Assembly: GCA_903813345.2 (NCBI GenBank)
Contig: CAIIXF020000004.1
Span: forward strand, 24,493,985-24,557,984
Source of the DNA: Owenia fusiformis
Taxonomy: Eukaryota; Annelida; Polychaeta; Sabellida; Oweniidae
Direction: 5' to 3'
Length of the DNA stretch: 64,000 nt
In this document: positions 1 through 64,000 of the stretch, one piece after another
How positions within the stretch are numbered: the stretch's first letter is position 1
Layout: every line of letters starts with the position of its first letter
The notes under the pieces: model-generated
The model's database searches: none
What the model was told of the DNA's origin: nothing
Seen by the model: only the letters and a program-made list of their open reading frames with translations
Program-made: the position numbers and the translations under genes

Positions 1-323
1 TGAATCAACTGTCTGATTTTCAGGCATTTCTGTACTTTATCTCACTATTATTTCACTCCTATCCTCTCTACTGTATAAGTGGTTTTTAAAGCAAGTGCTT
101 AATTTGCCTAATGGTCAAATTTGATCTTTTTCTAACTTTAATTTTCCTGATGACAAGAAACTTCCCATTGGGTAACATTATGAAGATGATATTTCCACCA
201 TTTAATTTTCCAAACCTGGCAAAAATTAGGCAATAAGCAAATTAAATGATAAGGCAAAATTACCACTTGGCACTATAATACAGTATCTTGCATCTAATAA
301 AACATGGCTATCTATATTTCTAG
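1..323. other. Intron or upstream sequence
   Basis: No coding signal was seen. The first 45 bases weakly resemble the dispersed repeat family A found elsewhere in the window in reverse orientation. A pyrimidine-rich stretch ending TTTCTAG at 323 is a plausible splice acceptor for the first visible myosin exon. Confidence 0.4.
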
Positions 324-600
324 TCGTCCTCGACATGATTCTCTCTCCAAAAAGGATGAATTATACGAGGGGAAACTACGTCTTGAGGAAGCTGACACCG
401 AAGATGAAAATGTGGAAGAAGAAGATATTTACTCAATGTTGTCATTGGCGCTCAGTGGAAAAGCTATTGTAGATCCATCTAGTGATGATAAAGCTTTGCC
501 TGAGTCAAGTCCCACTGATGATCTTGCATCACTTAGTCACATGACTGAAAATCTGCTACTGACTGAGCTGCATCAACGCTACTCACAATCCAGAATATAT
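324..600 (+). CDS. Myosin visible exon 1: pre-motor region and start of motor
   Basis: The encoded stretch is acidic ([14 protein letters not shown]) and leads into [14 protein letters not shown], the usual start of a myosin motor core just before the [15 protein letters not shown] segment. The 5' edge rests on an acceptor-like TTTCTAG at 319-323 and is uncertain; an ATG at 304 in the same frame is the alternative if this is a first exon. The 3' edge is a consensus GTAAGT donor at 601, phase 0, which continues exactly into exon 2. The donor region is tandemly repeated downstream. Confidence 0.75.
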
Positions 601-3600
601 GTAAGTTTATATGTTACCTTTGCCAAACATATGGTGGCAGCGTTATTCACAATCCAGAATATATGTAAGTTTATATGTTACCACTGCCAAAGATATGGTG
701 GCAGCGTTATTCACAATCCAGAATATATGTAAGTTTATATGTTACCACTGCCAAAGATATGGTGGCAGCGTTATTCACAATCCAGAATATATGTAAGTTT
801 ATATGTTACCACTGCCAAAGATATGGTGGCAGCGTTATTCACAATCCAGAATATATGTAAGTTTATATGTTACCTTTGCCAAAGATATGGTGGCAGCGTT
901 ATTCACAATCCAGAATATATGTAAGTTTATATGTTACCTTTGCCAAAGATATGGTGGCAGCGTTATTCACAATCCAGAATATATGTAAGTTTATATGTTA
1001 CCTTTGCCAAAGATATGGTGGCAGCGTTATTCACAATCCAAAATATATGTAAGTTTATATCACTGCCAAAGATATGGTGGCATAATGTTACAGCCACCAT
1101 TTTTGTGATCAACAGTCTGCGCTAGTTATGTCTTTTTGTGTTGATCAAACAAATTATATTTTCTTTTTATTTCCAGACCTATGTAGGAGACATCCTAATT
1201 GCAGTGAATCCTTTTACAATGCTATCAATCTATGGAAAGGAGGTAAGGATTTAACCTACAAAATACTCAAGCTATAGATGCCATTAAATTGCCGGGCATT
1301 ATAATTGCCGAAAGGCTCTAGAAAGCTTTTGCCGAATTTTAATTTGCCTACCTTTGACCCCTTATGTTAAATTGAATTGTTAAGCTGGGGCTATAACAAA
1401 AACTTCACCAGCTAATTTTTTTACTAGCTCTGTAAACATTATATAGAGATTTCATGCATTTTAGTCTTACTGCAATACAGTTAGTTTTGTCCTTACCAAT
1501 ATTTTCATTTTGAAAATCACACGAATAGCCACTCAGGAGAAAAAAGAAAAAAGCAATCATCAGGATTATCAGATTCATAGTATTAGTTTAATTCCTTTCT
1601 TTCCCAGGTGTCTGAAAAATACAAAAATAACCCTGAACAATCCAAAGTTCCTCACATATACGCCATTGCTCAAAACATCTACACGTCATTTTTACGAGAG
1701 CAACATTCACAGTGTTGTATTATCTCTGGGGAGTCGGGATCCGGGAAAACGGAGACGAGTAAATACCTAATACAGCATTTGTTGGCAACGACACAGAGTG
1801 AAGAAAACCAATTGAATGTCAAGTTACAACAGGTGAGTCTTCGGGTGATCATTATTTAAAATGCAAAATAGAGTGGAAAATAGTGATGTTATCAAGGAGC
1901 ATGTAAATAGGCATGAAAGTAATACACTAAATTGTATAGAGATGCAAGAAAATCAGACAGTTCATTCAAATTTTAAAGAAAAAATTGTCATTTCAGGAAG
2001 GCAAGAAATTTTGATGAAAAAAGGAATTTGGGAAAAATATAATCTCAATAAAGCTGTCACATGTAATATTTAATACATACTTTAAACACCATATAACAAT
2101 TAGGCTGCATTAATTCTAATACACCCCCCCCCCCCTTCCCCACTTCACAAACATCAGGAAACAGGAAGGAAGAAATCTTGAGAAAAATCATAATAACATG
2201 CTTTTTCTGTTATGCTAGGTGAATCCACTACTTGAGGCATTTGGAAATGCTCAGACTGTCATGAATGAGAACTCAAGTAGATTTGGCAAATACATTGAGC
2301 TGATGTTCAGTCCTGATGGCTTCGTACAGGGAGGTAGGGATGGAATATACCAATTAAAAGAATAAATATTTTTAACTTAGGATAAGTGAATTGAAATGAA
2401 TTTCTTCCAGTTTCATTTTTGTATTTTCCATTTCAAATGATACAGAAATAAAGCAGTCTTAAACATGTTCCTAATGTTAGTTTGTATATTACTTAAGGGT
2501 GCAAAATCTTGCATATTTCAGGCAAAATCCATGAATATTTACTTGAGAAATCCAGGGTAGCCAATCATAGTGAGGGGGAGAGGAACTTCCATATCTTTTA
2601 CCTCATGTTCGCTGGTCTCTCCCCAGATGAATACCAAAAATATGGACTTCTGTCTTCAGACAAACACAGGTGAGAATTTCTCTATTTGGGTCATGTTTTG
2701 AAATGCAAAATAGAGTGGAAAGGACTGGAATTATCAAGGAATATAATAGATTGGGCTGTAGTCAAAACTCTAAATTGTATAGAAATGCAAGAAAATCAGA
2801 CACTTCATTCAAATTTTAGAGAGAATGAGTGGAATTAGCAAGGAATAAACTAAACAAGCTTGTAGTCAACACTCTAAATTGTATAGAAATGCAAGAAAAT
2901 AAGACGGTTCATTCAAAGTTTGAAAAGAAAAATAGGAGAATACCCGAGAAATTGTTTGGGAAAGGATAGGCAGAAGATGTGTAGATTTCAAAGTCATGGA
3001 AGTTACATAGATGAACAAATATCCCATGCGTCACACCTCAAATGTACCTTTTTAATATGTGTAAAATTGTTATATAATTATAATGCTTGTATGTACTTGG
3101 GTCAGTCAAAAAGTTCTGTTTATTTATCTCTAACTTTGTCATTTTGAGGAATTATTTCTTGATATTTGGTACATCTATAGAACATATACATTTGTGCAAC
3201 TATTGGCTAAATATTGTATCCTGCAAATTATGTTGTCATTTTACAGATATGTCAATCAAGAGAAAGATCTCAAGTCTATGATGACAGAGGACAATCGACA
3301 GAGATTTCTAGTCATACAAGAATGCCTTAAGTTCCTGGGCTTCAGTAATAATGTAAGACAAAGGTTTCTAGTCATACCAAATGAATGTTTTAGTCATACA
3401 AGAATGCCTTAAGTTCCTGGGCTTCAGTAATAATGTAAGACAAAGGATTTTAGTCATACCAAATGAATGTTTCTAGTCATACAAGAATGCCTTAAGTTCC
3501 TGGGCTTCAGTAATAATGTAAGACAAAGGATTTTAGTCATACCAAATGAATGTTTCTAGTCATACAAGAATGCCTTAAGTTCCTGGGCTTCAGTAATAAT

Positions 3601-6600
3601 GTAAGACAAAGGTTTTTAGTCATACCAAATGAATGTTTCTAGTCATACAAGAATGCCTTAAGTTCCTGGGCTTCAGTAATAATGTAAGACAAAGGTTTCT
3701 AGTCATACCAAATGAATGTTTTAGTCATACAAGAATGCCTTAAGTTCCTGGGCTTCAGTAATAATGTAAGACAAAGGATTTTAGTCATACCAAATGAATG
3801 TTTCTAATACAAGAATGCCTTAAGTTCCTGGGCTTCAGTAATAATGTAAGACAAAGGTTTTTAGTCATACCAAATGAATGTTCCTTGTCATACAAGGATA
3901 GCTCAAGATTTAATAACAACATAAAATAGAAATATTTCAAGTAAAAGTCATTTCAGAACCAGAAAACGTTTGTACCTGGCCCTGCGGGTTGTATTCGACA
4001 ATACTACCCCTGCTCTTCAATCTATATTTCTTAATTACATTGCAGGATTTGGACAATCTATTCCTGCTTCTCTCTGCTGTACTCAATCTTGGAGATATTC
4101 ACTCCTGAATTGATAGTAACATTCATTGCATTGCAGGATTTGGACAATCTATTCCTGCTTCTCTCTGCTGTGCTCAATCTTGGAGATATTCACTCCTGAA
4201 TTGATAGTAACATTCATTGCATTGCAGGATTTGGACAATCTATTCCTGCTTCTCTCTGCTGTGCTCAATCTTGGAGATATTCACTCCTGAATTGATAGTA
4301 ACATTCATTGCATTGCAGGATTTGGACAATTTGTTCCTGCTTCTCTCTGCTGTGCTCAATCTTGGAGATATTCACTCCTGAATTGATAGTAACATTCATT
4401 GCATTGCAGGATTTGGACAATCTATTCCTGCTTCTCTCTGCTGTGCTCAATCTTGGAGATATTCACTCCTGAATTGATAGTAACATTCATTGCATTGCAG
4501 GATTTGGACAATCTATTCCTGCTTCTCTCTGCTGTGCTCAATCTTGGAGATATTCACTCCTGAATTGATAGTAACATTCATTGCATTGCAGGATTTGGAC
4601 AATTTGTTCCTGCTTCTCTCTGCTGTGCTCAATCTTGGAGATATTCACTCCTGAATTGATAGTAACATTCATTGCATTGCAGGATTTGGACAATCTATTC
4701 CTGCTTCTCTCTGCTGTGCTCAATCTTGGAGATATTCACTCCTGAATTGATAGTAACATTCATTGCATTGCAGGATTTGGACAATCTATTCCTGCTTCTC
4801 TCTGCTGTGCTCAATCTTGGAGATATTCACTCCTGAATTGATAGTAACATTCATTGCATTGCAGGATTTGGACAATTTGTTCCTGCTTCTCTCTGCTGTG
4901 CTCAATCTTGGAGATATTCACTCCTGAATTGATAGTAACATTCATTGCATTGCAGGATTTGGACAATCTATTCCTGCTTCTCTCTGCTGTGCTCAATCTT
5001 GGAGATATTCACTCCTGAATTGATAGTAACATTCATTGCATTGCAGGATTTGGACAATTTGTTCCTGCTTCTCTCTGCTGTACTCAATCTTGGAGATATT
5101 CACTTTGTCTCAGGAGGCAGGAATGACTCAGCACAAATCTCAAATATGGACCTAGTAAGAAAAGGTATGTCAAGTGCTCTACTATACCCCAAAAAATTGG
5201 ATTGTCAGTACTCGGTAGAGTGTTTGAGGTCTCACAATTTTGCAAGATATGGTCGTATTGTTGAAAATCAGTTGTTTTAAAAGACTTTAGACTTTAGGTG
5301 GCAGAAATAATTGATTTATCACTCTGGTTTAATCAATAAGGTAATGGTTTAGGCAGGGGTGTTAAACACTGCTCGTTTTACAATATATCATAGTTTAGGA
5401 TAGTGGGGATGTTTTCCCCTTTGGCATTTGTACTTACATAATGATTATTATGTCAGCACCACCTTCGCCACGAGTGGTGACGTATTGTTATAGTCTCCAA
5501 CTTTTTTGGTGGATGGTGTTCGGCATTTGCCGGTCAGCATTCGGCATCTGGCATCTGTAATAAATGGCAGGTAGTGACATTTTGCATGTTAATGGCTTGT
5601 TTGACTCTGCTTTTGTGTTTAGTTGCTTCCATGCTGCAAGTGCAAGTTGGAGAGTTAGCTGGGGCTCTTGTGTCAGAGGTGACAATAACACGGGGTGAAC
5701 AAATCAAGAAAGAGAGAAACGTGACGCAAGCTAGAGACTGCTGCGACGCCCTGGCTAAATCCTTATATGGTAAACACAGCACACATGGATTTCATAATCT
5801 AACATGTTTGATTTGGGTCATTTCCTGAAAATATAGTTCATAATCTAATCATATCATATCTCATAGAAAAATATATATGATAAGGATTTCTGATTTCTGA
5901 ATTTCAATGGTCCAACAATAACGCAAAGGATTGTCATCAATCAAATTGTACAAAACTCATTATACATAGTTTTTATAAACAGATACTTAGAATAGCATAA
6001 TAATTCTACTATTTTTGAATAATCTACATGTACAAATAAATTGAAAATTTGCAGGTCGTCTGTTCAGTTGGATTGTAAATGGCATTAACCAGATGATTCA
6101 ACCATATGATGGTTGTGGTCCTGGCCTGGAGGTTGGCATTTTGGACATCTTTGGCTTTGAGGACTTCACCACCAACAGTTTTGAACAAGTGAGACAAAAA
6201 CTTATTTCCCATTTTCTTTTATTTCAAAATATGCCTTTTTGAAGCATTTTACTCTCTGAAATTTGAATGAACTGTTTTATTTTCTGGAGTTTCCTTAAAC
6301 TTTGATGTCAATGGCATCACAAACTTTTAATAACATTTCTTTTGTTATGCATTTCCAGACTTTTCTTGCAAAACATTGAATTAACTAGTTCATTTTACAA
6401 TTTTGAGTGTTGACTACATGCCTGTTTATTTGATCCCTTACTGTTATTTCAATGACCACATCTTTAAGCTTGAGGCCCAGGACTACACAGATGAGGGCAT
6501 TCCTTGCTAATTCCACCATTTCCTCTGTAAAATTTGAATGAAGTGTCTGATTTTCTTGCATTTCTATACAATTTAGATTGTTGACTATACGCCTGTGTAA

Positions 6601-9600
6601 TTCACCCCTTACTAATGTCATTGTTTTCCACTCCATTTTTCATTTCAAAACATGACCATATTTTCAGTTATGCATCAACCTTTGCCAATGAGCAGTTGCA
6701 GTGTTATTTCAATGACCACATCTTTAAGCTTGAGGCTCAGGACAACACAGATGAGAGCATTCCTTGCTAATTCCACCATTTTCTCTGTAAAATCTGAATG
6801 AAGTGTCTGATTTCTTTGCATTTCTATACAATTTAGAGTGTTAACTACACCCCTGTATAATTCATTCCCTACTAATATCACTATTTTCCACTTCATTTTG
6901 CATCTAAAAACATGAATATATTTTCAGTTATGCATCAACCTTTGCCAATGAGCAGTTGCAGTGTTATTTCAATGACCACATCTTTAAGCTTGAGGCTCAG
7001 GACAACACAGATGAGGGCATTCCTTGCTAATTCCACCATTTCCTCTGTAAAATTTGAATGAAGTGTCTGATTTTCTTGCATTTCTATACAATTTAGATTG
7101 TTGACTATACGCCTGTGTAATTCACCCCTTACTAATGTCATTGTTTTCCACTCCATTTTTCATTTCAAAACATGACCATATTTTCAGTTATGCATCAATC
7201 TTGCCAATGAGCAGTTGCAGTGTTATTTCAATGATCAGCTCTTCAAGCTAGAGGCCCCGGATTACACAGAAGAGGGCATTCCTTGCTAATTCCGCCATTT
7301 CCTCTGTAAAATTTGAATGAAGTGTTTGATTTTCTTGCATTTCTATACAATTTAGAGTGTTGACTATACGCCTGTATAATTCACCCCTTACTAATATCAT
7401 TGTTTTCCACAACATTTGGCATTTCAAAACATGACCATATTTTCAGTTATGCATCAATCTTGCCAATGAGCAGTTGCAGTGTTATTTCAATGACCACATC
7501 TTTAAGCTTGAGGCCCAGGACTACACAGATGAGGGCATCCCAAGCTGTGACATCACATATACAAACAATCAGCCAGTTGTAGATCTTTTTCTACAGGTAG
7601 GTACACTTGCCCAGGGTGGCAAAAATCTTATCAGTTAACAAGTATAGCGGGGCCACTTTAAACTGAACATCTAAAAATGTTGATTTTCTCAATTTGCGAG
7701 TAGGGCAAAAACACAAAAGAAAAACTTGATTTGAGATAAAAAAAAAGTCTAGTTTAAATGAACTTTTCTTCATTTTTGACCCAACTATACAATTTATACT
7801 TTTTATCAGGTTTATATTGTAACTGCACGTCTGTTGATTTAACTCATTTGTTGCTTATTTTTCTTTTAACCACCATGACATATGCAGAAACACACTGGCA
7901 TCTTCTCACTAATGGATGAAGAAAGTCGTTTCCCCAAGGCAACTGACAAGTCCTTAGCAACCAAACTACATAAAGGACCAGGTACATTCTACTGAAGCAC
8001 TGTGGAGCATGTTAATTTTGCTGATTGATAAATGCACTATCATTCAACATATTGTGAAAGAATTACAACTGACTTGATAATCATTGATTATGATCAGAAA
8101 TAGTGAATGCAACATAAATGTTGTTATATGTAATCTATGTTATTAACTGATTTAGAATTAATACATGGATTTTTCAGTTATTCATATCCCTTTAGATATT
8201 GCTTCAGGTCTCAAATACAATCTTGCTATGAAGATATGTATGTCAATGTTGTCTAGTTGTGGATGAATTATTGAATCTCTGTAAACATGAAATTGATTCA
8301 ATTATTTATGAATTATACAATAAACTTCTACACTGCCTTACTTAAAACAAACTGTTTCTTTATTCAGGGGAGGCTGCACCAAGCATCTACATCACCCCTA
8401 AAGATCAGGGGCTGACATTTACTATCTGCCACTATGCGGGTAAAATCAAATACAACGTAAAAGGGATACTGGATAAGAACAGAGATACACTGCCAATGGC
8501 TATTATGTTCACTATGAAAAGTGAGTGTATCTTTTTGATTTATTCTCTTGCCAATGGAAGAGGAGGAGAAACCCCAGGGTTCAAAGATGACATACGCTTA
8601 TAATGTAAATCTGTATTGAGATGACATCGTCGCTGATTGGTTTAGCGAGTCGATCGTTGATTGGTTTAAAACTAGGTCAGAATATGAAAGTCGCAATTTT
8701 GTTAACAAATATACGTACTTCCGGGAAAGGAGGTGCGCGAAGGAGGAAATCGTATGTCATCAATTGAATCATGGGGTTTCCCTCCTCTTTGCCAATGGTA
8801 TAGAGGGTTTGTGTGTACCTCTCCTAGTTTATGCTGTGGAGGGGGGGGGGCACAATGCCATTTAACACCTTGTATATACAATGCAATGTAATATATTTTA
8901 ACATTAGGATAGGTGTAATAAACAATGTAATAAGTAGTTCATTGATCAAAAAGACCTGAATAACCTAATAAAAACACATTCATGATTTTGGTTCACTCAG
9001 TGTTCAAAAGAATGTATTTGTGAAATTTTTCCATGTTGCCCTCATAATTCGTCCTCATTATTTGGATAAATCTGAGCAAAAGTAAATTGATTGATAAAAT
9101 TTTTCCCTAGAATGTACCTTTTCATCTTTTAAGTTACAAATTATGATAAAAGATTACAGTAGTTAATAGTTATTTATTTTTACGAGCTATCACGTGTTTT
9201 CCACAAGTATCTGATGAATTATTTATTTGACCTGCATTTTCAGCCAGTAACAGTCTTTTGATTAAGGAGTTATTCCAGTCCAAAGTAAAGAGAACGGGTT
9301 CTCTTGCCCCCAGTACAAGGCAACAGCGCTCACGCAAAGCACCAGAACCAAAGTCAGCATTTGACTTTTTCAGACGCAAGAGAAACTCACAGAATGAAAG
9401 CAAGGTTTGTGATAATTGATGATTTAACTGCATGGTTTTGAAAGAATAAGTCTTGCTCAAAGACTGTATCCACCCCCCCCCCCCGTCACCTTTACTCTCT
9501 TTACCTGGCAATATACAGAGAGAAGGATAAAGGGGGGGGGGGTACAGGGTCTTTTAAGCAAGACTCATGAAAGAATATTTTTTGACCATGTTTTGCTCGA

Positions 9601-12600
9601 ACTCCCTACTATCCATATAACAAATGTATATTTGAAAATTTTGAAAAAATTCATAGAATGGAAGAAATCGTAGTGTAGTGTAGTGTATTGTAGTGTAGTT
9701 TATACAACAAAATTCAAAAAGGTATCAAAATACTCTTTATCACAATTATGTACTTTAATTTTCAGGTGAAGAGAAGTCGCAGAGAGAGACCAGTGATAGG
9801 TACAGAAAGAAAGGGCCCTGCTACCATAGCATATCATTTCAAGGTAGGTCAGAGAGAGGGAGAGAGAGACACCAGAGGCTACTGAATATCTTTGTCTATT
9901 ATCTATTATTGTAATGCTAAGTAAAATTTCGTACAAATTCAATACTGAAACATGTGTGAAACGTGTGTATTTCATCAAGAAATGAACAAGTATCTGATTC
10001 ATGAAATTTTTATTGTATTAACCATTTCCCTTTTAATAATACTTTGCGTTGAACAAGAGGGAGAGAAACCCCAGGGTTCAAAGATGACATACGCTAATAA
10101 TGTAAATAATGAGATGACATCGTTGCTGATTGGTTTAGCAAGTCAATCGTTGATTGGTTTAAAACTAGGTCAATTTGAAAACTTTGAAATCCAAGATGGA
10201 GGGAAGTATAAATATACGTACTTCTGGGAAAGGAGGTGCGCGAAGGAGGAAATCATATGTCATCAATTGAATCATGGGGTTTTCCCTCCTCTTCGATGAA
10301 CATGATGCTTACACGCCAAACAGACTCTACAATTTTAGATTGTACCAAATGATATGAATCATGAAATTCACCATTTTTCAGAACTCCTTAGCAGAGCTAA
10401 TGAGCAAGATGAACCGAAGTGTCCCTCACTTTGTGCGCTGTATTAAGCCAAACATGGCCAAAGTGGCTGGCAAGTATGACCCGGAGTATGTACTACGACA
10501 ACTCCGTTATACTGGAATACTCGAGACTGTGCGTATCAGGAGGGAAGGTTTCTCTATGAGACTGCCATTTGCTGAGTTCCTTACCAGGTGAGAATACATG
10601 TATATGAGTGTTGAATTAAGGCGGGCACCAAAAGTGTTGAGTTAAGGCGGGTCTAGAGAAATCATTTTTCTGTTGCCACCACAAGAAGTGACATATTGGT
10701 ATAGTCGCCAACTTTTTTGTGGATGGTGTTTAGTGTTTTTGTTTGGTGTTCAGCAGTTGGAGTTCATTGGTCCTTGTCTGTAACAAATGGCAGGTGGTGA
10801 CATTTTGCATTTTAATGCCTTGTTTTTCCTGTGTTCAGAAGATGGTTCATTCTCAGAGACTCATAGTAGATAAATATATTTATTTATATCTATGTCATCT
10901 TCCAGGTACAATGTTATTGCCGTATGCGCCTTACCCATGACGAGTGAAGCGTCAGATCTACAGCAATAGACCCAAGCTTTGCAATATTGTGACATAGAGA
11001 AATACAAGGTTTAGTTTTATTTTGCAGGTACAATGTTATTGCCGTATGCGCCTTACCCATGACGAGTGAAGCGTCAGATCTGCAACAATGCACCCAAGCT
11101 TTGCAGTATTGTGACATAGAGAAATACAAGGTTTAGTTTTATTTTGCAGGTACAATGTTATTGCCGTATGCGCCTTACCCATGACGAGTGAAGCGTCAGA
11201 TCTACAGCAATAGACCCAAGCTTTGCAATATTGTGACATAGAGAAATACAAGGTTTAGTTTTATTTTGCAGGTACAATGTTATTGCCGTATGCGCCTTAC
11301 CCATGACGAGTGAAGCGTCAGATCTGCAACAATGCACCCAAGCTTTGCAGTATTGTGACATAGAGAAATACAAGGTTTAGTTTTATTTTGCAGGTACAAT
11401 GTTATTGCCGTATGCGCCTTACCCATGACGAGTGAAGCGTCAGATCTACAACAATGCACCCAAGCTTTGCAATATTGTGATATAGAGAAATACAAGGTTT
11501 AGTTTTATTTTGCAGGTACAATGTTATTGCCGTATGCGCCTTACCCATGATGAGTGAAGCGTCAGATCTGCAACAATGTATCCAAGCTTTGCAATATTGT
11601 GACATAGAGAAATACAAGGTTTAGTTTTATTTTGCAGGTACAATGTTATTGCCGTATGCGCCTTACCCATGACGAGTGAAGCGTCAGATCTGCAACAATG
11701 TATCCAAGCTTTGCAATATTGTGACATAGAGAAATACAAGGTTTAGTTTTATTTTGCAGGTACAATGTTATTGCCGTATGCGCCTTACCCATGACGAGTG
11801 AAGCGTCAGATCTGCAACAATGCACCCAAGCTTTGCAGTATTGTGACATAGAGAAATACAAGGTTTAGTTTTATTTTGCAGGTACAATGTTATTGCCGTA
11901 TGCCCCTTACCCATGACGAGTGAAGCGTCAGATCTGCAACAATGCACCCAAGCTTTGCAGTATTGTGATATTGAGAAATACAAGGTTTAGTTTTATTTTG
12001 CAGGTATAATGTTATTGCCGTATGCGCCTTACCCATGATGAGTGAAGCGTCAGATCTGCAACAATGCACCCAAGCTTTGCAATATTGTGACATTGAGAGA
12101 TACAAGGTTTAGTTTTATTTTGCAGGTACAATGTTATTGCCGTATGCGCCTTACCCATGAAGAGTGAAGCGTCAGATCTACAACAATGCACCCAAGCTTT
12201 GCAGTATTGTGACATTGAGAGATACAAGGTTTAGTTTTATTTTGCAGGTACAATGTTATTGCCGTATGCGCCTTACCCATGAAGAGTGAAGCGTCAGATC
12301 TACAACAATGCACCCAAGCTTTGCAGTATTGTGACATTGAGAGATACAAGGTTTAGTTTTATTTTGCAGGTACAATGTTATTGCCGTATGCGCCTTACCC
12401 ATGAAGAGTGAAGCGTCAGATCTACAACAATGCACCCAAGCTTTGCAGTATTGTGACATTGAGAGATACAAGGTTTAGTTTTATTTTGCAGGTACAATGT
12501 TATTGCCGTATGCGCCTTACCCATGAAGAGTGAAGCGTCAGATCTACAACAATGCACCCAAGCTTTGCAGTATTGTGACATTGAGAGATACAAGGTTTAG

Positions 12601-15600
12601 TTTTATTTTGCAGGTACAATGTTATTGCCGTATGCGCCTTACCCATGAAGAGTGAAGCGTCAGATCTACAGCAATGCACCCAAGCTTTGCAGTATTGTGA
12701 CATTGAGAGATACAAGGTTTAGTTTTATTTTGCAGGTACAATGTTATTGCCGTATGCGCCTTACCCATGAAGAGTGAAGCGTCAGATCTGCAACAATGTA
12801 TCCAAGCTTTGCAATATTGTGATATTGAGAAATACAAGGTTTGTACATTCTACCTATATTGGAACATCATTGAATACTGACATGGTATATAAGTATGAAG
12901 TTGCATTAAATAGATAGTTTGTGTATTTTTTTTATTATGAAGGAAATAAAAAATATGTTAAAAAAAAGAAAAAGTTACATTAAAAGGTATTGCATTATTG
13001 AATTGCATTATATTATATTGTATGGCAAGTTATTGTATTATTGTATTGTATTGCATTATATTGTATTGTATTGTATTGTATTACATAATATGGGATTGCA
13101 TTATATTATATTGTATTGCAGTTTATTGTATTGTATTGCATTATATTGTATTGTATTGTATTGCATAATATGGGATTGCATTATATTATATTGTATTGTA
13201 GTATATTATATTATATTGTATTGTATTATGTTGTATTGTATTTTATTATTAACTTATTTGTCACTTTCAGGTGGGCAAAAGCAAGCTGTTTTTGCGGTAC
13301 TGGCATGTTGATAAACTGGAAACAATCTCGCGAAAGTTGGAGTCAAAGGTCATAACGACTCAGAGAGGTATGTACTAATAAGGGCAACACTAGATACATC
13401 GGGTGACTCAAATAATGATTATCAATAATGCATAGACTCTGTTTGTTTATTTGTATATTATAAGGAAGAGGATTTTGAATCCACTTTTTTCCAGATACAC
13501 ATTAAGAATTAAGACACTTTATATTATGAAATTGAAATACGTATTTATTTCAAATATATTTCATATATTTATGTTTGGTTCTGTCACAAACAGTGAAATC
13601 CTTTAGAAAATCATGTTAATCATATTTTATTCAATGTTGTTTTTTAAGACCTCTTATACTAAATGTAATAACTGGCGCCATTCTAACCAACTCAGCTGCT
13701 TATACACAGCCAATATAATTCGACGCCGTTTCGGCATCGAACAAATTTGGCACCGTTCCGGCACCGTTTCGACACCGTTCCGGCACCTAAACCTTTCGAC
13801 ACCAAAATTTGCTACCGGACTAGTCAGTCCATTTGGTGCCGAAACGGCACCGAAATTTGGCACCGAAACGGCGTCGAAAATCAGATTGCATTTTGGGGGT
13901 GTATATATTTTATGTACTCTGCTGCTACAACTATATAAACCGCTTATTTGTTCTCAGTATGGAAAGGCTGGATGCAAAGAAAAAAATTCATGCGCATATT
14001 GGATATAAAACGACGCCAGGATGATTTTGTGTCACGATTTCTTACTGCCGTGGCAACAATGGGCGAGAAGCATTATGACATCATAATACAATCGAGGGAA
14101 CATGATACTGAACGTCAACAAGCAAAGGATGCGCCACCACCACCAGAACCAGAAGTTGAAATGAGGACAAACCTGAATGATTATAGAAAGTAAGTAAAAA
14201 TGACTTAAGAAAACAAACCCCCATAATTCATATAAATTCAATGTAATGTCAACCATTATTGTCTCATATTACTTGGTGAATGCTCCATTATAGATGTAGA
14301 TTAAAAAATTGTCAAAAAGTAAAGTTTGCTATTTAGTCTCAAAAAATTATTTATTTATTAGTTATTATTTGTATTTATTTGTTTGTTTTGTTTGTTTATG
14401 TATTGTAGTCTTGGAACCACACAAAGCAATGGTTATCATCCAGATATATTAACTTTAATTTTTTAATTCTCTTGCTAGTTTGATATCGGTTGGGAGCTAC
14501 AACATCTTACATTATATTGTCATTACCACACTGTGAAACAAATAATATCTCTACTGGTAATTCACATGGATAAATACTGTAACCCTGTTTTATTATGTTG
14601 TTCTGTATTTCATGTTTTTGGGCTTATTTGCGCAACCGAGAGTTCCATCAAAATTGTTTTTAATAATAGATAACTGAGAATGATTGACTTGTTTGGATCA
14701 GACAAGTTTTATCAATTATATCATATGTGAAATATAATTATTCGCAATGGTAGCAAGGGTTACAGTGTTTTAGTTGAATCATTCAGCATGGAATGTTTGC
14801 TGTAAATAGAATTGGGTCAGTGCACAGGTCAAGGTCAGGTCAAGGTCAGATTCCTGAGGTCATGTCAGGTAAATTATAAACAGTCAATAAATGATGATGT
14901 TAACTTCCAATGATGGAAGTTTGGTTCCTAACATAAGTGAATCAACTGATCTTAACCAATCAGTGATGACGTTAATTCCCAATGACATGAGATTGGCTCT
15001 CCCCATAATTGAATCCATTGAACTATGGAAATCTCCTAATCTGGCCTGAGTAACTATGGTTGCCTGGCAACACGACCTATTTCTATTTTTAGTTAAGCTC
15101 ATGATTTTTGTAGCTAGCGCTGAATATTTTAGTTTGCTTCATAGATTTGGAATATGATTTAGCTCAGGATGAAAAATGGTACAAAGACAGGCTATTTTTT
15201 CAAATGCGTAATAAAGTTAGGACCCTTAGGGGATACTTTATATTTCATAGATATAGCTCATTTAGATCGTCGAGAAAACTGGAGATTACGTAGAGAATAG
15301 GCACGACCATTGAGAAAATCTAGGGAGGGTTGTTTTATTATACACAGCGGCATTCAAACTATGTAAACAGTTTTTCCAAATAAAATATATTTGCCAGGTG
15401 CAAGATGTCATAGGTTGTAAACATTATCAGCATTGTTTGGAAACATTGTTTCCTACAACGATGATATTATGAATCTAGCCAATATACGAGTTGCCTTATT
15501 TAATTATATCCCGTTCTGAGGCCATTTTTTGGAAGCACAAGCGCGAATACTATAATAAGCATTGTTTTGAAACATTGTTTCCTACAACGATGATATTATG

Positions 15601-18600
15601 AATCTGGCCAATATACGAGTTGCCTTATTTAATTATATCCCGTTCTGAAGCCATTTTTACGGAAGCACAAGCGCGAATACTAAACATTGTTTCCTACAAC
15701 GATGATATTATGAATCTGGCCAATATACGAGTTGCCTTATTTAATTATATCCCGTTCTGAAGCCATTTTTACCGAAGCACAAGCGCGAATACTATAATAA
15801 GAGTGACAACCTTGAAGAGATGGGACTGACATTGGAGAGCGAGGAATACTCATACATCCTTTGTTCATTTGTGCAGTAAAATGTGACAGTGTTTACTTGA
15901 AAAGTCTTTGATACATTTTGATATGCTGCTGTTCTACATATGATGTTGTTTGATGTATGGGATAAATTAAAAGGCGGAAATGTTAAATAGCATGATTTGA
16001 TTATATGGCTGGAATTTGCTGTGAATTAAGAATTTGAGCATGATATGAGTTAGAACTGACATTAAATGGAACGGAAATTGAAACAGAACAGATTTCAGAA
16101 CTTTCTTTCAGAATTTTGGAACTCGATTTGGACATTCTATTTGGCTTACTATATCCAAAATCGTGTACGTAACGAAATTGTCAATGATGGCTTATTTAGC
16201 AAAATATCGAAAATGGGATTGTTAAGACAATTATTCCATTCTATGTCAGCTCTAATACAAATGCATGATGAAAAATTATTACATTTAGGTTTGGACGAAT
16301 ATTTTGGTTAGATTTTCGTCAGGGAAAACCTGACACCCGTAAGGTGGAATACTTTTCAGAGTCCCAAGACCAACTGATTTTATGTTGAATCAATCTCTAT
16401 AAGTCAAACACTTTAGAGGTATCAAAGGTTTTCCACTCATAAACAGGTTTATGTAGAGATAGTTCCTATTGTTAATGTACATGTAGTTTATACATTTTTA
16501 TTTATGAAGTTTATTTTGATTTTTTCATTGTTTTGTATCTCATTTAATGCATGTCATTTTTAGATTTATATATTGTAGATGAATTAATGTATATAATGAA
16601 ATGTTTTAAAATTAAATGACTCAATGAATGAAAATGGAAAACGGACTGTATGTACAGTATATCTCTAAAAAACGCAAATGCTTATAAAAAACATACTCTT
16701 AAAAAACAGACATAAAGTCAAAACAAATCTACACAACTTATGACAGTTGGACACAATCCTTTATATCCCATAATTTTCTAAGATATCCCATAATTTTTCT
16801 AACATCCCATAATGCTTTATTGTAGAAATGACGACATCAGGCGATCAATTGAAGCCCTGGATAGCATCATTGATGAATATGATGAAGAATCTGCGGCAAC
16901 CAATCACGATCCATTGTACGATGACCCAGCACCTTATATGGGCAAAGAGGAATCTGTGTCTGGCGCAGCTGATTACTATAACAACCCTGATGAGATTACG
17001 AGGATCAGCCAAGTCTATGTTGAACCGATGACTCAGAAAACAACAAGTGAGTTAGTTGCATGCCGTCTTGGTGGTCATGTTTTAAAATGCAAAATACAGT
17101 GAAAAAGAGTGGAATAAACAAGGAATGAATTAACAGGCATGTAGTCAACACTCTTAATTATATAGAAATGTCAGGAAATCAAACACTTCATTCACATTTT
17201 AGAGAGAAATAAGTGGAATCAGCAAGGAATAAAGTAAACAGGCATGTAGTTAACACTCTAAATTGTATAGAAATGCAAGAAAATCAGACATTTCATTCAA
17301 ATTTTAGAGAGAAATGAGTGGAATTAGCAAGGAATAAAGTAAACAGACATGTAGTCAACACTCTAAATTGTATAGAAATGCAAGAAAATCAGACAGTTCA
17401 TTCAAATTTTAGAGAGAAATTAAGTGAAACCTGAGCAAGGAATAAAGTAAACGGACATATTGACAACACTCTTACTGGTATAAAAAAAACATCAGAAAAT
17501 GGGTCAGATTTGAATATAGTCAAATATTGGAAAGCTTTATCTACCCTGTTCTCGGAGTATAAAATACTATCACGCATGCTTATTCTTTTCGTCCTTTTAT
17601 TTTTCAGCTTCCCCGATATACAACAACCCAGATGAGATATCCTTGGGGTCAAGGAGCAGCCAAGTATATTCAGATATCACTGACCCTGGTTCAATCAGAG
17701 CTAAAGTACCTCCCCCTACAGCAAGCGACGCTGCAGGTGTTATATCAGAATTGTTCGCGAGACCAAAAAGTATTGAGACGATTCCAGATCTTCCGCCACC
17801 CCCACCTCCAAGTAATCTTATACACGCTGGAAGTTTGCGAGTATCGGGGTACCTTCCTCCACCTCCTTCTGGTTCAATTGAAAATGAGGCTGGTGGTGAT
17901 GGTGAAGTATCCCAGGATGCAACTGCACCTCCTCCACCTTCATTTAAACCACCTCCACCAATGATGCATTCTGGTCCACCACCTCCTCCACCAGTGATGC
18001 ATACTGGTCCACCACCTCCTCCATCAGTGATGCAGGATGGTCCACCTCCTCCTCCTCCTCCAGTGATGCATGCTGGTCCACCTGCACCGCCTCCTCCACC
18101 TATGATACCAGCTGCTCCAGGAAACACTGAAGGTAAGGATATTACCATCTATCAATATAACCTTTATGTTTTGTTTATTAAACGTGCAACATAAAGGATG
18201 AGTTGAGTGTAACTTTAAAACACAGGTTGTTTCATTTTTACAATATTTATTCCTCTCACAACATTCCTTGCCATGTTCTAATATATCAAGAGTGAATGTC
18301 TCATTTTTCTGTTCTAATGATTTTCATCCTCCTATCACAGGACTTCAAAATCCAGAATATATTCTTTCTTTTTACCCCCTGCGATAAGCAGTTGGTATTT
18401 CCCCGATCAAAAACTCGCAATCTGATTGGCCGTCGCAACACTGCGACAGAAATTGAGTGTAAGTCATTGCGCATAATTAGATCATGTGATTCAGTTTAAT
18501 ATCGGGCTCTTCCAATTGGTTATAGCAGGGGGAAGAAGGAGGTACGGATCCCTGATACCTGCTAAGGAGGATGATGATTTTGGACATTTCTGCTTCTTTA

Positions 18601-21600
18601 ATGAGCTAAAAAGCTGTGACAAGGAATGGAATGATTGAAAAAGATTCTGATATTGAAACAATTTGTTGTCTTATAATCCCTGATTATGACTTAAAATATT
18701 ATTCACACGTATTATAACATTTCCAAATAGATAGTTGTGCCTTCTATTAACAGTCATTGATCTTAACAACCATCTAAAATTCATTTCATTTTAACCTATT
18801 TAGTTTTGACCTTTTACTTTTCTTCTATATGAATTAACATTTATTCATTCTTGAGTAGAATGTCCCACCAAATGAAATATAATATAACTTATCTTAATTT
18901 GATGAATGATGTTATAAATAACTTGCAATGGAATAGCCTACATATTACTCATGAAGGGGTACTTAACTCAAAATAAAAATGGCTTTTTTAAAAGCTGAAA
19001 CTGATCTAGAACTGGACAGATTTTGGGCATGCTGGGTAAATTTTAAGTTGACCATTTTTGTTTTTCCGATCTTGTTCAGAGTTTGCCCTAAATTAAAATA
19101 TCTTACTAGGGAGGTTAATTTATACATTTTTTAGAGAACCTGTACATGAGCGTGTAAAATCTTGACCCCGGAGATTACTATCTCGATCTCAATTCACTTT
19201 CCCCGGGACCTAATCATAATTATTTTCTGTAAATCTTTGTACTTGATCAACCAAGTAAACACTACAAAAGGGAGAACTAATCTACAGAGGACCAAAATTC
19301 AGGTTCGGGCGGCCCGTAGCCAGGGGGGAGGTTCGGGGGGTTCGGGCGACCCCCCCCCTGGCCAAAATTTCTTCCAAAATCATGCAGTTTTTCACCATCT
19401 GACCATTTTTTTGAGTGATTTTTGGCCTTGAATTTTTCGGAAAAGTGAACCCCCTTGGAAAATTCTGGCTACGGGCCTGCAAGTTTTAAAAAATGTGTAT
19501 CTGAACCTTCCTATTATTTGGTGGGATTGGCTACTCTTATCTATGTATTAATTAAACACTACTGCCATCTTTTTATTAGGCTCAAACCTCGATCTTCTAT
19601 GATCTTTCATGTCACTTTCTGATTTTGACAAATCATACATAGAATCGACATATTCAATAAATCCTACCACATTTTGTACATCAATGAAGTTATGATATAT
19701 TTCTCGATCAATGATGTCATAGGTTGTTGGTAGAAATCTGTCCAATCAAGTTACAATACTTGAAAGTACATTATGTAAAATGTTGAAGACAATTGGTACA
19801 TATTTAACAAAATACCAGCACCAGTCCTGTTACTCTTTGAACACCATGTATGCTTAACTTGTTGTTAATACAAAAAAATACAATTATCGATCTGGCCAGT
19901 ATGTATTTTATAGCTGCTTAGATATACCAAAAGGTGTCAGGATTTATTGGAAAGGTCTATTCAAAGCTTGACGCTGATATAATAATACTTGTTTCTTCCT
20001 TAGCCTAACACCTGCATGTTTTCTAGAGGGAGAATCCCGACCCCCCTCATTTAAGCCCCCTCCCCCTCCAACCAAGAAACATGTTCACAATATGAGAGAT
20101 ACCTATACTCAGACAGGTAAACTTCTTCTTGATAAATGCATATTGAGGTCTTACATTGAATTTTAAAAAACAGACTTATAGTTAGAAACAAGTCAAATTC
20201 TTTACTTCAGAGAATATTTTTAATTTATTGAGACTTTCGACTAATATCCTAATGCAACCTAAAATGAACAGAGATAATGGGTATCAGTTGGACAATTTGT
20301 ATCATAAAATATTGTAAATTAAGAATGGTATAGCAAAGTATGCAATAGTAATATTTGAGTTTAATTGTTACCATAACGATGATATATTTATCTTAAGGTT
20401 ATTATTAGGTCATTCGTTTTTTCGTATCTATGTTTTTTGTTGTTGTGATTTTTTAGGTTACTAGGTCATTTGTTACATAATTAAATTTTCCATTGTCTGT
20501 TTATGACGTCACATAAATGTATACATGCTGTTATATTTTGAAAAAGACTAAGGGATATTAGTCGAAAGTCTCAATAAATTAAAAATATTCTCTGAAGTAA
20601 AGAATTTGACTTGTTTCTGATATATTAACCAGAGAGATGAACTTACATAAATACTTATAGTTATTATTTCATGACTTTTTATTTTGCTATAAACTGAAAT
20701 GTATTAAAGCTAGTGTCAAATTTTTCTGTGTAAGTTCTCTCTTAGTTTCTTTTTACTTTTGCCATTAGTTATATTTTTCTTTTTAAAGGGGTCGGATCAG
20801 TATATAAATGTCAAGTTATTTAGATTTTGTTTTATGGTTTGGTTTTGTAAGATAAAATCATGTAGATGAATTTGTTTGGAAACCAACATTTGAGATTTTA
20901 TCTAAAAAATGAGGGAAGGACTCGGGGTGTTAAAATTCAAATGGACATTGGTATTTTGATCTGACCCCTCAACATATTATGTATTTTAATTTCTTTATTT
21001 GTTCATAGTTCTTTAAATCTTAATCTTAATAGTTCTTTATCTGCATGTAGATTCTTTCCTTTTCTCTTAGAACATAGCTCTAACAGCATGCCAAAGACAT
21101 CTAGAATCTATGTGGCTACACCACTCTCTCTTATGATACAAGAATCTCAAGGTAAAAGTTGAATCATTATTGTTTATAGAATATATGGTTCAATAGTATA
21201 TTGCAATGGTATTATCTTTGGATCATCCTTAATGTGGCTACATCTTTATCTGTTATGATCAAGTAGCCTTTCAATTGGGGACCAACTTTACAAAAATTTT
21301 AGTTGTAAATAGAGTATGAAAGAGTTTAAAAAGAAATGAAGTAAATCGTCAAGTTGTTTTACCACTTAAAATTGTCATAGAAATGAAAGTGTACTGTTAG
21401 GCCCATGCCACCCTTATGGTATAAGTCAAAATTCAGATAATCTATCTCAACCGAGCCAGGGCATCCCAATCTATTGTTTCAATTGCTTTATTAAAGATGT
21501 TGGGGTTTTAGATTTTTGTTTGACTGTTTATTTATTTCCTATTTTCTGCAATGTTGCTATAACAGAAGATGAAGTACAGAATTGGCCATTTTGGTTTTTC

Positions 21601-24600
21601 ATTTTGCAATAATAAAGTGAATGTTTTTCCGGTTCTTTTCTTTTGACATCTACTCAGTGTGGACATTTTGAAGTGATCTAAACAACATTCTACCCTTTTC
21701 CTGAAAGTACTCGTTCACTTCATCTTCTCATAGAGTTTGTATTAATTCACAAAATTCTATAAATCGGAACAAGAATAAACCTGGATACTTTAATTTAATT
21801 ATATTTGAATGTATCATTTTTTGTTTAACTCTACGTTTAGCTTCACAACAAGTCACAACAGGGATCAATTAGTTTTTATACATTTTTTTCATTCAAAGCA
21901 ATGCATATGAAAATATTTTGTGCTGATATGTGTTTTGATCTTTTAACTGCTATAATCATTAATAGCAAGGGATAGAAGGGATTTAGAATCTGGGAATTAG
22001 TTCATATGGTGTGACAAAAATGAGTACATGAGTACCAAATTTGAATCTATGATATATCATAATCTAGTAATGGGTCAAAGTAAAATAAAACAATATTTAT
22101 GATTAAAATATATGATAGTACTATATTAACCCCATCACCTTTTGCTCTTATCTATAAGCCTTATATATAAAAGTCAAGTGTTCTTGGCTGGTGTGGACTG
22201 GCATGATTAATTGATGTTATAAAATCATAAATTCATATTTGATTAGAAGTTTAGCAAACCCCCCCCCCCCCTAAATAAAATTTTAATGTTGAATAAAACC
22301 TGTCTAAGTGGAACACCTTTGGTACCTCTAAATAAGTTCCACTTTGAAGGTATTCCACCTACAGTGTTTCATCTAACAATAAGTTACTTATAGAGATGTT
22401 CCCGTTAAAGAGGTGTTCCATGTACAGGTTTTACTGTTTATTATAATGGATATACCAGTTCATGTATCACATATGTGACACTTTAGATTAATTGTTTCTG
22501 TCTTTTACACAAATTATTCCAAACACCAACTCCAGCAGATTTGTTATCTCTGGTTCTCAATTGAAATATATTTACACAAAAGTAACGCAAATGTTTTTCA
22601 ATTGATAAGAACGATTTGCATCATTAAAGTCCAAATTGTGTTATTGTTATCTCGTCTATCCCCACTCACATTTTACTCTTTGAACTTCAATTCAAATATA
22701 TTCCCATTTCTATCTCCAACCAACAGATGTCCTTGATGGTTCAGAACTACTGCACTTGGGAGGTGAACACCATCAGCCTCAATGAGGAGGTGTCTGAGGA
22801 ACACACCACTTGGACTAACCAGACTCACTCTGTGGTTCTTGCTATCAGCCATTACGATGTGATCACCATCATTGCAAATGCCACATGGCCTTTCCAACTT
22901 ACCATCATCTGAGCCATAAGAGCCATACTGCATTAGCTTCCTTCCCTTTCTGTCTATCACTGTGATACAGTGATTATCCCAGTCAGAGATCACCACATTT
23001 TTGCTTTCATTAACTGCAATGTATGGGGAAGTACTTTGAAATAGTCTATTAGGAGTTGTGTCCAACACTGTACCTGTTGGGTAATCAATGAAGGAGATAG
23101 ACTTAGTCTTAGCATCAGCTACTACTAACTCACCATCACTGGTAAATGCAATACCACATAGCGTTTTGAATGATGTTTTGATATCACGTTTGTGCTCCCC
23201 TCTCTGAGTGTAGATACTGATTACACCAGTACTGTTAGTGAATGCAAAGCAGTTGTCTAGGGTAGAAGCAACCTGCCTTGTAGTAATAAGTCCATGTACT
23301 GTCTTGATCAACCTTGAGTTGTCGTAGAACCTGATCTTATTATAACTCACAGCAGCAAGACTAGAAGTTCCCACTACTGCAAGATCTCTTATCCATTGCA
23401 TACTGTTACTTAGATCAGTAAGTTTTGTTTTCTTCTTCAGTTGTGGCCAAGAGAGAAATCTGGAAGAATCTGCATCATGATCTGAAGTTGCAGAACTTGC
23501 ATCAAAAGGAATACTGATTGTAGAAACACTCCTTGCGTGATTAATTGTTGAAACAGTTGCAGGTGCATGTGTTTCAGTTGGATCATTCTGAGCAGTATTT
23601 GCAAGCTGTGCAACAGGTCTTGGAGTTGCAGAACTTGCATCAGAAGGAATACTGATTGTAGAAACACTCCTTGCGTGATTAATTGTTGAAACAGTTGCAG
23701 GTGCATGTGTTTCAGTTGGATCATTCTGAGCAGTATTTGCAAGCTGTGCAACAGGTCTTGGAGTTGCAGAACTTGCATCAGAAGGAATACTGATTGTAGA
23801 AACACTCCTTGCGTGATTAATTGTTGAAACAGTTGCAGGTGCATGTGTTTCAGTTGGATCATTCTGAGCAGCATTTGCAAGCTGTGCAACAGGTCTTGGA
23901 GTTGCAGAACTTGCATCAGAAGGAATACTGATTGTAGAAACACTCCTTGCGTGATTAATTGTTGAAACAGTTGCAGGTGCATGTGTTTCAGTTGGATCAT
24001 TCTGAGCAGTATTTGCAAGCTGTGCAACAGGTCTTGGAGTTGCAGAACTTGCATCAGAAGGAATACTGATTGTAGAAACACTCCTTGCGTGATTAATTGT
24101 TGAAACAGTTGCAGGTGCATGTGTTTCAGTTGGATCATTCTGAGCAGCATTTGCAAGCTGTGCAACAGGTCTTGGAGTTGCAGAACTTGCATCAGAAGGA
24201 ATTCTGATTGTAGAAACACTCCTTGCATGATTAATTGTTGAAACAGTTGCAGGTGCATGTGTTTCAGTTGGATCATTCTGAGCAGTATTTGCAAGCTGTG
24301 CAACAGGTCTTGGAGTTGCAGAACTTGCATCAGAAGGAATACTGATTGTAGAAACACTCCTTGCGTGATTAATTGTTGAAACAGTTGCAGGTGCATGTGT
24401 TTCAGTTGGATCATTCTGAGCAGCATTTGCAAGCTGTGCAACAGGTCTTGGAGTTGCAGAACTTGCATCAAAAGGATAGTTGATGAGAGAAACACTCCTT
24501 GGGTCAATATTTGCAGAATCATCCACATGTTCATAGAAATCAGTTGGATCATTCTGAAAAGTATTTGTATGCTGTGCAAAATGTCCTGGAGCTGCAGGAA

Positions 24601-27600
24601 TGTCATCCAAAGGATAGTCGATGGAAGAAACACTCATCCCTTCATAAATTGCAGAATCACTTAGTGCATGTATATCAGATGAATCAATCTGCAAAGGATT
24701 TGCAAATATATTGTCCTCATTTGTCTCTCTCGCTAGACTTCCCAGTGTTACCTCAATAACACATGGCTTGAATTTAAGGGGAACTATAGTGGAAGATGGT
24801 AAGTATACTGGTATAGGCAGTCCTTGGTTTTTCACGGCTATCAGTTGTTTCATTTTTTGAGTATTGTCCTTGAGTGACTGAATGTGTGTCACAAAACTCT
24901 CTACGAGTGCTGTAGACATCTGAATGTCTTCTATCTGGGCTACTTTTGACCTGACTTCCTTATTGTGGTATTCATTGATTTCATTTTCCCAAGCGTGAAA
25001 AGCATCGTCAACATCTGGGGTCAGTAGCCTTGCTTCTTGTATGTGGTTTCGATTTTCAATTAATTGGTCGAATAAGTACCGGCTTTCCTGCTCCAAGTAA
25101 CTTTTGTCACTTTCTGCTCTGTAGATAGCATCTCTGAGTGATGACAATTGTTTATTTGTATTAATTTCTACTTCAAGCTGCAGAGCATCAGCAGCTTCAT
25201 CGATATCCAAAAAGTCATGTCCATTGTGTAAATACGGGAAGCAAGTAAAGCAAATGAGACTGTTGTCATCTTTACAGAATAGTTTCAGTGGTTCACCAGG
25301 ATGGAGGTGGCAAGTTTGACTGGTGGAACTACCTATCTCCATCAATGTATTGATAAGGAAGCTGGCTGGTAGAGCTGAAGTTCCCTCCAGTGGTTCATCC
25401 CATTCTTCCCGGCACACAGGGCATCGCAATGGCTCCTCAAGTTCAGTGTTTTCTACCAAGCCATCAACACACCCAAGACAGAACGAATGATGACATGGCA
25501 GCAATTTAGGATTGTCAAAATGTCCATAGCAAATCATGCATTTCAGAATGTCTTGGAATCTTTCATCTTGAGTTGAAGATGCAGCCATTTTGTAACTCAA
25601 GATTGAACTGTTAGTTACTCAAAGTACGATCTGATTTCATCATCACTTGGGTGTTGCTGATATAATATGTTATCAAGTTTAAATTCAGTACAACTGGTGT
25701 ATAGATTAGAGTAGCATAAATAAGTCAATTAAAAAAATCATAAATATCTTCTAAATCTTATCTTGTTTGATTTGTGAGTATTTATGATGATACCCTGGCA
25801 TAAAGACTGATTGTATCTTACGTAGCATGTATACGGAAATAACTTAGTAAATGATCAGTCTTTTAGTGCCTTTTAGTTTATTTATATCAAAAGTTAATTC
25901 ATATTTAGGCATATCTATTTGGTTTAAATTGTTTGATTGATTTGACTAAAAATACCAGTTATAAAGTGCTCTACTTAGTCATACTCTCTGTATAAAATAA
26001 AGGACCATGTATGTTATTGCAATTATTTTTAGACAATCATATCTTTTGCCTTGAGTATTTAATATGGACATGATTCAGTCATTATTAAACTTTAAAATGT
26101 TTATGTCACCGACATTGTTTCAAAAGTCCATAACCATGCGTTAAACCGTATATACAACATATTTTTTTTTTTTTTTCACAATTTATTTCATTTTTGTTCA
26201 CATCATACATTCAATTATTGTTAAAACATATTGTAATCTGAAAAAGTATGCACCTTAGAATGTTAACTTAAATAGTATTTTGTATCATTAGGTGATCCAG
26301 TACATATATAGTTGTATTATTTGTAACAGATTTATTTGTTTTGTGTTATATGTGTGGTATGAACAGAAGCAAAACAATTTAGCATTCATACCTCATTCAT
26401 TCTGCCATTCATTTTCACTCATTCACACATTCACCCAAATTTTACTGAACAGTACCTACATATAGTTAAATCTTATAATATTTTATTTATTTCTTGTAAT
26501 TTATAATTTCCCTTAAAAAATGTTGATTTTGTAATATAATCTTTAAAATATATTTTAAATCCAACAAAGGTTACATCTATCTTATCAATAAAACTTCTGT
26601 ATATATAATGTTTCATCAAAATAATAGCTAAATTTAAAACATTAAATTCATCATCCTTAGGTTGATGGCCATATAATATATCTTTGTCACTTAGTTTAAT
26701 TTTCTTATCACTTACCATAAGAGTTGTAAATTCTTTCCACAGTAATTGAGCTTTAATGCAATCAACTAACATATGTTTGATTGTGTGTCTTTGTTGACAA
26801 TATGGACAAAGATTTGTATCTGCTATATTCATTTTAAATAGTTTATCTTGACACACTAAAATATTGTGTAGAATTTTGAATTGAAAAATTTGAATATTTG
26901 AGTCCTTTGTAACTTTGTTTGCCAGTAGAAAATACCATTTTATCTCCTGCTCATCTATGAATTGTTTTATTTTAAACAAAGAGGTGGGTGCTTCGAATTC
27001 TCTCTGATTTAATATTGCATATGCCTTTTTACATGTTACATTCTCAACAGACACCGACTTTTGCTCACTACTTGCATTATTTGAATCACTTGATTTTCTT
27101 AAAATATCTTTCCATTTTATTGGTATTGCCATTTTTATGCTGTTGTATTCCATATCTTTTATCTTTAACTCATATGATTGTTCTATTTCATTTTTCTCAA
27201 TAAACTGACCATTCATATCGACGAGATGTTTTATTTTATTAATGGACTTTGCATTCCACTGTTTGTAAAAAACTGGTTTATTTCCTATCAGGATGTTCCT
27301 GTTATTCCAAATTATTTGCTCTTTGATACTTGCTTTGTCAGTTGGTACTTTTTGGTCTATAATTATACTCCATGTTTTTAAGATTTCTTGATAAAAGGTT
27401 GAAACATTTGATAAGTCTAATGATTTATAATCATAATTTGATTCAAATATGATGTTGGTTCCAAAATTAGCAAACATTATGTTGGGTATGGTTTTCCACA
27501 GCCCTGCCTCTTTGTTGGTCAGTCTTTTTACCCATGCTGCTTTTAGGGCTTGATCCATGAGCTTGAATTCAACCATTTTTAGCCCTCCATCACAAATATT

Positions 27601-30600
27601 TCCAATTAAAGTTTTCTTCTTGATTTTAGGAGGTTTATTCCTCCAAATAAATTTTTGAATAACATCATCAATTTCCTTAATATATTTCTCTGGAATCACT
27701 GAAGTTGCTGAAATGTAAGTAAGCTGGGATATACCAATAGATTTGACTAAAAGAATTCTGCCTTTTATACTTAGATCTCTTCCATTCCATGTATTAAGTT
27801 TTGACTTCATCACTTGTATTTTATCTAAAATGTTATTTTTGATGTGAATTTGTTCATTATATGTAAAACAATATCCAAGGGCTTTAGCTTGTTTAACTGT
27901 TTTTAAGTCATTGATACTATCATTTTTGTTTTTTGCATTTCCTATCCACATCAGCTCAGATTTATTTTTGTTCAATTTAAGGCCAGAACAAACTTCGAAT
28001 TTTTCTAAGATTTTCATTATTTCTGTAACAGATTCTTCATTCTTAAGTATAACTGTAACATCATCGGCGTACTGACATGCCTTTATTTCCTGATCTTGAA
28101 TTGTAACACCCTGAACATTTGTATTTCGTTTCACTGCAAGGCAGAGAATCTCAATGACCATTATAAAAAGTAATCCTGACAGGGGGTCGCCTTGTCTTAC
28201 TCCTCTGTGAACTCTAAAAAAGCTAGAGGACTCACCATTATTAATGACACAACTGTTTGAATTTTTATATATACTTTGAAAAAAATTAATGAAAATATTG
28301 CTAAATCCAAAGGCTTCCAATGTTTTTTCAATAAAATTCCATTCGACAGAATCGAAAGCTTTTTGAAAGTCTAAAAATAATAGAAGACCTTTTTGATTAT
28401 TGTTATTTGTGTAATCCATAATGTCTTTGATGAGCCTGACATTTGTCCCAATAAATCTATTCATTACGTATCCTGTTTGTTCCGGGCTGATAATCTTTGG
28501 AAGTATTCCTCTTAATCTCTGTGCTAAAATTTTTGTTAACAGTTTATAATCACAATTGAGTAGTGTTATGGGCCTCCAGTTTGCTAAATTATGTCGATCT
28601 TTTGACTTTTTTGGAATTAAACTTATAATACCTCTTTTCTGACTAGAACTTAATTCTCCTTGTACTAAAGCATGATTAAATGTGTTAACAATATCATTTT
28701 TAAGTTCATCCCAAAATTGTAAATAAAACTCTGATGGAAGACCATCTGTCCCTGGGGATTTTCCTTTCTTGAAAGATTTCAACATTTTATAACACTCCTC
28801 AAGACTTATTTTCTTTTCACATTCTAGTTTGTCAACATTGTTAATTTTTGGTATATCTTCTTGATTTAGAAACTCATTTGTAACACGTTTGATCATATTT
28901 CTATCTTTATCTATGTAAGATGTATAAAGATTTTGATAAAATTCTTTTTGGGCTGTTAATATATCTCTTGGATCTGTAATTTCATTCCCATTAGCCGTTC
29001 TCAACTTTGTTATTACTTTATTAACAGAATTAGATTTTTCCAGGTGAAAAAAGTATTTCGATGATTTTCCCCTTCTTCATACCACCTTGCTCTACTCCGT
29101 ATTATACTTCCTTTTTTTGTGCTCTTGAATCATTTCTAATTTTAGTTTCAATTTGTTCAAATTGTTAATATTTTCCTGGGATGATAATCTGTCAACTTCA
29201 ATTTGTGCTAAATCAGCATGCTTAAGTAGTCTCTTTTCTTCATCTTTTCTTTCTTTTGCTCTTTTCTTAGAAAATTTTATGCTTGCTTTTCTTATTTCCA
29301 TTTTCAAAAAATCCCATATAACTCTAGTGTCATCCTTTTCATTGAACATTTTCCTTGTTTCTTCTATTTGTTTTTTGATGCATTCTTGGTATTCTTTATC
29401 CTGTAGTAAGCTTGTGTTTAGTTTCCAAAATCCTGGTCCTTGTTTTCTGTAATCTTTTGTTTGTAGCGTAAGAGTTGTTGCTAGGTGGTCTGGAGAAGGT
29501 GCAGTAAGTATGTCTGCTTCGATGACATCATCAAGAAAATTAGAGACAAAAAAATAGTCCAGGCGACATTGTATTTTATAAGAAGGGTTATGCCAAGTGA
29601 ATCTCTCTTGTGTTGGGTGCTGTCTTCTCCATATGTCTACCAGGCTGTTGTTGACTAATATATTGTTTATTTCTTCAATGACCAGTGCTTTTTCCTCTAT
29701 GCTTCTGCCCCCTTTCTTATCAATGTTCCTGAGACAACAGTTAAAATCGCCACCTATAATAATTTTATCAGATTGTTGTTGTTGTAAAATATCATCAATA
29801 TCTTTGTAAAAAGTAACTTGCTGTTTAATATCATTTGGGGCATATACATTCAATAAACAATGCGTTTCATTTTCTATTTTCATATTTATTAATATAAATC
29901 TCCCATGTTCATCTGCCTTTACATTGCTAATTTCATAATCTAATCTCTTTGATAGCAGAACCATTACACCTTTACTATGATTTGTACCATGACTATAAAG
30001 ACATTCACCATTCCACTCTGCTTTCCATTTTGTTTCTATTGCCTTAACACTGAATGTCTCTTGTAAAAAACAAATATCAACACACTGATTTTTCAGCCAT
30101 CTAAAAATGTTTTGTCGTTTTCTTGATTTATGTAACCCTCTCGTATTCAATGAGACCATTTTAAATTTATACCCCATATTCAATCTACAGATGATTTAAA
30201 TAAACCCATTCAGTATACATCAATACTCTCACTCACATATTCATTCATTCCAATCACCCTCAAATATATCAAACAAAACAAAATGAAAATGTATTACCTA
30301 AAACACAATTTTATTTATTACCAGAAGATTTCCTAAAAAAAACAAGGACAATTAAGAGATATATATATATATACAAATTGTACGGGACTTTATTTGGTCC
30401 GATATTTGAACCGACCACGCTTGAATAACATATAAACAATTGTGGTGTTTAAGTCTATGATATTTATATCATCCCTGGATGTTTTAATTAAACATCCAGT
30501 GCTGCCATAATTATCTTGACTTTTTTCCATTTCCGGAGAGCATTTTAAAAATGTGAACTGGTTACTGTTTAAAAAACTATTCGCTTTGATAAACTAGTTA

Positions 30601-33600
30601 TTTAAACTGTGTTAGGCCTGTATATACAACATATGACATTTGGAGTTTGATAGGTTAAATTATGAAATTCACTGTCAAGTTCACTCCCTAGGATATTGTT
30701 ACAGATATTCACATATATAAATATCTAGAAGCTAGACCAGATCTTTCTGAAACGATGAAAACATCAGTTTGCTTAATTTCTAAGACCTGTGCGTTCAACT
30801 GTCACGCTTAATTTGATACACACCCTGTGATGATTTTAATTTCAAAAGATACACAATATCAATAACTTCTGTAAATTGAAAAGATGTTGTAATTTATGCC
30901 AAAAGGAAATTGTAGCTTAACAGAAAAAATTATCTAAAGGTACAACCAGTTGGAAAACAAGCCCCAAAATCCCAAAATATGTTTTTATTTGTAAAGAAGC
31001 AATGTCTGATGAATAAAAATGACTTAGAATAAATGAGATCACATTGTGTATCATGATGCGTGTAATACCCCCTGGCCCCACCCACCCCCTCCCCCACATT
31101 CAGGAACCATTCAGGAATGAGGTTCTAATTCATAGACTATCTGAAAAATTTTGTAGATGTGAGAAAATGCTCATGGTCAAAGATATGTCTCTGTAAAATT
31201 ACTTACCATACCATACATGGTTCTTTGCATTGTATCAAAAGAATGTCTGTGACTTAAACATTTTCAAATTTTGATTATGATTTTCTTCAGAATTTGATAC
31301 TTGACTTTTTGATTAATAGCCTGACATTTGACATTGCTTATTTTGAAATTATATTATAGTTCTTCGAAATCACTCCTAAATTTATTACAGTGCTTGTCTT
31401 GATTTGTATTTTAATTGCAGTTCACTTGTAATCTTACAAATAAGTTCAATAAATGTGTCTGTACATGGAGTAGTGATACCTTTGTATGTTTGATTTTTAA
31501 AGAACATTGTGTTTCACCAACATTAGTGCCTCCATGTTCCATTGATGGAACTTTTTTGTTTATGAATATTTTATATTATGTACAAGGTAAAATACCACAT
31601 TTGTTTTTAATTTTATTTTATCAAGTATTAAGGTTTTGATTACCAAGCAATCATTTGTGATAATACATTACAATTCAGGGCAATAATTCAAAGAATATGG
31701 ATTATACTTATACATGTATTCCTACCAAGTTTTTTGACATGACTCTAAATATCTGAGATAGAATCACTAGTGAAAATTGATCACCTTAACATACTGTACA
31801 ACAAATCTAAAAACCTGCATAGTGACCCATAAATTAGACAGGCTGACGTGAATATGTCAATAAAAGATATATACAGTGTTACTTGTTATTTCACTCTTTT
31901 GAAGTATTCCAACATTTTTATTTTCAAATTGAACCTTAAAACTTTCAAGATTATAGGCTTAAGCTGTTAAGACTTACTTCGGTCCAAAGCCTTCTCTATA
32001 TTCCGGCTTTGAGGAGGAAGATTGAGCTGCCTTAGTATTATAAATATTGTAAATCATTGTGTCACACGCACAGTAAATATGGCATAATAATATGAAATAT
32101 ACCTTTATGTATAGATTTGAAGAACAACAGCTCACATCCCCGTCTGAATCTATTGTTATATTTGATTTCTTTAAGCGAGAATAATTTCAAATTTTATTCA
32201 CGTCCAGAACCGGAAGCCATTTTTAGCTACAGCGAGAAAATTTCAACATGTTTCAAACTCCGAAATGAAATTTTGAAATATTTAAATCCAGACAAGCAAC
32301 GCTTCATCCTTAATATGATTAATATTCTTAAAAATACTTATAAAATTTATTAAAAATGAGTTCTAGGTGCGTGTAGGTGCGCGTAGCACCTTTTCTAGAG
32401 TACATACGAAATCAATGAAGTTACGTCTAGCTGTAAGCTAGAGACTCGAGTAAGTTAAGACAGGCCTTATTTCTTTTTGTCCTCTTGCCCTATTTTTGGA
32501 ATACATTTTATGTTCTGATGATGTTTTGAACACAGACCCTTACAAAGAATGTTGAAATAGGCTTTTGGCGGTGTACAAATGTCAACTGTTGTATAAGCAA
32601 AGTTAATTTCATTATTTCATTTTGTTTCATTATGGAGAAATTTTGTTATAGGGGATCGGGAGGGAGGGTGCCAAACAATAATGAAACTAACTTTGTTTCT
32701 CACCAATATATTGTCATCATTTTAATCTTTGTTCAATCTTTAATTTAGAGTCTGATGTATTATGATTCTATTTTATAGCATCTAAAAGTTCAGCTCGACC
32801 CGCAGTAGCAGACCTCAACCTCACAGACATACAAGTAAACAAAGACCCATCTACAGCAGCAGCCCAAGGCCCAGTCATCCCACTTGGGCCTAAGTCAGCG
32901 CCACCTTTTGTGAGCAATAAACAGGTATTTTTGTATCATGAAAAGGGGTCTATTGGGCTTGATAGGAATCACAATTTCAGAATTTCGATGATTGTGATTG
33001 TTGTGTTTGTGTATCATTTACAAGAATATAACAATAAAGCCTGTGTTTGTGAACACCTGTTTTATTATGTGAACACTTTTTAGATTGCACATTTAAGATG
33101 TATATTAGCATAGGTTCCCATGTCATTTGAATGTGAACACCTCAGAACACATCTTGCTAGTGGTAATCAGTGATCAAAAGGTTTCTTGTAGTTAAACTAA
33201 CTGAACCCAGCAGATGTGAAAGATAAGTCAGCTTTGAAGAGAAGGTTAAGACATGGCGAAGCTGTGATATATTGGCTAGATTGATGGTGTCATAGGTTAT
33301 AGTAATCTGTTAAAGTAAAACTGATATTAAATTATTGCTAATTTTGACATTTAACAGTACTGTGCTCTAAAACTTTGAATATGGTACTGTCTCAAGTACT
33401 ATAAAATCTGCACGGCACCATAATCAAATGATATTGTGATTTCAGAGTGGGGATTGGGGGTGTATGACATCATCAGTATAATCAAGATAAGAAAATAGCT
33501 AACGGTCACGTATTGCAAGGTTTATCGAAAATGTCTATCATTTCTTTTTATCTGCTGTACAGATAATTGATATGTAGAGACCTAACAAACGCCTGGAATT

Positions 33601-36600
33601 AATGAGTCATATTCGATAAGAACTAATTTAGATGAAGATTAATTTTTTTATGATTGATTTCAAAGGATGATTTTCCCATAATGCAACATTATCAGTCATG
33701 TGATTTAGAACAGCCAATTATAGTGCAGAGTTAGTTTCCTTTAATCTTGAATGAGAGAATTTGGAGAGGGATTAGAGAAGTTGTGTCATACAGAATGACT
33801 CACTACAAATAAGATATCAAAATAAAACATTTGTCCATATTTCTCCAGAGAATTAGAGGATGAGATTTTCCAATAACTGTTAAATTGAAATTAAAAAGCA
33901 ATTAATAAAATGAGTTTCAAAGACACTTAAAAAAGATCGTGCTTTTCTTAATGTTTGTTTTGTGTTGTTTGTGTTGTTCAAAAAGTCAGAAAATAGAAAA
34001 TAGAAATACCAAATATTCAAATTGTAAGAGACATCTATTGAAACTAAACTTCTAGAATTTTGATAAATAAGAGGAAGTTTATAATTTAATATAACTAAGG
34101 AGAATAAATATTGTGCGTTAGTTTATAATTATACAAGTTTACTCAGCATATTGGAATTTGCCACCTCATGTAACAATTGATTTCCCAATTACATCCAAAT
34201 TGTATTTAGGATTAACAAATTTTAATCTCTTATTTGACAATGAAACTTGCCAGATGTTGAGATGTATGCACAGTAAGGGATTCTCTCAAAGCTAATGTGA
34301 TATTGTTACCCTTTGCATTCGTTCAACTTCACCTCTTAAAAGAGAGCTTCGTCTTGTAGTTTAACTAGACATTGCACGGTGCACGCAGGGTACGATATTG
34401 GGAGATTTCACAAAATTTTGGTCATGAATGAACAAAATTCCTAATACATGACTATGAACTCTTTGTGTTGAGAAATTATGCAAGATGCAGCCTATCATTA
34501 TTATCTTTCATTTATTGGTTTCTAGTGGAAGTGACATATTGTTGTCGTCTCCAACTTTTTGTGGATGACAGTCAGCTTTCGGTGGTTGGCATGTGCCATT
34601 CATCATCTGTAACAAATGGCAGGTGGTGACACAATGCCTGTTTTACCTTTGTCCTGTTCCTCCATAGTAATATTATAAGCCATGATTCTGAGTAAAATAA
34701 AATATATTGTACGATTAGTTAAATATATTTGAATATTGCTCATATGAAAATCAGTTTGAATCTAATTTAGTAATGATGAAATGAATTTTAACCCCGAGTG
34801 GGACGTATTGAGCAATGAAAGCCCCTTTAACAAAATCAAAATTGATTAATTTTTCATTATATTGAGATCACCCCCTTTTAATTTCTTGAGGGGATATTGC
34901 CTAGATGTTAATTGGCTGCCATGGAGAAATTCTCCATGGATTTTTCACAACGTATAGTACTATTACAAAGCTGTAAATTAGATTTGACAGTGTAGGAATA
35001 TAGAAGACAAAGAAAGTTGAGATTATTAAGTAAGAAAAAACTTGATGTAAGTCATATTTCAAAAAATAGAATGAAAAAGAGTGAAATCAGCAAGGAATAA
35101 AGTAACCTCTGGATATCAAATGGTAAAATTCTCCAAGGAATGTGTGATCATTTTAAGAACTATATACTAGATCCTGATAATTAAAAGCGCAAAAGAAAAA
35201 AGACGAAAGAGAAATATATGATAGAAGCACATTGACTCAATTGATATTGCATTTTTCTGTTCCTCAATCACATAGCTACTACTTTTAATATTGAACTGAA
35301 CTGTTCTGTCTTTATGTCTTATGTCTTAATTAACAAAGAAGTCAAGTATTCTACCAAACGTGCTAAATTACCACAGATTTAACTCTTCTAAATTAATCAT
35401 TAGAATTATACGAAAACAGGAATTGAAAGAAAAGAAATGAACAATTGAAATGTCAGCTGTATGGCAAAGATAACAAGCTGTTCTGTAATACGATATACAA
35501 CTTGATATTATGTCATGGAAGCCTGAATCTTGCCTGAGATTTGACACTATCATTTCAATATAATTCTGCACTCTGGGGATGTGAAATGAAGTTAAGAATT
35601 TGCTGATGCATAGTCTAAGGCTTCTGATTTGAAAGGCTGGATGAAACAATCTCTTCTTAAAAGTGTGTAAAAAAGCTCTTTGTTAGAGATCAGAAATCAA
35701 AGCTCTTTGTTAGAGGGAGGAAGTTTGACCTTTTACAAAGGGTAGTATACAAGGAGGAAAATTTAAAACTGTGATCTATTTTTCCAGAGAATCCGTATGA
35801 TTATTTTTAAACAAATGATATGAGAGATGAATTCATTTTTTAATTATTGAATGATTCGTTGTCATTTGGAATATACAAGGGAAACACGCATATAATTATA
35901 CAGTAAATCTAAAACTAAATAATTGATACATTCAGGACATATGCACTGAGCTTTGAAAAATGTTTAGAAATCTAAAAAATCTGGATGTTTGTTTACAGAT
36001 ATATTTTTAGCACTGGTACATCATACCAAACCTATTGGATTTGTTGAATTCTGAGTAGTTGAGTAATTAAACCAGGAAGATGACCAAATTAATTTAAAAG
36101 TAAATATTTACAATTAAGGAGCAAGTACTCATTACATATATTTCAAGTTCCGAATCATGGTATAAAAAAGCTATTTTTGAATTATCACCAGGAAGTTAAA
36201 TAAATCAGTAACATTTGGCAACAACAGGTCATTGTGACCTTGACATTGAATTCGTCGAATCGATATGCTTTCCATCTGATTTCATTTCTATAAAAGAGTT
36301 CAACATTTAATTTACCAATTAAGATATTGGGCTACCAGATTGGAGTTAATAATATAAAATACATATTCTCTGCATTAACAGATAGGAACACACTCAAGAA
36401 AAAAGAACAATATTTTTGAGTGATTTACACAAAAATAATGCCAGAGATATAGGAGTGAAAATAATTGAAGAATTGATGAGGCAAATCCAGCACTAGGTGA
36501 GGCAAATTCAATCTAGATGAGGTAAAATACTAACATTGGACTTAATCTTCACAGTATCACTCCTCTGGATGTCTATCTGCAGTATTAACTGACATTATAA

Positions 36601-39600
36601 ATCAAGGAACATTTGCTGCACATTTAGATATTTCAATTTGGAAGACTTCTGTGGTAGTTCCAGGAAAATATAAGAATGGGACGGATTTATTATGTGGTAA
36701 GTATAAAAAATATTTGTTATTACTCTTATGGAAGTGCCAAATAATCAGGTTGAATGCATTGTCATATGACAGCTTGTCATTGTATGACGAGTTAGGGGTA
36801 ACTTAATTGTCATTGTATGACAAGTTAGGGGTAACTTAATTGTTATTGTATGACAAGTTAGGGGTAACTTAATTGTCATTGTATGATAACTTGAGGACAA
36901 ATATATTGTCTATGACAGTTCAATTGTACAGGTAACAAAATTCTTTGACAACTAAGCATTGATAAATTGTCCTTCTATAACAAGTTAGATTTGATAAATT
37001 GTAATTTTATGATAGATGTATGTAAACCTAGATAAACTGTCATTCTGTGACAACTTAAGTTAGACCACAGTTAATAACTTCCTGTTCACAACCTTTATTA
37101 ATAACCAAAGCAAAAATACTCCGGCCAAGAATGTTTGCCCACCCCCCAACCCCCCCCCACACACACCCTCCTCCACTAAAGCATCCACATGCATGGTCCA
37201 ATTTTCTTCTGATATTTGGAGCTACAAAGATAAACATGTTGTTAATGTTAAAAATAGTTTATTAAAGATAAAACACCTTAAACCTCTATGTTGTATAATG
37301 CAAACTTATCATGTATAACAACATGCAATTTTTCACCCCAAGGGTCTCAGATGTATTATTACCCTGAATCTGTCAGCTTGCCACATCACCCTCTGATGTT
37401 TCTATATGATTTACAGGTTTATATGATTATCTCTTATTTATTCATTAAGAATCAACACTGTTTATTATTATATCAGTGCCATGCTCACTTAGGGTGCATC
37501 TATAGTCAATGGATTCCTGTATTTCAAACATGGCTTAAGGGTAATTAAGTGCAACCTGAGTTAGTCTCAGGTGCAACTAAAATTGTATTAAAAACATTAA
37601 TAATGAATATTTGATATCTATCTAGTTAGAAGGTTAGTCTTGACAAACTAAAATGCAGAGTTTATCATTTAGGGATCCACAGTCTCTTCTAATTCTTGGA
37701 ATAGACAGCTTTGAAGAAAGAGAGACTCTGATAAATAAGAATGATAGTTTATGCTTTTCACGGGAGTTTGAAATTATGATTAGCCACTTAAACAAGTTAA
37801 AGGCAGAAAATGATGGCTTCATCAACCAATCATCACTAATGTAAGAGTGTCGGTTAAATTGAAGTATTTTAAAGGGTATTTTAACTTGAAAGTCTAATGA
37901 TTTCATATCACCATGCCAACCTGTCATATGCTCCTAAATTATCTAATATGTTTGAAAAGAACCTACCGTACTGTAAATGATATTCTCATATTTTTTTTTC
38001 ATTATAATGAATAAAAAAGATATAATGAAAAGTTTTAGGATGTATTTCTTTTAAATCAAATGGTTACACTGATGATACTTAATATAGCAAAAAACAATCA
38101 TTTGCCAGGGAGTATTGACATTTCTTCAAGCCTACTCATTTCTAAAGAAATCTTTTTTCCACATTTTTGCTAACAATTTCAATTTAACTAACTTTTCATT
38201 AATTTTGATTAGCTAAATATATTAGTTACTGAAAGTGAAGTAGGATAATTAATAAAGTGTTAATTTATTGATTTTTTAAAATTAAATTAGAAATGATGTC
38301 AAAGCTGGCTACAGGCCTATACAGGAAATTATCACGAAACTTGGGCTTCACCTGAAAGATGTAAAGCTAAGTTGATAAAAAATATTTTTTTAAAGAATAC
38401 AAGAAATATAAAATGTTAGTTGCAGTCATTTTTTCTCTGGTTTATATTGCGCTTTTAATGCCCTTATTCATAAAGTAATTTTAATAGGCTTGAAGTATCT
38501 TAAAACTGTGTATAAACAAACCTTGTAAAATGAAATAATGTAAAACAGGTATGTCATTTATGTGGGAAAATAATCCTATCATCGACTTAACTCCAAATAT
38601 GGTATGACTCATGAATAATAGGCAGGGCACCCTCATATTCAGTAAATATAAATACTTTAAAAAGATATTACCCATAATTCTTAAGTATGTCACATGACTT
38701 GCCTCAACCAATCAGATTAGAGTATTATAAAATAACAATGGGATATTTGTTGAGTTTAGCTAGAGTATTTACCATGTCCATTGAGGCTTTTCATTTCATG
38801 TTTTAAATAAATACACCTTTATATTAGTTAAAGCACATATACCGGGACACGGTTTTATGCAGAGTTGAAGGAAGTGAGATATATTTTACAACATACGTAG
38901 TCTCAGATATAACATAACATGAAGTTGAATCATGGGCATTCATTGAAGTTTCGGGAGGATTTGAGCAATTGAATTAGGAACTTTATATAAAAATACTCAA
39001 GTACCTACTTGTGTTGTAAAACTGGAAAACGATTGGAACAAATTATAGCTCTCTACAAAAGTAGTTGGAATTAATAAAACTGATAAAGGATAAGTTAACC
39101 ATGATATGTCAACAGATGATGTCAAATTGAGACATACCTTAACCAGTGATGTCAAGTTGAGAACCAAGTGATGTCAAATTGAGGAATTATGTGAAAATAG
39201 TGTAATAGAGGGAAATAGTACATGTTAGATAAATTACTGTTAATGGTGCTAAATTCACTACTATTAACAGTGACTACTATTAACAGTAACTACTATTATT
39301 GGTACATTAAATGTACCAGAACAACCAGTAACTTACAGGTGTTGTATATGATTGATTTTGGTTAAAATACATGTAAATAGAAGGTAAATACATGTGAATT
39401 TAACTGAAATTTTACAATAAAACTATACAGGAGTTTATTGTTGCCTGGTTTGGATCCAAAGTATGTGTAGGAATATATGCAGGATAATATGCAGGATTGG
39501 GAAATAAGCAGGTGTCAGTTATAACTTAAAACTAGCAATAGATATTATCCAAGTGACAAGACGCACCAGGTGACATACTACAATCAGGTGACATACTATA

Positions 39601-42600
39601 ACCAAGCGCCATATTTGAATTAATCAACAACCCAATGAAAAATCTCAAAGGACTTAGAACCAACTAAAGACACACCAAGAAAGCAGAAACCACCCATCGG
39701 ACTACTTATTGGACTGGTACCAGGTGAATTCTACCCCATGGTAGCTGGTAAATGGTGACCTTTATGAAGTTTACGAGAATGCAGTAGCTAAAACTTAAGG
39801 TGAGGATAACACCTATACTATTAAAGTAAAAATAAAATGAAAAATGTCAATATTTACAAAGCTTTTACCAGAATATTTATGTTGAGTTTGATGTCTTTTA
39901 AAAACATTTTTATATTACAGCCTTTGAAGAAAATAATTTTTACTTAAAATAACATTTAATGTATGTACTGTACTCAGTCTGTGATGATCCAATATATAAA
40001 TATTTAAGTTGTTTTAACTATTTATATGTTATTACATGTATATGTTGTATGTTAAACCCCAACAACAAACAGTATTAATCATTTCAGCTTATTCAAATTT
40101 CTTAAGGTGGGCAGAGTGGAATGATTTACTTGATTAATTAATTTGAACCTTTCAGTTGTAGGATTCTATACTGATTGCATGTCCACAACCCCAAAAGTGA
40201 CCATACTGGGACTACCTTAATATATATAATTTGATCCGTGGTTTCTCCACATGCATGTAGGTTTACATGTGTTAACACACAGGTAGCTATTCAGTAGGTT
40301 TAATGTAGTCTAGTCTTACACCATGAACCTTTCTCCAGGGGGGATACCCCTTGGGGAGCCCCCTCTTTGCACTCATTTTGAATATTTTTACCTGATAAAA
40401 CCTAAAACCCATTATTTTGCCTGGGGGGCTGTACACAGTGGGTACACGCTGATAAAATACAATGGTTACTAATTGTGGTCAAAACCCCAATTACTACCTT
40501 TCTTGTCCTGTTTGTGGCCAGTGGAGTGAATCTCATTGACATGAGTGGTTGGCTTCTATTGACAAACTGCATACACATTTATTATTTATAGTATTAATTT
40601 AATGAACATTAGTACAGAAGAAACCTGAGGTTTTATTTTACTTGAAATCTCTTTCCATTAACAATACTGTTAATGTCATCTTTCAATTTGTCTTTTTTCG
40701 CTGGAAACTGCAAAAATAGCAAGTTACTAGTTAGCATCCTCCGATCACAGGGCTTCAAAATCCAGAATATATCCTTTCTTTTTACCCCCTGCGATAAGCA
40801 GTTACCATTTCCCTGATTAGAACTCACGATCTGATTAGCTGTCGCAACAATGCGACAGAAATCATGTATGAGTCATTGCGCATAATTAGATCACATGATT
40901 CAGTTTAATCGGGCGCTTCCAAATTGGTTATAGCAGGGGGGAAGAAGGAGGTACGGATTCTGGATACCTGCTTAGGAGGATGCTAGTTAGACACAGTGAA
41001 TAGTTCTGCTTACATATACATTGAGAGTATTGTGTACTTGCAATAGAAGACCCCTTATGATAAAAAAATGATATGATGGTCATGATTTGAAATGAAAAAT
41101 TCAGCATAAAAAAGCGAAATCAGCAAGAAATGAAATAAACACACATGTAGGGAACATTCTCAATTGTATAGAAATGTAAGAAAATCAGACGGTTCATTCA
41201 AATTTTGGAGAGAAAATGTTTCCAAAAGGCATGACCGTATAGAAAAGATTTAAGGCGAGGGTGGTGCATAGAGTAACATGCTGACCAGTAGACCATCATT
41301 CCCACAAGGCAATGACACATTAAACATAACACCTGTAGAAGTGCAGGTAGATGGTACATCATGCAAATTACTATAATGGATGTAGTTCATTAAAAAAGCA
41401 TTGGAAAATTGTCAAATGTTTGCATTTTTGGCCTAACTCCATTTGGGGATCCACAGCTTGTACTAATCTCTTGGAGTATACAGGTATTAATTATATATAG
41501 AATAAGTGCCATTTTTATCACCCCCTTCCACTTAAACGAATCTAAAGAGATTTATTTATAGATATTTTAGATTGAATTAAATTTTAAATTGAATTTTTTT
41601 AATCCGTCTCCCATAACAAAAAATAACTAATGCAACAATGTTTGATGTTAATCCATACTTTGGGCGAAAAGATGGGCACAGCATTAAACCATCACCGTAC
41701 ATGGACATTTAATGTCAAAAGTTGAATTTCTTATTCCTTCAGGCCACCAGGAAGACTGACTCACATTACAACATCATCCGTTAAAATATGACAAGAAAAA
41801 ATATTTTGATAATTTGATATACATGTATTTATGGACCAGTACTTATTTTTAGGTCCCATTATAGATATTAAAATACTTACTTAGATCAAGTGAGTGAATT
41901 TGAAAATAATGATTTAAAAAGTGACACCTACACAAGACAAGATGAGGCCGTTTTAATATCTAAAATCAGTTCAGTCATCGTCAAAACATTAGATATATTT
42001 TATAAACAACATTGTGAATTTCTTGAATTAAAAAAGTTTTTCTCGCAATATACCATACATCTATTTTTATTTGATACAAACTGTGAATTTCTAAGTATCT
42101 TTTGAATACCGTATCTCCATTATATAAAAAGATCAAGGTTAAGTTAGTCACGATATTTTGAAATTTTATGCGCTGTCATTTATCACAATCTGATGAAAAA
42201 AACATTTATGAATTATGCCATATTTGTCAAACACAAACACACAGGTGAATGAAGTGTTCATTTTGAACTTAAAAAGTTGAATTGATCTCGCCTAATTCTC
42301 ATCAATCAAAATATTTACATTACAGAAATTGTACTTGTAAAATATTTCAGGCTTTGGTGGGAGAAAATATCTGGGATAAGTTATTTCAAAACATAATCTA
42401 GTGACATGATGTAGGGGTATTTTTCAAGGGTGACGCGTCTACATCTAAAAAAACAAAAAAACTTCTCCCTCATTATAGTTGCACATACATAGAATCTTGA
42501 GTTCTTGGTGTTTCCTCGATGTTTCTTGAACTTTATGAAGCGGGATGGGTGCTTATTGGAGAGGGGGCGCTTATTACAGAGAATATGGTAATACTTTTTT

Positions 42601-45600
42601 TTCGTTGAGTCTCCCTTTCCCCGAGGAGTGTGGTAACACCCAGTGCACCCCCCCCCCTGGGTTCACCCATGTAATTGTGAAAATGAGCCCTCTCATATTT
42701 TTGTTCAACTCTTAAAGTGATTCCCTGATTTGCAATTGAAATATTACCTCCACATTTAAATGTGAAACCCTACCCTATTTTTCTCATGTTTAAGAATGTA
42801 CTCGTTCATCATATGAATATCATCTTGGAGTTTAAAGGTACAGTTTTTCTTATAAGGGATGGTATCCAGTATAAATAGTCTACTGTTGTGGTTGATCAGA
42901 TTCAATTTTGTTAGGGGGAGATGGCTGATTTCATAAATGAAAATGTTGATTTGTTGAAATTCAAGTTTGCATCCAATGTTATGTGGAGGTGTGGGGTTGA
43001 TGTTTAAACCACGATGAATTAACTTTGTTTCATAACTTTTGACAACCAGACACCATCTCTATGTGAGTATGACATTGTATGTTAAATCATCCCCTAATGT
43101 AATGTAAATGAGACGCCAGGGCTGCTCCTATTGTTCCCCTCTACCATCTATCATTACTGTAAATTGGGCTGATTTGGCACTTTTTAATTTTGCATTTTCA
43201 CCAGGTTGCAACGAAACCCCTGATTTATGGACAATGTTACATCAGTATCTATAGAAGTTATGATAAATCCTATATTATGGAACCCTTCTGAAAGACAATA
43301 ATCATGGCAAACTGAAAATGGGGATTTAAATTTGTAACCTTGTTAACCATTTTTGAATTTACAAATTAAAGTGGGTGCCAAACTTAAGTTATTTACAGTA
43401 CATGAATTTGTACTTAAATGTCAGAGCAACCCCATAAAACTACATACTGTAAAGTCTACATTAAGAAAAATCAAAACTGGAACATGCCCCTTCTAAAATA
43501 ATTAGATATTTACATATTTGCAATTAAGGCAGGACTTGTATGATGATTAATCAACATATTTCACAACATGAAACACTGATGAACCAGAAAACTCATTCTG
43601 CTTGACCTACCTTACAGATTAAAAAGTTTCATCTTAAAATTTAAAAGAGGAGAAAAAAGATAACGTTCACATTCTGTAATGTAAAGAAATTGCTCCTTGG
43701 GCATTATATTAAAATACAGTTTTGATGAGCAATCTTCCTAAGGGGGCTCTGGTTAAAAAATTTGCATACCATCATCTTATTTCCGCCTACTTCTTTAAAC
43801 ATTCTACATCTCATTAATTCCGTCTCCCACTGAAATCAAACATGTAAATCATCTTAAAAGACTATATGTTTCAATCTCAAGAAAGTCACATCTTTCAATA
43901 GTGAATCAATGTTGAATTTTTGTGTGGTTAAGAAATGGCGACTTTTCCTCACTTAACTTTTCTGTGGTTCATGTTTATATTGTAGCGTTGTCAAAAGACA
44001 TTGTTAATGTTTTGAATACAGGTAATTCCATGACGCAGAATAATTTTATTTTTGCTTCCTTAAACTAAATCTACTAAGTTTTCAAGTACTCTAAATAATG
44101 AAGAGATGCTATGAATATAAGAATATCAATCATTCATAGTGGTTCATGCGAGAAATAGTTTACCTTTCAAACACTGGTTTTTAGAGGTTTGATTTATTTT
44201 CTAATACGCTACCGGATGATGTGTTTTTTCACTGTTGATAATAAATCTATTTTTATTATTTTAGATAAGAGGACTGTCAAACATTCAGAATACATGAGTA
44301 TGAATAATTTTTATTATAACTCTCGAATAATTTTATTTTTGATCTAATTTCAGATTCAGATACATAAAAACCATCATGGCTACATTTCGAAAATTATTTG
44401 GATTTTGGAATAAGAAGCAGAAGTCTCCTACTGATAAAAAGGGTTCCTGGAGCAAGCATAAGATCCGTAAAGCCCGGTCACTAGATACATTAGACCGTGA
44501 TGGAGATATCCACGATATAATGAATGTTCTAACTGCTGCGGAAGGTGAAACAGTACGCAAGAAGAAGCAAATCCTTCACTATCAAAAACATAAAATCATG
44601 GCAGAACTAGAGACAATGGAAAATATGGGATATGGAGAGGATGTGTTGACTGATGATACAATTACAAATGACGAGATTGATGTCGATCTTGAACCTGTTC
44701 AGCAGGAATTTAATCCCGTCATTGAAATTGAGGCTCAAAGTGTAAGAATGCGTCGTGAGAATATCGCCCAGTTATGGACTGGTTTAGAAAATCAAGGATT
44801 TCAGAATGATGCCATTGATGACGTTTACAATAATAGTCAAATAAGCGTCGATTTGAACTTCACCCCAGGCACAAGTACGACTGACCCTACCAGATTGGCC
44901 AGTCCCCGGCCCGGTTCATTATTGTCTGAACGTCTCATAGATGCCCCTCCCCCTCTACCCATACGAGCCAATAGGCCGTCAAATAAACAAAATGTTTCGT
45001 TTTCTGACCTTGACCTTGATGAAACTTCAAGTGACTCTGGTTACAAAGAAAAATCTAAAAAGAAGAAAAGTAAACTTAAGAATAAAAAGAAACAACGAAA
45101 AAATACCGATCCTGAATGGGAAATTGTAATGGACAGGCAATATATAAGACGTGTTTGTGTATCAGAAAATGATATTTTAAACGATGCTAGCGATTCTATT
45201 GAAACATTAGACTCTTCAGAAGAAGATGTCTTCTCGGGGCAAAGCCAAGTTTCATTCGCTACACAAGGTTTCAAGGTTACTTTCCATGAGGAACAAGAGC
45301 CATATACCCAGAATGCAATATTAGCAAAGGAGGTGCATATAGTCCCACCTGAAAGTAACCGGTCAAGTGTAATTAGTAATATGAGTGAAGTAAAATTTCA
45401 TACAATCTCAAATGAACGCAATATTGAAGGACGAACCAACTTAAATAACTGGTTAACATGGGTTGAAGCTCCACAAAATCCTGATGGTGAAACCTCGGGA
45501 GTCGGAAGAAAAATGTGGAATTTAGTGAATGTAAAGAACCAGCGCAATAGTGGGGATTTGAGCGATGTTCCTCCACCATTGCCTCCGAGAGGTAATACAA

Positions 45601-48600
45601 TTGGGAGATTATTCAAACGTAAATCACCCAGAGAGGAAGATGTTACGACAGTTTACCCTCAAAAACCTCAATTAATGCGTTCCCAAAGCTCACACGATAT
45701 ACTCGTTACTGCTGAAGATATGCTGCTGCCACCTAGTGACAGAAAAAATGCTGAAATATTTAGCCCAAGCTTCAGGCCATCTTCCCCCACTCATAGTGTA
45801 TCAATAAGTGAACACTCCATTAATTTACAAAATACAGATGCAATACCCTCAACTAATTACAATGATCCAATACCATCAACTAGCTACAATGATCCAATAC
45901 CATTGACTAGTTACAATGATCCTATACCATCGACTAGTTACAATGATCCTATACCATCGACTAGCTATGGGAGTCCAATATCACCAACTAGCCCGAATAC
46001 TACACATGATATGCATGGTATTGATGAAGACATAGTGCTGCCATCTATGTATGGAGTCCCTATATCAATTAACTATGATGACCCAATACCTTCAACTAGT
46101 TATGGAGATCCAATACCCTCAACTAGTTATGGCGGGGGTGATATTCGCTATGGTCGGCCACCTTTTATAAGCTATGAAGATTCAACAATGAGTTTTAGTG
46201 AAGAATCAGATATAGAGGTATTGTATAAGTACATCTTATTGTAAGGGTATATCTTATTGTTTAAGTACATCTTATTGTAAGGGTATATCTTATTGTTTAA
46301 GTACATCTTATTGTAAGGGTATATCTTATTGTTTGAGTACATCTTATTGTTTGAGTATACCTTTTTGAGTGAGTATGTCCTTTATCATTGGTACATTTCA
46401 TTGTATAGGCATTAAAATTATGAAAGAAACTTTAGTATAAGTTAGTTTGATTTTAAGTTTTAATATGTTTAATAGGGATTTATTAAAAATGCAGGTTTGG
46501 TCTCGATTACATGTATAACAATTTAAGTAATAGGGGAAGTGAATGAGTTGCTGTTGTGATTTTCTAAATTTTCTGATTGATATGAATTTGGATACATGTA
46601 GTAAAAAATGATGGAAGTTAAAAAGTAAGGATAGGTAAAAAGTAAAGATAGTTAAAAAGAACAGATAGTTTAAAAATAAGAATACATGTAAATAAAAGTA
46701 TTTAATCTCAACTGAAGGACGTACACACGCCATGCTTAATAATAAGTAATAATTCCAAATAATAATGAATAAGTGACATACGTTGTATTAAATAACTCAC
46801 ATAAGGACACCAGATTGAATATGTCTAAGACATCAATTGAATGCTTAGATTAAGGTAATTATAATTTATAGGATGTTTAAGTAGAAGCAAGTTGCATTAG
46901 GCAATATTAGCTAAATAAATGTGCCCAATGTCCATGTGTGTTTTGAGGTGTTTAACTCCACTTGAATGTCCACTATGACATATTCTTCATTATGATGCTT
47001 GGACTTCATAGGCATAGCCAGGGGGGGGGGTGCGATGGGTGCGAATGCACACACACCCATAACCAATAAAAATAGAACCGTTAGATAGAAGAAAAGAGCT
47101 TTAGAATGCTTTTCATTTGAAGCTTCTAACTCAATATTGAAGGAAGTTACATCATATAACATAACATAACATAACATCAATTATTATAAAATTCAAAACA
47201 AATCTTTAAAAACAATTTTTCGGCTTGCTTATGCCTCGATCGCACCACCCCCCGACTGAAAACCGAAATTTTTTTGGCGATAGGACCCCCCTGACCGAAA
47301 GCTGGCTACGCCCCTGGACTTGAAGCCAAGCTTCTCCGTTCCTTTTGCCAGAGCATATAGTTCATCTTTCCTCTAAGTCGAGTCTCCCCTCCACAGCACC
47401 CATTAACAAAATCCCTAGGAATTGGCTTAAAAAGAGGATGTGGTCACACCCAATGTACTCCCCCTGGGTTAGCCCATGCCAAAGTTGTTCATTGATTACC
47501 CTTTGCAGGAGGATAATTATGTTACAGCCTTTTCCTAAATTTCCATCATCAAAATAACAGTGTAGGCTATCAGATTAGCCTTTATCAAAATGATCTTTAT
47601 TTTACTTTTTCACAGAGAATTGTCTCCTTTGATTTTCCATTTAGAGAATTTAAATAAAATTCAATGAAAAGGCATCATCAATATTTCATTTTCATCTGTA
47701 GTAGTCAGAGGCGGGAGTGGCTGATGAAGGGTATTTAAGGATTTGACTGATGGGATCAATTTACTTATACACGGATCGATTTTTTGGTTTAGAGAGGGGT
47801 ACTGTTATTTTTTGACATCCTGTACTTGCATTTATGGTTTATGCATTGTTACATAATGTGTGAGAAAAGAGCGTGCCATCAAGCTGATGTGACATCTTCG
47901 TCATTATCATATCGCTCCTTAGAATACTTTAATGACACACCTTGGCAACAGCTTGCCAATTGCCCTTACACTATAAAGAGTACCCCAAACTCTGCCTGAA
48001 TTTTATGCCGAGTCCTGTCGTTTTTACACTTATTCTCTTCAAAATTTGAATGAAGTGTTTTGTTTTCTTTCATTTCTATACAATTTAGAGTGTTAACTAC
48101 ATGCCTGTTTACTTTATTCCTTGCTGATTCCACTCTTTTCTACCCTATTTTGCATTTGAAAATATGACCATCATGATGTTTATGTCATGGATAGTGGTCA
48201 TATTTTGGTACCTTTTGAACGAAAATCTTTGCTATAACCATGACAATGCTCTATTTTGATTGAGTTTTTCATAAAATCGTGATCAGCTGAAATGAAATAT
48301 TTTGTCATTTTGTTAATTTTGTTTCAAGAATGTCAAAAAATATCGTGCATCCAAGATGTTTATTGGAAGGGTTATAAGATATCATATACATAAAGATTTT
48401 TTAATTATTGTTTGTATCGCTCATGAAGATGTTGGAAGTAATTGGAGACCTTATTTTGGATAATACAGTTTAAGGACCTCAAGAAAACAGGCTGTGCCCT
48501 GAACATGTGTATGAAAGTTATTAATGAGGTTATGATATAGAAAGACATGTATAGTAATTTTGATTTTAATTAATTAATAATCATTTGAGTCTTTTGATTT

Positions 48601-51600
48601 AGATGAGATAGTGACTATCGTTATAAGCAACATGTAAACCTTGATAATGTCAATCTAGAATTTTGGATAACTAATTTAGAGAAACAATTCGGAGAATTAA
48701 GGATAAAGTAAAAATGTCGGTAAACCAAGCAGACGATTATTCTCAACCAGGATATCAAAGACATTTACGCAGATATACATATCACTACAGTCACGAATAT
48801 GATAATGACCCAGGGACTAGCGTTGATGAAGATTATGATCAGGCTGGGGACCGATCAGAATATCAGTCCTTAAACTTTAATAACAATGGTTCCCATAGCA
48901 ACAATGGTCAACCTGACAACAATGGTCACCATGGTAATAATGGATACCAAAATAATGGTCATCATGATAATGATAGATACCAGAATAATGGTCACAATGA
49001 TAATAATGGTTACCAAAATAATGGTCATCGTGGTAACAGTGGTCATCAACGATCCAAGTCATGTTACTATGGTGATTACAATAATTACCAAGCCCAGAAT
49101 AGCTACCAAGGACAATTTGCGGGTTACCAGGGTCAAAATGGATACCATGGTCAAAATGGTTACCACTTTCAAAATGGTCCCCAGGGTCAAAATGGTTATC
49201 CAGATCAGAATTGTTACCAAGGACAATATGGTTTCCAAGACGACCTGGTTGGAGACCCAACTGATAATTTTTGTCCACAGCAACGGTACAGTTGCTATGG
49301 AGACAATTGGGATAAGTTTGTTCAGTCTGGATACAACAACTATGGTTGGGAACATGGCCAACATGCCTTACTGTTGGTAAGAACATATCTAGTTTAATTG
49401 CATGGTAATTTTTCTCATGTTTACAGAGAAATTATAGCATTTTTCCGTGAACTTATTGAACGACCTGGTATATGTCTTGAAAACTACTTCAGTAGGAGTT
49501 TCAGATAAATCAGTCAAAGAGTCGAAAATGTTTTCCCTAACTTGATAAATTTACTTTTAAATTCGATTAAATGGTCAGGGAGTTCTATTGGCAAAAAAGT
49601 AAAAATATGGTCGTTGGGGTTATGAGTTGGGTGAAAAAGTTTAAAACAGCTTAGACATTAAAACTGGTACTTCCATTGTATAGGAATAATATCTTTAAGA
49701 TATATATGCATTTACATATACTCTATCCACCTGTAGTACTTTAGTAATGTCATACGTAGTACTTAACACTAAAATTATGATTTAACCAGACTTGAATCCT
49801 TGAATTCCCTTAATTCTATTCCAAATTCACCCCATTCCAAAATCAGTGTTATTCCATTCCTACACAACAATTATTCCGTCATTGGCCAGGAAAATGTTCT
49901 TATCAGCATTAAAATTGTAAAATAATTAGTTATAGTCAGAGTGTAGTGACAATCAGAGGGTGGTGTGGATTCAGGGTTATAATTAGTAATATTAAGATCA
50001 ATAAAGTACAAACTTGTATTGATCTTTGGTCCAAGGGTATTTCAATTCTTTCCATAGCTTTCCATTCATAAGCTTAGCGAGGCCCCATCTTGAAGGATGC
50101 AAACTTGCCCTGTTGGTGGCGGATATTTTAAAAATGATGTTTAGATATTTACAAATGTATAGCCTCTGGACCATACTAACCCCCTCACCCCCCCCCCTTA
50201 TCTACTTCAGCACACTTGTGGGTGGGTGTAATGGTGGAGGGGGGTAGCTAGACTAACAAATGTATTACCACGTGATAGCTAGATAAATATATGTTCAGAT
50301 TGGTATGGTATTATTTGTACTTTATTGGTATGGTAAATGTTGTCAGCACCGATCCTTTCTACTTATTTAAAGCATATAATTTGTGTAAATTGGTTTTAAA
50401 ATTTTCAAAGAGCCATTATCTGAAAAATTCTATGGCACGTAACTCGTCATGTTTAAGGGTTAATTCTTTTGTTACGAAAAATCTTGTCACTCTGTTATCT
50501 CGCCACGTTTAGGGTCAAATTTAGCGACAACAAATCTTGACATGCTAGGTAAGACGTTAAAACTAATACACTCAACCTGGTAAGGTTGGCGTGCCCCCAT
50601 AAATCATACAAATATTATGACCTTACAATCAATCACGACATACCGTCAGACACATCATCTTTTAATTGAACAATTACTCCCTAGCGGGGAATAAATAATT
50701 TTTAAAACACAGTCACGCTGACTTTATCCAAGCTATTTAGTGTCTGAATTTATAAAGTAGTTCTGTGGTTTCAATGATTTGTCCCTATATCAATCAGTAT
50801 TTTGATTGTTTTTATATTATATATTATAGAATAATTTTTTTTGGAAGATGATCAGCTATGAACGACTCAAATTGTGGCAATTAACTGGGGTGTAGGCTAG
50901 TGAAAGAAACTCATAAACTTTATTGGTTTTTAAATGATTTCAAGACTAAAGCATGGACACGTAGGGATACGGGAAGAAAATTGCTTGATATATAAAATAT
51001 ATTCAAAATTGGATTAATGATAGCTAATATAGGAGAGAGACCAGGCAATAGAAAAGTAAAAAATGTTTCGGATTATTAAAATTGAAAAAAAAGAAAAAGT
51101 GAACAGATAATGATGTATTGTTATTAGGAAACAACATTATCCAGGATGTCATAGTAAATCACTATATGATCACTTTCATAATACTCAAAACAGGATTATT
51201 CTATAAAATAATCTTTTTTGTTGTCAAGATTCTAGCAACGATTTCTTTTATACTGTCAAATCCCCAAAACAGGATTATTTCATCAAAACACATGTTCGGT
51301 GTCTCAAATTAGACTATAAGTAAAAGATATATAAGCATTATATATTTAGACATCAATTGGATAGATTATTGACTTAGGATAACTAAGAAGTAAACAAAAA
51401 GTAAGATTTCATACATAAAACAATAAAGCATCAGAATAGCATATAACAATGGAGTTCAAAGCGCCACCTGGACCCATCCGGGGATTATAAAGCATATAGT
51501 AAAGTGTATGGGAATTTATAATGTGTATAGTAGAATGTATGGCAAGTTTGTTTGGTGTAACTGTCAATGTTTGGTATGGGAGACACAGAACTGCGGATCT

Positions 51601-54600
51601 TGAAATGCCATATCTAGTAAGTAATCATTTGGAATGAAAATGATTAGTTAAATCCTTATATTATAATTTACATAATAGAATGTATGGCCAGTTTGTTTGG
51701 TGTAACTGTCAATGTTTGGTATGGGAGACACAGGACTGCAGATCTTGAAATGCCATATCTAGTAAGTAATCATTTGGAATGAAAATGATTAGTTAAATCC
51801 TTATATTATAATTTACATAATAGAATGTATGGCCAGTTTGTTTGGTGTAACTGTCAATGTTTGGTATGGGAGACACAGGACTGCAGATCTTGAAATGCCA
51901 TATCTAGTAAGTAATCATTTGGAATGAAAATGATTAGTTAAATCCTTATATTATAATTTACATAATAGAATGTATGGCCAGTTTGTTTGGTGTAACTGTC
52001 AATGTTTGGTATGGGAGACACAGAACTGCAGATCTTGAAATGCCATATCTAGTAAGTAATGTTTTGGAATGAAAACAGAAATAATTATTGATAATCCTTG
52101 AAACAACAGAGTATTATGCGCCTCCAGAACCTATTATAGGGGGAGTGGGTAAAAAGGTTTAGGGAAGTAAGCTGTAAGATATATGGATAGTTCAAACATA
52201 TCTTTTCTTTGTGTGTCTAGTCTAGTTTAGCGTCACTCTGAAATTTTGGTATGAGAGACAAGGACTGAAGTTAGTAGAGCTTTCAATGCCTCTGTAAGAT
52301 GTCTTAAAGAATTGAAATATATTTCATCTCAGTAAAAAGAAATAATAAGTATATGTTGAGACCTAGTTAATATGTACAAAAACATATCACATTGTTTCCC
52401 TTGCCATTCTGAATTTCATTTCTGAAAAACTGAGGCATCTACTCAAATCTGAAAGTTATGCAAGATTTAAGATTCACATGTAGGCCTTTATTAGGAACAT
52501 CTGTATGGTAGAGACATACACACACAAACTGATTAGATTTTATATAATGGTTAAAAAATAATACAAAATGGACATGCATACATTATTGATGACATCTCTA
52601 CAATACACAATAGTAAAAATGCCAAAATGGTAAAAACTGTTAAAGATAGTAAACAACTTTATAAAATTGTAAAGAAGTTTACAAAATTTTACGCAGACCT
52701 AACAGTTTGTTCTCCAAGAGAGATTTTATGAAAATTTTTAAAAAAATGTTGCAATGGATTCCGAACCAAATTCAAATATCCACCATCCATCCTTGTTAAT
52801 TAAATTGAATTTTAATCTGTATGAATTCTTTTTAACTTCAAAAAGGTTATTCCAGAAAAAGATCTTTTCAGGAAACTGGCTTTTACAACCAAAAAGAACT
52901 TATTTTGTGAAGAATTTGGTTACAAAACATGAAACCAAACCTTATTTATAATTTTGTTTTTTCTGTTTCAGGAGAAAAGTAAGTCGAAGCCTCCCCCAGT
53001 TGCACCGAAGAGTGTTCGCCCTCGGACAAGTTCCGCCTCGAATGATTCAAAGCCTGTCTTTGTTACGGTAAGTACCGTAAAACTTGTCTAAGTGGAACAC
53101 CTTTGGAATGCCTAAAAGGTGTTCCACTTGGGAGTTGTTCCACTTATAGAGGTTTCTTTGACATTAAGTCAGTTGGTCTTGGGACTCTGAAAAGTGTTCC
53201 GCTGTGGAGGTGTTCCACTTATAGAGGATCATTTCACATGAAGTCAGTTGGTTTTGAGACTCTAAAAGGTGTTCCACAAACATAAGTGTTCCACTTCTAG
53301 AGGTTCATTTAACATTAAGTCAGTTTGTCTTGGGACTCTGAAAAGTGTTCCATTTACAGAAGTGTTCCACTTATAGAGGTTCACTAAACATTAAGTGAGA
53401 TGGTCTTCGGACTCTGAAATACCATGGGCCCTCAAGAGATGAAATAATACCAATAACTCTGCCATCTATCAGTAAGAAGGAAAATCAGGATACTTTTAGA
53501 GAGTATAAAATCCCAAGTTCAGCTCATTTTAAGTGTTATACAAAAGATGGCAGTGCAGTCAACCTCTATATTTATCATTTATTTACACTACTGCCATCTT
53601 TATATCGACCTAAAACCTAAAGTTCTGCTGTCGCCTGACTTTTCCATTCTGAATATTTTAAGAGTCCCTCTTCATATAAATAAAGCATGTGAGAGACTCT
53701 GATTTATCACAAAATTTGTTTATGGCCACTGCATTTTCCACAAAGTCATTGAGCCTGATTTATCAATGCACCTAAGGCTATTAAGGGAGCAGTCGAGTAA
53801 ATCATTAGGAAAATATATGGTCATTCTCCCCTTTGCAATGGTACTTTTTGGCTCACGGATCGACCAGGCGTCCACCATTGGTCCGTCCGTCAACATTGGC
53901 CTCACAAATTAAAACTGCTATTCGGATTGAGTCATATCCACATTTATTTTATGCATATCCATAATGACTATTTGACCTATCATCGCCATTTCCCAAGAAA
54001 TAGCTGATTTTGACGTCAAAAAGTCAAATTCTCTGTGAATACTAGACACTTTGTTGAAGTAGAACTTTCAAATAACTTGAAGTAGTTGCTGTATATGCAA
54101 CTTATGTTCTCTGATTTCAAAGCTCTTGAAATGACAGTTTTTGGTGTTTACTCTATAAAATTTAACAAAAAGTAGGACTTAGTCATTTTCAGGAAAATTT
54201 CTCATGTATAAAGTCAATCATCATTGGCTGCACAAAACACTGTGTGAGCACAGGACCATGGGTCCTTTATTTTATTATTGTTTCCCATGGCATTTCAATT
54301 ACAGTTGCTGCATTTTCTGCTTTCCCCTTCCTTCCTGTTTCAGTTTTAAGAGATTTGGAGCAATCAAAATCCACATCATAGTCAAAATTATAGTTCTAAA
54401 AATTGTCTATTATATTTTTTTCTATTAAAACATTTTTTTGAAATGATAGTTTTAAAAAAAATTCTAGACTAAATATTTTTCTTCTCTATTAAAATATTTT
54501 TTCAAAATGTTAGTTCGATCTAAAAAAATCTCTCTTAAAATATGTTTTCAATTCAGCATTTTGATTGCATATCTCAGTCCCATTGTCAATTTCAATACAT

Positions 54601-57600
54601 TTCTTGCATAACTCTTTCCTGCCCAGATGGTGCACAAAAGCATTTACACGTGTCAGCCTTTAGAATTTGTAGACTTGAATTGTTGGCATTCAACATGACA
54701 ATACAAATAAGGCTAAAACAATTTAATTCTATGTTTGGTGTTTATGTATTTCTTTTTGTAATAGGATGGGTACTTTTTTGCTAAGTATTAAAATAATTAT
54801 AAGATATTTATGTCCTTCAAAAAAGACACAATATCTGGTCAATTACAATAATGTATTTTATATTTATCAAGAGAATGTATTTTAGTTTTAAAATTTTGTC
54901 TTAGGGCATATGTTAAACAAATTTTTAATAAACTCTGGCCTAATTACCTATTTTCATCAATTTCTGAAGTTTATAATAGCAATCAGGAATTATCAAATTA
55001 AAATCTAACTACATTTACTGCCTGACATAATTTTAAGTCACAATCATATCTGACTTTTTACGTATACCACACTTTTATACAATACTCAAAAATGATGGGA
55101 AATTTTATGTTTCAATCAAACTGACAAGGATTTAGTTTGGACATTAATTAATGTTTGGAAAATACAAAAATAGTGGATTACATTAAGTTACTGTAAGGAA
55201 AATTAATGATGAACTTCCAAAGTTATCTGAAGGTTAAGAATTGCATTATAGTTGAGGTAAGAAAATAAATTAATTTTATAGTAAAGTACAGTTATAGTAA
55301 TGACATAAATGGCATGGAATTGTGTTTTAAAATTCAAATTGGAAGCGTGAAATTACCAAAAAGGAAGTCAAGATGTGTATTTAACACTCAGAAATCGCTG
55401 AAGACTTGGGAGTGAATTTCTAATTAGCCATGACAAGTACACTGGTACTGAACTCTTCAAACTAGAGGTGATCTGGTTAAAACTGCGGATCTTGACACTT
55501 TTTTTACCATTTACGGAACTTAGTGGGGTATTATATCGATGATTCTATCTATTTCTGAACTATTTCTTTTCAAACGTTTAAATCTTCTTAAGCATATGTT
55601 GCTGACACACGTTTGATGAAAATGTTGTAGAAATTCGGCCTAAACTTGTGAAAGGACGATTCTCGGTTTGGAGAACAAAGTTCATCAATCTAAATGAGCA
55701 TTATCCCTGCTTTGGACAAATTTGATTTTTTTACATAATATAGATTTGAATGTCTTCTTTTGAATAGTCATAATTTAATTTGGGTAATATTTCTAGATTT
55801 TTCGCAAAAAAATATTAGCGCAGTACACTGATGAACTTCTTTCCCCAAATCGAGACTTGTATTTTATTGAATCGGTCTATTTGAGCATTATCCCTGCTTC
55901 AGACCAATTTGTTATTTTTACATCTTTTAGATTTAATTGTCCTCTTTTGAATATTCATAGTTTAATTTGGGTAATATTTCTATATTTTTCATGAAAATTT
56001 TTTTAGCCCAGGAGGCTGTTCTCCAAACCGAGAATCGTCCTTTGGAAAAATCGTAAATTCAAGGTTATAACATTTTGCCAAAACGGATCCATCATGTAAT
56101 ATAACTAGTTTGAAGATTGCAGTACCAGCAAAGTATGATAAATTAAGAAAATGAAAACAAAATTGTAATGGCACAGACTTTCAATAATTCTCGAGGAAAG
56201 AGGGAAAGTGCTTTACAAATTAATAAATAAAAATTCTTGTATTCATTTTAATCAAGATTGTATGAACTCCCCCCCCCTTCCCATTTGATCCTCTCTCGAC
56301 CCTTATCAGTATCAAAACATTGTATGAATATCTTCAAGGACCTAACATGTATCTAATTACATATAGGTATTTTTGTGTACATTGTTGTCTAGGTAACATC
56401 TAGTATGAAATTAATTACAGGTATGTTTTGGATGTAGACATAGTTGTCACGGTAACACATGTTTTGGGAAAACATGGCTTATCGTCATGAGAACATTCTT
56501 TTAATTTCTGTAAGTCATATATTCTCCATTAATATCTAATTAAAATTATTGAGAACTTTGAAATTGTTAAGCAACTTATTTAAATCATATTGTGTTCTTC
56601 ATAAACTTTGAATCAGTGATAAATGTTTGAAAAGTTGGAAACATATTCAGGAACCATTTAATACCTGATACCTGACAAGCTGATACTTGATTTTTGGACA
56701 CAAATGTCTTCGCATTTGTAATTATCAATAAGGATTAAAAAGTTGATTAACTTTACTCACAAAAAGTAAGACTTACGCAAAGCTAAAAGTGAATTTATAA
56801 ACAGGAGACATTGATAAAAGGAAAAATCAAAAAGAAATATGGTTAAGCCAAGAGCACCATTGTGTACTACGTTCTGCTATAAGTTCTACCACAAAGACAT
56901 AAAAGATATAAAGGTCAGGAAAGGTGCCAATCATATTCGTTTTCTCATACATTTGGTGAGTCATGGTAATCATCTAGGTTTTGCGTGTGGCGAGTCATGG
57001 TAAACAATTTCTCATACATTTGGTGGTTCATCATTAGTCATAAGTCATGAGAATGTTTTGTCTTGCATGACATTATTTTCTTCGTATCTTGATTCTTTTA
57101 TAATAAGCTCACACAGATTTTTATATCTTGATAAGATTTCACATTCATATCACAATTGGGTTTAGGGTAAACATGAAGTTATGAAACAATACATTAAGTA
57201 TTAACTTTCATCATTTTTCTATCAAATAGTATTTGCTATTCAGTAAAGTTCGCTTGTTCAGGATGAAATACAGACTGTTAACAGGTACTCATATTCTCCT
57301 AAATAATGACTATTTTGTGGAATATATGCACATGTTTGTTTTGAATTTCAGGCGCCGTTGAAGAAACTTTCTGCCACCGTTGATGAGGCAACGCTTCCTG
57401 CACCAGACTACGATCAGAATGACGACACGCCCGAGTCTGGCTATCACACACCAGAGGGCGGTTCTGACCAATCAGAGCCTCCACCAGTGCTTCCAGAGCG
57501 ACCCGTTACATTTGTATCCACAGTCGACAGATCTTTGCAACAGATTCAACGCCAGAATCAAAACGGTCATAATGATTCCCATAATGCTTCACAAAGGTCA

Positions 57601-60600
57601 AGGGTCATGAGTAACGACCCTTATAGTACAACGTTGGACCATCCAATGTCGCCAAATCGTCAGGAAAGCGTATATGAGACATTCTTAGAAGTTAACGGAC
57701 AGAAAAATCAACAATTTCCACCACCACCACCGATGGCTCCAAATCAAATGTCACCACAAAGTCAGCTGTCTCAAAAATTGCCACCACCCCCTCCTCCTCT
57801 GACGAGTATGCCTTCAGGTGTAAGACCACCTCCTGGCACAATGCCGAAACCAGCCAGGAATTCTCAAGCTGTTCCATCAGATGTTCCCCCTCCCCCACCT
57901 TCCATTGCAACAATGCCCAGAGGTCCCAGACCAACAGCTGTACCCCCTCCCCCTGCCCCTGGGTTCAATACAGTACCACGCCCACCCGGTGTGCCTGCCC
58001 CACCCCCACCACCCCCTCCTGGGAGTGCTCCCCCTCCCCCAGGGTCTTTACTGGCTGGAATCAGCAACATGAAGCTAAAGAAAACCGACCCACAGACCCA
58101 AAAACCATCAGGTAAGAATTAGCATTTTTATTGTAGTCTTGCATCAGGGGAAGTTAAATACAATGGCTTGATGCAAGACTTCTAATTTGTACAATTTGTG
58201 GTCATTATTTCTTTGAATTGATGGACTATGAATGTACAGTAAAACCCGTCTAATCCGAACACCTCTGGGACTGGTCAAAAGTGTTCACATTAGCAGGTGT
58301 TCACGTTTCAAAGTTTTATAAACATAGAAGCCAATGGGAGATACCAAATTTGGCCAAAAGTGTACGGATCAGCAGGTATTCATATTTCAAGGTTTTGTAA
58401 AAATGTGAGTCAATGGGAGAAAATCATGAAAAGTGTTCACATTGAAAGGTGTTTACATTGAGAGGTATTTACATTAGAGAGGTGTTCGTTTATACAGATT
58501 TCACTGTACTATGTTTATAACTGTATAGTAATAATCACATGTTTGCAATAATACATACTGGTTACATGAATTAATATTTAATGAGATGCACCGTAATTAC
58601 TGTAAAACAATATATTGAATATTTGCATTCTGAGAGCATCTCTTCGCTGCATCTCGTATGTCCATATATGGAGAAGGCGTGGCTTATCAAAATGGAATAT
58701 TTGTATTAATGATAATGCCTATTTTCAACAAGGAAATTATTTGATATATTTGAATTTTTTTAATATACTTTTCTGAATTGGGAAAGTGTAGTGATTTATG
58801 TAATGTTAATTGTCAACTGATCGATACTATTTTATTAAGATTAATTGTACTTTTTTTAAGTTGGGGTACGTTGAACTTTAAGATTTATTTATAACCATTG
58901 TGTTTAAATTAAAATCATATACATTTTGATAAATTATATCAACTGAAGTGTCATACATTTTTACGCAAACAATGTACACTCCTCTCAGAAAAATTGAAAA
59001 ATTTACTTTATATTTGATAGCCTGTTAAATTTATGCTTGAAATTTTCTTCCTCCCTATATTCAACCCCATGAAAACTCAGAATAATTTCTGTCTCAAATA
59101 AAATTCCATGAGACCCCAAAATGAAAGAAATATCCGTTACAGAAATTTTCACTAAAAGTGGGGTAACTTTGACTCCACAAATTATGTTTTAAAATGCCAG
59201 TTTAAAATGCCAGTGTAAATATAATAAAACTGGCAAAAAATGAAAAACAATCTGCTTTCAAACCCTTTTTGAGGCTGGTGTTTCAGCATTTGGTGTCCAG
59301 TGTTTGGTGTTCAGCAGTTTGTTGTCAGCTTTCAATGGTTGTCATTTGGTACATGTAACAAGTGGCAGGTGGTGATATTTTGCATGTTAATGCCTTGCTA
59401 AACGTAAACAGGCCTCAACTTGTGGTTTAGTGATGTTTGCCAAATTTTTTCAGGGGAGTGTAAGTAGTAGACTTGTCACTGCTTAAAACAATCTTAATCT
59501 ATGAATTTCTTGAAAATATCATTCATTGAAATAGATAAACAAAAATTATTTTGAAAATCACTTGAGACACTTACTTTTGTTAAAACACGGTACGCAAGTT
59601 CAAAGTTAAAGTCTATTTTTACCGACAACCTGCAAGAAAATGACAAGGTGGTCATGTTTTAAAATGTAAAATAGAGTGGAAGAGAGTGGAATCAGCAAGG
59701 AATAAAAGAAACAGGCATGAGGTTAACACTCCAAATTTATTGTATAGAAATGAAAGAAAATCAGACACTTCATTCAAATGTTAGAGAGAAATGAGTGAAA
59801 CCAGCAAGGAATAAAAGAAACAGGCATGTAGTAAACTTTCTAAATTGTATAGAAATGCAAGAAAATAATACAGTTCATTCAAATTATAGTGATTTATAAA
59901 AAGCCTGAAATAGACATGATAAAAGAAAATTTTGGCAAGGTCCCGCAATTTGTTTTGATAAAACATCCAGTGTTCTTAGTATTAACTTCTCTTTAAATCC
60001 CTTGATTTTTGTTGGATATAGAGGGGATATGTATCAGGTGGTTTATGATATAGGGTTTATCCCAAGGGATATATCTGTATCTTCCCGAAGGGCATTAGGA
60101 AACAAGGAAAAATATTTCCCTTCTTCATTGTATTTGAAAAGATATATGTAATAACTGTCCCATCTGGAATGCATTCAATCTTTTCCAATCTACATTGCAA
60201 CACCTATAGCCAGTGTGTATGTATGTCTAATCGACTCTGGTATCATAACTATTACATATTGACCCATGTTTATGAGTAAATTGAGTGTTTTACAGTACAA
60301 ACTCCACTAACGTGAAATATTGCATTGGGGGCACAATTATTACCCAGGGTTCATAAATATTGCATTGATTTAGTCTCCTCATCAGTAATAATGAGAAATT
60401 AATGAATATATCAGAGCAAGAATATGCAATAGACTAATTAATCTTGATTGAAGTTCTACTGTTTCTTGTATTAAGGATGTTCCCTGGTCAGATAGGAAAA
60501 TATTCAATAGTATTTAACTTTTTCTCAAAAATGGTTTTCTGGGATTCTCACGGGCAACAAAGAATATTAAAACTTTAAAAACCATATGTTAGTGTGCTTT

Positions 60601-63413
60601 TTTCTGAGCAAGAGGCCTCTAAAGTGTCAATATTTGACAAAAGTGGGCGTGGCACTTTCTCATTGAAACCCATGTTAAAAATCAGGTTTTCACCCCAAAA
60701 CACACTTTTGAATATTTAACTTTTTCTTAAACTCACAGAAACACTTAGTTATGCTATGTACTTCACATTTTGAAAAGAAAAATTAGGGGTTGGTGTTCAT
60801 CGTTTTCAACTTCGTCCAGGGAACATCCTTAAGGTGACTTTAGTTCTTAATAAGAAAGGTAAGAATTTTCTGTCTTAATTTTGTGAGTAAAAGGGAACGA
60901 TGGTTGTGATTTAAAATGCAAAATTGAAAGGAAATGAGTGGAATCAGCAAGGAATAAAGTAAACAGGCATGTAGTCAACACTCTAAATTGTATAGAAATG
61001 CAAGAAAATCAGACACTTCATTCAAATTTTAGAGAGAAAAATCATAGAATTAGCATGACTGAAGGCAGAGTTTAGATCCAACCAGCTATAAGTTCATTGC
61101 TTCTTTTGTTTAGTTTGAGGCAAACGTGAAGACAATATATTTACATAAATGTATTTCTGCAATATTTTGGTGAGGCAAACATGAAGACAATATATTTACA
61201 TAAATGTATTTCTGCAATATTTTGGTGAGGCAAACATGAAGACAATATATTTACATAAATGTATTTCTGCAATATTTTGGTGAGGCAAACATGAAGACAA
61301 TATATTTACATAAATGTATTTCTGCAATATTTTGGTGAGGCAAACATGAAGACAATATATTTACATAAATGTATTTCTGCAATATTTTGGTGAGGCAAAC
61401 ATGAAGACAATATATTTACATAAATGTATTTCTGCAATATTTTGGTGAGGCAAACATGAAGACAATATATTTACATAAATGTATTTCTGCAATATTTTGG
61501 TGAGGCAAACATGAAGACAATATATTTACATAAATGTATTTCTGCAATATTTTGGTGAGGCAAACATGAAGACAATATATTTACATAAATGTATTTCTGC
61601 AATATTTTGGTGAGGCAAACATGAAGACAATATATTTACATAAATGTATTTCTGCAATATTTTGGTGAGGCCAGTGAGGCATTTGCCTCGTCAGTTTTAT
61701 GCCTAGTGTGTATCACAAGAGTATCAAAAGTGTAAATTGAACTTATATATGTTATTCTCAAGTCATCATGTACCTGAACATTTTAACTGAGAATATAATT
61801 GACAAAAAAGGACATAATGGAAAAACTAAATTTGAGATTAAATAAAAAATTCAAAGAAAGTAAAGTGTTTTAGAAGAAACTAATAAAAATTTGGCAAAAT
61901 AATTTAGGGGAATTTCGGTTAAGTGAAACTAAGGGTTCTGTATAGAGCTGACAAGTTGTATGTACATTTATTTGATAAATGTATATGATTATTGGATCAA
62001 TTATCATAGTAATTTTCCAGAGTTCCATAGTCACACAAATTACCCAGAGTTCCATTCTCATACAAATCACCCAGAGTTCCATAGTCACACAAATTATCCA
62101 GAGTTTCATTCTCATACAAGTCATCCAGAGTTCCATAGTCATACAAATTATCCAGAGTTCCATTCTCATACAAATCACCCAGAGTTCCATTCTCATACAA
62201 ATCACCCAGAGTTCCATTCTCATACAAATCCCCCAGAATTCCACCCTTATACAAATTACCCAGAGTTCCATTCCGATATATCTTCTTCTACTCCATGACA
62301 CAAATTTGTGCCTTGGGACAGAAATTTTTGTACCATTCTGTTCAGGACTACATGTATAATTGGCGATAGTTAGAGAACTATGCTATGTGAACATATGTTA
62401 TACTGCCCACTCAACAATGTCTAAGACAATACACCGAGAACATAATAACTATTGTTTAAGCACATTAAGTGATTCAAAAACACAACTTGTATATACAGAT
62501 TCAAAATGTTGCATTATTTAGTTTTATGAGAATTTTGAACTCAGTGAAAATTTAGAGATTTTTAAATCAGGTTATTTTTAAAAATATGTATGAGTTGTTG
62601 ATAGAAATGATGGAATACTAGAACTACACGGAACAAGGATTACAAAAAACAAGAATTACACAAAATAAGGATTACTCAAATTGAACAAGGAATTTACAAA
62701 ACCTGAAGCAATTTGAATTAAAATCCATTTTTATAATACCAAAATTACTCAAAACTTGAAAACAATAATTTTACAAATCAGCGCAGGAGAAACTATTGGA
62801 GCGTATAGTTGTACAACTAATAAACAATAATGACGTTCTACTACAGTTAGTATATATGCTTGCAATAGATGACGCGTAAATCGACCATAAATTGGTGAAA
62901 AATCTAAATTAGACAAAGAACTAGAACATACATGTATAATCTGCATCATTTACTGAGTTTTAAATTGGGACATTAGACCCTATTTAAGTGATCTAATCTG
63001 AAATGATCTGTTATATTCATTCTGTAGTAATGTACACAAACCCAGTGCCACGGATTAATCACTTGATTAGGGTGATTATGCGTGCATGTAATCTAGAATT
63101 GGCCGTGGATGGAATTGCGGTAATTGTGGAACACCCTGTACACATTTGAAATCTCGTTTGGAGGAAAAAAATTAATATAAAATCATGGTTTGTTGGAAAG
63201 TATCTGAATTAGTGAAGAACACCTTTTCACCAATCATAGCCAGAAATAAGCATGAGGAATAAATAAAGAATGTTTATATAAATAAAATGTGTCATGATTA
63301 TATGATTTCAGATCGTCCTGGGAAGGCTCCAGATTCTAACCCACACGGTGCACTTATCGCTCAGATACAAGGTGGTATCAAGCTACGAAAAAGTCCTGGC
63401 CACAAAAGCGCAG
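324..63413 (+). CDS. Unconventional myosin, class XVI/III-like (26 exons seen, partial gene)
   Basis: This gene encodes an actin-based motor ATPase with a proline-rich, actin-binding tail. The exons listed separately join in compatible phase. In order they give P-loop GESGSGKT, switch I NSSRFGK, switch II DIFGFE with NSFEQLCIN, an acidic TEDS residue, the relay, a long basic loop 2, [10 protein letters not shown], the SH1-region helix, the converter, one IQ-like motif, then polyproline, FPPPP and WH2 motifs. The catalytic motifs are intact, so an active motor is expected. A single IQ and a proline-rich tail resemble class XVI; class III is the alternative because its motor is related, but any N-terminal kinase or ankyrin region would lie upstream of the window. 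The 3' end is also outside. Introns hold a nested TRIM gene, a LINE and many repeats. The family is certain, the class is inferred. Confidence 0.93.
585..1072 (+). repeat. 64-bp tandem array of exon 1 end plus donor (8 donors)
   Basis: The unit is 64 bases and holds about 25 bases of exon 1 end (CACAATCCAGAATATAT), a GTAAGT donor and about 33 bases of intron. GTAAGT donors fall at 601, 665, 729, 793, 857, 921, 985 and 1049. Only the first follows the exon in frame; 64 is not a multiple of three, so using the next donor shifts the frame. Overlapping 61-codon open frames here are a by-product of the period and are not genes. Confidence 0.95.
1073..1176 (+). other. Intron 1 remainder
   Basis: Short intron sequence ending in a good polypyrimidine tract and acceptor (TTTTATTTCCAG) for exon 2. 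Confidence 0.7.
1177..1242 (+). CDS. Myosin exon 2 ([13 protein letters not shown] segment)
   Basis: Twenty-two codons, phase 0 on both sides, acceptor CCAG and donor GTAAGG. It encodes the conserved strand [13 protein letters not shown] near the nucleotide-binding region of the motor. Confidence 0.95.
1608..1832 (+). CDS. Myosin exon 3 (P-loop)
   Basis: Seventy-five codons, phase 0 to 0, acceptor CCCAG and donor GTGAGT. It contains the ATP-binding P-loop GESGSGKTE (serine where most myosins have alanine) followed by [10 protein letters not shown]. The upstream segment [15 protein letters not shown] matches the helix preceding the P-loop in all myosins. Confidence 0.97.
1857..2000 (+). repeat. 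Dispersed repeat family A, one unit
   Basis: Starts with ATGCAAAATAGAGTGG and continues through CTAAATTGTATAGA and CAGACAGTTCATTC. The same 120-140 base sequence recurs at 2694, 6505 (reverse), 17078, 41083, 48035 (reverse), 59650 and 60905. No coding capacity was seen; it looks like a non-autonomous mobile element or its relic. Confidence 0.8.
2219..2333 (+). CDS. Myosin exon 4 (switch I)
   Basis: Acceptor GCTAG, phase 0; donor GTAGGG, phase 1. It encodes [13 protein letters not shown] and the switch I segment [11 protein letters not shown], which contacts nucleotide and magnesium. All invariant residues are present. Confidence 0.97.
2522..2669 (+). CDS. Myosin exon 5 (upper 50 kDa domain)
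   Basis: Phase 1 in, phase 2 out, donor GTGAGA. It encodes [12 protein letters not shown] followed by [16 protein letters not shown], the standard myosin sequence after switch I. Confidence 0.96.
2694..2935 (+). repeat. Dispersed repeat family A, two tandem units
   Basis: Begins TCATGTTTTGAAATGCAAAATAGAGTGG and carries two copies of the CTAAATTGTATAGAAATGCAAG core within the intron between exons 5 and 6. Confidence 0.8.
3247..3352 (+). CDS. Myosin exon 6 (upper 50 kDa domain)
   Basis: Phase 2 in, phase 0 out. It encodes [20 protein letters not shown] and [11 protein letters not shown], the region that in other myosins reads up to the helix beginning DLDNLF. The donor GTAAGA at 3353 is the first of seven repeated donors. 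Confidence 0.94.
3300..3880 (+). repeat. About 82-bp tandem array of exon 6 end plus donor (7 donors)
   Basis: Each unit carries CATACAAGAATGCCTTAAG through TTCAGTAATAAT, then GTAAGACAAAGG and a short AT-rich spacer. Donors fall at 3353, 3435, 3518, 3601, 3684, 3766 and 3846. Only the first directly continues exon 6. The spacer resembles the exon's own TTTCTAGTCATAC, so slippage or recombination at that short homology may have seeded the array. Confidence 0.93.
4046..5046 (+). repeat. 91-bp tandem array of acceptor plus exon 7 start (11 decoys)
   Basis: Each 91-base unit has the acceptor TTGCATTGCAG, 57 bases of exon 7 ([19 protein letters not shown]) and 34 bases of intron. Units start at 4046 and every 91 bases to 4956; the true exon is the twelfth at 5047. 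In every decoy the exon sequence runs into TCCTGA, an in-frame stop. A CTATT/TTGTT difference recurs every third unit, showing a 273-base higher-order duplication. Confidence 0.95.
5047..5164 (+). CDS. Myosin exon 7 ([10 protein letters not shown] helix)
   Basis: Phase 0 in, phase 1 out, donor GTATGT. It encodes [20 protein letters not shown] and continues to NMDLVRK. It is the only one of twelve copies of this exon start that stays open to a donor. Confidence 0.95.
5165..5622 (+). other. Intron 7 with dispersed repeat family B
   Basis: From about 5476 to 5600 this holds a repeat (TATAGTCTCCAACTTTTT ... AATGGCAGGTAGTGAC) also seen at 10680, 34520 and 59275. It ends at acceptor TGTTTAG. Confidence 0.7.
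5623..5769 (+). CDS. Myosin exon 8 (TEDS loop)
   Basis: Phase 1 to 1. It encodes [16 protein letters not shown], then the cardiomyopathy loop ending [11 protein letters not shown]. The residue 16 positions before the DALAK aspartate is glutamate, so the TEDS rule is met with an acidic residue and head phosphorylation is probably not required. That reading relies on the general myosin rule. Confidence 0.95.
6055..6188 (+). CDS. Myosin exon 9 (switch II)
   Basis: Phase 1 in, phase 0 out, donor GTGAGA. It encodes [11 protein letters not shown], then [11 protein letters not shown], the invariant switch II, and ends NSFEQ, which is completed by LCIN in exon 10. Confidence 0.97.
6440..7446 (+). 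repeat. About 260-bp array of pseudo relay exons plus repeat family A
   Basis: Partial copies of exon 10 start at about 6440 (5'-truncated), 6668, 6928 and 7188, each followed by a reversed family A unit. Copies at 6668 and 6928 have an extra base (CCTTTGCC for TCTTGCC) that shifts the frame to a stop after LCINLCQ. The copy at 7188 keeps the frame for about 33 codons, differs from exon 10 at several third positions, and then stops without a donor. Confidence 0.9.
7447..7596 (+). CDS. Myosin exon 10 (relay)
   Basis: Fifty codons, phase 0 to 0, donor GTAGGT. It encodes [20 protein letters not shown], the relay helix, through QPVVDLFLQ. It is the last and only fully open member of a duplicated set. 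Confidence 0.96.
7888..7981 (+). CDS. Myosin exon 11 (lower 50 kDa domain)
   Basis: Phase 0 in, phase 1 out. It encodes [20 protein letters not shown], the conserved GI-LLDEE.-FP-.TD block, then SLATKLHKG. Confidence 0.95.
8368..8520 (+). CDS. Myosin exon 12 (F.I.HYAG.V.Y segment)
   Basis: Phase 1 to 1. It encodes [20 protein letters not shown] and DKNRDTLP, all hallmarks of the lower 50 kDa domain before loop 2. Confidence 0.96.
8558..8789. mobile_element. MITE with about 25-bp inverted ends, copy 1
   Basis: Left end AAGAGGAGGAGAAACCCC mirrors the right end GGGGTTTCCCTCCTCTT. The direct repeat TTGCCAATGG flanks it (8548-8557 and 8789-8798), giving a 9-10 base target duplication. A second copy lies at 10055. 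There is no transposase; the superfamily is open (Mutator-like or hAT-like by duplication length). Confidence 0.85.
8790..9243 (+). other. Intron 12 remainder
   Basis: AT-rich intron with a G-run at about 8840. Nothing else was recognised. It ends at acceptor TTTTCAG for exon 13. Confidence 0.6.
9244..9404 (+). CDS. Myosin exon 13 (start of basic loop 2)
   Basis: Phase 1 in, phase 0 out, donor GTTTGT. It encodes [13 protein letters not shown] followed by a basic, serine-rich stretch ([28 protein letters not shown]). Its position matches the actin-binding loop 2, which is much longer here than in conventional myosins. Confidence 0.92.
9449..9567. mobile_element. Small MITE with C/G-tract inverted ends
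   Basis: Inverted ends AGTCTTGCTCAAAGAC and GTCTTTTAAGCAAGACT include opposed poly-C and poly-G runs. An identical 10-base duplication TGAAAGAATA flanks it (9439-9448 and 9568-9577). No coding capacity. Confidence 0.8.
9766..9843 (+). CDS. Myosin exon 14 (rest of loop 2)
   Basis: Twenty-six codons, phase 0 to 0. It encodes [16 protein letters not shown] and TIAYHFK, the end of loop 2 and the start of the strand leading to the actin-binding helix. Being a 78-base cassette with phase 0 ends, it could be skipped without changing frame, although that would remove conserved residues. Confidence 0.9.
10055..10293. mobile_element. MITE, copy 2 of the element at 8558
   Basis: The ends AAGAGGGAGAGAAACCCC and GGGGTTTTCCCTCCTCTT are inverted, and the interior closely matches copy 1 (GATGACATACGC, GGAGGTGCGCGAAGG). 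Flanks CGTTGAAC and CGATGAAC form an 8-base duplication with one mismatch. A 115-codon open frame across it is not a gene. Confidence 0.85.
10382..10587 (+). CDS. Myosin exon 15 (actin interface and SH1-region helix)
   Basis: Phase 0 in, phase 2 out. It encodes [24 protein letters not shown], then [20 protein letters not shown]. Tyrosine replaces the SH1 cysteine of conventional myosins. It ends PFAEFLTR, to be followed by the converter. Confidence 0.97.
10588..10905 (+). other. Intron 15 with dispersed repeat family B
   Basis: Bases 10680-10815 repeat the family B sequence seen at 5476 (TATAGTCGCCAACTTTTTT ... AAATGGCAGGTGGTGAC). It ends with acceptor TCATCTTCCAG. Confidence 0.7.
10906..12838 (+). 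repeat. 122-bp array: 16 copies of the converter exon with 19-base spacers
   Basis: Copies start at 10906 and every 122 bases to 12736. Each has a 103-base exon ([20 protein letters not shown], then [12 protein letters not shown]) and, for the first fifteen, a spacer GTTTAGTTTTATTTTGCAG that supplies both donor and acceptor. Copies at 10906 and 11150 have TAG in frame. Differences among the rest are mostly synonymous or conservative (T/M/K, T/I, K/R). The spacer is far too short to be an intron, and 103 is not a multiple of three, so one copy per message is expected. Confidence 0.97.
12736..12838 (+). CDS. Myosin exon 16 (converter), most likely used copy
   Basis: Phase 2 in, phase 0 out. 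This last of 16 copies is the only one whose donor is GTTTGT; the others have GTTTAG, lacking G at +5 and bringing an immediate in-frame TAG if read through. It encodes [20 protein letters not shown] then [14 protein letters not shown], matching the converter that precedes the VGKSKLFLR strand. An upstream copy could be used instead if its weaker donor works. Confidence 0.85.
12960..13255. repeat. TATTG-type low-complexity tract
   Basis: Roughly 250 bases of imperfect TATTG/TATTA pentamers. Long open frames here (130 and 79 codons of I, Y, L, C, V) follow from the composition. Confidence 0.9.
13271..13367 (+). CDS. Myosin exon 17 (end of motor)
   Basis: Phase 0 in, phase 1 out, donor GTATGT. 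It encodes [20 protein letters not shown], the terminal motor strand and lever-arm start, then ITTQR, which begins an IQ-like motif. Confidence 0.95.
13368..13957 (+). other. Intron 17 with fold-back element
   Basis: AT-rich, except for the GC-richer inverted element at 13719-13878. It ends with acceptor TTGTTCTCAG. Confidence 0.7.
13719..13878. mobile_element. 160-bp fold-back (near palindromic) element
   Basis: TTCGACGCCGTTTCGGC at the left is the reverse complement of GCCGAAACGGCGTCGAA-type sequence at the right, and inner GGCACCG-type motifs also pair, so most of the element can form a hairpin. It is GC-richer than its surroundings. A short non-autonomous element is the likely explanation. 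Confidence 0.75.
13958..14189 (+). CDS. Myosin exon 18 (IQ-like neck and post-neck helix)
   Basis: Phase 1 in, phase 2 out, donor GTAAGT. With the end of exon 17 it gives [18 protein letters not shown], an IQ-like light-chain or calmodulin site. Then come helical [18 protein letters not shown] and an acidic proline cluster [10 protein letters not shown]. Only one such motif is seen, so the lever arm is short. Confidence 0.93.
14190..16825 (+). other. Intron 18 (2.6 kb)
   Basis: AT-rich intron. It contains the triplicated block at 15441-15801. An 81-codon open frame at 16066 has no recognisable domain. No other feature was seen. Confidence 0.6.
15441..15801. repeat. Three tandem copies of a 113-129 bp unit
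   Basis: Units begin AAACATTGTTTCCTACAACG at 15441, 15570 and 15683 and end AAGCACAAGCGCGAATAC. Copies two and three are nearly identical. Confidence 0.9.
16826..17046 (+). CDS. Myosin exon 19 (acidic tail segment, YNNPDEI motif)
   Basis: Phase 2 in, phase 1 out. It encodes [20 protein letters not shown], a short predicted helix, then tyrosine-rich segments ending [19 protein letters not shown] similar YNNPDEI...SQVY block opens exon 20, pointing to an old internal duplication. Confidence 0.9.
17047..17607 (+). repeat. Intron 19 filled by dispersed repeat family A (about 3-4 units)
   Basis: From 17078 to about 17450 the family A unit is repeated head to tail, each with CTAAATTGTATAGAAATGC or a variant. 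The acceptor TTTTTCAG precedes exon 20. Confidence 0.85.
17608..18132 (+). CDS. Myosin exon 20 (polyproline tail)
   Basis: Phase 1 to 1, 175 codons. It starts [11 protein letters not shown] and carries several polyproline tracts (DLPPPPPPS and repeated [11 protein letters not shown]-like units). Such tracts bind profilin, SH3 and WW domains in known actin regulators. The glycine-rich open frame on the other strand is its shadow. Confidence 0.93.
18325..18573. mobile_element. hAT-like MITE, copy 1
   Basis: Ends CATCCTCC and GGAGGATG are inverted, with further imperfect pairing inward (TTTACCCCCTGC against GCAGGGGGAAG). A perfect 8-base target duplication ATGATTTT flanks it, which is the hAT signature. 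The 248-base copy at 40735 shares its sequence. Confidence 0.92.
19308..19480. mobile_element. MITE with GGCCCGTAGCCAG ends
   Basis: GGCCCGTAGCCAG at 19311 is the exact inverse of CTGGCTACGGGCC at 19465-19477. The interior has G and C runs. A related element is at 47007. Confidence 0.75.
20027..20116 (+). CDS. Myosin exon 21 (PPPPP tail segment)
   Basis: Thirty codons, phase 1 to 1. It encodes [20 protein letters not shown]. Removing or including it would keep the frame. Confidence 0.88.
20185..20617. mobile_element. 433-bp element with about 65-base inverted ends
   Basis: The left arm 20185-20250 and right arm 20552-20617 are almost perfect reverse complements (GAAACAAGTCAAATTC ... GAATTTGACTTGTTTC). 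The interior is AT-rich with no open frame. No clear target duplication was found. Confidence 0.88.
21071..21151 (+). CDS. Myosin exon 22 (tail)
   Basis: Twenty-seven codons, phase 1 to 1, acceptor CTCTTAG and donor GTAAAA. It encodes [20 protein letters not shown]. It is short and has no known domain; it is assigned because the phase fits both neighbours and the splice sites are good. Confidence 0.75.
21152..22672 (+). other. Intron 22, first part
   Basis: AT-rich. A C-run lies at about 22259-22271. Bases 22290-22437 form a small element with inverted ends TAAAACCTGTCTAAGTGG and CATGTACAGGTTTTA, related to those at 53076 and 58236. An AATAAA (on the - strand) at 22437-22442 could serve the TRIM gene. 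Confidence 0.6.
22290..22437. mobile_element. MITE family D, copy 1 (AAACCTGTCTAAGTGGAACACC type)
   Basis: Inverted ends carry AAACCTG and GGAACACC/GGTGTTCC motifs, and the interior repeats TTCCACTT and ATAGAG themes. Related blocks are at 53076-53420 and 58236-58507. Confidence 0.75.
22673..25588 (-). CDS. TRIM-NHL protein, single exon, 971 aa
   Basis: Probable RING-type E3 ubiquitin ligase of the TRIM family. Counting from the ATG at 25588, which has a good context (AAAATGG), the RING C3HC4 ligands are C17, C20, C32, H34, C37, C40, C56 and C59; a B-box 2 spans about 93-124; a coiled coil runs about 135-255; degenerate then near-perfect 46-residue repeats fill about 280-694; NHL-like beta-propeller repeats run about 705-971 (for example [17 protein letters not shown]). 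The open frame extends 4 codons upstream to a TTG, which is not used. It has no introns and lies antisense in a myosin intron, which may indicate an old retrocopy. The repeat array between coiled coil and NHL is unusual for the family. Target unknown. Confidence 0.93.
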   Translation of the reverse strand: MAASSTQDERFQDILKCMICYGHFDNPKLLPCHHSFCLGCVDGLVENTELEEPLRCPVCREEWDEPLEGTSALPASFLINTLMEIGSSTSQTCHLHPGEPLKLFCKDDNSLICFTCFPYLHNGHDFLDIDEAADALQLEVEINTNKQLSSLRDAIYRAESDKSYLEQESRYLFDQLIENRNHIQEARLLTPDVDDAFHAWENEINEYHNKEVRSKVAQIEDIQMSTALVESFVTHIQSLKDNTQKMKQLIAVKNQGLPIPVYLPSSTIVPLKFKPCVIEVTLGSLARETNEDNIFANPLQIDSSDIHALSDSAIYEGMSVSSIDYPLDDIPAAPGHFAQHTNTFQNDPTDFYEHVDDSANIDPRSVSLINYPFDASSATPRPVAQLANAAQNDPTETHAPATVSTINHARSVSTISIPSDASSATPRPVAQLANTAQNDPTETHAPATVSTINHARSVSTIRIPSDASSATPRPVAQLANAAQNDPTETHAPATVSTINHARSVSTISIPSDASSATPRPVAQLANTAQNDPTETHAPATVSTINHARSVSTISIPSDASSATPRPVAQLANAAQNDPTETHAPATVSTINHARSVSTISIPSDASSATPRPVAQLANTAQNDPTETHAPATVSTINHARSVSTISIPSDASSATPRPVAQLANTAQNDPTETHAPATVSTINHARSVSTISIPFDASSATSDHDADSSRFLSWPQLKKKTKLTDLSNSMQWIRDLAVVGTSSLAAVSYNKIRFYDNSRLIKTVHGLITTRQVASTLDNCFAFTNSTGVISIYTQRGEHKRDIKTSFKTLCGIAFTSDGELVVADAKTKSISFIDYPTGTVLDTTPNRLFQSTSPYIAVNESKNVVISDWDNHCITVIDRKGRKLMQYGSYGSDDGKLERPCGICNDGDHIVMADSKNHRVSLVSPSGVFLRHLLIEADGVHLPSAVVLNHQGHLLVGDRNGNIFELKFKE
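23504..24470 (-). repeat. Seven 138-bp coding repeats inside the TRIM gene
   Basis: Each 46-codon unit reads like [20 protein letters not shown] followed by [20 protein letters not shown] and VSTINH. Units alternate LANAAQ and LANTAQ, showing a two-unit (276-base) duplication step. Two older degenerate units precede them. A 398-codon open frame in another frame is a by-product. Confidence 0.95.
25589..26147. other. AT-rich sequence upstream of the TRIM gene
   Basis: Would contain the TRIM promoter, but no clear TATA box or other site could be assigned. It ends at the LINE target duplication GTATATACAACATAT at 26148-26162. Confidence 0.5.
26473..29004 (-). pseudogene. LINE reverse transcriptase part of ORF2
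   Basis: About 840 codons. RT motifs are visible: [43 protein letters not shown] and the catalytic YADD at 28060-28071. A C-terminal [17 protein letters not shown] zinc-knuckle-like motif follows. It starts within a coding region with no ATG: the frame upstream is lost by a shift near 29045-29055, so it is a fragment of a former endonuclease-RT protein. It is probably inactive in cis unless the shifts are sequencing errors. Confidence 0.92.
29092..30177 (-). pseudogene. LINE apurinic-like endonuclease part of ORF2
   Basis: About 360 codons from ATG at 30177. Exonuclease-endonuclease-phosphatase motifs are seen: [36 protein letters not shown] and SPDHLATT. It ends at a stop at 29092-29094, while the expected continuation ([11 protein letters not shown]) is found just past it in another frame. 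So at least two frame changes separate it from the RT portion. Confidence 0.92.
30635..32778 (+). other. Intron 22, last part
   Basis: AT-rich, with no gene recognised. Short open frames at 31415 and 32117 lack codon structure and domains. A GC-richer patch with inverted GGTGCGCGTAGCACC lies at about 32375. It ends at acceptor TTTTATAG. Confidence 0.55.
32779..32924 (+). CDS. Myosin exon 23 (tail)
   Basis: Phase 1 in, phase 0 out, donor GTATTT. It encodes [20 protein letters not shown] and ends [13 protein letters not shown]. No domain was recognised. It links in phase to exon 24, skipping the candidate alternative first exons. Confidence 0.82.
34520..34645. repeat. Dispersed repeat family B
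   Basis: GTGACATATTGTTGTCGTC through AACAAATGGCAGGTGGTGAC matches copies at 5476, 10680 and 59275, each with tandem TTCGGT/TTTGGT-type triplets in the middle. Confidence 0.75.
36776..36900. repeat. 33-bp minisatellite, about 4 copies
   Basis: The unit contains GTCATTGTATGACAAG and TTAGGGGTAACTTAA; the first part is itself a small palindrome (GTCAT...ATGAC). Confidence 0.85.
40735..40982. mobile_element. hAT-like MITE, copy 2
   Basis: Ends CATCCTCC and GGAGGATG, with a perfect 8-base duplication CTAGTTAG on each side (40727-40734, 40983-40990). It closely matches the element at 18325. Confidence 0.93.
40991..44353 (+). other. Intron 23, middle part
   Basis: AT-rich. One family A unit lies at 41083-41215 and a C-run at about 42646. 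A 71-codon open frame at 41890 has no recognisable domain. It must contain the promoter or leader exon for the first exon at 44354, but none could be pinpointed. Confidence 0.5.
44354..46217 (+). CDS. Candidate alternative first coding exon, 614 codons (headless tail isoform)
   Basis: ATG at 44376 (context ATCATGG) opens 614 codons that end at a GTATTG donor at 46218 in phase 0, the phase needed by exon 24. The acceptor-like TAATTTCAG at 44353 implies an upstream non-coding leader. Joined to exon 23 the frame would be wrong, so the ATG is a true start. The product begins [15 protein letters not shown] (basic, amphipathic), has lysine-rich [17 protein letters not shown]3-type PPPLPPRG near residue 400, and 9-residue DPIPSTSYN repeats around 488-585. 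No enzyme domain was found. It could instead be a separate gene ending at 46244; the phase match favours an isoform. Confidence 0.72.
46225..46375. repeat. 36-bp minisatellite, about 4 copies
   Basis: Units read AAGTACATCTTATTGTAAGG then GTATATCTTATTGTTT. It starts immediately after the 46218 donor and so lies within the intron, or in the 3' untranslated region if that exon reads through. Confidence 0.9.
46376..48713 (+). other. Intron 23, between candidate first exons
   Basis: AT-rich. It holds the element at 47007 and a reversed family A unit at 48035-48180. No promoter was identified for the exon that follows. Confidence 0.5.
47007..47314. mobile_element. MITE with GGCATAGCCAG / CTGGCTACGCC ends
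   Basis: The inverted ends are flanked by TGGACTT on both sides (47000-47006, 47315-47321). The interior has a G-run, (AACAT)n and a C-run. It is related by its ends to the element at 19308. Confidence 0.75.
48714..49376 (+). CDS. Candidate alternative first coding exon, 221 codons, N/Q/G/Y-rich
   Basis: ATG at 48714 (AAAAATGTC; in-frame TAA upstream at 48672) opens 221 codons to a strong GTAAGA donor at 49377 in phase 0, again compatible with exon 24. The middle is built of asparagine, histidine, glycine and tyrosine repeats ([20 protein letters not shown]) and then [18 protein letters not shown] units. This composition is like prion-like, self-associating domains. Without splicing it would end six codons later. 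No homologous domain was recognised. Confidence 0.68.
49377..51530 (+). other. Intron 23, before the repeated small exon
   Basis: AT-rich with a short C-run at 50190. No exon, RNA gene or element was recognised. Confidence 0.5.
51531..52070 (+). repeat. 145-bp tandem array, 3.7 copies, each with a 26-codon candidate first exon
   Basis: Units start TAGAATGTATGG at 51531, 51676, 51821 and 51966. Each has an ATG, 26 open codons ([20 protein letters not shown] and on to PYL) and a GTAAGT donor in phase 0, which would join exon 24 in frame. The three base differences inside the open frame are all synonymous third-position changes. A diverged fifth relative at about 52215-52300 keeps a WY and MP pattern and a GTAAG. 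An upstream ATG in another frame (22 codons) weakens the start assignment. Confidence 0.65.
52301..52971 (+). other. Intron 23, last part
   Basis: AT-rich. No feature was recognised until the strong acceptor TTTTTTCTGTTTCAG of exon 24. Confidence 0.55.
52972..53067 (+). CDS. Myosin exon 24 (tail), shared entry point
   Basis: Thirty-two codons, phase 0 to 0, donor GTAAGT. It encodes [20 protein letters not shown] and ends [17 protein letters not shown] is an SH3-type ligand. It can follow exon 23 or any of the candidate first exons without a frame change. Confidence 0.9.
53076..53420. mobile_element. MITE family D-derived repeat beginning 8 bases after the exon 24 donor
   Basis: Starts TAAAACTTGTCTAAGTGG and then repeats a 60-70 base theme (GTGTTCCACTTATAGAGG, ACATTAAGTCAGTTGGTCTT) about five times. 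Confidence 0.75.
53421..57351 (+). other. Intron 24 (most of 4.3 kb)
   Basis: AT-rich. A degenerate inverted pair lies at about 55660 and 56015 (CTCGGTTTGGAGAACA against TGTTCTCCAAACCGAG), possibly a 370-base element. No exon was seen. It ends with acceptor TTTGAATTTCAG. Confidence 0.55.
55660..56045. mobile_element. Possible inverted-ended element
   Basis: AGGACGATTCTCGGTTTGG near 55655 is mirrored by CCAAACCGAGAATCGTCCT near 56024-56042. Internal sequence is also partly duplicated (TGAGCATTATCCCTGCTT occurs twice). Confidence 0.7.
57352..58111 (+). CDS. Myosin exon 25 (polyproline, FPPPP, WH2-like)
   Basis: Phase 0 in, phase 1 out, 253 codons. It encodes [16 protein letters not shown], a serine/glutamine-rich middle, [13 protein letters not shown] (an Ena/VASP EVH1-type FPPPP motif) at about residue 121 of the exon, several P5-P8 tracts, and ends with [20 protein letters not shown]. 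The last resembles a WH2 motif (LL..I....LKK) with one residue fewer than usual. Together these are hallmarks of actin assembly factors. Confidence 0.93.
58236..58507. mobile_element. MITE family D, copy 3
   Basis: Starts ACAGTAAAACCCGTCTAATC and ends TATACAGATTTCACTGT; the interior repeats GTGTTCAC/AGGTGTTC motifs. Confidence 0.8.
59650..59885 (+). repeat. Dispersed repeat family A, two units
   Basis: TCATGTTTTAAAATGTAAAATAGAGTGG through two TTGTATAGAAATG cores. Confidence 0.8.
60905..61045 (+). repeat. Dispersed repeat family A, one unit
   Basis: Near-consensus unit with GTAAACAGGCATGTAGTCAA and CTAAATTGTATAGAAATGC. Confidence 0.8.
61117..61672. repeat. 55-bp tandem array, 10 nearly identical copies
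   Basis: Unit GAGGCAAACATGAAGACAAT continued by ATATTTACATAAATGTATTT and CTGCAATATTTTGGT. Only the first copy differs (CGTGAAG), so the array looks young or recently homogenised. A small palindrome ATTTACATAAAT lies in each unit. Confidence 0.97.
62018..62275. repeat. 30-bp minisatellite, about 9 copies
   Basis: Units alternate CCAGAGTTCCATTCTCATAC and CCAGAGTTCCATAGTCACAC types. Because 30 is a multiple of three, open frames appear on both strands in several frames (PEFHSHTN-like on +, LYENGTLGD-like on -). None has splice sites or a plausible start, so it is treated as non-coding. Confidence 0.9.
63312..63413 (+). CDS. Myosin exon 26 (canonical WH2)
   Basis: Thirty-four codons, phase 1 to 1, donor GTTTGT. 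It encodes [20 protein letters not shown] and [14 protein letters not shown]. The segment [14 protein letters not shown] has the full WH2 spacing (L-I-x-x-I-x-x-G-x-x-L-R-K), so G-actin binding is likely. The gene continues beyond the window. Confidence 0.92.
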
Positions 63414-64000
63414 GTTTGTTAGATATTTATTTGTAATGTCTGATTGATTTAACAACAAAAATTATTGTATACTTGAGTAAGTATATGATATGCATCAAGG
63501 GTAAAAATAGATGAGGTCAATGTAAATAGGTGAGGCGAATTCAAATAGGTGAGGCAAATTCAAATAGGTGAGGCAAATTCAAATAGGTGAGGCAAACAAA
63601 GTCCTGGCCTCAAAAGCGCAGGTTTGTTTGATATTTGTAATACCCGATTGCTTTACCAACAAAAACTATTGTATCAAGCAGGAATGAAACTTATAGCATT
63701 GCAAATTGGGGTATGGAGAGAGACGCATTCATATAAGGTCTAAATTTGGGTATAGAGAAAGATGCATTTTAATTTTGGGTACATAGAGAGGTGCAAGTTT
63801 TGGTATATAGAGAGGTACGTTTCATGTTTGGGTTAAAGGGAGGTACGTTTCATGTTTGGTTTAAAGAGAGTTATATTTCATGTTTGGGTTTAAAAGAGGT
63901 GCATTTCGTGTTTGGTAAGGTGCATTTCATGTTTGGGTATAAATTAAGGTGCATTTCATATTTTAGTGATGTGTGTTTCTAAATGGTCTGAAAGAAACAC
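63414..64000 (+). repeat. Intron 26 start: exon-26 end duplicate and short tandem repeats
   Basis: Bases 63515-63595 have four copies of AGGTGAGGCAAATTCAAAT. Bases 63597-63670 copy the exon 26 end and donor (AGTCCTGGCCTCAAAAGCGC, then AGGTTTGTTTGAT). Bases 63700-63980 hold degenerate GAGGTGCATTTCATGTTTGG units. Confidence 0.85.

Follow-up and report, generated by a model that had tools for sequence, protein, structure and literature searches.

The window is the whole stretch of DNA that was analyzed, 64,000 nt of an Owenia fusiformis contig with a GC content of 34%, taken from a genome of 498 Mb. On its plus strand lies a myosin motor gene, whose product matches Pfam entry PF00063 over profile positions 1 to 679 of 679 (E = 8e-206) and aligns best with the structures of myosins VIIa, XV, and X. 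Position 304 is a putative start, and the gene runs past position 14189. Two open stretches within 10 kb upstream encode ankyrin repeats (best Pfam E values of 3e-12 and 1.7e-11), so ankyrin repeats lie ahead of a myosin motor, as in class XVI. Because of these upstream ankyrin exons, the gene would suit a class XVI-like myosin, an assignment made from the order of ankyrin repeats and motor rather than from a class tree, and the ankyrin stretches and the motor presumably form one gene. A search of NCBIfam added nothing. The features of the locus discussed below are as follows.

304 to 14189, plus strand: motor gene of the myosin family; its 18 exons read as a single open frame, 876 codons long, when copy 16 of array A5 is used
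583 to 1082, plus strand: array A1, at the donor edge of exon 1; the 64-nt unit supplies 8 donors, and the complete copy comes first
3305 to 3896, plus strand: array A2, at the donor edge of exon 6; the ∼83-nt unit supplies 7 donors, and the complete copy comes first
4034 to 5104, plus strand: array A3, at the acceptor edge of exon 7; the 91-nt unit supplies 12 acceptors, and the last copy alone is complete
6442 to 7538, plus strand: array A4, at the acceptor edge of exon 10; the 260-nt unit supplies 4 acceptors, and the complete copy comes last
10382 to 10587, plus strand: exon 15, which exits in phase 2 into array A5
10906 to 12838, plus strand: tandem array A5, exon 16 of the gene model, 16 exon copies and 15 spacers with a period of 122
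10906 to 11008, plus strand: copy 1 of A5, with its own intron acceptor (TTCCAG) and an in-frame TAG at codon 21
11009 to 11027, plus strand: first of 15 identical spacers, GTTTAGTTTTATTTTGCAG, the rest following every 122 nt up to 12717 to 12735
12736 to 12838, plus strand: copy 16 of A5, with donor AAG/GTTTGT, the strongest of the array; predicted main copy
13271 to 13367, plus strand: exon 17, entered in phase 0

We then analyzed the anatomy of A5. A sequence-only reading of this DNA had described sixteen tandem 103-base exons separated by 19-base spacers, and both the positions of copies and spacers and a Tandem Repeats Finder (TRF) run (15.9 copies, 97% matches) agree with the exon count. 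The copies, of 103 nt each, occupy 10906 to 11008, 11028 to 11130, and so on to the last one, and the 19-nt spacer is repeated exactly at a constant step of 122, but 15 times and not 16. Every copy is preceded by CAG and terminates in AAG, followed by GT. The view that the spacer is donor and acceptor at once holds inside the array but not at its ends, where the final donor (GTTTGT) and the first acceptor (TTCCAG) differ. The array is entered in phase 2 and left in phase 0, as had been proposed, and with copy 16 the frame stays open over all 18 exons. The exon aligns inside the structures of myosins VIIa and XV, in keeping with the position in the motor first suggested for it, and, in the alignment with myosin XV, it directly precedes the VGKSKLF segment, a region that we take to be the converter.

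The two copies carrying TAG are copies 1 and 3 (11150 to 11252), which are identical to each other and have the stop at the same codon; the diagnostic codons listed earlier (TGC ACC, TGT ATC, and ACG/ATG/AAG) are also present as described. The other 14 of the 16 copies are open in the correct phases and encode 7 distinct peptides, which differ at four codons (8, 12, 22, and 32). Over all 16 copies, the amino acid identity ranges from 0.91 to 1.00, with a mean of 0.95. Twelve of the 103 exon sites vary versus none of the 19 spacer sites, an invariance that could hint, weakly, at constraint on the spacer. Three groups of copies are identical (1 and 3; 2, 4, and 8; 11, 12, 13, and 14), and these blocks indicate local expansion. 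As in a variable number tandem repeat (VNTR) or minisatellite, the units of A5 follow each other head to tail, are nearly identical, and include local blocks of identical copies. It also shows adjacent homologous exons, each with an acceptor and a donor and of equal phase, as in a mutually exclusive exon cluster.

The sequence-only reading had not included the other arrays of this gene, which change how A5 is read. Within the same 14 kb, arrays A1 to A4 each straddle one exon edge and contain one complete exon, the remaining copies being truncated; in all four, the outermost copy alone corresponds to the whole model exon. The truncated copies of A3 terminate in GDIHS followed by a stop, and the first two copies of A4 have one extra base each, which shifts the frame. 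In A1 and A2, the internal units have AG right before the repeated piece, and they may, judging from these bases, contain micro-exons of 24 or 41 nt.

More widely, such exon-edge arrays recur in this one animal genome: including A5, we found a total of 21, located in myosin, kinesin, dynein, SNF2, and ubiquitin protease (USP) genes. For arrays outside the gene that holds A1 to A5, edges were assigned by visual inspection of the complete copy. The 16 arrays outside A1 to A5 are given here by genomic stretch.

Myosin stretches, junction counts: L001 (upstream ankyrin exon), 6; L002, 7; L007, 9; L011, 4
Kinesin genes, junction counts: L020, 18; L021, two arrays of 4; L026, at least 4, reaching the end of the stretch
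Kinesin stretch L028, junction counts: at least 5 (reaching the end of the stretch), then 4 and 17
Dynein genes, junction counts: L034, 18; L036, 2; L039, 3
SNF2 gene, L047: 4.8 copies by TRF
Ubiquitin protease gene, L048: 11.2 copies by TRF

In A5 alone among the 21 arrays, the unit encloses an entire exon of the gene model. For a 122-nt unit placed at random in the myosin gene, the probability of containing a whole exon is ∼2%, so one such unit among 21 arrays is unsurprising. Searches with the ABC and AMP-binding families gave no regularly spaced exon matches among the best 19 of 194 and the best 14 of 186 candidates scored, respectively. In L048 (773 to 2451, sense), the start of a ubiquitin protease exon recurs about 11 times as a 150-nt unit in an open frame of 666 aa; since the unit stays in frame, read-through would yield a protein with a repeated segment. 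In six acceptor-side arrays (A3, A4, L020, L021 2434, and L028 1 and 2802), the truncated copies run into an in-frame stop no more than about five codons past the real exon; the stop comes later in L047, and L001, L021 1084, and L048 have none such. These early stops, read by eye, are possibly due to chance in AT-rich sequence.

The A5 array is real, and chance is ruled out as its origin. That the assembly expanded a single exon might be suspected from the perfectly even period and the very high identity, but the copies carry their own variants, arranged in blocks, the flanks are unique, and many arrays of other periods exist in other genes. When exon 15, intron 15, and copy 1 were used as a DNA query, one A5 locus was returned among the best 40 of 2039 candidates scored; the matches elsewhere among these 40 were confined to a dispersed repeat from intron 15, and no second haplotype of the locus was among them in the one assembly searched. 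Misassembly is therefore unlikely, and we rate it as very improbable. The dispersed repeat, at 10659 to 10840, has at least 40 further matches elsewhere, with 77 to 86% identity.

We also evaluated whether arrays are overrepresented at exon edges, by placing units at random in the myosin gene, which alone supplied the exon density, and by counting as straddling those that extended at least 10 nt over an edge; depending on the unit, the probability of straddling was 0.08 to 0.70. The comparison was restricted to units of at least 40 nt and left out the arrays that had brought in their own locus (A5, L020, L034, L047, and L048), as well as arrays of the window outside the myosin gene, where the exons are not known; only some of the non-edge arrays were inspected residue by residue. 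At 1.9 or more copies, 16/46 arrays straddled an edge versus 14.5 expected (P = 0.36). With copy number and identity cutoffs that were chosen after inspection of the data, the counts were 15/33 versus 10.3 expected at 2.5 or more copies (P = 0.04), 14/18 versus 4.8 expected when at least 90% matches were also required (P = 2.6e-6), and 10/12 versus 3.0 expected at 95% matches (P = 1.9e-5). Edge arrays were more homogeneous than other arrays (Mann-Whitney P = 7e-5). Since the excess needs a copy number or identity cutoff to be significant, we dropped a positional bias toward exon edges and claim no bias in array formation: formation is not clearly more common at exon edges, and the edge arrays are more uniform.

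We then considered which A5 copies could be spliced, scoring the splice sites with small matrices of 17 sites each, the donor matrix being made from the gene's 17 other donors and the acceptor matrix wrongly taking in the start of exon 1. The internal donors score 2.9 bits versus 7.6 for copy 16, within the range of the 17 other donors (−0.7 to 12.2). The internal acceptor, at 13.8 bits, is the best in the gene, and that of copy 1 scores 9.6. The hexamer TGTGAC, which by eye fits the branch-point consensus of animals, occurs in each copy that precedes an internal acceptor, 35 nt upstream of that acceptor's end; as a branch point, this candidate would also bar the joining of neighbors. To our knowledge, spliced introns as short as 19 nt occur only outside animals. 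It had been proposed that a message can take only one copy, or 3n+1 copies. This is correct for the frame; the short spacer, on the other hand, bars only the joining of neighbors, and joining copy i to copy i+2 leaves an intron of 141 nt, below the 188-nt minimum of the gene model, which is not impossible. As 103 is not divisible by three, a message with two non-neighboring copies joined would be out of frame. Judging from frame and spacer, it is likely that each transcript contains exactly one A5 copy. Copy 16, the only one with a better donor, is most likely the main copy and the best single bet. Several copies could nevertheless be used, given the best-scoring acceptor and the 14/16 copies open in the correct phases. 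If splicing took a random copy for each message, near-equivalent copies would be mixed with little consequence and nonsense messages lost; the open copies and strong internal acceptors would allow this, but the internal donors lie 4.7 bits below the last one, and we consider such mixed use fairly unlikely.

The variants among copies were then compared with those of truncated, dead copies in 17 of the 20 other arrays (all except L021 1084, L047, and L048). Rows with more than 20% mismatch were removed (one each from L028c and L034); L036 and L028b are off frame, the former adding no variants and the latter one, counted as nonsynonymous. Expected synonymous shares assumed that transitions are twice as likely as each transversion. 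In A5, 7 of 13 codon variants are synonymous versus 23% expected (P = 0.017); in the dead copies, the corresponding figures are 27 of 54 and 24.6% (P = 5e-5), and the two shares do not differ (Fisher P = 1.0). Because the dead copies have an equal share, the synonymous share of A5 does not speak for the use of individual copies, and we ruled out the excess as proof of copy function. The A5 copies show no sign of separate selection for different jobs. The bias in the dead copies likely results from turnover with the used copy, their variants having once been, or going to be, in the exon. Exon and intron parts within units showed no consistent difference in conservation; this comparison is made less sharp by indels and by exon parts extending past the unit.

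These results bear on the earlier suggestion that a choice of variants tunes motor output. A functional mutually exclusive array, offering up to 14 open converter copies, would agree with the complete units in the right phases, with the exclusion of neighbors by the spacer length, and with the distinct peptides and their four variable codons; moreover, the converter is a site of variable exons in arthropod muscle myosin (PMC2257972). What A5 lacks is the diverged and maintained protein variants of such a cluster: its copies have a mean amino acid identity of 95%, 2/16 are nonsense, and the synonymous share equals that of dead copies. The internal donors are weak, and no complement of the spacer with 3 or fewer mismatches was found in the 64-kb window outside the 15 spacers themselves. 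Docking or selector RNA pairing, which some such clusters have, was sought in this one form and accordingly rejected as a candidate. Regulated choice of converter variants is thus possible but unsupported, and we hold it to be quite improbable.

We favor, with moderate confidence, the reading that A5 is a turnover-prone, VNTR-like tandem array, that its unit covers an entire exon by coincidence, and that one copy, most likely the last, is spliced. Local tandem duplication would have multiplied a unit made of one short exon and both its splice sites, and turnover with the used copy, through unequal exchange or conversion, would keep the array homogeneous. Splicing would pick one copy per message, as neighbors could not be joined over 19 nt, and the other copies, two of them nonsense, would be near-equivalent spares or inert. 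A bolder proposal, which we regard as doubtful, is that homogeneous splice-site arrays are a large class, renewed from and feeding back into the used exon as a reservoir periodically exposed to selection, with the whole exons of A5 interchangeable and several of them expressed.

A large cluster of apparently mutually exclusive exons also exists in the same genome. It lies in a muscle-type myosin gene (C9:37986009-37994334; L016 and L017) and comprises 12 copies of one myosin-head exon region (approximately profile positions 27 to 81), located 326 to 1941 nt apart, start to start, a normal intron spacing. Their amino acid identity averages 70% (36 to 98%), as measured on trimmed matches that differ in length. 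This cluster resembles conventional alternative exons, and A5 clearly differs from it. Dscam is likewise a mutually exclusive cluster of adjacent homologous, diverged exons.

Arthropod muscle Mhc genes have 3 to 5 variants of a converter exon, of which the 3'-most differs at the donor (PMC2257972). A5 resembles these clusters in having adjacent homologous exons that encode part of the converter; the Mhc (PMC2257972) and Dscam variants are diverged, whereas A5 combines ∼95% identity, 19-nt spacers, and nonsense copies. Exon 2 of Schistosoma mansoni SmPoMuc is, like A5, a single exon in tandem and homogenized, with up to ∼20 copies, and its authors favored gene conversion; its units are ∼1 kb long, include flanking introns, and contribute more than one repeat type per transcript, whereas the frame of A5 favors one copy (PMC2576457). 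In OGDH, the duplicated exons 4a and 4b exclude each other through a branch point near the donor (PMC7969005). Mutual exclusion of neighboring A5 copies would similarly depend on the layout of the intervening sequence; the OGDH case involves two exons (PMC7969005), unlike A5, whose candidate branch point is a consensus match by eye. The nearest earlier report that we found concerns human genes in segmental duplications, where tandem repeats lay at the exon-intron boundaries of 162 exon alignments (PMC2812944). Like those variable internal tandem repeats, the arrays described here straddle exon edges and alter gene structure. The human repeats vary between recent paralogues, in contrast to the present arrays, which reach 18 copies, occur in motor and other genes, and include one unit made of a whole exon with its splice sites (PMC2812944). 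In the open-license literature searched, judged by titles and the beginnings of abstracts, we recognized no report in which exon-edge arrays were described as a general property of an invertebrate genome.

Together in one gene, A5 and the donor-only and acceptor-only arrays offer a natural test of how one splice site is chosen among equals. A protein-like bias of the variants in truncated copies would make turnover between the used exon and its spares measurable, and arrays that varied between individuals would be a little-noticed source of splicing variation.

The window contains further repeats outside the myosin gene. At 51516 to 52075, a 145-nt unit is present in four copies, each an open stretch ending in GTAAGT, with a similar, diverged piece near 52220; this repeat may be another exon array. 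A 55-nt unit at 61116 to 61671 occurs about ten times, nearly unchanged, and each junction has GTGAGG. On the minus strand, a RING/B-box/NHL gene contains about eight in-frame coding repeats of 138 nt (23486 to 24597), and at 26476 to 30195 lies a LINE-like element with a pair of neighboring open stretches that encode endonuclease and reverse transcriptase domains.
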